Below are positions 1 through 43,658 of a stretch of 43,658 nt of DNA, piece after piece (position 1 is the stretch's first letter; every line of letters starts with the position of its first letter). The notes below the pieces were generated by a model. It had not been told where the DNA came from. It saw only the letters and a list, made by a program, of their open reading frames with translations, and ran no database searches. Both the position numbers and the translations under genes were made by a program. This DNA is from Acutalibacter sp. 1XD8-33. GTDB taxonomy: Bacteria > Bacillota > Clostridia > Oscillospirales > Acutalibacteraceae. The stretch lies in assembly GCF_003612555.1 (NCBI RefSeq), contig NZ_RAZF01000025.1, positions 1 through 43,658 on the forward strand, given 5' to 3'.

Positions 1-42
1 AAACTCTTTCCCACACCACTGGCATTTGTGCTCTGTTCCCAT
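1..42 (-). CDS. Start of a zinc-ribbon-like protein, cut by window edge
   Basis: Only the first 14 codons lie in the window. Reading leftward from ATG at 42, the peptide is MGTEHKCQWCGKEF, with a CxxC knuckle typical of small zinc ribbons. A GGAGG ribosome-binding site lies just upstream, near 53-57, so the start is credible. The rest of the protein and its function cannot be seen. It probably belongs to the same mobile-element debris as the next fragments. Confidence 0.4.
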   Translation of the reverse strand, partial: MGTEHKCQWCGKEF

Positions 43-164
43 TCCTTATATCCTCCGTTTTTCTTCATCCCCCCTTCATTATACCGCCTTCTTCTTTTCT
101 TGCGTAGGTTCGTATCTATTTTTCGCTTACATGAAAGCTACTGGACAATAAACGGACAGGAGAA

Positions 165-257
165 ATGAAAATGCTAATGGAAAAAGAAATGATAGATCAT
201 ATGATTATAGACCAATCATTGCCTGATGAGGCGGAAGCTACACGCTTTATCGGCTAA
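165..257 (+). CDS. Possible 30-residue peptide in element debris
   Basis: A short open frame runs from ATG 165 to TAA 255-257 and encodes 30 acidic, Met-rich residues beginning MKMLMEKEMIDHM. A weak purine-rich site (ACAGGAGA) sits just before the start. I do not recognise it. It could be a remnant of a small element gene or a chance ORF; nothing else supports translation. Confidence 0.2.
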   Translation: MKMLMEKEMIDHMIIDQSLPDEAEATRFIG

Positions 258-310
258 CGCTTCTATGGTAATCCCGGCGCTTTCACGAGCTGCTTTAATA
301 ATACAGCCAA

Positions 311-738
311 ACGCAGATTGCACAGGCAAAGCAGGGCTTTAAGGATTGGATTTGGAATGATCCCGACCGCCGTGAAAAGTTAGTCAGACAGGGCAACGAA
401 AATCCGAAGGGACACCTCTACCGCTATGTTACAGAGGATACCTTTGACGCATACTTGTATCAGCTTGTGGAGGGAAAACAGAAGTTTGCAGGTCAGATAA
501 TGACGAGCAAATCTCCTGTGCGCTCCTGTGAGGATATAGACGAAACGGCGCTCAGCTACGCCGAGATAAAAATGCTTGCGACAGGCAACCTGTATATTAA
601 GGAAAAGATGGATTTAGACATTCAGGTATCAAAGCTGCGGCTCTTAAAATCCAGCTATCTCTCCGAGAAATACGCTCTGGAGGGCAAGATAATCAAATAC
701 TACCCGAAGAAAATCGCACAGACAAAAGAATTGATTCC
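311..738 (+). pseudogene. Fragment of ICE-type SNF2 helicase/DNA methylase
   Basis: The frame from about 311 reads motifs typical of the very large SNF2-helicase/methylase protein of Firmicute conjugative elements: [15 protein letters not shown], then [36 protein letters not shown] and [14 protein letters not shown]. Intact relatives exceed 1,000 residues; about 140 remain here. The [10 protein letters not shown] block normally lies far upstream of the RYVTEDTF block, so the two were fused by an internal deletion near 385-393. Homology fades after about 735, and the frame then runs by chance into the response regulator. Family assignment is from recognition of these blocks. It marks the left side of a decayed integrative element. 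Confidence 0.65.
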
Positions 739-803
739 ATGTCCTGCTATTCACATTCATGGGCAAAATGTACGCGAGCGGTCAAAACACTACATGGGCG
801 GTA

Positions 804-832
804 TTGCGTGTTTTCTTGGGATAACCTATAAT
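804..832 (+). promoter_or_regulatory. Sigma-A-type promoter for the peptide-signalling locus
   Basis: TTGCGT (804-809), a 17-base spacer and a perfect TATAAT (827-832). It lies about 100 bases before the response-regulator start and downstream of the element debris, so it is placed to drive the whole plus-strand locus. I saw no convincing LytTR direct repeats beside it. Confidence 0.5.
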
Positions 833-934
833 TGTACCTGTATGAATGTCTGTTTTTTCAAACGAAACGAAAGATTTACCAACACCGGAGCGATACCGGC
901 GTCCGATTTCATAATTAACAACGGGAGAGCGAGT

Positions 935-1674
935 ATGCGCATCATTCTCTGCGACGACCAGCGGCGTGAGCTGGAAGATATAGAAAGGATCCTTCGGGAT
1001 GCGGCCCAGCCCTTGGCCGTTGACCTCTCTGTTTCCACCTGTACTTCCGGTGAGGAGGCAGTACGGGTGGTCGTGTAAGGCCCCCCGCCGGACCTGGTGA
1101 TTCTTGATATATATATATGAAAGGGCTAAACGGCATGGAAACCGCCCGCCGTATGCGCCAGGCTATGCCCGGACTGCCCCTGGCGTTCCTTACCTCCAGC
1201 CGAGACTTTGCCGTGGACGCCTTCGCCCTGGAAGCCCTGCACTATCTTGTAAAGCCCTTGACAGTGGAAAGCGCCCAGGAGCTTTTACGGCGGCTCCGCA
1301 CCCCAAATTTCGAAGTCTCCCGCTGCCTGCAGCTTACCGGTCGCGGAGAGAGCCGCCGGTTCCCCCTGGGGCAGATCCGCTACCTGACTAGCCTAGACCG
1401 GGGCGTCCAGCTGTACCTGCTCTCCTGCCGGGAGTGGGTGGCTGCTCCTTTCCATCAGGCGGTGGAACAGCTGGGGGAAGAGTGGGACTTCACCCTGGTC
1501 TCCCGGGGCTGCATCGTCAACCTGAACAGCCTGCTATATCTAGGCGGCTCCGGCTGCCACCTGACAACAGGGGAATGCCTGCCCGTCAGCCGCCGGGAGC
1601 GGTCCAAGGTGCAGGCCCGGTATCACGAGTTCATGTTCCGGAAAATGAGCCAGATGGAGGAGGATCTGCCATGA
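935..1674 (+). pseudogene. LytTR-family response regulator, disrupted
   Basis: Start ATG 935 follows a GGGAG site. The receiver begins MRIILCDDQ (acidic pocket), has the phospho-acceptor Asp in VILDI and the conserved Lys in YLVKPLT. A LytTR DNA-binding domain follows (about residues 125-235), with VSRGCIVNLNSLLYL and LPVSRRERSKV. The total would be about 246 residues, normal for AgrA/ComE-type regulators. Two lesions split it: an in-frame TAA at 1076-1078 in the receiver, and one extra AT unit in the dinucleotide run 1107-1118 just after the phospho-Asp, which shifts the frame. The remainder reads open from 1117. The stop overlaps the kinase start (ATGA). In its active form it should pair with the following histidine kinase. 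Confidence 0.8.
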
Positions 1675-2936
1675 GCCGCCTGTTAAGCCCCATGCTTCTC
1701 CTGATGGTCTGGGCCCAGACCATCCCCCTGGTGCCGCTGATGTACGCCCCCTTTGGGGACGGCGCCCTGCGGTTCCGGCGGCGGAACTGCCTGCTGGCCT
1801 TTACGGGGTATTTCCTTTTGGGCTGCGCGGGCCTGGATTGTGAAGGCCCCGGCCCTCCACAAGCTGATGATGGCGGGCATGGTGATCCATTACGCCGCAG
1901 TCCAGATGCTGGCCAGCAACCTGTCCGCCCTGCTCATCGGGGACCAGGAGCGCTATATCAACGAGATTGTGTATACCGAGGCGGGGAATGCCTACGTTTT
2001 TTTCACGATCCTGGGGGTCACGGCCGTTACCTGGCCCCTGGTATGGCTCTTCTCCCGCCGCACCCTGCAGGGGAGTCTGCCCCTGCTCAGCACGCAGGAG
2101 GCCCGGCGGGGACTTCTCTATATCTGCGTCATGTTCCTGCTGTTCTGCTTTGTCTCCCACTGGATGCCCTATTTCCGCCAGCCCTTCGCCACCGTCTCCT
2201 TCCTCTCCATCACTCTGGCCGAGATGCTCACCTACTACACCTTCTTCCAGGAGATCGCCACGGTGCGCAGGCAGGCGGAGACCGCCCAGGAGCTGGCCGT
2301 GTGGCAGGTGCAGTACCGGCAGCTCAGCCGGGCCATAGAGGAGACCCGCCGCCTGCGCCACGATATGCGCCACCATCTGAACGCCCTCTCCGCCCTGAAC
2401 GCCCAGGGGAAGCAGGAGGAGATCGCGGAATACCTCAAGCAGTACGGCACGGTGTATGACCAGTTGGAGAAGCAGAAATCCAGCGGAGACCCGGTGGTGG
2501 ACAGCGTTCTGGAGTACTACCTCAGTCAGGCCCGGGAGGCGGGAGTCGCGGTGGAGTGCCGGGCATCCCTGCCAAAGGGCAGCGGCGTGGATGCCACGGA
2601 CATCACCGTGCTTCTGGGAAACTGCCTGGAGAACGCTCTGGAGGCAGTGCGCGTTCTGCCGCCGGAGGAGCGAAGGCTGTCTGTGGAGATCATGCCATCC
2701 GGAGTGGTGCTGCTGATCCGGATCCGAAACGCCTGCGGCCCCATGCCGGACATGGAGGGCTTCTCCGGATGGGAGGCGTTCTCCTCCGGTAGGAGGACGG
2801 CCGAAGGGGTCTGGGACTGCGCAGCGTGGCCCTGATCGCCGAGAAGTACGGCGGCAGCGCCCAGTTTATCCGCAAAGACGGGGAGTTTACCGCGCGCGTC
2901 CTGTTAAACTGCGTAAAAACCGAAAAGACAGTTTAG
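1671..2936 (+). pseudogene. AgrC/HPK10-type sensor histidine kinase, frameshifted
   Basis: Start ATG 1671 overlaps the regulator stop as ATGA, showing a coupled two-component pair. The N-terminal half is a series of hydrophobic helices, as in peptide-pheromone receptors of the AgrC/ComD group. The phosphorylated-His motif is LRHDMRHHLNALSAL, the N box is NCLENALEA, and the G2-like box GLGLRSVALIAEKYGG lies after about 2805. Two frameshifts break it: one near 1825-1845 in the membrane domain, one near 2785-2810 between the N and G2 boxes. Restored length is about 421 residues. It would sense an extracellular peptide, plausibly the GG-leader peptide at 8088; that pairing is inference. Confidence 0.78.
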
Positions 2937-2960
2937 GCACAATCTAAGGAGAGAAAGGCA

Positions 2961-3431
2961 ATGAGAGAAGAGATTTTCCGAAAATCCAGCCTGGAAAGAC
3001 TCAACAGCCCCGCAAAGCTCAGCGGCTATATTCGCGTGGTAAGCCCGCAGGCATGGTTCGTTCTTTTCGCGCTGCTCCTGCTGCTGGCGGGGATGCTGAT
3101 CTGGGGCGTATTCGGAACCATTGAGAGCACGGTTTCCACTGGGGCCCGGGTCAGCGGGGAGGTGGCCCTCTGCCCCCTCTCAGACGAGGACGCCCAGCGG
3201 CTGACCCCGGGCATGACCATTGAGATCGCCGGGCAGAAGGGGATTATTCGGGCGGTATCGAAGGAGGCGTCCCATCATGACTTGGAGCCCTATCTGCTGC
3301 AGCTCTCCGGCCTGGACCCGGAGGAGGACTGCAGGATGGTAGAGGCCGAGGTAGAGGGCCTGCAAGACGGCATCTATCCGGCCAGCCTGGTGGTAGAGAG
3401 CTTTCGGCCCATCTCCTTTGTGGTGGGCTGA
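2961..3431 (+). CDS. Short HlyD-like NHLM secretion protein
   Basis: 156 residues, AAGGAG site upstream. The N-terminus (REEIFRKSSLERLNSPAKL) and following membrane helix (about residues 31-52, ending GVFGTIEST) match NHLM-system secretion proteins, relatives of HlyD membrane-fusion proteins. Full-length relatives are around 400 residues with a long coiled-coil hairpin. This one has the helix and a small beta domain only, with no coiled coil, and ends ESFRPISFVVG. Short forms like this may be a genuine Gram-positive variant, so I treat it as intact. Its stop lies one base before the ATG of the next gene. It probably assists the two ABC proteins in moving the precursor peptide across the membrane. 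Confidence 0.65.
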   Translation: MREEIFRKSSLERLNSPAKLSGYIRVVSPQAWFVLFALLLLLAGMLIWGVFGTIESTVSTGARVSGEVALCPLSDEDAQRLTPGMTIEIAGQKGIIRAVSKEASHHDLEPYLLQLSGLDPEEDCRMVEAEVEGLQDGIYPASLVVESFRPISFVVG

Positions 3432-3432
3432 T

Positions 3433-5610
3433 ATGGGCGGGATAAATAAAAAGCCAGTAAAGGCCCCGGGCAGGGCAAGTGTTCCGGCCATCCTGCAGCT
3501 GGAGACCTGCGAGTGCGGCGCGGCCTGCCTTTCTATGGTTCTTGCCTATTACGGCCGGTTTGTCACATTGGAAGAACTCCGCACCGCCTGCGGCGTCTCC
3601 CGGGACGGCTCCAACGCCAAGAACCTTTTGCGAGCCGGGCAGGCCTATGGGCTTATGGGGCAGGGGTTGCGCATGGAGCCGGAGGACCTGCGGCAGCGGG
3701 GCAGTTTTCCCTGTGTCCTCCACTGGAACTTCAACCACTTTGTGGTGCTCTTGGGTTTTCAGGGAGGGTATGCCCTGATTAACGACCCGGACAGCGGCGC
3801 GCGCCGGGTGCCCATGGAGGATTTCGATCGATCCTTCACCGGCATCTGTCTGGAATTTGCCCCGGGCCTGGATTTCGCCCCCGGCGGCTGCCGGAGGAGT
3901 CTTTGGGGGTTTATAAAAGAAAAGCTTACCGGCTCCCGGGAGCCCTTTGCGTTGACGGCGGTGTCGGCTGTGATTACCGCCCTAACCGGCCTGATCACCC
4001 TGGGATTTACCCGAGCCTTTACTGACAGACTCCTTACTGGGAAGGATCCCGGATGGATGGCGCCCTTTTTTCTGGGAGTGGCGGGACTTTTGGCCCTGGA
4101 GGCCGCAGCCATGTGGTTAAGCCAAAGCTATAGCCGCCGAACCGAAGGTAAGCTTGCCATCCTCTCCAACAGCAGTTATATGTGGCATCTTCTGCGCCTG
4201 CCAATAGAGTTTTTCTCCCAGCGCATGGCCGGGGATGTGCTGGCCAGAAAGCAGAACAATAAGGCTGTGGTTAAAACCCTGGTGTCTATTTTAGCTCCTC
4301 TGTTTTTGCAGGGGGCCATGATGGTGTTCTACTTGGCGGTGATGCTGCGCTACAGCCTTGTCCTCAGTCTGGCGGGAGTTCTCTCGGTGCTGCTGAACCT
4401 TGTGACCTCCCGGCTGATCGCCCGGGTCAGGGCGGACCGCATACGGGTACTCTCCCGGGACCAGGGAAAGCTCTCCGGCATGACGGTGTCCGGCATTGAG
4501 ATGATGGATACCATCAAGGCCGCTGGGGCCGAGCAGGCTTTTTTTGCCAGCTGGGCAGGGCATCAGGCACAGGTCATGGGGGAAGAGGCCGAGCTGCTGG
4601 AAAAAAGTGCCTATTTAGGGATGCTGCCCCGGGCGCTGTATGCCCTGCTGAACACCGTCACCCTGGTGGGCGGGGCCTGGCTCTGCTCCCAAGGGCAGTG
4701 GACTGTGGGCATGATTACAGCTTTCAGCGGGCTTTTGTCCTCATTCATGTCTCCGGCTTCCCAGCTGGTGGAGAGCACCCGAGTCCTCCAGGAAATGCGC
4801 ACGGACATGGAGCGCATCCAGGATGTGATGGAATATCCCGTGGACGTGGAATATGAGGACGGAGACTTGGGGGAGGAGAGCCTGGAAAAACTTTCCGGCC
4901 GCATTGAGTTCAAAAACGTCACCTTCGGCTACTCTCCCCAGAGCAAGCCCCTGCTGGAACACTTTGACCTCACCATAGAGCCTGGACGCCGGGTGGCTCT
5001 GGTGGGCCCGTCGGGCTGCGGTAAGTCCACCATCCTCAAGCTCACTGCCGGTCTCTACAAGCCCTGGAGCGGGGAGATTCTCTTTGACGGCAGGCCCATC
5101 GCGGAGATTCCACGCCCGGTATTTACCGGGTCTCTCTCTGTGGTGGACCAGGACATCAGCATTTTTGAGGATACCCTGGAGAGCAACATCCGTATGTGGG
5201 ATGAGACCATCGAGGACTTCGAGGTGATCCTCGCGGCCAGGGACGCCATGCTTCATGAGGATATCGTCACCCGGGAGGGCGGCTACCGCTGTATGCTGAC
5301 GGCGGGAGGCAGGAACCTCTCCGGCGGGCAGCGACAGCGCCTGGAGATTGCCCGGGTCTTGGCGGGAGATCCCACCATCGTTTTGATGGACGAGGCCACC
5401 TCCGCCCTGGACGCCGATACCGAAGCCCAGGTGGTCAGCGCCATATGGGACCGGGGGGTCACTTGCGTGGCCGCGGCCCACAGGCTCTCCTCTATTATAG
5501 GCTGTGACGAGATCCTTGTGCTAGAACGAGGAGCTGTGGTCCAGCGGGGGAGCCATGAGCAGCTGCTGGCAGAGGAAGGGCTGTATAGGCGTTTGGTGCA
5601 AAGCGACTGA
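3433..5610 (+). CDS. C39-peptidase/ABC exporter of NHLM type
   Basis: 725 residues from ATG 3433. The N-terminal C39 peptidase has the catalytic Cys in LETCECGAACLSMVLAYYG, His in LHWNFNHFVVLLGF and Asp in INDPDSG, so it should cut leaders after a double glycine. A six-helix exporter core follows (about residues 165-450). The ATPase has Walker A GPSGCGKST, signature LSGGQRQRLEIARVL and Walker B IVLMDEATSALD. All key residues are present and the frame is clean. The GVSRDGSNAKNLL block is typical of NHLM peptidase/ATP-binding proteins. It sits between the HlyD-like gene and the second ABC gene, the standard NHLM order. Role: cleave and export the GG peptide encoded at 8088. Confidence 0.9.
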   Translation: MGGINKKPVKAPGRASVPAILQLETCECGAACLSMVLAYYGRFVTLEELRTACGVSRDGSNAKNLLRAGQAYGLMGQGLRMEPEDLRQRGSFPCVLHWNFNHFVVLLGFQGGYALINDPDSGARRVPMEDFDRSFTGICLEFAPGLDFAPGGCRRSLWGFIKEKLTGSREPFALTAVSAVITALTGLITLGFTRAFTDRLLTGKDPGWMAPFFLGVAGLLALEAAAMWLSQSYSRRTEGKLAILSNSSYMWHLLRLPIEFFSQRMAGDVLARKQNNKAVVKTLVSILAPLFLQGAMMVFYLAVMLRYSLVLSLAGVLSVLLNLVTSRLIARVRADRIRVLSRDQGKLSGMTVSGIEMMDTIKAAGAEQAFFASWAGHQAQVMGEEAELLEKSAYLGMLPRALYALLNTVTLVGGAWLCSQGQWTVGMITAFSGLLSSFMSPASQLVESTRVLQEMRTDMERIQDVMEYPVDVEYEDGDLGEESLEKLSGRIEFKNVTFGYSPQSKPLLEHFDLTIEPGRRVALVGPSGCGKSTILKLTAGLYKPWSGEILFDGRPIAEIPRPVFTGSLSVVDQDISIFEDTLESNIRMWDETIEDFEVILAARDAMLHEDIVTREGGYRCMLTAGGRNLSGGQRQRLEIARVLAGDPTIVLMDEATSALDADTEAQVVSAIWDRGVTCVAAAHRLSSIIGCDEILVLERGAVVQRGSHEQLLAEEGLYRRLVQSD

Positions 5611-5646
5611 ACGCTGAGATTGATTTGATTGAGAGGAGGTGTGTTT

Positions 5647-7837
5647 TTGGGCTGGTTTGACGAACAGATCCGCCTGCGTGCCAAAAAGGATCAGGAGGCG
5701 TTCAGCGGGGCCTTTTCCGGCATGGCGGATGTAGTAATGAATAAACAGCTGGCCGCATTGTTGCGGGACCAGAGCCAGCAGTCCCGGCAGGCAGTGGGGG
5801 AAATTTTAAAGTTTTACGGATTGCCCTTTTTACAGGCCTCCCATGAGAGGACAGTGTCTCGGCAGCTGGAGGAAGAACTGGGCTCCAGAGGGTTTCTTTG
5901 GCGCAAGGTGAAGTCAGAGGGCAAGTGGCACAGAAATGCGTGGGGCGCCATGCTGGGCAGGCGGGCCGGCTTGGATGAGGAAAGCGGTAAAGTGATTGCT
6001 CTCATTCCCCGCCCGCTGGGAGGCTACGACTTTTTTGACCCGGACACGGGCAGGCGCGAAAAGATCACAAGGCGCACCTGCTCTCTCTTGGCGGAAGAGG
6101 CCCTGTGCTTTTACAAGCCCCTTCCCCAGCGAGAAATCGGGCTAAAAGACCTTGCGGCCTATGCTATAGACTCGGTGGGCATAGGTGACTGGCTCCTGTT
6201 TGTGCTGGCGACCCTGGCGGTGTCCTTGGTGGGGCTGCTGCCCCCGTGGCTGCACGACGTCCTTTACACCGAGGCGTCTTTGTACGGCAGCCTCCGTGCC
6301 TTGATGTCTACGGGAGTGTTCCTGCTGTGCGCGGGGTTTGCCGGTGTGCTGCTGGGTACATACAAGTATTTGACTCTCGGACGCATTTCTGGCAAGGCCG
6401 GGGCGGCAATGCAGGCGGCGGGTATGGCCCGGTTGCTGGCGCTGCGCCCCAGTTTTTTCCAGTCCCACAGCGCGGGGGAGCTTCAGAGCCGCCTGGAACG
6501 CATGGGAGAGCTCTGCTCTAGCACCCTGAACACCGTGCTCTCTGGGGGGCTTACCGCCCTGTTCTACCTGGGGCAGATGGCCGGCTTCGCTCCCGGGCTG
6601 GTGATCCCTGGCCTGCTGGTGCTACTGGCAACTGGCGCGGCGTCCCTTCTGGGCATGGCCGTGAGGCTGAAGCTGGCCCGAAAGGCTATGGAGCGGCAGT
6701 CCAGAGAGTCGGGCCTGGCCTACGGCCTGATGATGGGAATACAAAAATTGAAGCTGGCCGGGGCAGAAAAGCGCGCGTTTTCCAAATGGGCAGGGGCCTA
6801 TATCCCGGTGGCAAAGGTTCGCTATGACCCGCCTCTTACCCTTCGGCTGGCTCAGGCGGTCTGCCAGTGGCTGCCCCTGGCGGGTACGGCGGCGCTGTGG
6901 TTCTTTGCGGTGAAAACCCAGGTAGCGGTGGGGGATTACTTTGCCTTCATTGCCTCCTACGGCGTGGTGTCCGGGGCTTTTTCCACACTGATGGACTCGG
7001 TGGAAAGCTTTGTGCAGATCAAGCCCCTGATGAGCCTGCTGACCCCCGTTCTCACCACAGTGCCGGAATTTGACCCCGGGAAGAAGCGGGTGGAGAAGCT
7101 ATCCGGCAGTATAGAGATGAGCCACGTCTCGTTCCAGTATGGGGAGAAAGCGCCCTGGGTCCTTAACGACCTCTCCCTGAAAATCCGCCCGGGGGAGTAT
7201 GTGGCCCTGGTGGGGGGGGGGGGGGGCCGGGTGCGGGAAATCCACCCTGATGTGGCTGCTGCTGGGCTTTGAGCGCCCCCGCAAGGGCGCGGTCTATTAC
7301 GACGGGAAGGATATGAGCACCCTGGACCTGTCCAGCCTGCGCCGGAATATCGGCGTGGTGATGCAGGACGGCAAGCTCTTTGCCGGGGACATCTACCAGA
7401 ACATCGCCCTATGCGCCCCGGGGCTCACCATGGAGGAGGCCTGGGCCGCGGCAGAGATGGCGGGCATCGCCGATGAAATCCGCCAAATGCCTATGGGGAT
7501 GCAGACCCTGGTCTCCGAAGGGGCTGGGGGCGTTTCCGGCGGGCAGCGCCAGCGGATCTTGATTGCCCGGGCCATTGCCCCCAGGCCGAAGCTTCTCTTT
7601 TTTGACGAGGCAACCTCCGCCCTGGACAATCTCACCCAGAAGCAGGTCTCCCAGTCCCTGGACCGCCTGAACTGCACCCGGGTGGTAGTGGCCCACCGGC
7701 TCTCCACCATACGCCAAGCCACTCGAATTCTGGTGCTGAAAGACGGTAAAATCATGGAGGACGGCGGCTATGAGGAGCTTATCCGGAGGGGCGGAACCTT
7801 CGCCCGGCTGGTGGAGCGCCAGCAGGCCGTACAGTAA
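5647..7837 (+). pseudogene. Second NHLM ABC transporter, shifted at a G15 run
   Basis: Start taken as TTG 5647, eight bases after AGGAGG; the product then begins MGWFDEQIRLRAKKDQE, typical of the second NHLM ABC protein. An extra N-terminal domain (about 170 residues) replaces the peptidase, followed by membrane helices and an ATPase. The first frame runs to 7272; the ATPase resumes in another frame with AGCGKSTL, VSGGQRQRILIARAI and LLFFDEATSALD. The break is a run of 15 G at 7212-7226, exactly where Walker A is encoded. Eight, eleven or fourteen G would give an open frame and an intact P-loop; fifteen does not. Restored length is about 730 residues. The cause could be real slippage or an assembly error. 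Otherwise the gene looks sound. Confidence 0.85.
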
Positions 7838-8070
7838 ACTCTAAGACCTTGGGGTTTCACCCCAAACCCCACAAACTTTTTGAAAAAAGTTTGATCAAAA
7901 ACTTTTACCCACTCCTCGCTTTGCTCGTCGTGAAGGTTTTATGTGTTTTGACAAGCTAACCGAACAATCGTAAAAGTTTCGTCAACCTTTTCAAAGGTTG
8001 CGGAGTTTTCAGGGGTGGAACCCCTGAACCGCCGGAGGCCAAAATCCACTCTAATAATATCATTTCTATT
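7838..8070 (+). repeat. Intergenic hairpin mosaic 1
   Basis: No gene. A chain of small inverted repeats: a CCTTGGGG/CCCCAA pair (7847-7866), AAACTTTTT/AAAAAGTTT (about 7872-7890), CAACCTTTTC/AAAGGTTG (7983-8000), CAGGGG/CCCCTG (8011-8026). It contains the 32-base word at 7970-8001 found identically at 40945-40976 and inverted at 38979-39010. The GACCTTGGGG...CCCCAAACCC module recurs at 40831-40855. It sits between the transporter genes and the precursor peptide. Confidence 0.7.
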
Positions 8071-8087
8071 CTGAAAGGAGCATCACC

Positions 8088-8273
8088 ATGAACGAGAAGA
8101 AAAATCCCACCACGATCCCAGAGAACGACAAGAAGGTACTGACAGAGGAAGAGCTGGAGCAGGTCGCGGGCGGCCGCCCCGCCCCCAGCGCGTATTCGGG
8201 CGGGCTCTCCGGCCAGGAGGCCTACCTGCGCCACGAGTTCGGCAAAACCGGGCACGACCCGAAAAAGCCGTAA
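8088..8273 (+). CDS. Double-glycine leader peptide precursor
   Basis: 61 residues with a good GGAG site (about 8077). The leader ends LTEEELEQVAGG (GG at 28-29), the classic cleavage signal for C39-peptidase exporters such as the one at 3433. The predicted 32-residue core begins RPAPSAYSGGLSG, ends KTGHDPKKP and contains no cysteine. No lanthionine, sactipeptide or other RiPP-modifying enzyme is visible in the window, so the product is probably unmodified. It could be a peptide pheromone for the kinase/regulator pair upstream or a class II bacteriocin-like peptide. The core is hydrophilic and not obviously amphipathic, which favours signalling. It is one of few undamaged genes in the locus. 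Confidence 0.75.
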   Translation: MNEKKNPTTIPENDKKVLTEEELEQVAGGRPAPSAYSGGLSGQEAYLRHEFGKTGHDPKKP

Positions 8274-8305
8274 GCTCCAGCGCCGCCTGCCAGAGGAACG
8301 GGGGA

Positions 8306-9217
8306 ATGGCGGAGAGACTGGAGGACACTGTGGAAATTGCTCGGCAGCTTATCAGGGAATACTATAACGGCAACCCTGAGCCCTGGTTTTCGCGGCTGTG
8401 CTCGAAAAGCTTGTGGCTGGGGACCGGCGAGCGCACCATCGTGGGCGAGGAGGCCATCCGGCAGCGCCTTTCTCGGCTGAAGTCACACAGCAGCAGGGTC
8501 CTTCTGGACGAGTACACCCGCCTGCCCATCACCTCCCGCTGCGAGGCTGTAACGGCCCAGGTCACCCTGGGCAGGGACAGTGCCGCCATTATGGCCCGTT
8601 ATTCTCTGCTGTTCCAACTGATAGGCGGCGATACAAAACTAATACTATTGCACGCTGACTATGAATTTTTGCACCACGGCTCTGCGGCTCGGGCATCCCG
8701 CTCTTCCGCATATCAGGCAGTGCTGGACGTGCTGCTGGAGACCTCCCAGAACCAAAAATTAGCCGTGCCCAGCGAGGGAAGCACGATTTTTCTCCCGGCG
8801 TCTTCTCTGCTGTATGTGGAGAGTCTTCGGAGTAAGACTTTGCTGCACTGCGTGGACCAGGTCATAGAGTGCGGCCTGAGCATCACTGCCATGCGCCGGC
8901 TGCTGCCCAGGTGTTTCTGCCATATTCACCGCTGCTATTCGGTCAACAGCAAATATGTGATGGCTATTCGCCGGTATGAGGTGAAGATTATCACCGGCGA
9001 GACACTTCCGGTACCCTTTCACACCTATAAGGAGGTGAAGGAGCGCTTGGTGCTGGACTTAACGGAGCTTCAGTACCTCTCCTCGGCGGGGCTCAGGGTA
9101 TTGCTTGCAGCTCGAAAAGCTCTGGGCAGCGGGGAGATGTTAGTGCGCGGCGCCAACGAGGCTGTGATGGAGGTTCTGGAGATAACGGGCTTCACCGATA
9201 TCCTCTCCATAGAATAA
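8306..9217 (+). CDS. SnoaL-like / LytTR / truncated STAS fusion regulator
   Basis: 303 residues in one open frame. Residues about 1-130 resemble a SnoaL/NTF2-like fold (IREYYNGNPEPWFSRLC, YSLLFQLIGG). Residues about 150-246 form a LytTR DNA-binding domain (IFLPASSLLYVES, FCHIHRCYSVNSKYVMAIRR, LPVPFHTYKEVKERL). The last 57 residues are the C-terminal part of an anti-anti-sigma STAS domain (LDLTELQYLSSAGLRVLL, EVLEITGFTDILSIE), including the serine region normally phosphorylated. The first 40 or so residues of a STAS fold are missing at the junction near 9045. This suggests a deletion joined two neighbouring genes, SnoaL-LytTR and STAS. The partner phosphatase/kinase follows 10 bases later. Confidence 0.7.
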   Translation: MAERLEDTVEIARQLIREYYNGNPEPWFSRLCSKSLWLGTGERTIVGEEAIRQRLSRLKSHSSRVLLDEYTRLPITSRCEAVTAQVTLGRDSAAIMARYSLLFQLIGGDTKLILLHADYEFLHHGSAARASRSSAYQAVLDVLLETSQNQKLAVPSEGSTIFLPASSLLYVESLRSKTLLHCVDQVIECGLSITAMRRLLPRCFCHIHRCYSVNSKYVMAIRRYEVKIITGETLPVPFHTYKEVKERLVLDLTELQYLSSAGLRVLLAARKALGSGEMLVRGANEAVMEVLEITGFTDILSIE

Positions 9218-9227
9218 GGAGGACCAG

Positions 9228-11480
9228 ATGCGGCCCTTCCATTTAACTAAGGACCGGGAGCGTACCGGACTGCCGTCTGTTTTGGCGATTTTTCAGCGGA
9301 GGCTGGGGCTGGTGGTAGCCGCCGCCTTTTTCCTGATCTCCCTGTTATTTCTGGTTTTGCAGACCAGACTCTGTGTGCAGAACGCTGAGAAACTCATGGC
9401 CCTAAACCTGGAGGACGTGCGCCAGGAGATCCGGGATCAATCAGACCGTACCCTGATCAACGCCGCCCAGTGGGTATCCGCCGACATGCAGAAGGTCTGA
9501 GACGCCACCCCGGAGGGGGAGCGGAACGCCCTGCTGAAACGGCTGTGCGAGACCTATAGCGTGTCCGAGGGGAACGTCGTTGATGAGAGCGGCGTTATCA
9601 CCTACAGCACCAACCCGGACTTCATTGGGTACCACATGGATCAGGGGGAGCAGTCCCGGGACTTTTTGATACTCCTGGATGGGCAGACCCAGGCCTTTGC
9701 CCAGGAATACGGAGAGATCGCCTTGGGGGGCGCCAGCCGCAAGTATGCGGGCCTTTCTTTGCCCTGGGGCGGTTTTTTGCAGGTGGGCTACGACGAGGAG
9801 ATGTTCAGCCTCTGCCTGGGCTACCTCATGGCTGGCGTCACCAGCAACCGCCATGTGGGGGAGACCGGCTTCGTCTTTATCATCCGGGAGGACGGGGAGA
9901 TCGTCAGCGGCGAAGAGGACCGGGGCGGCAAGGCCCTGGAGAGCGGCCCCCCCTGGCCGGACGCCCAAGGGCAGGGCTCCTTTTCTCTGCCCGTCTATGG
10001 GAAGGGGCACTGCTGCCTCTGTGACCGGTCGGAGGGCTACTACATTCTGGCCGCGCTGCCATGGCGGGAGGTCTTTGTCAACCGGGATGCCTCTCTGTAC
10101 TTGACGGCCGTTTCCGGGGCGCTGGTTTTTGCCGCCGTGTTTTTGCTGATTTCCCGACTGGTGCGCACCCACATTGTAAAAAGTATCCAGGAGACCGGCC
10201 ATGCCCTGGAACAGATTACAGAAGGTGACCTGGATGTGACAGTAGAGGTAGGCGGCTGCCAAGAATTTACCTTGTTGTCCCAGGGCATCAACGCCACTGT
10301 GGCTCGCCTAAAGGCATATATAGCTGAGGCGGCGGCCCGGCTGTCCCAGGAGCTGGAATACGCCAAAGCCATACAGTGCTCGGCTCTGCCTCGGGTGTTT
10401 CCCCCTTACCCCCACCGCCGGGAGTTCGGCCTTTTCGCCTCTATGCGGGCGGCCAAGGAGGTGGGCGGCGACTTCTACGACTTCACCCTGCTGGATGAAA
10501 ACCGCCTGGCTTTCCTCATTGCCGACGTCTCCGACAAGGGCATTCCGGCGGCCATGTTCATGATGACCGTAAAGACCCTGCTGCGGGGCCTGGCCGAAAG
10601 CGGCCTGCCGCCGGAGGCTGTCTTTACCCAGGCCAACCAACGGCTGTGCGCGGACAATGACACGGGGATGTTCGTCACCGCCTGGATGGGCGTGCTGGAA
10701 CTGGATTCCGGTCGAGTGCGCTACGCCAATGCGGCGCATAATCCCCCGGTACTGCTGGGGGCCGGCGGAAAAGCCCAGCTGGTCAGGGGCCGTCCGGGCT
10801 TTGTGCTGGGCGGCCTGCCGGGCACGGTCTACCGGCCCCAGGAGCTCTCACTTTCTCTGGGGGACGCTCTGTTCCTCTACACCGACGGCGTGACGGAGGC
10901 CGCCAACGGGGCGCTGGATCTGTTCGGTACTCCCCGGCTTCTGCAGGTGCTAGAAGAAAAAGGTGGAGAGAGCTGTCAGGCCATCTGTGAGGCTGTGCAG
11001 GCCAGAGTAGACGCCTTTGCGGGCAGCGCGCCCCAGGCTGATGATATGACCATGCTGGCCCTGGCCTTTCATGGCCTGACCTCAGCAGGAAAATCCCTGC
11101 GGCTTCCCGCCGATTTGTCCGCTTTGGAGGAGGCCGAAGCCTTTGTGGGGAAGGCCCTGGGGGACGCGCCGCCGAAAGCGCTGGCCCAGCTGGGCGTAGC
11201 CGTAGACGAGGTTTTCTCCAATATTGCCCGGTATAGTGGCGCGTCTGCCGTGGAGATAGGCTGTGAGGCCTCCCAAGGATCCTGCCAGCTGTGGTTTTTG
11301 GACGACGGCGTACCCTATGACCCCACCGCCCAGCCGGAACCGGACACCGGCATTCCTGCGGAGGAGCGGGAACCGGGCGGGCTGGGCATCCTCATTGTCC
11401 GCCGGACCATGGACCGGGTGGAATACTGCCGGGAAGCGGGGCGCAACCGACTGACCCTGGAAAAAACTTGGGGAGTTTAA
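9228..11480 (+). pseudogene. Membrane PP2C (SpoIIE-type) phosphatase with anti-sigma ATPase, one in-frame TGA
   Basis: One frame spans 9228-11480 (751 codons), interrupted only by TGA at 9498-9500 (codon 91). Order: membrane helix (about 27-48), extracellular sensor region, second helix (about 287-310), HAMP (about 312-364), PP2C/SpoIIE phosphatase (about 398-618; GGDFYDF, DVSDKGIPAAMFM, TDGVTEA, DDMTMLAL) and a C-terminal RsbW/SpoIIAB-like ATPase (VDEVFSNIARYSG, LDDGVPYDP, GGLGILIVRR). Such proteins control partner-switching by dephosphorylating STAS antagonists. The natural antagonist is probably the STAS piece fused into the preceding gene. The lone TGA is most simply a nonsense mutation; an ATG at 9561 could allow a soluble-start fragment lacking the first helix. 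Confidence 0.82.
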
Positions 11481-11492
11481 TGTATATATAGC

Positions 11493-11526
11493 AAAGAGAG
11501 ACGGCATTTCCGCCATCCCTCTCTTT
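11493..11526. terminator. Bidirectional terminator between convergent genes
   Basis: Stem AAAGAGAG / CTCTCTTT with a GC-rich inner pair (GG/CC) and flanking T/A bases. It separates the plus-strand phosphatase from the minus-strand SLH gene. Confidence 0.6.
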
Positions 11527-11545
11527 ATGCTGTATTCATGAACGC

Positions 11546-14500
11546 TTAGGCCGTCCACTCAAGATCAATGACGTGTGTGACTGGCTTATTGGAGCAGGGC
11601 TTGAATTTGGCATATGGGGAGTCCTCTTTCGGGGGGACGAATGTGAGGATCAGCTGACCGTTTGCGTAGCCTCGCAGAAGAGATGCCATGCCTGCCATAG
11701 CCCTTTTCTCCCCCAGCTGGGTGTCATAAAAGAAATCACCAGTGCATGACACCGATACCATATCATCCAACGGCATCCACTGGGGGTACATCATTCCCGT
11801 GTCTCCGTGGCTTCCCCCCAAGCCAATGGTCAGAACGCCGAGCGCCTGTTCCTTCAGGTCAAAGATATTGTTCGCCCGCCCCTTTAAGGTGATCTTGTCG
11901 GGCATGCCCTTCCAGCCAATGTCCATAACGATTACCGCGCTGTCAGTGCTATAGGACCATAGGGGCCATTCCTTTTCGTACAGCGTCATGCTGGAGGAGG
12001 CAATACCCGCAAAGGCCTCAGCCTCGAAAGTGATCTCCAAATAGGCCCCGGCCTCCAGGTTAATACCGCCCCAGTAGTCGCAGGAGTAGTCCGTCAGCGG
12101 CTGCTGGCCTGTTTCGGAGGATTTATTTTGCTCCAGCGAACAGGCAAAGAATCCTGTCAGCTCTATGTATGGCCCGCCCTGTATGTCAATGGAGACCTTG
12201 GCCAGCTCTTTACAGATCAGGGCGACGCCGAATTCCATCTTTAGTCCTGCGCGGATGCCCATTTTACCCAGCACATAGAACTCAAAGTCGATTTTCTCTC
12301 TGGAAAGCTTGTGGGCATGGTTTTCCGCCTTGCGCCCGAACAACGAGATGTCATAGCTGTACTGGTTGGCGCACTGATAGGTAAAGTCCGCCCCCAGGGC
12401 CAGGTTCATATAGCCGTCCATTACAAAGTCTACGTCCAGGTACAGGTTAAACAGCAGGGCCACGGTCATGCTGGGGTTGCAGATGTTGGCGCTGAAGAGG
12501 TTGTGCCACTGCTTTTTCTCATGGATCAGAGCCCGGTAACGCTCCACCAGCCGGTCGGTCAGATCCTTTCCGTTCCGGCTATTCAGAAGCTCCTTCATCT
12601 CCTCGTCTATCGTCTGGGTAGAGACGATATCGTCATCCTTTGTATTCAGGGCCGCTATGTCGAAGGTGATGTCGGTATAGTCCTGGATGTTGGCGTTGAG
12701 CTTGACCTTGTAGTCGGAGATATAGGGGATGAACCCCAGCGCATAGCTCCATTCCGCCTTGCCCTTGGTCACCAGATCCAGCTTCATCTCCTGCTGCAGG
12801 GTGCTGGACATTTCGATCTGCAAACACTCATAGCCTATCTGGTCCAAGGGGATGCGTATGGTGACAGAGACCGTCAGAGCGGCGCCGATGCCTTTGCCCA
12901 GATGGGGGCCTGTTTATAAAGATTTACGTCTACATGGTATTTCCAGGTAGTAGAATACTGCTTATGCCACTCCCTTGTCTTGTCGTTTGTGTCCTCTGCG
13001 TCGTCGAACAAGGGGTTGCCATCTTCATCCACCAGCTGACACTGGTCCAGGTCTACCCCGGCATCGGCCGCAGCCTTCTTAACCGTATCGGTTTCCAGGG
13101 CCAGCAGGGCAGTTTGGTAGCCCACCTCACGGGAAAAGCCGCTCTCCTCTACCTGCCGCTGGATACTCTGCACCACAGCGCCCTCGTCAACACCGTCCAG
13201 CAAAGTGTCGCCATCCACCTCGTCTGAATCGAACAGGGACATGGCGTCCTCCATCTCTTCCTTGGTGGTGTCCGCGTAAGCGATAATATATGCGCCGTTC
13301 TCCTCTTCTACAGCCATGATGCGGTCATAGCCAGTGATCTGCGTGCCGCTGGAACCGAACTCGCCCTCATAAAAGGCCAGGAAGTCGTCCGCCTGCACAA
13401 TGCTATCGGCGCTCAAGCCCATTTCGGAATACTGGGCCCCGCTATAGTCCATATCCTTTTTCGCAACCTTGATGGTATGGTCCCCCACATCCTCTATGGC
13501 TGTCTTTGCCACAGGCAGCGTGTCCGGTATAAAGACCACGTCTGCTGTGTCCGCGTTTTCAAAATGGTAGGTAGAATTTGCCTCGTCCACTTTCGTAATG
13601 GTCACATAAGAGATGTTACTATGCTTGTCATCGTCCTCTTCCTGTACCGTGCGCTCGTCCGGATGCAGACCATCGTACAGGGCCACCACATCGCCTACCT
13701 AGGGGGCCTCCTCCCGGTTGTTGGGGGCGTAGGAGAAGCTGCCTGTTACGCTACCAATATCATCGCTGCCGATGGTAGGTGCTTTGTCTCCCACAGGAAA
13801 CAGGGAAATGATGGGGGAATCCACCTGCTTACCGTTTATTGTCACGTTGTCCACAGCGTCGTGCGAGATGCAGAGGATGCCGTCGTTCAGCCGCAGATCC
13901 ATGACCTCCTGCGGGTGTCGAGTGGTAAAATGGAATTCCCGAACATCGACCTCCTCGCCCTCAAAGGTGAGCCGGTCATCCTCAAGGAATATTTCATAAG
14001 AGCAGCCCAGAGCAAAGCCTTCAGGGTCCTTGGCTGAAACAGTATAGCGTCCAGTGCCGCCGGTTATCGTGAGGAAATCTTCCTTTTCCATGCCGTCGCT
14101 GCCATCATAGGCGGAGATGAGCCCCATAATATTGGCGGCGGATAAATCCAAGGCGCTGCTGACAATTGCTATTGAAAAATCGGGTTCGACCTCATTTTCC
14201 ACAGCGGCATTATGTGTCAGACTCGTAGGCGTTTTCTCAGTTGCCGCCTGCTCTTCCAGATACTCCATCACCCGCACAAGCAACGCCGCGCCCTGAGCAC
14301 GGCTTACCGTGCCTTTAGGGTCAACCTTGCCGTTATTCCCCTTCATCAGCCCCGCATACCACAGGGTGATGACAGAGTCCCTGGCCCAGGAGGAAGCAGC
14401 GCTTATGTCCTCCGGCAGCTTAACGCCGGAAACCTGCTGAGGAGTGACGCCGGCATAGTCAAGGTATCGAACCAGCATAGCCGCAAACGCTTCCCGAGTT

Positions 14501-14910
14501 ACCTTGCCTTCAGGGCTGAACCTGTTTCCGCCCACGCCGGCGGCAATGTGGTTCTCCGCTGCCCAAACCACATATGGGCTGTACCAGGCGCCATAGGGCA
14601 CGTCCCGGAAACCGCCCAAGCCCTGGTACTTGTCCGGGTCAACTTTATCCAAATGGCCGATGACCGTGACTGCCATAGCCCGGGTCATATAACCGTCGGG
14701 ATTGAACCGCCCGCCGCCTATACCGGAAAAGATTCCGGCCTGGGCGGCGCTGGCCACATCCTCATAGTACCAGGCGTCCTCGGGAACATCCCGAAAACGG
14801 CCAGCCCGCTCTGCCTGTCCTTCCTGAGCAAAGGCGCTCAGTGGCATGGAAGTGAGCATCAGGGTTATCACCAGAATGAGCGCCGTGATTCGCTTGTGCT
14901 TTTGAAACAT
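11546..14910 (-). pseudogene. Large SLH-domain surface protein, one TAG and one frameshift
   Basis: Start ATG 14910 with AGGAGGTC just upstream. A signal peptide (MFQKHKR, hydrophobic stretch, ending SAFAQEG) is followed by three SLH repeats: FRDVPEDAWYYEDVASAA, FRDVPYGAWYSPYVVWAA and LPEDISAASSWARDSVITLW, which anchor proteins to cell-wall polymers. About 900 further residues are beta-rich and unrecognised. An in-frame TAG at 13699-13701 is the only stop between two long open halves in the same frame. Near 12885-12900 a run of five G (plus strand) would have to be six to keep frame. With both repaired, one protein of about 1,121 residues results. Transcribed toward the signalling locus. Confidence 0.75.
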
Positions 14911-15051
14911 AATTGACCTCCTCGCTTATATTTTATCGATCATACTCCATTAAAAGTATATCAACCTGGGATTCCCTCTGTCAACGAATCCGGACCAACG
15001 CATAAAATCAGCCCATGAAAATACACATTCCGCTGCCAGATGATTATGCCC

Positions 15052-15888
15052 TTATGAGCCCGGCCGGGACCTGGACCTCCCCGTGCTATTCTTCCGCCTA
15101 CCTATAGAAGCTGCCAGCAGCCCCGCCAGCAGGAACTCTCCCACGCCCCCGCACAGCAGCATGGTGGAAATATCCCCGGTCTCCTTTTGACTCAGAGCTT
15201 CCGCAAGGCTCTCTGCCCCGCCGTCAAAAACCAGGGCGGCAGGTTCCCCATTCAAGGCCTGGGGCGCCACCTGGCCGTTTCCCAGCGTGGACACAAAGGT
15301 AAGGGTTCCCTTCATCCCAGCTCCCTTTAGGGTATAGCGCCGGTTATTGTCCCGGTTGCCTCTTCCTTCCGGGTAATAATACCCGTCGTCCATGCTTTCT
15401 CGCGCTTCCTCCATGCAGGTCTCCTCCAGGCTGACCTCTTTCTGAGGAAAAAGCCCGCATCTGGCAAGATCCGCCAGGGGAACGCCGTAGACAAAAATGG
15501 ACGAGGCTGCCGCTTTGCGGGATTCATCCGCCTGCTGCCACCCTCCGGGTATGGGCAGGATGCTGTCCTCATCGAACAGGAATATGCCGTCCTCATATAC
15601 TTCCCCGTTGTAAACTAGAGCCGCGTACTCCCCTGATAGGATGCCAAAAGGGTCCCCGGCAGGGCCGGAGGCGGTATAGGGAGCCTCCTCCACCAGATAG
15701 ACCTCTGGTTCTCCCTGCAAAGCCGCCTCAAACTCTTCCTGGGAGAGGACTGCGGGATAGGTTTTCAAAGCATCGGCCTTCTGCCGCTCCCGGGTCAGGT
15801 TTACGGCAAGTACCGCCGCCATAAGGCCGATAATCACCAACTCCTTCTTTCTCAGCCTGTTACGCTGCTTATCCACAATATTGTCCAT
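15052..15888 (-). CDS. Two-helix membrane protein of unknown function
   Basis: 278 residues, start ATG 15888 with GAAGGAG upstream. A basic N-terminus (MDNIVDKQRNRLRKKELV) leads into a membrane helix (about 17-30). A long polar outer domain holds FEAALQGEPEVYLVEE and FDEDSILPIPGGWQQ. A second helix (about 243-262, LCGGVGEFLLAGLLAAS) is followed by a basic tail. The layout suggests a membrane-anchored extracellular domain. I do not recognise the family. It is one of the few undamaged genes of the left half, and its position between an SLH protein and a secreted C11/SLH peptidase suggests a cell-surface role, which is inference only. Confidence 0.65.
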   Translation of the reverse strand: MDNIVDKQRNRLRKKELVIIGLMAAVLAVNLTRERQKADALKTYPAVLSQEEFEAALQGEPEVYLVEEAPYTASGPAGDPFGILSGEYAALVYNGEVYEDGIFLFDEDSILPIPGGWQQADESRKAAASSIFVYGVPLADLARCGLFPQKEVSLEETCMEEARESMDDGYYYPEGRGNRDNNRRYTLKGAGMKGTLTFVSTLGNGQVAPQALNGEPAALVFDGGAESLAEALSQKETGDISTMLLCGGVGEFLLAGLLAASIGRRKNSTGRSRSRPGS

Positions 15889-16050
15889 AACAAAAAACTC
15901 CTTCAGATGTTTTTTTCGATTATAGCGGCTCGGGCAGGGAAATGCAAGCCGCCGCCCATTGACTTTCTCTAAAGAACAAAAGCCGGAGATTTTGGGGTTT
16001 TACCTATCTTTTAGTTTCAGCAACACTTATGATGCATTGGTCTTATTTCG

Positions 16051-16080
16051 TTGACTTAGCATAAATCGCTATGCTAAAAT
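16051..16080 (+). promoter_or_regulatory. Promoter with internal inverted repeat, upstream of C11 gene
   Basis: TTGACT (16051-16056), 18-base spacer, TAAAAT (16075-16080). An inverted repeat TTAGCAT...ATGCTAA (16056-16062 / 16071-16077) spans the spacer and touches both boxes, so a dimeric repressor could bind here. The gap 15889-16163 holds nothing else that I can see. Confidence 0.45.
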
Positions 16081-16163
16081 TTGCATAAAATCCCCCCAAA
16101 ACGCCCATTGAATTTCTCTGGGAATATGTTTGGACGGGAACCTATTGTGAGGAGGATTCATCC

Positions 16164-18961
16164 ATGACGCGCAAACACTTTATCCCCATTCTCTTGGCGG
16201 TTCTGATGCTTCTGACGGCACTTCCGCCGGCCGCCTTGGCGGCGGAGCCGGGCAGCTCTGAAGGACAGGCCGGTCTAGCCCTTCTGCAAAGCCTGTTGCC
16301 GGAGGAAGGCCTGGAGGAAATCGAAATTACCAGCCAGATGGAGGCGATAGAGAAATATGCGGCCCAGCCCGCCTGCGACTGGACCATCTGCCTGTACGTC
16401 TGCGGAACGGATCTGGAAGAAAGGGGGAGCTTTGCCACCCAGAACATCCTGCAGATGATCGAGGCGGATATCCCCGAAAACGTGAAACTGCTGGTGATGA
16501 CCGGCGGCACCCGCCAGTGGGACCCAGAGGACCTGGGGGCCGGGACGCCCGCCTATAAAAAGCCCTCCAACGTCAGCACGCAGCTATATGAGATAACAGA
16601 CAAAGAAATGGTGCTGGTGAAGGACTATCAGAGGAACATGAACATGGGCGACCCCAAGACCCTGGGGGCTTTCCTGGAGGACTGCCTGAGTTTGGCTCCG
16701 GCGGAGCGAATGATGCTGAGCTTCTGGAACCACGGCGGCGGACCCCTGATGGGCGTGGCCCTGGACGGCTATACCGGGGATATCCTGAGCCTTGCGGAGC
16801 TGGACGCGGCGCTGCGTGGCCTGCAAACCGCCCGGGGGGGGGTGAAAAGCTGGAGCTGCTAGGCTTTGACGCCTGTCTGATGAACAACCTGGAGACCGCC
16901 TATGTGTTCTCTCCCTACTGCGATTATATGGTGGCCTCGGAGCAGACCGAGCCCGCCCCCGGCTGGGACTACCAGTGGCTGAACGCCCTGGAGGAGGAGT
17001 ATTCCGATGGGGACGAGACCTCCACCCTGGAGGCGGATGACCTGGGCCGGGTGATTGTGGATACCTACGCGGGCAACATGAATGAGGAGAGCGAGTGGAG
17101 CCAGGTCAACGACGAAACTCTGGCCCTGGTCGACCTCTCGCGCATGGAGGATTTGGCCGCCGCCTTTAACGAGATGGCTTTTGAGCTGAACCTTTTGGTG
17201 CATAACGATCAGCTTTTCGCCAAGGTCTCCCGGATGTCGGAGAAGGTGCAGCATATGATGGACGACTACGGACTTTTGGATCTGTACGACTTTGCCAACG
17301 GCCTTTTGCCCTACGTGCCCGCCGCCCAGGGGGTGCTGGACGTGCTGGGGACCTCTCCCGGCACAGAGCCGGAGGACTATGTGGGCGAGGTAGGCGGCGA
17401 GAACCCGGCGGTGGTCTACCGGGGCACGGGCGCCAGCCACGACCGCTGCCTAGGGATGGCCTTCTTCTATCCCACCAGCAAAACCGCCTTAGGCACCACC
17501 AGCGCCGAACAGCTTTTGAACTGCGTCTCCCTCTACCGGACCTTTGGCCTCAGCGATTACTACACCTCCTACCTGATCAGCGTTCTGCTCAGGGCCGGCC
17601 AGCTGCGCTCCTTTGTGGGCGGTATGTCCACAGAATACGATCCGGAGGCCGGACACTATGTCCTTCAGATAGCGGATCTGGACGACGCGTTTTCACTGAA
17701 ATCTATGGAGTTCGTCATGACAAGGTCAAAGCCGGTCAGCACAGGCTGGAAGGTGAAGTTGCCCTGGGGGGAATAGGTGCGTGTAGACCCCCCCTCCCCG
17801 GGGGAGACGATGGTGTAGCCCATGATATAGAAGGTTGATTCCGGCACACTGGCCATCCGCAAGGCCGTAATGACGCAGAGCTCCTCTTCCCCTTCGATAT
17901 AGGCAGGTACTGCCAGCACCTCATAAGGCCCCTGGCTCTGGAGCTCCGCTGAGACAAGCTGCCCGTTCAGGGTATACCAGAAGCCGTCAAACTGTTCGGT
18001 AAAGCGGCCGGCATCCCAGTCCTCCGCCGCGGTGGTGGAGCCCAGAAGATAGGTCTCGCCCAGTTTTCCGCCTTCAAACTTTGTATAGGTATTGCACGAA
18101 AAGGCCCTGGCGCTGGCAAAGGAGAAGAATCCCCAGGCCACGAGAGCCGCCTGCTACAGCGTGAAGTTCCTGGAGCAGGCGGCCGGCGGGGGAGAGATCC
18201 GCTCCATCCCCATCGCGGAGGACGGAACGGTGATTCTCAAGCTCCAACTCAGCGGCAAGGCCGCCCCCGATACCTTCCAGGTGTACCGTTACGGCCCGGA
18301 CGGCAGCGGCTTTACCCAGGTGGAAGTGCTCCCCATCATAAGTGAGGGGGATAAAAGCTATCTGCTGTTTGAGACCGACGCGTTCGGGTATTTCTCCGTC
18401 ATCTCCGCCCCAGGGGCCAGCGGGGCCTTCTCCGACGTGCCCAAGGGAGAGTGGTACTACGAGGCGGTGGAGTACGTCCGGAAGAACCAGCTTATGAGCG
18501 GCGTGGGCGGCGGCAGGTTCCAGCCACAGGATACGCTCACCCGGGCCCAGTTCGCCCAGATCGTCTATCAGGCCCAGGGAATGCCCAAAGCCTCCAAGGC
18601 CGGATTCACGGACGTGAAGCCCGGTGCCTGGTACTACGACGCGGTGTGCTATACGGCGGAGACGGGCATCACCGGCGGCTATGGGGACGGCAGGTTCGGC
18701 CCCGGGGACCCCATCACCTGGGAACAGATGGCCGTCATGCTCTGGCGCTGGGAAAAAATCAACAACAAGAATTTGAAAGACCCCAACCTGGCCTTGGATT
18801 TCCCGGATGCGGCACAGGTCAGCGAGTACGCCCAAACAGCCATGCGCTGGGCCGTGGAGCAGGGAATCCTCCACGGGAAAAACGGCAGGCTCGATCCAAA
18901 AGGCTATGCCAAGCGGAGCGAGACCGCACAGATTATGATGAACTATTTTGAGGGGAGATAG
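16164..18961 (+). pseudogene. Secreted clostripain-like (C11) peptidase with SLH repeats, frameshifted and internally inverted
   Basis: Start ATG 16164 after GAGGAGG. Signal peptide (about 1-27, ending ALAAEPG), then a C11 peptidase: catalytic His190 in WNHGGGP, and catalytic Cys (codon 16874) in GFDACLMNN, a different frame. The shift is at a nine-G run, 16834-16842; ten or seven G would restore it. The plus frame continues to about 17710. From there to about 18100 the next part of the protein reads on the minus strand (KFEGGKLGETYLLGSTT, FDGFWYTLNGQLVSAEL, FTFQPVLTGFDLV). Then 18100-18961 returns to plus, with a beta domain and SLH repeats (FSDVPKGEWYYEAVEYV, FTDVKPGAWYYDAVCY). A wall-anchored surface protease that can no longer be made whole. 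Confidence 0.8.
17711..18100 (-). other. Inverted segment inside the C11/SLH gene
   Basis: Coding sense flips to minus only here. The ends carry a five-base inverted match, TTCGT at 17711-17715 and ACGAA at 18096-18100. The minus-strand reading continues the C11 family's C-terminal part, and flanking plus-strand DNA belongs to the same gene. Simple re-inversion at these pentamers leaves a one-base frame mismatch, so the exact breakpoints or a later indel are uncertain. Confidence 0.65.
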
Positions 18962-19004
18962 AAGATAGCTGTTTCGACAAATGAAGCCCAGGAGAGGGCA
19001 TAAC

Positions 19005-19091
19005 ATGAGAAAAGTTTTCAGCGCTTTCCTGGGCATACTTGTAATGATGGCCTCTGTGCTTGTATTTACGATTTTGGGGAGCTGGCTGTAA
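19005..19091 (+). CDS. 28-residue single-helix membrane peptide
   Basis: ATG 19005 follows a GGAGAGG site at about 18991-18997. The product MRKVFSAFLGILVMMASVLV continues for eight residues, FTILGSWL. A short basic start followed by an almost wholly hydrophobic stretch predicts one transmembrane helix. It lies directly after the C11/SLH gene. It could be a small membrane protein or toxin-like peptide, or a decayed signal sequence. I do not recognise a family. Confidence 0.4.
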   Translation: MRKVFSAFLGILVMMASVLVFTILGSWL

Positions 19092-19097
19092 ACGACT

Positions 19098-19426
19098 ATA
19101 AAACGACCCCTTGCTTACCTCACCGCCGCTTGGTATGGCGGTAGCACGGAAAACGCGGAGGTTGCCGCGCAGTATTGCCGGGCGGTTTACGATGCGGGTT
19201 TTGCTCCATCTGTCCGGCCCAGTTCCTGCCCCTTTTCCTCAACGACGCGGTTCCCGAGGAGCATAAGAACAGCATCGACATTGGGCGCGACCTGCTCCGG
19301 CGCTCCCGGATGCTGGTGGTGTGCGGGCATACCGTCACCGAGTCCATGAAAAACGACATCGCCGTGGCCCAGCGGCTGGGCATCACCGCCACCACCCTTG
19401 AGGGCATTTTGACCGTCAAGGGCTAG
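19098..19426 (+). pseudogene. DUF7768-like mobile-element protein, frameshifted
   Basis: The frame KRPLAYLTAAWYGG...AAQYCRAVYDAGFAP continues after one lost base near 19205-19213 as CPAQFLPLFLNDAVPEEHK, then RRSRMLVVCGHTVTE, NDIAVAQRLGITATTLEGIL. This resembles a small nucleoside-deoxyribosyltransferase-like protein common on Firmicute integrative elements, often near ardA. The normal start codon is absent (ATA at 19098). Family naming is from memory of the LNDAVPEEHK and DIAVAQRLGITATTLEGIL blocks. Confidence 0.55.
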
Positions 19427-19439
19427 GGCCGCCGCTGAC

Positions 19440-19905
19440 GTGGCCGCGCTGTTCGAGGCGTACATCACCAACCTGGGGAAATATAACGAGGGCGAGCTGG
19501 TGGGGGAAATACTGAAATTCCCCACCAGTCCCCAGGCGGTGGAGGCGCTGTTAAAAAATATCGGCGTGGACGGTATACGCTACGAGGAATTTTTTATCAC
19601 CCGCTTTGATGGCGATGTGTTGGAGCTCAATGACTATCTGGGCGAGTATGAAAATCTGGACGAGCTGAACCATCTGGCCTGCCTGCTCTTGGAGCTCCCC
19701 CAAGGTGAGATCGAAAAATTCGAGGCTGCGCTCCATATCGGGACGCATACCTCCAACGTGGCGGATATCGTCAACCTTGCGGAAAATCTGGACAGCTTTG
19801 AATTTTACCCGGATATGGAAAAGCGAGGACGATTTGGGCCGCTACTATGCGGAGGACTTGCCGATCTCCGCTGAGCTGAAAGACTACTTTGACTATGAGG
19901 CATAC
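19440..19905 (+). pseudogene. ardA: Antirestriction protein ArdA, frameshifted and truncated
   Basis: From GTG 19440: FEAYITNLGKYNEGELVGE, GVDGIRYEEFFITRFDGD, LGEYENLDELNHLACLL, GEIEKFEAALHIGTHT and NLAENLDSFEFYPDM are hallmark ArdA blocks. ArdA is a DNA-mimic protein that protects incoming elements from type I restriction. One extra A near 19818-19823 shifts the frame; the continuation (SEDDLGRYYAEDLP, YFDYEAYG) is in the next frame. The C-terminus is replaced at about 19905 by IS30 transposase sequence. It marks the right side of the element debris. Confidence 0.75.
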
Positions 19906-20225
19906 GGGCTTGACCGTATAGAGCGGAGGATGGGCGCAGGGTTCCGGCAAGTGTTCAGGTCAATAACGGTTGACAACGGAAGCGAATTTCAGGATTGCGC
20001 CGGAATGGAGCGGTCAAAGCGGGCGCGGAAGCCCCGCACAAAGAGTTATTATTGCCACCCGTATTCTGCATACGAACGGGGAAGCAATGAGCACATGAAC
20101 CGCATTATCCGGCGTTTCTTCCCAAAAGGACAAGCTTTGATGAAGTGACGGCGGCGAAGGTTGCGGAAGTAGAAGAGTGGCTGGCGAACTACCCGCAGCG
20201 GATACCGGGATGGGTAATGCCGTAA
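19906..20225 (+). mobile_element. IS30-family transposase C-terminal fragment
   Basis: Reading LDRIERRMGAGFRQVFRSI, TVDNGSEFQDCAGMERS, YYCHPYSAYERGSNEHMNR and IIRRFFPKG gives the DDE-domain end of IS30 transposases (catalytic D in VDNGSEF, E in YERGSNE). After PKG another one-base shift occurs; the rest reads TSFDEVTAAKVAEVEEWLAN and ends at TAA 20223-20225. No intact transposase or clear terminal repeat remains. It is joined in frame to the ArdA fragment. Confidence 0.7.
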
Positions 20226-20334
20226 ATGCCTTTCGAGCGGTACATAACATAGCCCCCGAATAACTGAACATAAAGGAAGCAGAACCAGAAGCGAGAAGAA
20301 CGCTCGGTTTGGTTTTCTGTTGTCTTTTTGCACA

Positions 20335-20372
20335 AAAGCGGGGATTCCGAACGCGCCGGAACCCCCGCTTTT
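20335..20372. terminator. Strong hairpin with A/T flanks
   Basis: AAAGCGGGG at 20335-20343 pairs with CCCCGCTTT near 20363-20371, with inner TTCCG/CGGAA pairing and an A run before and T run after. It can end transcription from either side: the island on the left or tRNA-Leu read-through from the right. Confidence 0.7.
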
Positions 20373-20489
20373 CATAAGTCGGGAAAATTTTTTAAACTTT
20401 TTTGTAATTTAATCTTGACTTTTGGCGTAGAAAATGGCAAAGACGCGTACGACCGCTTGTGTGAACAGGGACCCTAGGGTATGCAAATA

Positions 20490-20576
20490 TGGTGCCGCCG
20501 ACCGGGCTCGAACCGGTATGGTATTGCTACCGAGGGATTTTAAGTCCCTTGCGTCTGCCAATTCCGCCACGGCGGC
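20490..20576 (-). tRNA. tRNA-Leu (anticodon UAA)
   Basis: The minus strand begins GCCGCCGTGGCGGAATTGGC, has the anticodon stem-loop GGGACTTAAAATCCC (UAA), a long variable arm, the T-arm GGTTCGAGCCC and ends GGCGGCACCA with encoded CCA. At 87 bases with a class II variable arm it fits leucine tRNA. Its 3' end faces the element debris, the usual geometry for integration into a tRNA 3' end. Confidence 0.95.
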
Positions 20577-20609
20577 TTAGTGAAAGGCAACAACGATTTA
20601 ATGATATAC

Positions 20610-20638
20610 ATTTTACCATGCCGGATAAAAAAAATCAA
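20610..20638 (-). promoter_or_regulatory. Promoter of tRNA-Leu
   Basis: On the minus strand: TTGATT (20638-20633), 17-base spacer, TAAAAT (20615-20610), about 34 bases before the tRNA 5' end. Confidence 0.55.
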
Positions 20639-20693
20639 GTATGGGCATTCCGAAATCTCTACAAAATTTTTCTGAAAACATAAGCGAAAATAT

Positions 20694-20722
20694 TTGCTTT
20701 CACAGAGAAAGTATAGTATACT
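20694..20722 (+). promoter_or_regulatory. Promoter of the glucokinase gene
   Basis: TTGCTT (20694-20699), 17-base spacer, TATACT (20717-20722). The -10 box lies in a short palindrome (TAGTATACTA). The glucokinase start is 48 bases downstream with GAAGGAG before it. Confidence 0.5.
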
Positions 20723-20769
20723 ATAATCCAGAAGGGGTGCGCCCCAATTTTTATGAAGGAGTATGCTTT

Positions 20770-21726
20770 ATGTATTATCTAGGAATTGACTTGGGCGGCA
20801 CGAATATTGCCGTCGGAATTGTAAATGAGGCGTGTGAGATTATCGCTAAGGCCACCTCGTCTACTGCTACGGACAACGCGGAGCAGATTGCCGATGCTAT
20901 GGCCGCGACGGCCCGGCAGGCTTTGGAAAAGGCCGGGGCCACTTTGGCGGATGTGCCGTGGATCGGACTGGGATCTCCAGGCACGGTGAACAAGGCCACT
21001 GGCATCATCGAGTATGCCAACAATCTGCCCTTCCGGAACACTCCCATGCAGAAGATGCTGTCCGAGCGTCTGGACGGCAAGCCTGTCTACATGGAAAATG
21101 ACGCTAACGCGGCGGCTTTCGGCGAATACATGGCCGGAGCTTTAAAGGGAGCAAAAGACGCCATCGCCATTACCTTGGGCACAGGAGTAGGGGGCGGCGT
21201 GATTATCGAGGGCAAGATCTATTCCGGCAGCAATTTTGCCGGCGCTGAGTTGGGGCATATGGTCATCGTGGCGGACGGTTGGCCGTGCACCTGCGGACGC
21301 CTGGGCTGCTGGGAGTCTTACGCCTCTGCCACCGGGCTGATTAAGGCCACCAAGATCCATATGGAAAAGGCTCCCAAGGATTCCCCTCTGTGGACTATTG
21401 TGGGCGGGGATATCAATAAGGTCAACGGTCGCACTGCCTTTGACGCCATGCGCCAGGGAGATCCAGTGGGCAAGGAGATCGTGGACGAGTATGTGAAATA
21501 TCTGAGCGTGGGCCTGATCAATATCATCAACATTTTCCAGCCTGATATTCTGTGCGTTGGCGGCGGCGTGGGCAACGAGGGTGAGAGCCTGCTGGCGCCG
21601 GTGCGGGTGATCGTGGAGAAGGAGCAGTATGGCCACAACCCCGATGCCACCACGAAGATCTGCAAGGCTCAGCTGGGCAACGACGCGGGCATTATTGGCG
21701 CGGCCATGCTAGGGAAAGAAGGCTGA
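20770..21726 (+). CDS. glcK: ROK-family glucokinase
   Basis: 318 residues from ATG 20770, with AGGAG at 20757-20761; an in-frame upstream extension has no site. The ATP-binding start is LGIDLGGTNIAVGIV. The sugar-binding/catalytic block is MENDANAAAFGEYMAGA (Asp of NDAN as base). A second phosphate loop is TLGTGVGGGVI, and the ROK zinc motif is CTCGRLGCWESYAS. It phosphorylates glucose to glucose-6-phosphate in the cytoplasm using ATP. The next gene, aldose 1-epimerase, starts three bases after its stop, so the pair forms an operon that takes in free hexoses. Length and motifs are normal for the clostridial enzymes. Confidence 0.9.
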   Translation: MYYLGIDLGGTNIAVGIVNEACEIIAKATSSTATDNAEQIADAMAATARQALEKAGATLADVPWIGLGSPGTVNKATGIIEYANNLPFRNTPMQKMLSERLDGKPVYMENDANAAAFGEYMAGALKGAKDAIAITLGTGVGGGVIIEGKIYSGSNFAGAELGHMVIVADGWPCTCGRLGCWESYASATGLIKATKIHMEKAPKDSPLWTIVGGDINKVNGRTAFDAMRQGDPVGKEIVDEYVKYLSVGLINIINIFQPDILCVGGGVGNEGESLLAPVRVIVEKEQYGHNPDATTKICKAQLGNDAGIIGAAMLGKEG

Positions 21727-21729
21727 AAT

Positions 21730-22773
21730 ATGGGTATCGAAGTCAGACATTTTGGAATATTGCCCGATGGACGGGAGGCAAAGGCCTATACCCTGGTCCG
21801 GGAGGGAATGAAAGCGGTTGTCACAGACTATGGATGCCGCATTCTGGAACTGTGGGTAAACGACCGAGATGGCAAACCCGGGAATGTGGTGCTGGGCCAC
21901 CGGACCCTAGAGGAGTATCTGGGCGTCGATTTCCACGGCACTGCTGTGGGCCGCTTTGGCAACCGCATTGGAGGGGCCCGGTTCACCCTGGACGGCCAGG
22001 AGTACATTTTGGTGAAGAACGATGGGGAGAACTCCCTCCACGGCGGGCCTGGGGGATTCCATCAGGCTCTGTGGCAGGCGGGCTTCCAGGACGGTGCCGA
22101 GCCGGAAATCACATTTACCTTGGAGAGCCCCGATGGTGAGGAGGGCTTTCCCGGGAACTTGAGCGTCAGTGTCACCTATACCCTCACCCAGGAGGGAGCT
22201 CTGGAGATCTGCTACCGGGCGAAGAGTGACAAAAAGACGCCCTTTAACCCCACAAATCACAGCTTCTTCAATCTTTCCGGAGATCCAGGAAAGGATATCC
22301 TGGGAACCATACTCACCATCAATGCGCAGAGGGTGACTGCGGTTTCCGATGATTTGATCCCCACCGGCGAGCTGGTTCATGTGGAGGGGAGCCCTTTGGA
22401 TTTCCGCAGCCCAAAGCCTTTGGGGCAGGATATGTTCGCCAAGGATCATTTGATTCAGCTGTGTGGCGGCTTTGATCATAATTTTTGCACAGAGGGCAGC
22501 GGCTACCGGAAGATTGCCGAGGCCTGCGACCCGGACAGTGGCCGGGTTATGGAGGTATTTACGGACATGCCCGGCGTGCAGCTCTACACCTTTAACCGTG
22601 CGCCCCAGGGTGTTTTAGGCACAGACGGCCAGCCGATGAAGCCCCATTCCGCCTTCTGCCTGGAGACGCAGTTCTACCCGGATACGGTCCACCATGAGAA
22701 TTTCCCCGGAGGCTACTTGGAAAAGGATGTGGAGTTTGAGAGCCGGACGGCCTACCAATTCTCCGCAAAATGA
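21730..22773 (+). CDS. galM: Aldose 1-epimerase (galactose mutarotase)
   Basis: 347 residues. It interconverts alpha and beta anomers of glucose or galactose so kinases can use them. Diagnostic blocks: GRFGNRIGGARFTLDG, LHGGPGGFHQALW, the catalytic His in FNPTNHSFFNLSG, GGFDHNF and the catalytic Glu region CLETQFYPDTVHHENFP. Full-length and undamaged. It is coupled to the glucokinase gene (three-base gap) and followed by a terminator. No galactose kinase is nearby, so glucose is the more likely substrate here. Confidence 0.9.
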   Translation: MGIEVRHFGILPDGREAKAYTLVREGMKAVVTDYGCRILELWVNDRDGKPGNVVLGHRTLEEYLGVDFHGTAVGRFGNRIGGARFTLDGQEYILVKNDGENSLHGGPGGFHQALWQAGFQDGAEPEITFTLESPDGEEGFPGNLSVSVTYTLTQEGALEICYRAKSDKKTPFNPTNHSFFNLSGDPGKDILGTILTINAQRVTAVSDDLIPTGELVHVEGSPLDFRSPKPLGQDMFAKDHLIQLCGGFDHNFCTEGSGYRKIAEACDPDSGRVMEVFTDMPGVQLYTFNRAPQGVLGTDGQPMKPHSAFCLETQFYPDTVHHENFPGGYLEKDVEFESRTAYQFSAK

Positions 22774-22781
22774 GAGGAAAG

Positions 22782-22823
22782 AAGGAGGCTTTTGGCAGAA
22801 AACTTGCCTGAGCCTCCTTTCTG
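22782..22823 (+). terminator. Terminator of the glcK-galM operon
   Basis: AAGGAGGCT (22782-22790) pairs with AGCCTCCTT (22811-22819), with GGCA/TGCC inner pairing and a short T-rich tail, nine bases after the galM stop. Confidence 0.7.
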
Positions 22824-22967
22824 ACGTTATTCGGCAATCAACTGGAGACCAGTATTTTCAAGTTTTGGTTGGCCTGCCTGTAGGTGCGAGCCAACCCTGA
22901 TGTATAAAAATCGAGCAATTTATATATTTGGTGCTTCTGAAGTTGTTTGATTATGGGAGGAAAATCT

Positions 22968-23375
22968 ATGAATTTGGAAAAATCCTGTGGGGCCGTTATC
23001 TGCCGGGAGGACGGCGACTTCCCCCGGGTATTGGTAATCCGCCACCAGAACGGCGGGCACTGGGCCTTTCCCAAGGGGCATGTGGAAAAGGGGGAGAGCG
23101 AGGAGGAAACTGCTCTTCGGGAGATCCGGGAGGAAACGGGGCTTAAAGTAAAGATGGACACAGGCTTCCGACAGACGGTGACCTTTTCCCCCAAGCCCCA
23201 GGTGATGAAAGACGTAGTCTATTTCGGGGCCAAGCCCACCGGCGGAACGTTGAAACGTCAAGAAGAGGAGGTCCTGGAGGCCCGCTGGGCCACGTTTGGA
23301 GAGGCTTTGGAGCTGGTGACCTTTGAGAACGACAGGACCGTATTGCGGGAGTTCATCGCTTACTATGAAAGATAG
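22968..23375 (+). CDS. Nudix hydrolase, Ap4A-type
   Basis: 135 residues from ATG 22968 after GGGAGG (22955-22960). The Nudix box reads GHVEKGESEEETALREIREE then TGL, with all metal-binding glutamates. The start EKSCGAVICRE and the box spacing match bis(5'-nucleosyl)-tetraphosphatases and related diphosphate cleaners, which remove alarmone-like dinucleotides or damaged nucleotides. Specific substrate cannot be read from sequence. Monocistronic: a terminator precedes it. Confidence 0.8.
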   Translation: MNLEKSCGAVICREDGDFPRVLVIRHQNGGHWAFPKGHVEKGESEEETALREIREETGLKVKMDTGFRQTVTFSPKPQVMKDVVYFGAKPTGGTLKRQEEEVLEARWATFGEALELVTFENDRTVLREFIAYYER

Positions 23376-23531
23376 CGAACAGAGTTAACTTATACTTTTT
23401 GATAGTGATACGGTATGGGGGAACGGCACACCGCACCAAGTAAAGCAAAATATGCTTTGTGAACTCTCCCACGCCTTGCCAGGGGCTAGGCCGTGTCACC
23501 TGCCGTCGGAGTCCGCACAGTATTATTCCAC

Positions 23532-23589
23532 AAAAGCAAAGCAATCCCCCTGAAAAGCGCCTACTCCTCAGGGGGATTGCTTTGCTTTT
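23532..23589. terminator. Very strong bidirectional terminator
   Basis: A perfect 22-base stem (23532-23553 with 23568-23589) begins AAAAGCAAAGC and carries AATCCCCC near the loop; T/A tracts lie on both sides. It lies downstream of the Nudix gene; the 150 bases between hold short repeats only. Confidence 0.75.
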
Positions 23590-23690
23590 TACGATAAGGC
23601 CGGCTGATTGGCCAGGGCCTCTGCGCAGTGGATGCCGTCCACCACGGCGGTGGAGCATTTCATTCCGTTCTGGCCTATGCTGAGAGAAGC
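23589..23690 (-). pseudogene. Possible C-terminal scrap of a FAD-dependent oxidoreductase
   Basis: The minus strand reads GMKCSTAVVDGIHCAEAL and stops at TAA 23591-23589. This resembles the FAD-binding end of large flavoproteins, for example SAAVDGIRVAEMLA in the gene at 24890-26497. Only about 33 residues remain and no start is visible. Low confidence; it could be chance. Confidence 0.3.
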
Positions 23691-23829
23691 CCTGGACGCG
23701 AACCGGTGGATTGCGGCCCGGAGGATATGTTCCCTGGCTTCGGCGGGAGATCCGGGTTATGGAGGGGCTTCAACAGAAAGCCAGTCCATATTCAAGAATA
23801 AGGGAGAGGTTATCCCCCTTCGTATCCTT

Positions 23830-24048
23830 TTATGCAGTTCTCACTATTTTCATATTGGCGTAGCCTGGAGTATCAAATGTACTGGCTCTAACAGCTATTC
23901 GAGAAAAATAAGGTGTAACTGTTACAAACGCATACACATTCACAGCACAATTGTTCTTATATGAAATACTTTGATTTGTAGCTGCATCAGCAAACCCAAC
24001 ATTTACATGAGAAAGACCAGCCGTATAAAAAGCGCTTGCACAAAGTTC
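23830..24048 (-). pseudogene. AT-rich 5'-truncated gene fragment
   Basis: A minus-strand open stretch of 72 codons reads ASAFYTAGLSHVNVGFADAA, SISYKNNCAVNVYAFVTVTP and TFDTPGYANMKIVRTA before TAA 23832-23830. Composition looks like a real beta-rich, secreted-type protein, but a TAA stands directly upstream (24049-24051) and there is no ATG, so the N-terminus is lost. Like the next gene upstream on the same strand it is clearly more AT-rich than its neighbours, suggesting shared foreign origin. No family recognised. Confidence 0.45.
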
Positions 24049-24056
24049 TTACATCA

Positions 24057-24113
24057 TATAGTTAACGCAGTCCAAAAGAGGCAGAATGCCTCTTTTGGAC
24101 TGCGTTAACTATA
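24057..24113. repeat. 27-base perfect palindrome, terminator-like, copy 1
   Basis: Left arm 24057-24083 (TATAGTTAACGCAGTCC...) pairs perfectly with 24087-24113 around a GAA loop. The stop codon of the secreted-protein gene on the minus strand (24105-24107) lies inside it. A related element ends frlD at 33538-33597. Confidence 0.8.
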
Positions 24114-24758
24114 ATAGACCAATGTCATCACTGTATTCGCGGCAGACAGACCGCTTTTCAGCATCTCCGCCGCACACGAAGCGCTCTCAATGCTCGGAGT
24201 TGACAGCTTGGGCATCTCATTTTCAGATACTTCTGTTTCATCATAATTCTCGTATGCCGAATCAGAAGGAACCTCCCATCCAGGGAACAGCTCACTGAAT
24301 TTGGGTTCTATCTGAAAGGTCTGATCAGCGAGATTAACACTATAGCCCACACACACGCCTTTTGCCAAATCGTTGCTCCAGCTGTAGCTATAAATTATTT
24401 CCTTACGGGCATTCAGAATCTTCTCTTTCATTTCTGGCGTGGCCAGATCAGCATTCGAATAAGCCAGACTCCGAACTTCAGGATTTACCTTAACAGATTG
24501 CGCTTCTATTCCATTTTCGGCCTCAGTCAGCCCTTTCTGCAAAAAAGTCTGCCGAATGATCTCCGCCTGGGTGTCATAATCAAGACTGCTTATATCCAAT
24601 CGCTGCATTTTTTCGACAATTTCTATCTGCGCTTCATTCATCTGCTGACGCGCTGCTTCTGTTTCCCCGCTATCAGAAGCAGCAGAAGCTGTCATAGTCA
24701 GAAGCACCGCAAACAGTGCCGCCGTAAGAGCCACAAGAATCTTTTTCAACAGAGTCAC
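24105..24758 (-). CDS. Secreted protein of unknown function
   Basis: 217 residues. A clear signal peptide (KKILVALTAALFAVLLTM, ending ASAA) shows export. The mature part begins with a Glu/Gln-rich helical stretch (EAARQQMNEAQIEIVEKMQR), then AEIIRQTFLQKGL and a mixed region around SYSWSNDLAKGVCVGYSVNL. It has only two or so cysteines and no wall anchor. AT-rich relative to neighbours. Stop lies in the 24057-24113 palindrome. I do not recognise a family. Confidence 0.6.
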   Translation of the reverse strand: MTLLKKILVALTAALFAVLLTMTASAASDSGETEAARQQMNEAQIEIVEKMQRLDISSLDYDTQAEIIRQTFLQKGLTEAENGIEAQSVKVNPEVRSLAYSNADLATPEMKEKILNARKEIIYSYSWSNDLAKGVCVGYSVNLADQTFQIEPKFSELFPGWEVPSDSAYENYDETEVSENEMPKLSTPSIESASCAAEMLKSGLSAANTVMTLVYYS

Positions 24759-24889
24759 TTCCTTTCAGAATTTTTTACCAGAAAGCATTTTGTAAACGTT
24801 TCCCTCCTTTCTATCTATTATTTGCTTTCTATGATATGTATCATATCATATATGCATATCCATGCCAATAGAGATTTGGCGCGATTATT

Positions 24890-26497
24890 TCATGTTTTTT
24901 GGCTATTTTTCACCATTGCAAGCATTTCCGCGACCCGGATCCCGTCCACCGCGGCGGAGACGATCCCCCCGGCGTAACCCGCGCCCTCCCCGCAGGGGTA
25001 CAGTCCCCGGAGTCCCGGCGACTGCATGGTCTCGTCCCGGAGCAGCCGCACCGGGGAGGAGCTTCGGGTTTCCGGCGCGGTGAGCACGCCGTCCCCGCCG
25101 TCGAAGCCCTGGAGCTGCCGCCCCAGAACAGGCAGGGCCCGGCGCAGGGATTCGCTCACAAAGCCGGGCAGGCACTGGGAGACGTCACCAGGGGCCACGC
25201 CGGGCTGGTAGGTAGGCAGTACGCCGCCAAAGCCAACGGAGGGCCTTCCCGCCAGAAAATCCGCCACCCGCTGGGCGGGAGCCAAAAAGCCGCCTCCCCC
25301 ATAAGAAAAAGCCGCCCCCTCGATCCGCCGCTGGAACTCCACCCCTGCCAGGGGGCCCTCCCCGCCGAAGTCCTCCGGGCCCACCCCCACCAGCAGAGCT
25401 GCGTTGCTGTTCACGCCGTCCCGTGCCCAGGGGCTCATGCCATTGGTGACCACGCCCCCGGGCTCCGAGGCCGCGCCCGTCACCGTGCCCCCCGGGCACA
25501 TGCAGAAGGTGTAGACCCCCCGGCCGTTTTCCAGGCGGCAGCTGAGCTTGTAGTCTGCCGCCCCCAGAGCGGGATGCCCCGCGAAGGCCCCGTACTGGGC
25601 CCGGTCGATCACTGCCGCCGGCTGCTCGATGCGCACCCCCACGGAGAAGGCCTTAGGGGCCATAGGCAGGCCCAGATCCAGCAGATACTGGAACACGTCC
25701 CGGGCGCTGTGGCCCACGGCCAGAATCACCTGGTGGCAGGGAATCTCCTCTCGGCCGGAGGGTGTTTCCGCCTGGATCCCGGTGACCTGGCCGTTGGCCG
25801 CGCGCAGACCGGTGAGCCGGGTGGAGAAGCGCACCTCCCCGCCCAGGGCAATGATCTGCTCCCGGATCTTGGCTACCACGCTGGGAAGCCGGTCTGTGCC
25901 AATGTGGGGCTTGCCGTCGGTGAGGATTTCCGGGGGCGCTCCGGCGGAGACCAGCTCCTCCAGCACCTTGCGGATCCGGCCGTCGGCGGTGCCTGTGGTG
26001 AGCTTGCCGTCGGAAAAGGCCCCGGCCCCTCCCTCGCCGAACTGCACGTTGCACTCCGGGTCCAGCCGCCTGTGCTCCCAGAACTCCCGGACCTTTTTGG
26101 CCCGCTCCTCCACCGGCAGGCCCCGCTCCAGGATGATGGGCCGCTGGCCGCACTGAGCCAGAATCAGCCCGGCGAACATCCCCGCCGGCCCGAAGCCCAC
26201 CACCACCGGGCGCTGGCAAAGGGGCGGAAACTGGGGCGGCTGGTAGCGGTAGGGCTTTGCGGGCAGCACGTCCCCGCTCCGGGCCCGGGAGACAAGCCGG
26301 GCCTCGTCCCCGTCCACCTGGACCTCCGCCGCGCAGACGAAATGCACCCGGTCCTTTTTCCGGGCGTCCACGGATTTTTTCGCCAGGGCGACCTGAGTGA
26401 GGGCGCTCTCCGGCAGCTTCAGCTTTCTGGCGGCGGCGGACCGCAGGTCCTCCTGGGTGAAGCCCAGCTCCAGCCGCAGCCCATTCACTCGGATCAT
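24890..26497 (-). CDS. FAD-dependent dehydrogenase (COG2509 type)
   Basis: 535 residues from ATG 26497, which overlaps the previous stop as ATGA and follows GGGAGG; the longer in-frame start is less likely. An N-terminal small domain (about 1-85) precedes the FAD Rossmann motif VVGFGPAGMFAGLILAQ and the family block GEGGAGAFSDGKLTTG. The C-terminus closes the FAD site with GLYPCGEGAGYAGG and AAVDGIRVAE. Such proteins are uncharacterised flavin oxidoreductases; the electron donor and substrate are unknown. Last gene of a three-gene operon with a BaiN-like flavoprotein and a COG2426 membrane protein. Confidence 0.85.
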   Translation of the reverse strand: MIRVNGLRLELGFTQEDLRSAAARKLKLPESALTQVALAKKSVDARKKDRVHFVCAAEVQVDGDEARLVSRARSGDVLPAKPYRYQPPQFPPLCQRPVVVGFGPAGMFAGLILAQCGQRPIILERGLPVEERAKKVREFWEHRRLDPECNVQFGEGGAGAFSDGKLTTGTADGRIRKVLEELVSAGAPPEILTDGKPHIGTDRLPSVVAKIREQIIALGGEVRFSTRLTGLRAANGQVTGIQAETPSGREEIPCHQVILAVGHSARDVFQYLLDLGLPMAPKAFSVGVRIEQPAAVIDRAQYGAFAGHPALGAADYKLSCRLENGRGVYTFCMCPGGTVTGAASEPGGVVTNGMSPWARDGVNSNAALLVGVGPEDFGGEGPLAGVEFQRRIEGAAFSYGGGGFLAPAQRVADFLAGRPSVGFGGVLPTYQPGVAPGDVSQCLPGFVSESLRRALPVLGRQLQGFDGGDGVLTAPETRSSSPVRLLRDETMQSPGLRGLYPCGEGAGYAGGIVSAAVDGIRVAEMLAMVKNSQKT

Positions 26498-27726
26498 GCT
26501 TTCGCCTCCCATTCCTTCTGAATGGCCAGCCCCGCCGTGAACCCGGTGGCCCAGGCCCAGTGGAGGTTATAGCCCCCACAGTCTCCGTCCAGGTCCAGCA
26601 GTTCCCCAGTGAGGTACAGCCCCGGACAGATCCGAGATTCCATGGTTTCCAGGTCCACCTCTTCCAGAGGCACGCCCCCGGCGGTACACTGGGCCTGCTC
26701 CCAGCTAAGGGGGCCCGAAACCGGGATGGGAACGGCCTTCGCCCAGCCGGCGGCCCGGTCCAGCTCTTGGGGACTCAGCCGGACCAGGGGGCGATCCGGG
26801 TCCCATCCCATCCAATGAACCAGCTCCCAGCCCAGCCGCAGGTTCAGCGCGCCGGAGAAGAGCTCTCCTGCCGGACGGCCTGGATGGGCCTCTGCCAGGG
26901 CCTGGAGATACCCGCGCAGCTCCTCCCGGCTGAACTGCTCCAGAAGGTCCAGGCGCAGCTCCAGGCCCTCCGCGCCCAGCTCCCGCAGCCGGGCGGATAG
27001 GTTCATCACGCAGATGCCGGAGACCGAGCCGTCCCCGAAGATCACCTCGCCGCTCTCGGCGCAGAGCTCCCGGCCCTTTTGGAAGAGCGCCACCCGGGCC
27101 CGGCACCGGATCCCCTTGAGGGGCCGGGTGAACTTTTTCGGCGCTTGGAGCCCTGTGAGGGAGGGGGAGAGGGGGGTGACCGTGTGACCCAGGGACCGGG
27201 CCAGCCCATAGCCGGAGCCGGTGGAATGCTTGGGCGAGGCCTTGCCCCCGCAGGCCAGGACGCACCGCCGGGCAAAGCGCTCCCCACCGGCGCTTTTCAC
27301 CAGGAAGCCGCCCTTCACCGGGAGAATGCGCTCCACCGGGCGGCCGCACTCCAGGGAGACGCCCTGTTCCCGGCAGGCGGAGAGAAGGGCCTCCGCCACT
27401 GCCGCCGCCTGGAGGCTGTGGGGGTAGACCCGGCCCTCGGCGTCTGCCCGGGTGAGCAGACCCAGACGCAGAAAGGCCCGCCGCACACGGGCGGCCGGCC
27501 AGGCGTTTAAAAATGGTGCGGCGGAGCGGACATCCCCGTGGTAATGATCCATGGCAATGGATTCGTTGGTTAGGTTGCACCGGCCGTTGCCGGTGGCTAG
27601 CAGCTTTCTGCCGGGCTTCCCATTACCCTCCAGCGCCAGGATACCGCCGGGAACCCCCGCCGCGCCCAGAGCCGCCGCCAGCCCGGAGGCTCCGGCCCCC
27701 ACAACAGCCGCGCCCAGCCCTCTCAC
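26494..27726 (-). CDS. BaiN/HI0933-family flavoprotein
   Basis: 410 residues, starting at GTG 27726, which overlaps the upstream stop as GTGA; the longer ORF would run deep into that gene. It has the dinucleotide fold AAVVGAGASGLAAALGAA, the family signature GKPGRKLLATGNGRCNLTN, and the C-terminal FAD site LDGDCGGYNLHWAWATG. This family (YhiN, HI0933, BaiN) includes flavin reductases proposed to act on bile-acid intermediates and other enoates, but most members are unassigned. Translationally coupled on both sides, so stoichiometric expression with its neighbours is likely. Confidence 0.85.
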   Translation of the reverse strand: MRGLGAAVVGAGASGLAAALGAAGVPGGILALEGNGKPGRKLLATGNGRCNLTNESIAMDHYHGDVRSAAPFLNAWPAARVRRAFLRLGLLTRADAEGRVYPHSLQAAAVAEALLSACREQGVSLECGRPVERILPVKGGFLVKSAGGERFARRCVLACGGKASPKHSTGSGYGLARSLGHTVTPLSPSLTGLQAPKKFTRPLKGIRCRARVALFQKGRELCAESGEVIFGDGSVSGICVMNLSARLRELGAEGLELRLDLLEQFSREELRGYLQALAEAHPGRPAGELFSGALNLRLGWELVHWMGWDPDRPLVRLSPQELDRAAGWAKAVPIPVSGPLSWEQAQCTAGGVPLEEVDLETMESRICPGLYLTGELLDLDGDCGGYNLHWAWATGFTAGLAIQKEWEAKA

Positions 27727-28217
27727 AGGACCAACCCCAGCAGGCCGTAAGACACCACGCACATGATGATATCCGCCGTCAGGGTGCCTAAGGCCACGGA
27801 GAGCATGGCGGACTTGAAGTCCATCTTCATCAGCGCCGCCGCTAGGGAGCCAGTCCACGCGCCGGTGCCAGGCAGGGGGATGGCCACGAAGATCAGCAGC
27901 CCCAGCGTTTTATACCGGTTGATCTTGTCGAACTTGCTGCGGCCCTTGGCCTCCATGCGGTCCACCAGCTTCACAAAGCGGGTGTTGCGCATCCAGCTGA
28001 AGATTTTGTTGATGAACAGCAGGATGAAGGGGGTGGGGATCAGGGTGCCCACAAGACAGATGAAAAAGGCGGGAAGCATCTGCAGGTCCAGGAGCTTGGA
28101 GGCCAGAATGCCGCCTCGAAGCTCGATGATGGGCATGAGGGACAGGAGAAACACGGTGAGCTCGGCGGGAATGGTCTGGCTGAAAAATTGGACGAGGACT
28201 TCGACAATATGCTCCAT
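27723..28217 (-). CDS. COG2426 small multidrug export-type membrane protein
   Basis: 164 residues with several membrane helices: AELTVFLLSLMPIIELRGG, ICLVGTLIPTPFILLFI, LLIFVAIPLPGTGAWTGSLA and IIMCVVSYGLLGLVL. The PIIELRGG and PLPGTGAWTG blocks are characteristic of this family, named small multidrug export proteins but with little direct evidence. Its stop overlaps the start of the next gene as GTGA. First gene of the three-gene operon. Confidence 0.8.
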   Translation of the reverse strand: MEHIVEVLVQFFSQTIPAELTVFLLSLMPIIELRGGILASKLLDLQMLPAFFICLVGTLIPTPFILLFINKIFSWMRNTRFVKLVDRMEAKGRSKFDKINRYKTLGLLIFVAIPLPGTGAWTGSLAAALMKMDFKSAMLSVALGTLTADIIMCVVSYGLLGLVL

Positions 28218-28351
28218 AATTTTGACTTCCTTTTTTGTAATGAAAAGTATATTTTGGGGGGAGTGGACATTCTGGCCTCTGGCGGCCAGGGTGAAACCTC
28301 AGCCGCCGGAAGCTACACTTTTATACTCGATTGACTCCTATGGAATTTCTT

Positions 28352-30079
28352 TCATTCAATATAGTCCATATAGCCGCCCAGCATAGGAGGCGCGGCGTTT
28401 CTGGTGAAAAGCCCCAGCGCTCCGGTCTCGTACCGGGGCGCTTTTTCCCGCCAGTTTTCCCGCCGCCGGGCCAGGATCCCGTCGATCTCCTCCGGCGTGC
28501 GGGGCTCCCCGGCGATGCCGCAGATCCGCAGCACCCGGCCGGGAATGTCCACCTCAATGAGATCCCCCTCCTCCACCAGGGCGATGGGGCCTCCCGCGGC
28601 GGCCTCCGGAGAGACATGCCCGATGGCGGGGCCCTTGCTGGCGCCGGAGAAGCGGCCGTCTGTGATCAGGGCGATGGAGGCGGAGAGGGCCGGGTCGGAG
28701 GAGATGGCCTCCGTGGTGTAGAACATCTCCGGCATACCGCTGCCCCTGGGCCCCTCGTAGCGGATGATCACCGCGTCGCCGGGGCGGATCTCCCCGTGGA
28801 GAATGGCGGCGATGGCGTCCTCCTCCCGGTCGAAGGGTTGGGCGTGAAGCACGGCCTGATGCATCTCCTTGGGAACGGCGCTGTGCTTCACCACGGCGCC
28901 CTGGGGGGCCAGATTGCCCTTGAGCACCGCCACGGTGCCGTCGCTGCCGATGGGGGAGGCGAACTCCCGGATCACGTCCCTGCGGGTGAGCCCGAACTGT
29001 TCCAGCTGGGCCTCCCGGCGGGCATAGTAGCCGGAGGCCTTCAGGTCCTCCAGGTTTTCCCCCAGGGTTTTCCCGGTGACGGTCATGGCGTCCAGATGGA
29101 GCATGGACTTGATCTCCTCCATCACCCGGGGCACGCCCCCCGCGTAGCTGAAGAATTCTCCCGGCCAGCGGCCCGCCGGGCGCACGTCCAGAAGATACCG
29201 GGCCCCCCGGTGGATCCGGTCGAAGGAGTCCCCGTCCAGCTCGATGCCGAACTCCCTGGCAATGGCGGGCAGGTGGAGCAGGGTGTTGGTGGAGCCGGAG
29301 ATAGCCGCGTGGACCATCACCGCGTTCTCGAAGCTCTTGTCGGTCACCATCTGCCGGGCGGTCAGGCCCTCCCGGGCCATCTGGGCGGCCCGGCGTCCCG
29401 CCAGCACGGCGGTTTCCGGGAGCTCCGGGGAGGTGGCGAGGAGCAGGGCCGTGCCGGGGAGCATCAGCCCCAGGGCCTCGGCCATGATCTGCATGGTGGA
29501 GGCGGTCCCCATGAAGGAGCAGGCCCCGCAGGAGGGGCAGGCGTGGTGTTTGTAGTAGGTGAACTGCTCCTCGGTGATCTCCCCCCGCTGGGCCATGGCG
29601 CTATACATGCCGATCTGCTCCAGGGTGAGCAAGTCCGGACCCGCAGCCATCACCCCGCCAGTGACCACAATGGAGGGCATATCGATGCGGCCGATGGCCA
29701 TCAGCTGGGCGGGCACGGATTTGTCGCAGCTGGAGATGAACACCCCCGCGTCGAAGGTGGTGGCCTTGGCGTGGATCTCGATGAGGTTGGCGATGGTGTC
29801 CCGGGAGACCAGGGAGTAGTTCCCGCCGTCGTGGCCCTGGGACATGCCGTCGCAGATATCCGTGGCGAAGTACTGGGCGGCCTTGCAGCCGTTTTTGTCG
29901 ATCTCCGCCGCGGCCTTCTGGGAGAGCTCCAGCAGATGGGCGCTGCCGGGGTGGCTCTGGCCGTAGGTGCTCTCCACCAGGACCTGGGGCTTTTCCAGGT
30001 CCTCCACGGTCCAGCCCATGCCCATGCGCAGGGGGTCCATTTCCGGGGCGATCTTCCGCACTTCTTGGCTTTTCAACAT
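28352..30079 (-). CDS. IlvD/Edd-family dehydratase
   Basis: 575 residues from ATG 30079, which has GGAGG nearby; the longer frame antisense-reads the previous gene and is rejected. Blocks: TDICDGMSQGHDGGNYSL, the Fe-S cysteines in SSCDKSVPAQL and HACPSCGACSFMGTA, PQGAVVKHSAVP and ITDGRFSGASKGPAIGHVSP. These Fe-S enzymes dehydrate dihydroxy acids in branched-chain amino-acid synthesis (IlvD) or sugar acids. SSCDKSVPAQLMAIGRIDM departs from the usual IlvD GCDKxxPG form and leans toward sugar-acid dehydratases. I therefore give no gene symbol. No other ilv gene is near. The start overlaps the APH-like gene's stop by seven bases. Confidence 0.8.
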   Translation of the reverse strand: MLKSQEVRKIAPEMDPLRMGMGWTVEDLEKPQVLVESTYGQSHPGSAHLLELSQKAAAEIDKNGCKAAQYFATDICDGMSQGHDGGNYSLVSRDTIANLIEIHAKATTFDAGVFISSCDKSVPAQLMAIGRIDMPSIVVTGGVMAAGPDLLTLEQIGMYSAMAQRGEITEEQFTYYKHHACPSCGACSFMGTASTMQIMAEALGLMLPGTALLLATSPELPETAVLAGRRAAQMAREGLTARQMVTDKSFENAVMVHAAISGSTNTLLHLPAIAREFGIELDGDSFDRIHRGARYLLDVRPAGRWPGEFFSYAGGVPRVMEEIKSMLHLDAMTVTGKTLGENLEDLKASGYYARREAQLEQFGLTRRDVIREFASPIGSDGTVAVLKGNLAPQGAVVKHSAVPKEMHQAVLHAQPFDREEDAIAAILHGEIRPGDAVIIRYEGPRGSGMPEMFYTTEAISSDPALSASIALITDGRFSGASKGPAIGHVSPEAAAGGPIALVEEGDLIEVDIPGRVLRICGIAGEPRTPEEIDGILARRRENWREKAPRYETGALGLFTRNAAPPMLGGYMDYIE

Positions 30080-30951
30080 GATCTTTCCTCCAAATCCTTG
30101 AGAAATCGGGTGAATACCTGGGGGTAGCTGGATTCCATCTCCTCCAGGCTGGGCCGGGCCCAGGCGGGAAAACTCTCCCTCCGGCAGGCGTGGATGAGGG
30201 TGACCAGGGGGGAGACCACCTGATCCACCCGCCGCTCCCAGGGGTCCACAGGGCCGTATTCCTCCAGAAAGGCCCGCCCGGCCTCCGGGCCCAGGGAGGC
30301 GCACACATTCCGCACGTCCCCGTAGGCGTACCCCCGGCCCATAAGGTTGTAGTCGTACATCAGGGCGGAGGAGCCGTCCCGGGCCACGGCCAGATTGGTG
30401 TAGTAGAAGTCATTGTACACCAGGGTGGGGGAGAGGGCCTTCAGGGCCGAGAGCACGGCGGGCAGGGCGCTCTTCAGGCGGGACCAGATGGGCAGCCCCC
30501 CGGAGCCGGTCCGCTCTTGAACCAGGGCCAGGGCCTCCGGGGTCAGGCAGGCGGCCTCGTTGTAAAGGGCCGCGTCCGGGCAGCGGTGCAGGTACTCCCG
30601 GCCCGCCTGATGCAGGCGCGTATACCATCGGGCCAGCAGCCGGGCAACAGCCGGGTCCTCCAGATCCTCCGGAACCCCCAGGCGCAGGGCGGGGCTCTCC
30701 TCCAGATCCTCCAGGAGGAGAGAGGCTGCGGTGGCCCCCATGAGCCGGAGGGTGGGCACGCCCAGCTCCCCCAGCAGCCGGTAGCGCTGGATTTCCCGGC
30801 GAAAGCCCGGCTCCTCAAAGTGCTTCAGAACCCAGCGCTTTCCCTGGGAATCCGTCACCTGGACCACGGTGACGCCGTCCTTGGAGCGGATGGGGCGCAG
30901 CTCCCCGCAAGCGACGCCCATCTCTTTGAGCTCGGCCAGAAGCGGATCCAT
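30073..30951 (-). CDS. Aminoglycoside phosphotransferase-like kinase (CotS-like)
   Basis: 292 residues. The protein-kinase-like fold shows WVLKHFEEPGFRREIQRY (ATP-binding Lys), LLLEDLEESPALRLG, the catalytic loop LVYNDFYYTNLAV (Asp retained; His of the usual HxD is Asn) and the metal site LMYDYNLMGRGYAYGDVRN. Resistance members act on aminoglycosides, but this divergent type is more like spore-coat or choline/small-molecule kinases; the substrate is unknown. Middle gene of an operon with an antiporter upstream (nine-base gap) and the dehydratase downstream (seven-base overlap). Confidence 0.75.
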   Translation of the reverse strand: MDPLLAELKEMGVACGELRPIRSKDGVTVVQVTDSQGKRWVLKHFEEPGFRREIQRYRLLGELGVPTLRLMGATAASLLLEDLEESPALRLGVPEDLEDPAVARLLARWYTRLHQAGREYLHRCPDAALYNEAACLTPEALALVQERTGSGGLPIWSRLKSALPAVLSALKALSPTLVYNDFYYTNLAVARDGSSALMYDYNLMGRGYAYGDVRNVCASLGPEAGRAFLEEYGPVDPWERRVDQVVSPLVTLIHACRRESFPAWARPSLEEMESSYPQVFTRFLKDLEERSC

Positions 30952-30960
30952 AGAGCCCTC

Positions 30961-32229
30961 CTATGCCTTGGTGGCGGCGGTGACGGCCTTGGGCCCCTTG
31001 GGCTTGATATCCCCGGCGGCGGTGAGGGCCATCTTGGTGAGGGTGGGGCCCACCAGCTCATAGACCAGCACGCCGAAGAGCACAATGCTGCGGATGGTGG
31101 AGCCGATCTCCCCCAGAGCGCCCACCTGAGAGGCCATCCCTAGAGCCACGCCGGCCTGGGGCAGCAGGGTGATGCCCAGGTATTTCTGGATCTCCGGGGA
31201 GCAGTGGGCGGCCCGGCTGCTGGCCAGGGACCCGAAGTACTTGCCCAGGGACCGGGCCAGGATGTACACCACGCCGATGCCCACCACCGCCAGATCGGTG
31301 AACACGTCTAGGTGGAGCTCCGCGCCGCTGAGCACGAAGAACAGGGTGAGCAGGGGCGCGGACCATTTGTCCGCCCGGCCCATCAGGTCCTCGGAGTTGG
31401 GGCAGGTATTGCAGAAAACTGTGCCCATCATCATGCACACCAGCAGGGAAGAGAACTTCACGTGGAAGCCCCCCACCTCAAAAGAGAGCATGGACAGGGC
31501 TACGGCCAGCACCACAAACCCGGCGATCATGGCAACGCGGTTGCGGTTGGAGAGGAACCAACGCTCCATAAAGGTGAGCACCCAGCCCAACAGAGCGCCC
31601 AGAATCAGGGAGAGGACGATCTCCAGCAGGGGCTCCACGGCGATGGAGGCGATGTTGGCGCTGTTGGACTCCATGGCCTGGGCCGCGCCGAAGGAGATGG
31701 CGAAGATCACCAGGCCCACGGCGTCGTCCAGGGCCACCACAGGCAGCAGGATGTCCGTGACGGGCCCCTTGGCCTTGTACTGGCGGACCACCATCAGAGT
31801 GGCGGCGGGAGCGGTGGCGGCGGCGATGGCCCCCAGGGTCACTGCGGCGGAGACGGGCAGCTTGTCCCCCAGGAAGAGATGCAGGAGGAGCAGGGCGGCG
31901 TCCACGGCCAGAGTGGCGGTGAGGGCCTGGAAGATGCCCACGATGACGGCGGCGCGGCCGGTGCTGCGCAGGGAGGACAGGCGGAACTCGCTACCGATGG
32001 CAAAGGCGATGAAGCCCAGGGCCACGTCACAGATGGGCTGCAGGGTGTCCACCAACTCAAAAGAGGCAAAGCCGACGCCGGGGAGTCCCAGCCGACCAAT
32101 GAGGCAGGGGCCCAGCAGGACCCCCGCGATCAGGTAGGAGGTGACGTCGGGCAGATGGAAGCGCTTGAACAGGCGGGTCATCATAAGCCCCGCCACCAGC
32201 GCGATAGAAATGCACAGAAGTACGATCAT
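30961..32229 (-). CDS. CPA2-family cation/proton antiporter (KefB-like)
   Basis: 422 residues from ATG 32229 after GAGGGG; an upstream in-frame start at 32274 lacks a site. About 12-13 membrane helices, beginning LLCISIALVAGLMMTRLF and including SYLIAGVLLGPCLIGRLG, AFAIGSEFRLSSLR, AIAAATAPAATLMVVRQY and LPVVALDDAVGLVIFAI (DD pair typical of the ion site). There is no C-terminal TrkA-N domain, unlike E. coli KefB/C. Expected to exchange K+ or Na+ for protons at the plasma membrane. First gene of a three-gene operon; its upstream region contains the repeat 32287-32501. Confidence 0.85.
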   Translation of the reverse strand: MIVLLCISIALVAGLMMTRLFKRFHLPDVTSYLIAGVLLGPCLIGRLGLPGVGFASFELVDTLQPICDVALGFIAFAIGSEFRLSSLRSTGRAAVIVGIFQALTATLAVDAALLLLHLFLGDKLPVSAAVTLGAIAAATAPAATLMVVRQYKAKGPVTDILLPVVALDDAVGLVIFAISFGAAQAMESNSANIASIAVEPLLEIVLSLILGALLGWVLTFMERWFLSNRNRVAMIAGFVVLAVALSMLSFEVGGFHVKFSSLLVCMMMGTVFCNTCPNSEDLMGRADKWSAPLLTLFFVLSGAELHLDVFTDLAVVGIGVVYILARSLGKYFGSLASSRAAHCSPEIQKYLGITLLPQAGVALGMASQVGALGEIGSTIRSIVLFGVLVYELVGPTLTKMALTAAGDIKPKGPKAVTAATKA

Positions 32230-32286
32230 AAAATTCCCCTCTTTTTTCCAGAAAACATGATATAGTTGATTCACTTGAAACCGGCC

Positions 32287-32501
32287 TTTTTAGAAGCCGT
32301 ACCAATAGGCGTTTGTATTCCCCTTTCCGGCAAATTCAGCCGGGAAACGACGTTGTGAAAACTTACCAATCGTCAGATTGCTTCTCCCCACTGCATTTGC
32401 TCGAAAATCGTATACTTTTTGAGAGATCGTGTGCGCAGCCACTTGTCTCTCAGAAAGTATGTTTACTATAACACAAATCCTATCGGTACAGCTTCTTAAA
32501 A
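32287..32501 (-). repeat. MITE-like unit with inverted ends, in the antiporter upstream region
   Basis: Left end 32287-32319 (AGAAGCCGTACCAATAGG) is an inverted, diverged copy of the right end 32460-32501 (CCTATCGGTACAGCTTCTT). The right end, 42 bases, is identical to 33665-33706. An inner hairpin (ATACTTTTTGAGAGA at 32412-32426 with TCTCTCAGAAAGTAT at 32446-32460) abuts it. Read on the minus strand the 42-mer carries TATAGT, so it may supply the antiporter promoter. No target duplication is evident. The rest of the gap 32230-32745 holds the frlD promoter. Confidence 0.55.
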
Positions 32502-32639
32502 CAAACTCTAAACAAAAAGCCTTACCTATCTTACTCGTAAATGAAGGATTTGTCAACCGGCGTATGCCCTCTTAATATAATGCGCGTGATTTTTCGAGAA
32601 GCCTGGGAGCCGCCCTGCTCTAAAAGACGCGGGGGAGTG

Positions 32640-32719
32640 TTGACTTGCTTTTCGCGTTTTGCTACAATATATATAATCGTAAACGAGCTTGAAAACTGGG
32701 ATAAATACCAATTTTCAAG
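32640..32719 (+). promoter_or_regulatory. frlD promoter and leader hairpin
   Basis: TTGACT (32640-32645), 17-base spacer, TACAAT (32663-32668). A hairpin CTTGAAAA...TTTTCAAG (32688-32719) follows at the transcript start, then GGAGGCGG before ATG 32746. The same hairpin plus GGCGGCT(G/C)AGGAGG string occurs inverted at 33606-33662, so this is a reused leader module. Confidence 0.55.
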
Positions 32720-32745
32720 CCAGGCGGCTCAGGAGGCGGTAAGAG

Positions 32746-33543
32746 ATGAATTTAGCGGCGATTGGCAGCAACTGCGTGGATTATTACCAGAACCTGCGGG
32801 GCGGCCTGCCCTGCCCAGGGGGAGGGCCTGTGAATATGGCGGTCTATACGCTGCGGCTGGGGGGAACGTCCTCTTATATAGGCCCAGTGGGGGACGATTC
32901 CTACGGCGCTCTCCTGCGGGAGTCCATGGCCGCCAAAGGCGTGGATGTGTCCCACCTGCATGTGCTTCCCGGGGCCACGGCGGTTTCCCAGGTAGAGATC
33001 CGGGATGGCGAACGCATTTTCGGGGATTACGACGAGGGCGTTCTGGCGCGCTACACCCTCTCTCCGGAGGATGTGGATTTTATCTGCGCCCACGACATTG
33101 TGGTCTGTGATTTATGGGGCAAGGTAGAGGGCTTTTTCCCAGAGTTCCGCTCTCGGGGGCTTCCCACCGCTTTCGATGGGGCGGTCCGTCCGGACGACCC
33201 TGCCGCCCAGAGGGCTCTCCCTTATACCGACTATTTTTTCTTTTCCTCTGAGTCCGGCGATACCCCGGCCTTGCGCAGCCAGCTCCGGCGCTATCACGCC
33301 CAGGGCCCCAGGCTGGTGACGGCCATGCTTGGGGAGCGGGGCAGCCTCTGCTTTGACGGCACGGATTTCCACCCCTTCGGCATTGTCCCCTGCGCCCGGG
33401 TGGTGGATTCCATGGGGGCGGGGGACAGCTATATCGCCGGGTTCCTCGCGGGCATCACCGCCGGGGCGTCCATCGAAAAAGCCATGGAGATGGGGGCTGC
33501 GGCCGCCACGGAAACCCTGGGCTATTTCGGCGCCTGGTTATAG
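32746..33543 (+). CDS. frlD: Fructoselysine 6-kinase-like PfkB sugar kinase
   Basis: 265 residues. Resembles E. coli FrlD throughout by eye: AAIGSNCVDYYQNL, GGGPVNMAVYTLRLGG, YIGPVGDDSYGALL, GVDVSHLHVLPG, ERIFGDYDEGVLARY and the PfkB catalytic block DSMGAGDSYIAGFLAG, then TLGYFGAW. FrlD phosphorylates fructoselysine (an Amadori compound from heated food) to fructoselysine 6-phosphate. The downstream gene encodes an FrlB-like deglycase, supporting the pathway. No transporter or FrlR regulator is in the window. GGAGGCGG precedes the start; the stop lies in a repeated terminator element. Confidence 0.82.
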   Translation: MNLAAIGSNCVDYYQNLRGGLPCPGGGPVNMAVYTLRLGGTSSYIGPVGDDSYGALLRESMAAKGVDVSHLHVLPGATAVSQVEIRDGERIFGDYDEGVLARYTLSPEDVDFICAHDIVVCDLWGKVEGFFPEFRSRGLPTAFDGAVRPDDPAAQRALPYTDYFFFSSESGDTPALRSQLRRYHAQGPRLVTAMLGERGSLCFDGTDFHPFGIVPCARVVDSMGAGDSYIAGFLAGITAGASIEKAMEMGAAAATETLGYFGAWL

Positions 33544-33597
33544 TTAACGCAGTTCAAAAGAGGTAAGATACCTAGAGGTAGAGTACCTCTTTTGAAC
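33538..33597 (+). terminator. frlD terminator, palindrome copy 2
   Basis: TTATAGTTAACGCAGTTC... repeats the arm of the 24057-24113 palindrome. The 14-base arm GTTCAAAAGAGGTA (33552-33565) pairs with TACCTCTTTTGAAC (33584-33597). The frlD stop TAG (33541-33543) is part of the element. Confidence 0.65.
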
Positions 33598-33605
33598 CAG
33601 GCGGG

Positions 33606-33706
33606 GAGGCCGTGACCTCCTCAGCCGCCCAGCTTGAAAATGGGTATATACCGATTTTCAAGTGTGTTTACTATAACACAAATCCTATCGGTACAGCTTC
33701 TTAAAA
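33606..33706 (-). repeat. Inverted copy of promoter-leader module
   Basis: On the minus strand: the 42-base word (33706-33665) with TATAGT, then hairpin CTTGAAAAT...ATTTTCAAG (33662-33633), then GGCGGCTGAGGAGG. It matches the frlD leader in structure but points back into the frlD 3' end, with no gene to serve. It sits between frlD and frlB. Confidence 0.6.
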
Positions 33707-33765
33707 GCGCGCGTACAATTTTTGCGCGGCGCTGTCTAAAATCAACGTAAAAAGGAGTGGAAAGC

Positions 33766-34830
33766 ATGGAATATACACCGGCTGCCTGGACTGAACCCCA
33801 AGGCCCTTGCCTGCGCCGTTTTGACGAACAGGGGGATTTGGACAGCGTAAACGGCGCGTTGGCTTTGCGGCCCCAGATTGAGGAGATCATCGACCGGATC
33901 TGGGACGAGGGCTTTGACCGAATCTTTTTTATGGGCATCGGCGGCACCTATGCCTCCGCCATGCAGGCCGAGGTCTATATGCGCGGGCGCTCCGGGCTGG
34001 ATGTCTTTGCGGAAAACGCCGCGGAGTATCTTACCACGGGCAACCGCCGTCTGACAGAGCGTTCTATCGTCATTTATTCCAGTGTGTCCGGCAATACGCC
34101 GGAGATGGTGGACATGGTAAAGAAAGTCAAGGCGAAGGGAGCCCGAGTGTTGGCGTTCATCGATACTCCCGGTTCGGCTCTCACCCAGCCGGGTCAGTGG
34201 GATTATCTGGTGGTGTATCCCAAAAATGAGCAGCTGAAATTCTACATGACGGCCCACTATCTGATGTATAAAAACGGCGAGTTTCCCCAGTACGGCCGCT
34301 ATAATCAGGAGATGGAGGCCTCTCTGGCCCAGGGGCTGGTGGAGATCGAAAAAGCGGCCGACGGCTGGGCCTATGAATACGCGAAGAGCAAGGCGGCGTT
34401 TCTCAAGGCCCATCCGGACTTGCCCCACTATTTCATTGGGGCGGGAAATCAGTGGGGGGCCGCCTACTCCTATGCCATGTGCTACTGGGAGGAACAGCTT
34501 TGGATACGCACCAAGTCCATTTCCTGCGGGGAGTTTTTCCATGGAATGCAGGAAATCATTACGGCGGACACGCCGGTCACGCTGTTCATGGGAGAGGACG
34601 AGCAGCGGCCCCTGGCGGAGCGGGTGGCGCGGTTTTTGCCAAGAGTCTGCGGGAATTACACTGTGATAGACACCAAAGAGCTGCCCTTGCCCAGCGTTTC
34701 GCCGGAGTTTCGGGGCAGTGTGTCCCATCTGATGATGCATGCAATAAACAACCGGGTGGACGCCTATCTGGAGCTTTTCCTGCGGCATCCTCTGTCCATC
34801 CGGCGGTATTACCGGCAGTTCGATTATTGA
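33766..34830 (+). CDS. frlB: FrlB-like fructosamine 6-phosphate deglycase (SIS protein)
   Basis: 354 residues from ATG 33766, nine bases after AAAGGAG; GTG 33757 is inside the site. Two SIS (sugar isomerase) halves: IFFMGIGGTYASAMQAEVYM, IVIYSSVSGNTPEMVDMVKK, then LPHYFIGAGNQWGAAYSY and ISCGEFFHGMQEII with the catalytic-type Glu/His pair (GEFFHG). The C-terminal HPLSIRRYYRQFDY parallels the FrlB tail. FrlB splits fructoselysine 6-phosphate into glucose 6-phosphate and lysine. Placement after frlD supports that, but the related MfnC/GfrF enzymes act on glucoselysine or other fructosamines, so the exact amine is open. Confidence 0.78.
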   Translation: MEYTPAAWTEPQGPCLRRFDEQGDLDSVNGALALRPQIEEIIDRIWDEGFDRIFFMGIGGTYASAMQAEVYMRGRSGLDVFAENAAEYLTTGNRRLTERSIVIYSSVSGNTPEMVDMVKKVKAKGARVLAFIDTPGSALTQPGQWDYLVVYPKNEQLKFYMTAHYLMYKNGEFPQYGRYNQEMEASLAQGLVEIEKAADGWAYEYAKSKAAFLKAHPDLPHYFIGAGNQWGAAYSYAMCYWEEQLWIRTKSISCGEFFHGMQEIITADTPVTLFMGEDEQRPLAERVARFLPRVCGNYTVIDTKELPLPSVSPEFRGSVSHLMMHAINNRVDAYLELFLRHPLSIRRYYRQFDY

Positions 34831-34873
34831 ACCGGCCCAGGTGCTCGGGCGGCCTATGGCTTTGTTCCCACAG

Positions 34874-34911
34874 AAAGAAATCCCCCAGGCTCCCCCGGGG
34901 GATTTCTTTTG
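34874..34911. terminator. Terminator between frlB and a convergent gene
   Basis: AAAGAAATCCCCC (34874-34886) pairs perfectly with GGGGGATTTCTTT (34897-34909), followed by T. Confidence 0.8.
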
Positions 34912-34923
34912 TGATTAACTATA

Positions 34924-35448
34924 TTATTCCAGCTGTTCCCTCCACTTCCGCCATTCAGAGGACCCATTGATTTCGTCCATCAGGCCCTTGAGCTCGCTGC
35001 CAGCGGCAAAAACCGCCATTTCCTTCGTGACGAAGAGGATTTCCCCGCTGTCCTTCCGGAATAAGCAGAAGAGAAGCGGCCCGCCCGCCGGATCCGATCC
35101 CCACACCAGACAGTAGGGCCAGAGAGGGGACGCCGGGTCCTTTGCCTGATGCTCCAGCGTGTCGAAAAGCTCATACTGGAATTTCCTCTCATTTCCCGCC
35201 GTGCCGGTCAGCGTGCCCCGTATATTGGCGGCGTGATACCACTGGCCCAAGTGGATGGGAACGAGCCAATCCGCGCCCAGGTTATAGGTGAGGGTGGCCT
35301 TTATGGGCTCCCGCCCGCTGTCGGTTACCATGGTGCATTGGAATTCCACCGTCTCCATCCAGAAATTCGCTATAAGGAGAAACACTGCCAGCACCAGTGC
35401 CAGGGCGCAGACACCTCCGATGAGCCATTTTCTCTTTTTCATCCACAA
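34924..35448 (-). CDS. Membrane-anchored protein of unknown function
   Basis: 174 residues. Basic start MWMKKRKW, then one membrane helix (about 9-28, GGVCALALVLAVFLLIANFW), then an extracytoplasmic domain with MVTDSGREPIKATLTYNLG, HLGQWYHAANIRG and FVTKEMAVFAAGSELKG. Possibly an uncleaved signal anchor. A GGGAG site precedes the start. It is convergent with frlB and shares its terminator. No family recognised. Confidence 0.6.
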   Translation of the reverse strand: MWMKKRKWLIGGVCALALVLAVFLLIANFWMETVEFQCTMVTDSGREPIKATLTYNLGADWLVPIHLGQWYHAANIRGTLTGTAGNERKFQYELFDTLEHQAKDPASPLWPYCLVWGSDPAGGPLLFCLFRKDSGEILFVTKEMAVFAAGSELKGLMDEINGSSEWRKWREQLE

Positions 35449-35469
35449 AGCTCCCTTTTCTATATATAT

Positions 35470-35920
35470 TTATTATACCATAAGAAAAAACATTTGTCTA
35501 TGATTTTTGAGGCCGAGAGGGCGTCAATTTTTTTGAAGTGTTGGAAGGCCTTCGGGCGCACGCAGCTGGCACATTCTTCATCCAGGGGAGCTTTTTATTC
35601 AGTTGCAAAAGAGTTTCATCTCGTTACACGAGATGAACTCTCCGCCCCCTCTTAAGAGTTTTGCTTTGCAAAACTCGGACAGTTAATCGAGTGAAACGAA
35701 GATTAACTGTTATTCACACCCGCAAAAATTGCGCTTCTCAGGCGTCTAGGCCCCTTGCGGGGTGTGGGGGTGAGCGTTCTGCCGGATACTTGGCAAAGCC
35801 AAGTATTGCAGACAACGCTGCGAACCGACCGAGCCGGCAGGCGAGACAGCCCCACGACCTTGCCCCAAAAATTTCCGGATTTTGTAACGTTTCGAGCTTT
35901 TCCCCGTCATATTGTCGAGA
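35470..35920. repeat. Intergenic hairpin mosaic 2
   Basis: No gene. At least four perfect or near-perfect hairpins: GAGTT(T)CATCTCG/CGAGATGAACTC (35608-35637), GAGTTTTGC/GCAAAACTC (35656-35676), ACAGTTAATC/GATTAACTGT (35679-35710), ATACTTGGC/GCCAAGTAT (35786-35806). The word CCCGCAAAAATTGCGCTTCT (35719 on) recurs at 40794, and ACCGACCGAGCCGGCAGG (35824 on) recurs with one change at 39114. Confidence 0.65.
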
Positions 35921-35934
35921 AAGGAGGTGATCCC

Positions 35935-36420
35935 GTGCCCAAGTTCGATGAGGTCTACGCGGAATATTTCGACGTGGTCTATAGCTATGCCCTCCGGCTC
36001 TCCCACGACCCGGCCCTGGCGGAGGAGGTCACCCAGGAGGCCTTCTTCAAGGCCCTGAAGAAAATCGACGGCTTTCGGGGGGAGTGCCAGCTGCGGGTCT
36101 GGCTCTGCCAGATCGCCAAGAATACCTACTATAGCCTGCTGGAAAAGCGCCGCCGGTCCGCCCCGGCCCCGGAGGAGAGCTGGCCGGACCCCGCCGCTTT
36201 CGAGGACCGCTTCGCCGACCGGGAGACCGCCCTGGCCGCCCACCGGGAGCTCCACGCCCTGGAAGAGCCCTACCGGGAGGTATTCTGGCTGCGGGTGTTC
36301 GGGGAGCTGAATTTCGGGCAGATCGCCGGGCTCTTCGGCAAGAGCGAGAGCTGGGCCAGGGTCACCTACCACCGGGCAAAAATGAAGCTGAAGGAACGGC
36401 TGGACGAGAAGGGGTATTAG
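35935..36420 (+). CDS. ECF-type sigma-70 family factor
   Basis: 161 residues from GTG 35935, preceded by an 11-base perfect anti-16S match, AAGGAGGTGAT; upstream in-frame sequence is the hairpin mosaic and not coding. Region 2: YFDVVYSYALRLSHDPALAE, EVTQEAFFKALKKIDGF. Region 4: EEPYREVFWLRVFGELNFG, QIAGLFGKSESWARVTYHRA. It directs RNA polymerase to stress or envelope promoters. Its anti-sigma factor follows 36 bases later, so the two are probably co-transcribed and autoregulated; no ECF-type promoter was confirmed. Confidence 0.85.
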   Translation: MPKFDEVYAEYFDVVYSYALRLSHDPALAEEVTQEAFFKALKKIDGFRGECQLRVWLCQIAKNTYYSLLEKRRRSAPAPEESWPDPAAFEDRFADRETALAAHRELHALEEPYREVFWLRVFGELNFGQIAGLFGKSESWARVTYHRAKMKLKERLDEKGY

Positions 36421-36456
36421 GGTCTGCGTCCACAGCCCTTCGGAAAGGAGAACAAA

Positions 36457-37338
36457 ATGAAATACCCATGCAAGCTGATCAAGGACCTGATGCCCCTGTA
36501 TCACGACGGGGTGTGCTCGGAGGAGTCCGCCGCCGCGGTGGAGGAGCACCTGCGGGAGTGCGAGCCCTGCGCGGAGGCCTACCGGGCGCAGCTGGAATCG
36601 GACCGGGTCCTGGCCCAGGGGGCGCAGGTTCCCCCCATAAAAGAAACCCCAGGAAGCGCGCCGGGCCCCCTGGGGAAATCGCTGAAAAAGGTGCGGCGGA
36701 GCATGAAATGGCGCACGGCGCTGATCTGGGTGCTGGCGGCGGTCCTGGCGGCCGGGTGGTGCGTGGGGGCCGGCTTCTGGCTGAACATGACCTCCGTTCC
36801 CCTGCCGGCGGACCTGATCGAAAGCGCGGAGTACCAGGAGCGGGAGGCGGGAGAGGGCGTCTACCCGGACGGCATCTCCCGGGAGATCGTCTTTACCCTG
36901 CGGGACCGCTACCGGGACGACTTTCCCATTGATGAGTATGGAGGCCTCACCTTTTCCCGGGTCTGGTGCGACGTGGACGGGGACGGCGGCGAGGAGGAGG
37001 TCATGCTCTGTTGCTTCCCCATCTCCCGGTGGAACTACCTGTTCTCCCGGATTCAGCGGCTGACCGGGCGGGAGCCGGACCGCAGCCGGGAGAAGATCGT
37101 GTTCCGGGTGCCGGTGGACGTGGACGGGCCGGAGAAGCTGGCTGACCGGGTGTACTTTTTCCCAGACCGGGAGGACTTCAGCAAAATCCTGCGCTACCCG
37201 GAGGAGCTGTCTCACTTCTCGGAGGGGACGGCGGAGTATTTCCCCACTGTGACGGAGGAGGACCGGAAGGGGGAGTCCGAGCGCAAGAGGCTTCTCCTGG
37301 AGCGGGGGGTGCTCCTGTGGGACAGGGAAGGTCTATGA
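36457..37338 (+). CDS. Membrane anti-sigma factor with zinc-finger domain
   Basis: 293 residues after GGAAAGGAG. The N-terminus has the ZAS zinc motif, HLRECEPC (HxxxCxxC), after KLIKDLMPLYHDGVCSEESA. One membrane helix lies at about 88-110 (ALIWVLAAVLAAGWCVGAGF). The outer domain of about 180 residues (WCDVDGDGGEEEVMLCCFPI and others) probably senses an envelope signal. It should hold the preceding ECF factor inactive at the membrane. The 3' end overlaps that of the convergent lipoprotein gene by six bases. Confidence 0.8.
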   Translation: MKYPCKLIKDLMPLYHDGVCSEESAAAVEEHLRECEPCAEAYRAQLESDRVLAQGAQVPPIKETPGSAPGPLGKSLKKVRRSMKWRTALIWVLAAVLAAGWCVGAGFWLNMTSVPLPADLIESAEYQEREAGEGVYPDGISREIVFTLRDRYRDDFPIDEYGGLTFSRVWCDVDGDGGEEEVMLCCFPISRWNYLFSRIQRLTGREPDRSREKIVFRVPVDVDGPEKLADRVYFFPDREDFSKILRYPEELSHFSEGTAEYFPTVTEEDRKGESERKRLLLERGVLLWDREGL

Positions 37339-38178
37339 CTCCCAGCCCATGCCCGCCTCTCCGGCGGTCCACAGGCCGTCCCGCTTCTCCACGTTCAGCC
37401 GGTAGCCGATGGCCCCCAGGCCGCTCCTCCACTTGGTCACGTCCAGGGTGAAGCTGGTTTCGGTCACGTCGGCGGTTTTCAGCTCAAAATGCACGCCGTC
37501 CTTCCAATAGAGTTCCTCCATGTTGATGTAGCCCTGGTCCCCCAGCTCCCGGATGGTGCCATACAGGGGTTCGCACTGGTGGGCGGAGGCGAACACCCAG
37601 CCGATGGCCTCCAGCTCCTTCTGGGAGAGCTCCTCCGGGCCGGAGAGGTCGAAGCCGAAGTATCTGCAGTTGTCGTTGAGGCCGTCGTCATCTTCGCCGT
37701 AGAGATCTTCCAGCACATCCAGGTACAGGGCGATCAGCCCGTCGTCCCAGCCGGTGACCTGGAGGGCGTCCGCGTGGATCTGCCCGGGGTAGGTCTCCAG
37801 GACGGCGCCGTCATAGTGGACGGAGACGGTCATGCCCGGCTTCAGCTCGTCCTCCAGGCCGGGCTCGAAGGCGATGCTCTCCGGCGTCCCGAAGGTGAGC
37901 AGGGAGCCGTATTCCTCCGCCACGGCGGTGAGGCCCGTTTCCCTCACTTCGATGAGGATCATTTCCTCCCAAACGCCGTCGGCGGACTGGTCGGAAACTT
38001 CTTGGCCTGCGGAGGACTCCTCCCCGGCGGGTTCGGTGGGCTCGGGCGTTTCGGCGACGTTAGAAAGGCTTCCCTGGCCGGGGGCGTTCTTGGAAGAGGG
38101 GAGGCTGTTTTCCCCGCAGGCTCCCAGTACGCAAAGGACCAGGAGAAGGGCCAGAAAGGCCGGTAGGATTTGTTTCAT
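37333..38178 (-). CDS. Lipoprotein of unknown function
   Basis: 281 residues. The signal peptide ends in a lipobox, LGAC, with Cys21 as the lipid-modified residue, so the protein is anchored outside the membrane. A low-complexity linker (about 25-70, Ser/Glu/Pro-rich) precedes a DUF3221-like small beta domain (KPGMTVSVHYDGAVLETYPG) and a C-terminal domain (SQKELEAIGWVFASAHQCEP, FTLDVTKWRSGLGAIGYRL). Convergent with the anti-sigma gene and overlapping it by six bases. Function unknown; an envelope role linked to the sigma pair is only suggested by position. Confidence 0.65.
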   Translation of the reverse strand: MKQILPAFLALLLVLCVLGACGENSLPSSKNAPGQGSLSNVAETPEPTEPAGEESSAGQEVSDQSADGVWEEMILIEVRETGLTAVAEEYGSLLTFGTPESIAFEPGLEDELKPGMTVSVHYDGAVLETYPGQIHADALQVTGWDDGLIALYLDVLEDLYGEDDDGLNDNCRYFGFDLSGPEELSQKELEAIGWVFASAHQCEPLYGTIRELGDQGYINMEELYWKDGVHFELKTADVTETSFTLDVTKWRSGLGAIGYRLNVEKRDGLWTAGEAGMGWES

Positions 38179-38264
38179 GGATCTTCGCTCCTTTCAAATT
38201 GTCCTTCTAAGAGATAAGTCGTCGAAGGTGCCCGAAGGTTTCACAAAGACGGAAATAATATAAA

Positions 38265-38302
38265 AAAAGCGGCGCGTTCCTTTTTGGGAATGGGTCGCTT
38301 TT
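38265..38302 (-). terminator. Terminator of the pyrophosphatase gene
   Basis: On the minus strand, AAAAGCG...TTCCC / GGAA...CGC followed by a run of seven T, 17 bases after the ppa stop. Confidence 0.7.
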
Positions 38303-38318
38303 GCACGTTTAAGAATTT

Positions 38319-38855
38319 TTAGGCCTTGCAGAAGTCGTTTAAGTACCGGTCTAGGCAGGCATCGATTACAGCCTTGGCGTCATCCGGCCCCCGGGCCTCG
38401 CTGATCTCGGTGCTCTTGTCGCTCTCCAGCTGCTTGTAGACCTTGAAGAAATGGCGCATCTCCTCGAAAATATGCATAGGCAGCTGGGAGATGCTCTTAT
38501 AGCTGTTGTAGGTGGGGTCATCGAAGGGGATGGCGATGATCTTCTCGTCCTCCGCGCCGCTGTCGTCCATGATGATCACCCCGATGGGGTAGCACCGCAC
38601 CAGGGACATAGGGATGATGTTTTCGGAGCAGAGCACCAGCACGTCCAGGGGGTCGCCGTCGTTGGCGTAGGTACGGGGGATGAAGCCGTAGTTGGCCGGG
38701 TAGTGGGTGGAGGTGTAGAGGACCCGGTCCAGGCGCAGCAGGCCGGTTTCCTTGTCCATCTCGTACTTGGACTTGCTGCCTTTGGAGATCTCGATCACCG
38801 CGTAGAAGTCATCGGACTTGATGCGCTTGGGAGAGATGTCGTGCCAGATGTTCAT
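38319..38855 (-). CDS. ppa: Inorganic pyrophosphatase, family I
   Basis: 178 residues from ATG 38855; longer in-frame starts run through repeats. It has the family I motifs FYAVIEISKGSKSKYEMDKE, LYTSTHYPANYGFIPRTY, the metal site NDGDPLDVLVL, GAEDEKIIAIPFDDP and a final helix (FFKVYKQLES). It hydrolyses pyrophosphate from biosynthesis, pulling polymer synthesis forward. Cytoplasmic, single-gene unit with its own terminator. Confidence 0.93.
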   Translation of the reverse strand: MNIWHDISPKRIKSDDFYAVIEISKGSKSKYEMDKETGLLRLDRVLYTSTHYPANYGFIPRTYANDGDPLDVLVLCSENIIPMSLVRCYPIGVIIMDDSGAEDEKIIAIPFDDPTYNSYKSISQLPMHIFEEMRHFFKVYKQLESDKSTEISEARGPDDAKAVIDACLDRYLNDFCKA

Positions 38856-38929
38856 AGGGATGCCTTCTTTCTTGGTATATTTTTTCCTTGAGGGGAATAT
38901 GTTTGAGTAATACTGTGTGGCCTCCGCCG

Positions 38930-39200
38930 CCACAGACCGGCGGCTACGGCAAGGTCGTGGAGCTATGCTCCACACCTCGCAACCTTTGAAAAGGTTGACG
39001 AAACTTTTACCCTGGTTAGCTTGGAATGCTACAGTTAACAACATTGACCGGTCCAGCTGGTCTTAAGCTGGTCGTCGTGCGGGGGTGCTGGTCCCCAGTG
39101 GGGACCGTCAAGCACCGACCGAACCGGCAGGTGAGACCGAAACCCCACGACCTTGCCGTAGGGGGCGTTTCTTTGCCCCCGGAGGCCTTCCAATACTCCA
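38930..39200. repeat. Intergenic hairpin mosaic 3
   Basis: No gene in 38856-39240. It contains the 32-base word inverted (38979-39010), CTACGGCAAGGTCGTGG (about 38944) and its inverted partner CCACGACCTTGCCGTAG (39145-39161), GGTCCAGCTGG/CCAGCTTAAGACC-type pairs near 39050-39075, and GTGCTGGTCCCC/GGGGACC near 39086-39107. ACCGACCGAACCGGCAGG (39114 on) is shared with mosaic 2. Confidence 0.65.
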
Positions 39201-39240
39201 ATACTCAAAAAAACACGCACTTAACCATGGAGGGATGACA

Positions 39241-39531
39241 ATGACCTGCAGAATGGAGGACCTGCGGAGCAAGGAGGTGATCAGCGTCAAGGACGGCGGG
39301 CGGCTGGGCTTTGTGTGCGACCTGGAGGTGGACACGGGCGCCGCCGCCGTGGTGGCCCTGGTGGTTTACGGCCGGGCGCGGCTCTTCGGGCTTTTGGGCC
39401 GGGACCCGGACACGGTGATTCCCTGGAGGGACATTGAGATGATCGGCGGGGACATTGTGCTGGTGAAATGCCCCGCGCCGCCCCAGAGCGAGAGCCTGCT
39501 TGCAAGGCTGTGGAGAAAGCTGGCGGGATAG
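39241..39531 (+). CDS. YlmC/YmxH-family PRC-barrel protein
   Basis: 96 residues from ATG 39241, six bases after GGAGGG; an ATG at 39235 is too close to the site. The PRC-barrel reads MEDLRSKEVISVKDGGRLG, FVCDLEVDTGAAAVVALVVY and VIPWRDIEMIGGDIVLV. Family members in endospore formers (YlmC, YmxH) are small sporulation-associated or cell-division-neighbourhood proteins of unknown mechanism. Convergent with the patatin gene. Confidence 0.8.
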   Translation: MTCRMEDLRSKEVISVKDGGRLGFVCDLEVDTGAAAVVALVVYGRARLFGLLGRDPDTVIPWRDIEMIGGDIVLVKCPAPPQSESLLARLWRKLAG

Positions 39532-39547
39532 CGACGCGCGGGGGCGG

Positions 39548-40402
39548 TCAGCGGCCCAGGTAGGCCCGAAGCCTGGGCATGGCCAGCTGGCAGGCCTCCC
39601 GTCCGTGGTCGTACAGGGCTTGGAGCTTCTCCACGTCCTTCTCCGTCCGGCTCACCGTCACCGGCTCCAGCGGGCGGATCACAAAGAGCTTCCCCTCCGC
39701 CTCCAGCCGGTCGATCTCGTCCATCTCGGCGTTATAGTGCCGGGGCACGTTGAGAATGGCCCGCACCAGCTGGGGATACCTGCGGTAGACCCGGGCGTAG
39801 AGCCGTGCGGCCGGGCGGGAGACCGGCGCTTTCCGGTAGCCGTGCTCCCTGGTGGTGACCACCACCACCTTGCTATAGCCCTCGTCCAGAGGCCGCCGGT
39901 AGGGCACGGAGACGGACAGGCCCCCGTCCAGGCAGGGCTCGCCCTCCACATCCACCATGGGGGAGAGAAGGGGCAGGCTGGCACTGGCCCGAATGGCCGG
40001 GTAGATGTCATCCACGCCGCTCTTTTCATAGTAGCGGGCTTCACCGGTGAGGCAGCTGGTAGCCACGGCGGTATATTGGCAGGGAGAGCTCTGAAACGCC
40101 TCCCGGTCCAAGGGGAGGAGCACGTCGCTGACCTCCCCGAAGAGAAAGTCGAAGTTGAAGATGCTCCGGTGGCGGATCAGGCTGCGCAGGCCCATATACC
40201 GGGGATCGTTTACAAAGCTGAGGTTCACCTTCGCGGTGCGCCCCGGCTGACCGGAGACAATGTTCACCCCGGTGAGGGCCCCGGCGGACACCCCGAACAC
40301 CCCCTCCCAGGAGAAGCCTTCCTCCATCAAAAGGTCGGTGACGCCCGCCGAAAACAGGCACCGCAGAGAGCCCCCCTCCAGGGCCAAAGCAATTTTATCC
40401 AA
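39548..40402 (-). CDS. Patatin-like phospholipase
   Basis: 284 residues. Oxyanion loop LALEGGSLRCLFSAGVTDLL, nucleophile elbow GVSAGALTG (Ser), and catalytic Asp in CLDGGLSVSVPYR. Both parts of the Ser-Asp dyad are present. The length and C-terminal half (HGYRKAPVSRPAARLYARVY) match bacterial RssA/YjjU-like lipases. Expected to hydrolyse acyl chains of lipids; no signal peptide, so probably cytoplasmic or membrane-peripheral. Confidence 0.88.
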   Translation of the reverse strand: MDKIALALEGGSLRCLFSAGVTDLLMEEGFSWEGVFGVSAGALTGVNIVSGQPGRTAKVNLSFVNDPRYMGLRSLIRHRSIFNFDFLFGEVSDVLLPLDREAFQSSPCQYTAVATSCLTGEARYYEKSGVDDIYPAIRASASLPLLSPMVDVEGEPCLDGGLSVSVPYRRPLDEGYSKVVVVTTREHGYRKAPVSRPAARLYARVYRRYPQLVRAILNVPRHYNAEMDEIDRLEAEGKLFVIRPLEPVTVSRTEKDVEKLQALYDHGREACQLAMPRLRAYLGR

Positions 40403-40469
40403 AAGACCACTGTCCTTTCCGTCAGTTTTACAGATTCATTTTACACCATAGAATAAAAACTTTCAAGCC

Positions 40470-41010
40470 TTCCCCGTTGATTTTCTCCCGCCCTGTTGCT
40501 ATAATACCTATATATCACATTTTTTGGGACGCGCCCCAGGCGGAATGCGCCCGGCTGGCTCTCAGCCCGCGAAGCTGGCACACCGCGCCTAGTGTGTTCG
40601 AGGAGTAAGCTGGGTTTCGCGGTAGTGACAAAAAGATAAACACTCGCGCAGCTCGGTTTATCTTTCCGTTTTCCTGCGGAAAACTCGCCGGGCTGGGTGC
40701 GAAACGCTCACAGCTGGCTGGTTCCGGCTTCCAGGGGTGCTTTTTATTCTTGCAAAAAGCACCCCTCTTGGCGGACTTCGTCCGCCAATTCACCCCGCAA
40801 AAATTGCGCTTCTCAGGTGTTTAAGGTCAAGACCTTGGGGCGTTGCCCCAAACCCTACCAGGGGCCTAACGCCCCTGGACCGCGCAATGTGTCGTGGCTA
40901 TGCGAAAACCATTAAACGTTCACGACGAACGAAGTGAGGAGTGGGTAAAAGTTTCGTCAACCTTTTCAAAGGTTGCAGGGGTTTGGGGACGGCGTCCTCA
41001 AGGTCTTAAA
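40470..41010. repeat. Intergenic hairpin mosaic 4
   Basis: No gene in 40403-41024. Hairpins: AAAGATAAAC/GTTTATCTTT (40632-40665), GTTTTCC/GGAAAAC (about 40669-40685), AGGGGTGCTTTTT/AAAAAGCACCCCT (40733-40767), TGGCGGAC/GTCCGCCA (40769-40787), CCTTGGGG/CCCCAA (40833-40851), AGGGGC/GCCCCT (about 40860-40877). It holds a copy of the 32-base word (40945-40976) and of CCCGCAAAAATTGCGC (40794 on), and shares CACTCCTC-type flanks with mosaic 1 in inverted form. Confidence 0.7.
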
Positions 41011-41024
41011 AGGAGGGACGTGCC

Positions 41025-41699
41025 ATGCGCATACGGAAGAAGGCCTGGGCCCGGCCGGAGCTGGCCGCCTGCGGCTACTACATCGAAGATCCGGCGGGGC
41101 AAAAGGGCCGCTGGCAGGAGGGATTCGGGGAGAAGCGCCCCCTGCACCTGGACCTGGGGTGCGGGAAATGCGTGTTTCTGGCGGAAGCCGCCCGCAACAG
41201 GCCGGACGTGAATTTCGTGGGCATTGACATCAGCTATGATATTCTGGGCGTAGGGCGGCGGAATATACAGGCGGCGTTCGGGGAGAGGGAGCCGGACAAC
41301 GTGCTGCTGTGCTACTATAATATTGAGCGCCTGCCGGAGCTCTTCGCCCCCGGCGAGGCGGACCGGCTCTATATCAACTTCTGCAACCCCTGGCCCGCCG
41401 CAGGCTGCCACAAGCGCCGCCTGACCCACACCCGCCAGCTCCTCCAGTACAAGCCTCTGCTGGCCCCCGGCGGGGAGATCTGGTTCAAGACGGACAACGA
41501 TGATCTGTACCTGGCCACCAAGCGGTATCTGGGCGAGGCGGGGTTTGAGATCTTTTACGATACCAGGGACCTCCACGGGGAGAACGACCCGGAGAACATC
41601 CTCACCGAGCACGAGCTCATGTTCAGCGCCCAGGGGATCCAGATCAAAGCCTTGCGGGCGCGGCACATGGCGCTGGGAATGGAGAAAGAATTAGGCTAG
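41025..41699 (+). CDS. trmB: tRNA (guanine-N7-)-methyltransferase
   Basis: 224 residues after AGGAGG. SAM-binding motif LHLDLGCGKCVFLAEAA, then NFVGIDISYDILGVG, the TrmB motif LYINFCNPWPAAGCHKRRLT and EIWFKTDNDDLY. It methylates G46 in the variable loop of tRNAs. Length is normal for the family. The NFCNPWPAAGCHKRR form differs a little from the common NFSDPWPKKRHxKRR but keeps the core Pro-Trp-Pro. Appears single-gene. Confidence 0.92.
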   Translation: MRIRKKAWARPELAACGYYIEDPAGQKGRWQEGFGEKRPLHLDLGCGKCVFLAEAARNRPDVNFVGIDISYDILGVGRRNIQAAFGEREPDNVLLCYYNIERLPELFAPGEADRLYINFCNPWPAAGCHKRRLTHTRQLLQYKPLLAPGGEIWFKTDNDDLYLATKRYLGEAGFEIFYDTRDLHGENDPENILTEHELMFSAQGIQIKALRARHMALGMEKELG

Positions 41700-41888
41700 G
41701 TTTCGCCGTGCGTCATGCGTTTTGCTTTACGAAACTCTGCCAAGCTGGGCGTAAAGCGCCCCCAGCTGACCAGGATAAAAATTTCGCATCCCTTCCGTTG
41801 GCGTGACGCAGCGCCGAACCGAAATGCCCTCCTAGACAGCGGCGTATCTTTTTGCCCGGAATGTGGGAATTCCTTGCCGAAGATTGGC

Positions 41889-42182
41889 ATGAAAACACCC
41901 GCCAAGGAGAAAAGGCGGAAGAATAAGACTGCAAAACCCAAGGCTCGCCCTAAAAAGCCTAAAAAATCGAGCCGTTTGTTGAGAACAGCTATGACGGCTA
42001 TTACAACGACCGCCACTTCTATGTTTGTGGTAATCGTGCTATTGTCTAGGTTCGTGCTATTTGCCGGGTATGTACCTACGGAATCTATGGAACCGGCGAT
42101 ACATAAAGACAGCTATATTCTGGGATGCAGGATTTTTGGCGAGCTGAAAGTGAGAGCAAAAATGAGTACGAGTAGTTCATAA
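41889..42182 (+). pseudogene. Signal peptidase I, truncated after the catalytic Ser
   Basis: A Lys/Pro-rich cytoplasmic start (KTPAKEKRRKNKTAKPKA), one membrane helix (TTTATSMFVVIVLLSRFVLF) and the SPase I serine motif YVPTESMEPAIHKDSYILG are visible. The frame then loses homology (KVRAKMSTSSS) and stops at 42180-42182. The catalytic Lys domain is missing, so no active peptidase can form. Upstream in the same frame, FCPECGNSLPKIG looks like half a zinc ribbon; together they could be remains of a zinc-ribbon/SPase protein. Sequence before 41830 resembles intergenic hairpin repeats. Confidence 0.6.
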
Positions 42183-42309
42183 TTGATAAAAAACGGAGAG
42201 TGAAAATCTCCATGTTGAGTTTCTGTAAGAATCCTATTAAGCTGCTGTAAAAAGGTAGGCAAAAGCATCTGTAAAATGCAAGTTGTATAAGCCATTCCTG
42301 CAAACCCTC

Positions 42310-42338
42310 TTGACAACCGTAACTGATTGTGCTACACT
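42310..42338 (+). promoter_or_regulatory. Promoter of the trpE T-box transcript
   Basis: Consensus -35 TTGACA (42310-42315), exact 17-base spacer, -10 TACACT (42333-42338). It begins the leader below. The DNA between 42183 and 42300 shows no supported gene. Confidence 0.7.
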
Positions 42339-42344
42339 CCATCC

Positions 42345-42660
42345 AGAAACCGTTGGAGCGGAGATCAAACCGGTTACGCCTCTACAGAGAGCCCGCGATG
42401 CTGAGAATCGGGTGGGAAACAGGCCGGCAAATGGACCGCTGAGGGCGCGGGCAAAGAATGTTGTTCGGGGAATAAAATCCACGTTGTTCTGGCGAACAAG
42501 TTTGAGTACCCCGCGACGTGAGGGTATACGTCAGTTGCCGGGGGTATGTTGGTACTCCGCTAAGGGCGCGGTCTTGTCTCTTTGGCCGCGAAGCGAGGTG
42601 GCACCGCGAGCGATCATTCGCCCGTCCTTGACTATTTCATGTCGAGGGCGGGCTTTTTGT
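42345..42660 (+). ncRNA. T-box riboswitch upstream of trpE
   Basis: The conserved T-box AGGTGGCACCGCG (42596-42608) is followed by a terminator hairpin, GCCCGTCCT (42620-42628) with AGGGCGGGC (42645-42653) and TTTTT. The competing antiterminator would pair T-box bases. A structured Stem I region fills about 42345-42460; AAATGGACC near 42432 is a candidate specifier loop with UGG (Trp), which suits the downstream trpE. Uncharged tRNA-Trp would allow read-through. The leader seems intact although the gene it controls is broken. Confidence 0.85.
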
Positions 42661-42690
42661 ATTTGTCCGCCCCCAAAAGGAGGTATTTCC

Positions 42691-43588
42691 ATGTGCTATC
42701 TGACCTTCAAAGAGGCCCGTGCCCTGACTGCATCCGGTCAGTACCGCCGGATGCCTGTAAGCCGGGAATTGCTATCCGACTTCATCACGCCCATCACTGC
42801 TCTGCGGGTGCTGCGGGCCCAAAGCCGCCACTGTTTCCTTCTGGAATCCGCCGCCGACAGCGCGGGCTGGGGGCCGCTATAACTTTCTGGGTTTTGACCC
42901 GACCTTAGAGATAACTTGCAAAGACGGCCTCCTTCGAGTAGGAGAAACCGAGATGCGGGTGGAACATCCCGGCCCCGTTCTCAGGCAGATTCTCCGGGAG
43001 CACAAGAGCCCCCGAGAGCCCGGCCTGCCGCCCTTTACCGGATATTTCGCCTATGACTATCTGAAGTATGCGGAGCCGTCCCTGAACCTGGACGCGGAGG
43101 ATAGGGAGCAGTTCCAGGACACGGACCTGATGTTATTCGAGCAGGTGATTTGCTTTGACAACTACCACCAGAAGATCATCCTCATCGCCAATGCGGACGC
43201 TGAGAACCTGGACGAGAGCTACCTCATCGCCTGCGGGCAGCTGGAACAGACAACCGCGCTGCTCAAGTACGGCAGGCCGATGGAACACCGTCCCGGACGG
43301 CTGACCACTCCCCTGACGCCCCTGTTCGACCTGCCCGCCTACAAGGCGATGGTGGAGCGGGGCAAGGCGTACATCCGGGAGGGGGACATCTTCCAGGTAG
43401 TGCTGTCCAACCGGCTGGAGGCGGGGTTTGAGGGCAGTCTCCTGGACGCCTACCGGGTGTTGCGCTCCACTACCCCCTCCCCCTACCGGTTCTATTTCAC
43501 TAGCGAGAGCATGGAGCTGGCCGAGCACAACATGCTGGTGGACCTGGGCCGCAACGGCCTGGGCAAAATCAGCAAGTTTGGCGCGACG
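42691..43588 (+). pseudogene. trpE: Anthranilate synthase component I, frameshifted and internally deleted
   Basis: Start ATG 42691 after AAAGGAGG. The N-terminal half reads MCYLTFKEARALTASGQYRR, LESAADSAGWG, then after one extra G in the run 42869-42873 continues RYNFLGFDPTLEITCKDGLL, FTGYFAYDYLKYAEPSLNLD, GKAYIREGDIFQVVLSNRL and YRFYFTSESMELA. There the sequence jumps to EHNMLVDLGRNGLGKISKFG, skipping about 45-55 residues that include the GASPE and GTRPRG-type chorismate-site blocks. The join (about 43516-43522) is at a repeated GAGCTGGC-like string. After FGATE (about 43588) homology to TrpE is lost. Non-functional, though still behind an intact T-box. Confidence 0.8.
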
Positions 43589-43658
43589 GAGTCCACATCC
43601 TCCCGGCCCATCAGCCCCTTCAACACCTGGAACTGCTTTTTGGTGGACAGGGACACCT
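43589..43658 (-). other. Possible unrelated coding fragment at window edge
   Basis: After trpE homology ends, the minus strand reads VSLSTKKQFQVLKGLMGRED with good codon use up to the junction. This could be a gene reading leftward that was joined to the trpE remnant. Too short to name. Confidence 0.2.

Follow-up and report, generated by a model that had tools for sequence, protein, structure and literature searches.

Partner-switching genes packed with a GG-leader peptide exporter in Clostridia and a probably damaged copy of the locus in Acutalibacter sp. 1XD8-33

Results

Organization of the locus

The window, which is the whole stretch of 43,658 nucleotides of Acutalibacter sp. 1XD8-33 DNA that was analyzed, carries a series of genes on the forward strand between positions 935 and 11480, and the gene order and strand claimed for this region in an earlier note are correct according to the open reading frames and the matches to Pfam and NCBIfam. 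The series begins with a broken LytTR-type response regulator (935..1674), to which a relative aligns over 935-1117 in frame 2 and over 1111-1653 in frame 1. Pfam did not detect the LytTR part of this regulator in the window; it was detected by Pfam in two relatives, and in the relative L064:16955-17692:- both Response_reg and LytTR were found. A broken AgrC-type GHKL histidine kinase follows (1671..2936; the start at 1671 and the stop at 2936 were assigned by eye), to which relatives align over 1822-2793 in frame 1 and over 2808-2909 in frame 3; HATPase_c_5 is matched in relatives.

The third gene encodes a short HlyD-like protein of 156 aa (2961..3431), which matches only positions 1-47 of the 421 positions of TIGR03794 with 40.5 bits, below the cut-off of 156.2 (a relative scores 28.8). 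Its predicted structure (pLDDT 87.7) consists of N-terminal helices, one membrane-length helix and a small beta domain, and a long coiled-coil hairpin is absent from the model. A fold search returned no PDB match at E <=0.001; the best matches, a chain of a MacAB-TolC structure and BesA, have E values of 0.012-0.013 and are too weak to name the protein. HlyD profile matches occur in 99 of the 102 loci, window included, that form our total set.

Two ABC proteins are encoded downstream. ABC1 (3418..5610) is uninterrupted and combines a C39 peptidase, a permease and an ATPase (Peptidase_C39, ABC_membrane and ABC_tran); its best model is TIGR03796, matched over positions 2-710 of 710 with 852.6 bits against a cut-off of 853.3. 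ABC2 (5629..7837), the second NHLM-type ABC protein, is split by a frame change and matches TIGR03797 in two pieces of 273.1 and 350.8 bits, the cut-off of 709.4 being meant for a whole protein. These genes are followed by a GG-leader peptide of 61 aa with a core free of Cys (LTEEELEQVAGG; 8088..8273), which was recognized by eye and by weak matches to GG-leader models: it scores 16.4 with TIGR01847 (cut-off 15.7) and 16.0 with TIGR03793 (cut-off 50.9), and no Nif11 model of NCBIfam matches it. In the peptides of relatives, PF07862 reaches 29.5 in one case, over its cut-off of 23.8 (Pfam scan), and TIGR03798 reaches 31.6 and 25.0 in two, both under its cut-off of 32.3 (NCBIfam scan). The name NHLM exporter suits this set only partly, since the HlyD-like protein and the peptide lie clearly under the curated cut-offs and ABC1 is 0.7 bit under.

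The remaining genes concern partner switching. An open reading frame of 303 codons (8306..9217) joins an unassigned N-terminal part, a LytTR part (to ~9034) and a C-terminal STAS part (~9035-9217). Next lies a membrane PP2C phosphatase of the SpoIIE family with a HAMP domain (9228..11084; PF07228, 180 bits; HAMP, 30.7), and an RsbW/SpoIIAB-like HATPase_c_2 domain (11094..11480), with 58.4 bits for PF13581 against a cut-off of 27.4, is located inside the phosphatase open reading frame. All 43 aligned members of the family carry the HATPase residues E, N, D and G, and the window has the same residue at each column that is invariant in all 43; these counts refer to alignment columns and replace an N-box pattern (13/43) and a DxG pattern (33/43). 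The SSAG motif of STAS is present in 52 of 55 sequences, and a GGDFYD-type motif of PP2C in 42 of 43. For the HATPase and STAS proteins of a relative, the best models are RsbW and an anti-sigma antagonist, with the HATPase under the cut-offs.

Probable damage in the window copy

According to alignment with relatives, the response regulator, the kinase and ABC2 each change frame within the gene. In ABC2 the change is located at a run of 15 G (7212-7226), a relative aligning over 5647-7209 in frame 1 and over 7238-7825 in frame 2. The phosphatase has an in-frame TGA (9498-9500) upstream of its catalytic domain, and a same-frame match over 9291-11075 spans this stop. The frame changes, the stop and the STAS fusion might be assembly or sequencing errors in a strain whose true locus is intact, which we consider less likely than not. 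Two of the frame changes coincide with the 15-G run and a TA repeat, the catalytic motifs are kept in ABC1 and in the PP2C and HATPase domains, and the coverage of the region by open reading frames is similar to that elsewhere in the genome. However, an in-frame TGA and a truncated STAS domain are not homopolymer slips, a nearby clostripain-type gene is likewise split, the genome completeness is 99.98%, and ABC1 occurs in none of 28 same-genus genomes, which fits a stray, decaying locus. Low coverage by open reading frames, as a mark of poor assembly, was not seen, so that coverage favors neither decay nor error. With regard to poly-G runs as a possible trait of the whole genome, three other tracts of at least 12 G exist in the source genome, and such tracts were found in two of nine same-genus genomes tested. 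We think it probable, jointly with the explanation of the exporter and partner-switch genes given in the Discussion, that a conserved locus is present in the window in rearranged and partly broken form, either damaged or misassembled.

The earlier note had presented the 303-residue protein as a SnoaL-LytTR-STAS regulator. That it is a recurrent part is not supported: the fusion was seen once, its STAS domain is truncated, and no SnoaL family was matched by Pfam or NCBIfam. The STAS part is a C-terminal portion only: it covers positions 41-98 of the 106 in the Pfam model, its alignment with a relative begins at residue 44 of the latter, and the first ~43 residues are missing. Among the 56 loci with a STAS match, the best match lacks the domain start only in the window and in L105, where the STAS gene is cut by the contig end; the start is present in 54 of the 55 relative loci. 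None of the other 101 loci has an open reading frame matching both STAS and response-regulator or LytTR models. It is true that the frame is open throughout, that its LytTR and STAS parts both score in Pfam and that the phospho-site motif SSAG is retained. Nevertheless, with these missing residues and the four interrupted genes nearby, we find it very unlikely that 8306-9217 encodes a true three-part regulator in a locus that functions as it stands. A second LytTR-STAS fusion was considered in G043, the sole genome outside these loci where the fusion open reading frame was matched over both parts, and was rejected, as the DNA there shows that the STAS gene is complete, stands alone and follows a gene for an unrelated membrane protein.

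Conservation of the exporter and partner-switch pairing

Among the 80 named loci, which are the best-scoring 80 of at least 581 confirmed hits, 50 have at least one partner-switch gene (STAS, PP2C or RsbW-like ATPase) within 10 kb and 27 have all three; because the loci were chosen by best score, these fractions describe this transporter clade and not all NHLM exporters, and the locus profiles were built from the same loci that they then scored. For the 39 named loci flanked by at least 8 kb on each side, the numbers are 30 and 20, and for the order set, window included, 14 and 9 of 22. A partner-switch gene belongs to the co-directional run of ABC1 in 49 of 102 loci. Unbiased clustering of the open reading frames around ABC1 in these 102 loci ranked PP2C (33 loci), STAS (27), HATPase (21), Nif11-type peptides (21) and ECF sigma factors (18) next to the transporter and HlyD genes, which come first. 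The genes are tightly packed, with neighbor gaps of at most 200 nt in 32 of 33 PP2C-HATP pairs, 17 of 18 HATP-HlyD pairs, 10 of 13 STAS-HlyD pairs and all six HK-STAS pairs.

Pairing is not universal. No partner-switch gene was found within the available flanks of 30 of the best-scoring 80 (of at least 581) and of 9 of the 39 well-flanked loci, and 7 of the 11 less similar exporters of the order set are without one. Of the two-component genes, the type RRb+HK occurs in 8 and another response-regulator type in 16 of the best 80 of at least 581 loci. The pair that had been counted as part of the system is therefore present in the window but optional across loci. Radical SAM proteins occur in 25 of the same best 80 of at least 581. 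A gene for a MATE protein separates STAS from PP2C in several loci. In the cultured Anaerocolumna sedimenticola CBA3638 (L124), the profiles match STAS, MATE, PP2C, HATP, Nif11-type peptides and radical SAM, the HlyD and MATE genes being matched in two pieces each.

As partner-switch modules are frequent, they could have come to lie beside the exporter with no functional link. PP2C and STAS modules similar to those described here are also present away from exporters, including in the same genomes, and the gene order of the window is not the commonest one. However, of the 23 exporter places in the sample of the order, 8 have a strong PP2C gene (>150 bits) within 10 kb, where 1.2% per place is expected (binomial P 1.5e-10; 7 of 22 and P 4.5e-9 with the window left out). 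This count omits G115 (a fragment where a contig begins) and G293 (a gene in two pieces), both under the strength cut, and with these two it becomes 10 of 23 (P 5e-14). In addition, the intergenic gaps are short and the association recurs in the PP2C tree, where the label of exporter linkage needs 13 changes, at least 8 of them forced; the contrast is weakened by L180, L181, L184 and L191, which are labeled unlinked although their contigs may be cut or the linked genes may be more than 10 kb apart. This pattern is one of repeated gain or loss of the exporter association, and a single inherited exporter/PP2C unit, for which the tree needs at least 8 label changes, is unsupported. We regard chance or generic adjacency as highly improbable. 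The link, which had been drawn from orientation and spacing in one genome, now extends to a gene order and spacing conserved in many related genomes; these were searched for co-occurrence, and chance neighbors with no conserved order are not what was seen.

An ECF sigma factor and a small protein

Many related loci add a protein of ~62 residues coupled to an ECF-type sigma factor, as well as Nif11-type GG peptides. Of the 80 named relatives (best 80 of at least 581), 24 have a SIG profile match within 10 kb, and the gap between the small protein and its sigma neighbor is at most 200 nt in 24 of 24 cases. The sigma gene beside the small protein in L105 scores 86.0 bits for TIGR02937 against a cut-off of 42.9, with sigma regions 2 and 4 (PF04542 and PF04545) also over cut-off. 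Well-flanked loci with a SIG match have a partner-switch gene in 9 of 11 cases, compared with 30 of 39 well-flanked loci overall, and the presence of the one is not visibly dependent on the other. Beside the window locus neither an ECF gene nor a candidate ECF promoter was found, the sole SIG profile match in the window being at 35941-36408.

The small protein was found in 8 of 295 genomes of the order, and all 8 have NHLM-type ABC genes in that locus; in this sample, the family is thus confined to these loci. A phylum-wide sample gave matches in 2 of 398, both weak and partial, and two family members have no Pfam or NCBIfam match. Twenty-five aligned rows share an invariant F, Q, L, L and A-A-G. 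The C-terminus reads L-x-D-x-x-L-E-x-x-A-A-G (A-A-G-G in a few rows), compared with L-S-D-E-E-L-E-x-V-A-G-G in leaders, and the structure model has two helices (pLDDT 66.8). Of the 14 strict sites of a candidate ECF promoter, AAC-N16-18-CGTATMAA, 9 are located 35-100 nt before the small-protein gene, a count made on the same upstream regions in which the motif was first spotted by eye and in which two of the nine sites (L064 and L141) are identical. The motif is also present before some peptide genes.

Discussion

We favor, as fairly likely, the explanation that the conserved locus combines the processing and export of GG-leader peptides with a partner-switching regulator of its own. This model is based on the conserved neighborhood, the tight packing, the kept catalytic motifs, the pairing with the small protein in the order sample and the promoter candidate. 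ABC1 would trim GG/Nif11-type precursors through its C39 domain, and export would be carried out by ABC1, ABC2 and the short HlyD-like protein together; trimming and export of precursors is the known chemistry of C39 exporters. The membrane PP2C would dephosphorylate the small STAS protein, the unphosphorylated STAS protein would bind the RsbW-like kinase and thereby free the partner of the kinase, and the kinase would re-phosphorylate STAS at the conserved Ser. Such a cycle of dephosphorylation, partner exchange and re-phosphorylation is the established logic of SpoIIAA/AB/E and RsbV/W/U. The freed partner would most likely be the ECF-type sigma factor that is encoded with the ~62-residue protein in many loci; to our knowledge, ECF factors are not usual targets of RsbW-type kinases. 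This factor probably reads the candidate promoter upstream of its own gene pair and of some peptide genes, and the AgrC/LytTR pair may add peptide sensing in some loci. The binding partner of the kinase, the signal of the phosphatase and the role of the peptides are proposed from sequence, and we likewise infer the target of the switch, whether a sigma factor, the exporter or a MATE protein. Since there is no ECF gene or promoter by the window locus and its STAS domain is without the N-terminal part, the copy read in the window is probably not a working switch.

The switch could instead act on a target other than a sigma factor, either the exporter itself or a MATE protein that ends in an HATPase_c_2 domain, so that peptide release would be gated post-translationally. 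MATE-HATPase fusions over the Pfam cut-off occur in L062 and L067, an HATP-like domain is present in 9 of 16 members of the MATE cluster, and the STAS, HATP and HlyD genes are tightly packed. A sigma gene is absent within 10 kb of 34 of the 50 named partner-switch loci (from the best 80 of at least 581), and in Bordetella, where BtrUVW gates secretion in a comparable way, the switch is reported to control secretion by an unclear mechanism (PMC7498569). However, a MATE protein occurs in only 21 of the best 80 of at least 581 loci, 7 of the 16 cluster members are without the HATP-like domain, and of two further MATE proteins scanned, the one from L095 scores below the cut-off of the Pfam HATPase model and the one from L088 has no HATPase match. 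We regard a non-sigma target as rather unlikely.

For the favored case of a sigma target, a bolder version can be put forward, which we hold to be improbable. The small protein, whose gene directly precedes that of the ECF factor, may be a leader look-alike that holds the sigma factor; the C39 domain would draw it off or cut it, and exporter activity would free the sigma factor at a threshold set by STAS, PP2C and the kinase. Such a system would be a peptide-export counterpart of BtrA/BtrS and of FlgM export.

Many records of Clostridia from the gut and rumen contain exporters of this type, but our searches gave no account of what turns on their peptides. A conserved phospho-switch and a sigma factor inside the export locus would offer defined genes, a promoter sequence and a sequence of steps open to experiment. 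Partner switching, known from stress and sporulation, would then reach peptide export as well.

Several known systems share parts of this arrangement. As in ComABCDE and Blp, a C39 exporter, a GG peptide, a GHKL-type kinase and a LytTR regulator are present together in the window, the regulator and the kinase being broken; these loci differ by two ABC proteins, a short HlyD, the partner switch and an optional two-component pair. SpoIIAA/SpoIIAB/SpoIIE and RsbV/RsbW/RsbU comprise the same three protein types, and these switches free SigF or SigB, whereas our loci encode a sigma factor of ECF type and have exporter genes tightly beside the module. The NHLP/NHLM and Nif11-type RiPP export clusters (TIGR03796, TIGR03797, TIGR03794, TIGR03798; PMC2887384) share with our loci two ABC proteins of these model types in tandem, with C39 on the first, GG-leader precursors and, in part of our loci, radical SAM proteins; by comparison, the HlyD-like proteins here have ~157 aa and match only the start of the 421-position model, and many of the loci contain partner-switch genes and the ECF pair. 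The main text of Haft et al. (2010; PMC2887384), searched for these terms, mentions neither STAS nor phosphatase, sigma or two-component. Likewise, a full-text search of mainly open-access literature found no paper that joins NHLM-type export and partner switching, which agrees with the earlier opinion that the pairing is not a described system. The EcfG/NepR/PhyR system (PMC8999054) also places an ECF factor under partner-switch control, but it uses sigma mimicry by a response regulator and not STAS/HATPase/PP2C. The nearest described logic is that of the Bordetella btr locus, which comprises the SpoIIE-type phosphatase BtrU, the STAS protein BtrV, the kinase BtrW, the ECF factor BtrS and the exported anti-sigma factor BtrA (PMC7498569, PMC8256260). 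In these descriptions a partner switch and an ECF factor are attached to a secretion machine, with transporter genes inside the btr locus; that machine is a type III injectosome of a Gram-negative bacterium, whereas here it is a C39 peptide exporter, with the small protein as a candidate anti-sigma factor.

Conserved neighbourhood of the exporter

The C39 peptidase ABC protein (ABC1) occurs in at least 22 of the 295 genomes of the order, the genome of the window included, at 23 places; three candidates were scored per genome, which makes this a lower bound. In the same genus, ABC1 was found in 0 of 28 genomes, with up to 39 candidates scored per genome. Stretches of up to 20 kb were taken around every place but the window (22 in all), and a 3.1-kb contig of genome G250 (L051) was excluded from the tallies, so that the order set consists of 21 fetched loci and the window. 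Named genomes were scanned with 12 aligned ABC1 proteins as the query (A1), and the best 80 of at least 581 confirmed relatives were retained together with up to 10 kb of sequence on each side. By title, all of these best 80 are MAGs except Anaerocolumna sedimenticola CBA3638 (79 of 80); most are assigned to Clostridia, Oscillospiraceae, Ruminococcaceae and Lachnospiraceae, and single records to other groups, among them Erysipelotrichaceae, Tissierellia and Chloroflexi. Because the named and order sets overlap (L113 and L062 are on contigs of equal length, and there may be other such pairs), they are tallied apart.

Clustering of ORFs across the 102 loci, made without functional assumption, ranked the ABC genes (98 loci) and the short HlyD-like gene (57) first by number of loci, followed by PP2C phosphatase (33), STAS (27), Nif11-type peptides (21 loci, 55 ORFs; a label based on three family matches of two peptides, one over the cut-off, and on cluster membership), HATPase (21), ECF sigma factor (18), radical SAM (17) and MATE (16). 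In profile counts, for which the profiles scored the very loci from which they had been built, the best 80 of at least 581 relatives have STAS at 43 loci within 10 kb (a few of these matches are to longer fusions, for example the 412-aa protein of L063), PP2C at 37 and HATP at 35; at least one of these partner-switch genes is present at 50 loci, at least two at 38 and all three at 27. The co-occurrence of the PP2C/ATPase genes with the exporter, to which the earlier note had drawn attention, is recurrent in relatives. The same 80 loci have Nif11-type peptides at 31, radical SAM at 25, the sigma gene at 24 (with the small protein described below at 20), a LytTR response regulator of the window's type at 8, its kinase at 8 and the other response-regulator type at 16. 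No partner-switch gene was found in the flanks of 30 of the 80, some of which are very short; among the 39 of the 80 with at least 8 kb on each side, at least one, at least two and all three partner-switch genes are counted at 30, 28 and 20 loci, and in the order set of 22 at 14, 9 and 9.

The spacing between neighbouring genes is operon-like, with gaps of 200 nt or less for HATP-HlyD (17 of 18, median 19), PP2C-HATP (32 of 33), STAS-HlyD (10 of 13), STAS-PP2C (14 of 22) and HK-STAS (6 of 6). PP2C and HATP matches share a single ORF at 12 loci, the window among them. The co-directional run of ABC1, in which neighbouring labelled genes may lie up to 600 nt apart, contains a partner-switch gene at 49 of the 102 loci (39 of the best 80 of at least 581 named relatives); the window is outside these 49 because its module follows the peptide gene. 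A membrane protein of about 480 aa, CstA-like by eye, is encoded just 5′ of the short HlyD gene at five loci, including L064 (11629-13074, minus strand) and L078 (12011-13456, minus strand).

Chance and linkage

Strong SpoIIE-family matches (>150 bits) number 27 in the approximately 51 Mb of the 22 exporter genomes, and a strong PP2C gene lies within 10 kb of 8 of the 23 exporter places, against an expectation of 1.2% per place (binomial P = 1.5e-10). With the window omitted, the count is 7 of 22 (P = 4.5e-9). Genomes G131 and G184 carry STAS and a PP2C-HATP gene farther downstream on the same strand. Among 11 less similar exporters (L068-L077 and L079), seven have no partner-switch gene in the stretch. 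A PP2C tree of 41 linked and 22 unlinked rows has 13 changes of linkage label, at least 8 of them forced by well-supported branches, against a mean of 18.3 after shuffling; the window itself sits on a long branch of uncertain placement. The exporter/PP2C pairing appears to have been gained or lost many times, which favours function over mere inheritance.

State of the window copy

The window covers contig C21 completely, one of the 106 contigs into which the 3.6-Mb genome is divided. The ORFs within 935-11480 were listed and then compared with Pfam and NCBIfam, and the gene order given in the earlier note, from the two-component pair through the transporters and peptide to the phosphatase, was correct. 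Because positions 455-934 on the 5′ side have no Pfam match and the next long ORF on the 3′ side (11546-12847) lies on the opposite strand, 935-11480 looks like a natural unit.

Alignment of relatives' proteins to the window DNA located frame changes in three genes. In the response regulator, frame 2 (935-1117) gives way to frame 1 (1111-1653) at a TA repeat; in the kinase, frame 1 (1822-2793) gives way to frame 3 (2808-2909); and in the second NHLM-type ABC protein, ABC2, frame 1 (5647-7209) gives way to frame 2 (7238-7825) around a run of 15 G (7212-7226). The phosphatase (9291-11075) matched in a single frame with an internal TGA at 9498-9500. The 15-G run inside ABC2 is one of four tracts of at least 12 G in the genome. 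Because ABC1 is uninterrupted and the invariant HATPase residues are all kept, decay of this copy, if real, would be recent. A Clostripain-family (Peptidase_C11) gene at 16164-17776 is split over two ORFs, so damage on the contig extends beyond the locus. By eye, 7850-8045, between ABC2 and the peptide gene, has an inverted-repeat look and is perhaps a small repeat element, and 19705-20148 is a fragment resembling a transposase/integrase core.

The ORF that had been read as a three-part SnoaL-LytTR-STAS regulator is very unlikely to be one. Its STAS part lacks the domain start: the alignment begins at residue 44 of a relative's protein, the Pfam match covers positions 41-98 of 106 only, and the GRLDT motif, present at 48 of 55 loci, is absent. 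Only one other of the 56 loci with a STAS match lacks this start, namely L105, where the contig end cuts the gene. No ORF across the other 101 loci combines STAS with response-regulator/LytTR matches, and the N-terminal part has no SnoaL match in Pfam or NCBIfam and nothing better than E 0.1 among the other loci. The simplest reading is that a deletion, real or assembly-made, would have joined a LytTR gene to the remainder of a STAS gene. At L063, a STAS domain forms the C-terminal part of the 412-aa protein (13563-14801, plus strand), which is encoded 3′ of ABC2 and whose remainder has no Pfam match.

Small protein, ECF sigma factor and candidate promoter

In many relatives, a small protein of 59-74 residues (in one case annotated from an earlier start) is encoded directly 5′ of an ECF-type sigma gene, and all 24 adjacent pairs lie within 200 nt (median gap 5). 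The family is unnamed, and two members scanned had no match in Pfam or NCBIfam. The alignment of 25 rows has invariant F12, Q15, L23, L39, A48, A49 and G50, and its C-terminal end resembles a GG leader, in degenerate form (L151:9569-9781, L105:7448-7633 and L100:19669-19866, for example). An alignment search found the protein in 8 of the 295 order genomes; in six of them ABC1 belongs to the same locus (hypergeometric P = 2e-6), and the remaining two have a piece of ABC2 directly upstream on short contigs. In a phylum sample, weak partial matches were obtained in 2 of 398 genomes.

ECF promoters typically carry AAC and CGTA boxes. The motif AAC-N16-18-CGTATMAA has 14 sites in the 1.77 Mb of the 102 loci (L061:9886, L067:13450 and L120:14436 are examples), a count that is descriptive rather than an independent test because the motif was first spotted in the same regions. 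Nine sites lie 35-100 nt before a small-protein match, and two before Nif11-type peptides; the remaining three are elsewhere, among them a site in L078 that immediately follows ABC2, the usual place of the small protein/sigma pair. The −10 part alone has 128 sites, of which 16 precede small-protein genes, 7 Nif11-type, 4 STAS and 2 other labelled genes; two control octamers (73 and 207 sites) precede small-protein genes 0 times and Nif11-type/STAS genes 1 and 2 times. We consider the motif a candidate ECF promoter before the small protein/sigma pair and some Nif11-type peptides. The single CGTATMAA site of the window (24022) is far from the locus. Also far from the locus, 35755-37338 encodes an ECF-type sigma factor and, after it, a protein that looks, by eye, like a zinc-finger anti-sigma factor.

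Proposed working and comparison with known systems

C39 exporters cleave GG leaders and export the core peptide, and partner switching is established for the families of SpoIIE/RsbU phosphatases, STAS proteins and RsbW/SpoIIAB kinases. The relatives conserve the STAS SSAG motif (52 of 55), the GGDFYD-type PP2C motif (42 of 43) and the HATPase E, N, D, G and three G of GGLG (43 of 43). In the working that we propose, the C39 domain of ABC1 would cut GG leaders, with export of the core peptide, and PP2C, STAS and the RsbW-like kinase would act together as a partner switch. The input of the PP2C probably lies outside or within the membrane, because it comes with HAMP in the window and with a 5TM domain in L059.

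The ECF factor would be our first choice for the output of the switch, and the exporter itself or a MATE-HATPase protein the second. Such MATE-family transporters with a C-terminal HATPase_c_2 domain are encoded at L062 (15393-17147, plus strand) and L067 (2218-3978, plus strand), and to our knowledge no protein built in this way has been described. The L067 gene sits between STAS and PP2C, and 9 of the 16 members of the MATE cluster have a HATP-like domain. Two additional features of the loci are the unnamed small protein family and the shortened HlyD.

The combination had been put forward as not a described system, and full-text literature searches, in which subscription papers are thinly covered, yielded no description of the exporter/partner-switch pairing. 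Term searches within papers on NHLP/RiPP mining, rumen bacteriocins, STAS proteins and non-canonical ECF factors did not find it. The exporter class is known and the switch class is known; their combination was not found described in this literature. In Bordetella, a single secretion system is tied both to a partner switch and to an ECF factor whose antagonist is exported (PMC7498569), and it is in this joining of partner switch and ECF factor to secretion that the working proposed here resembles a known system.
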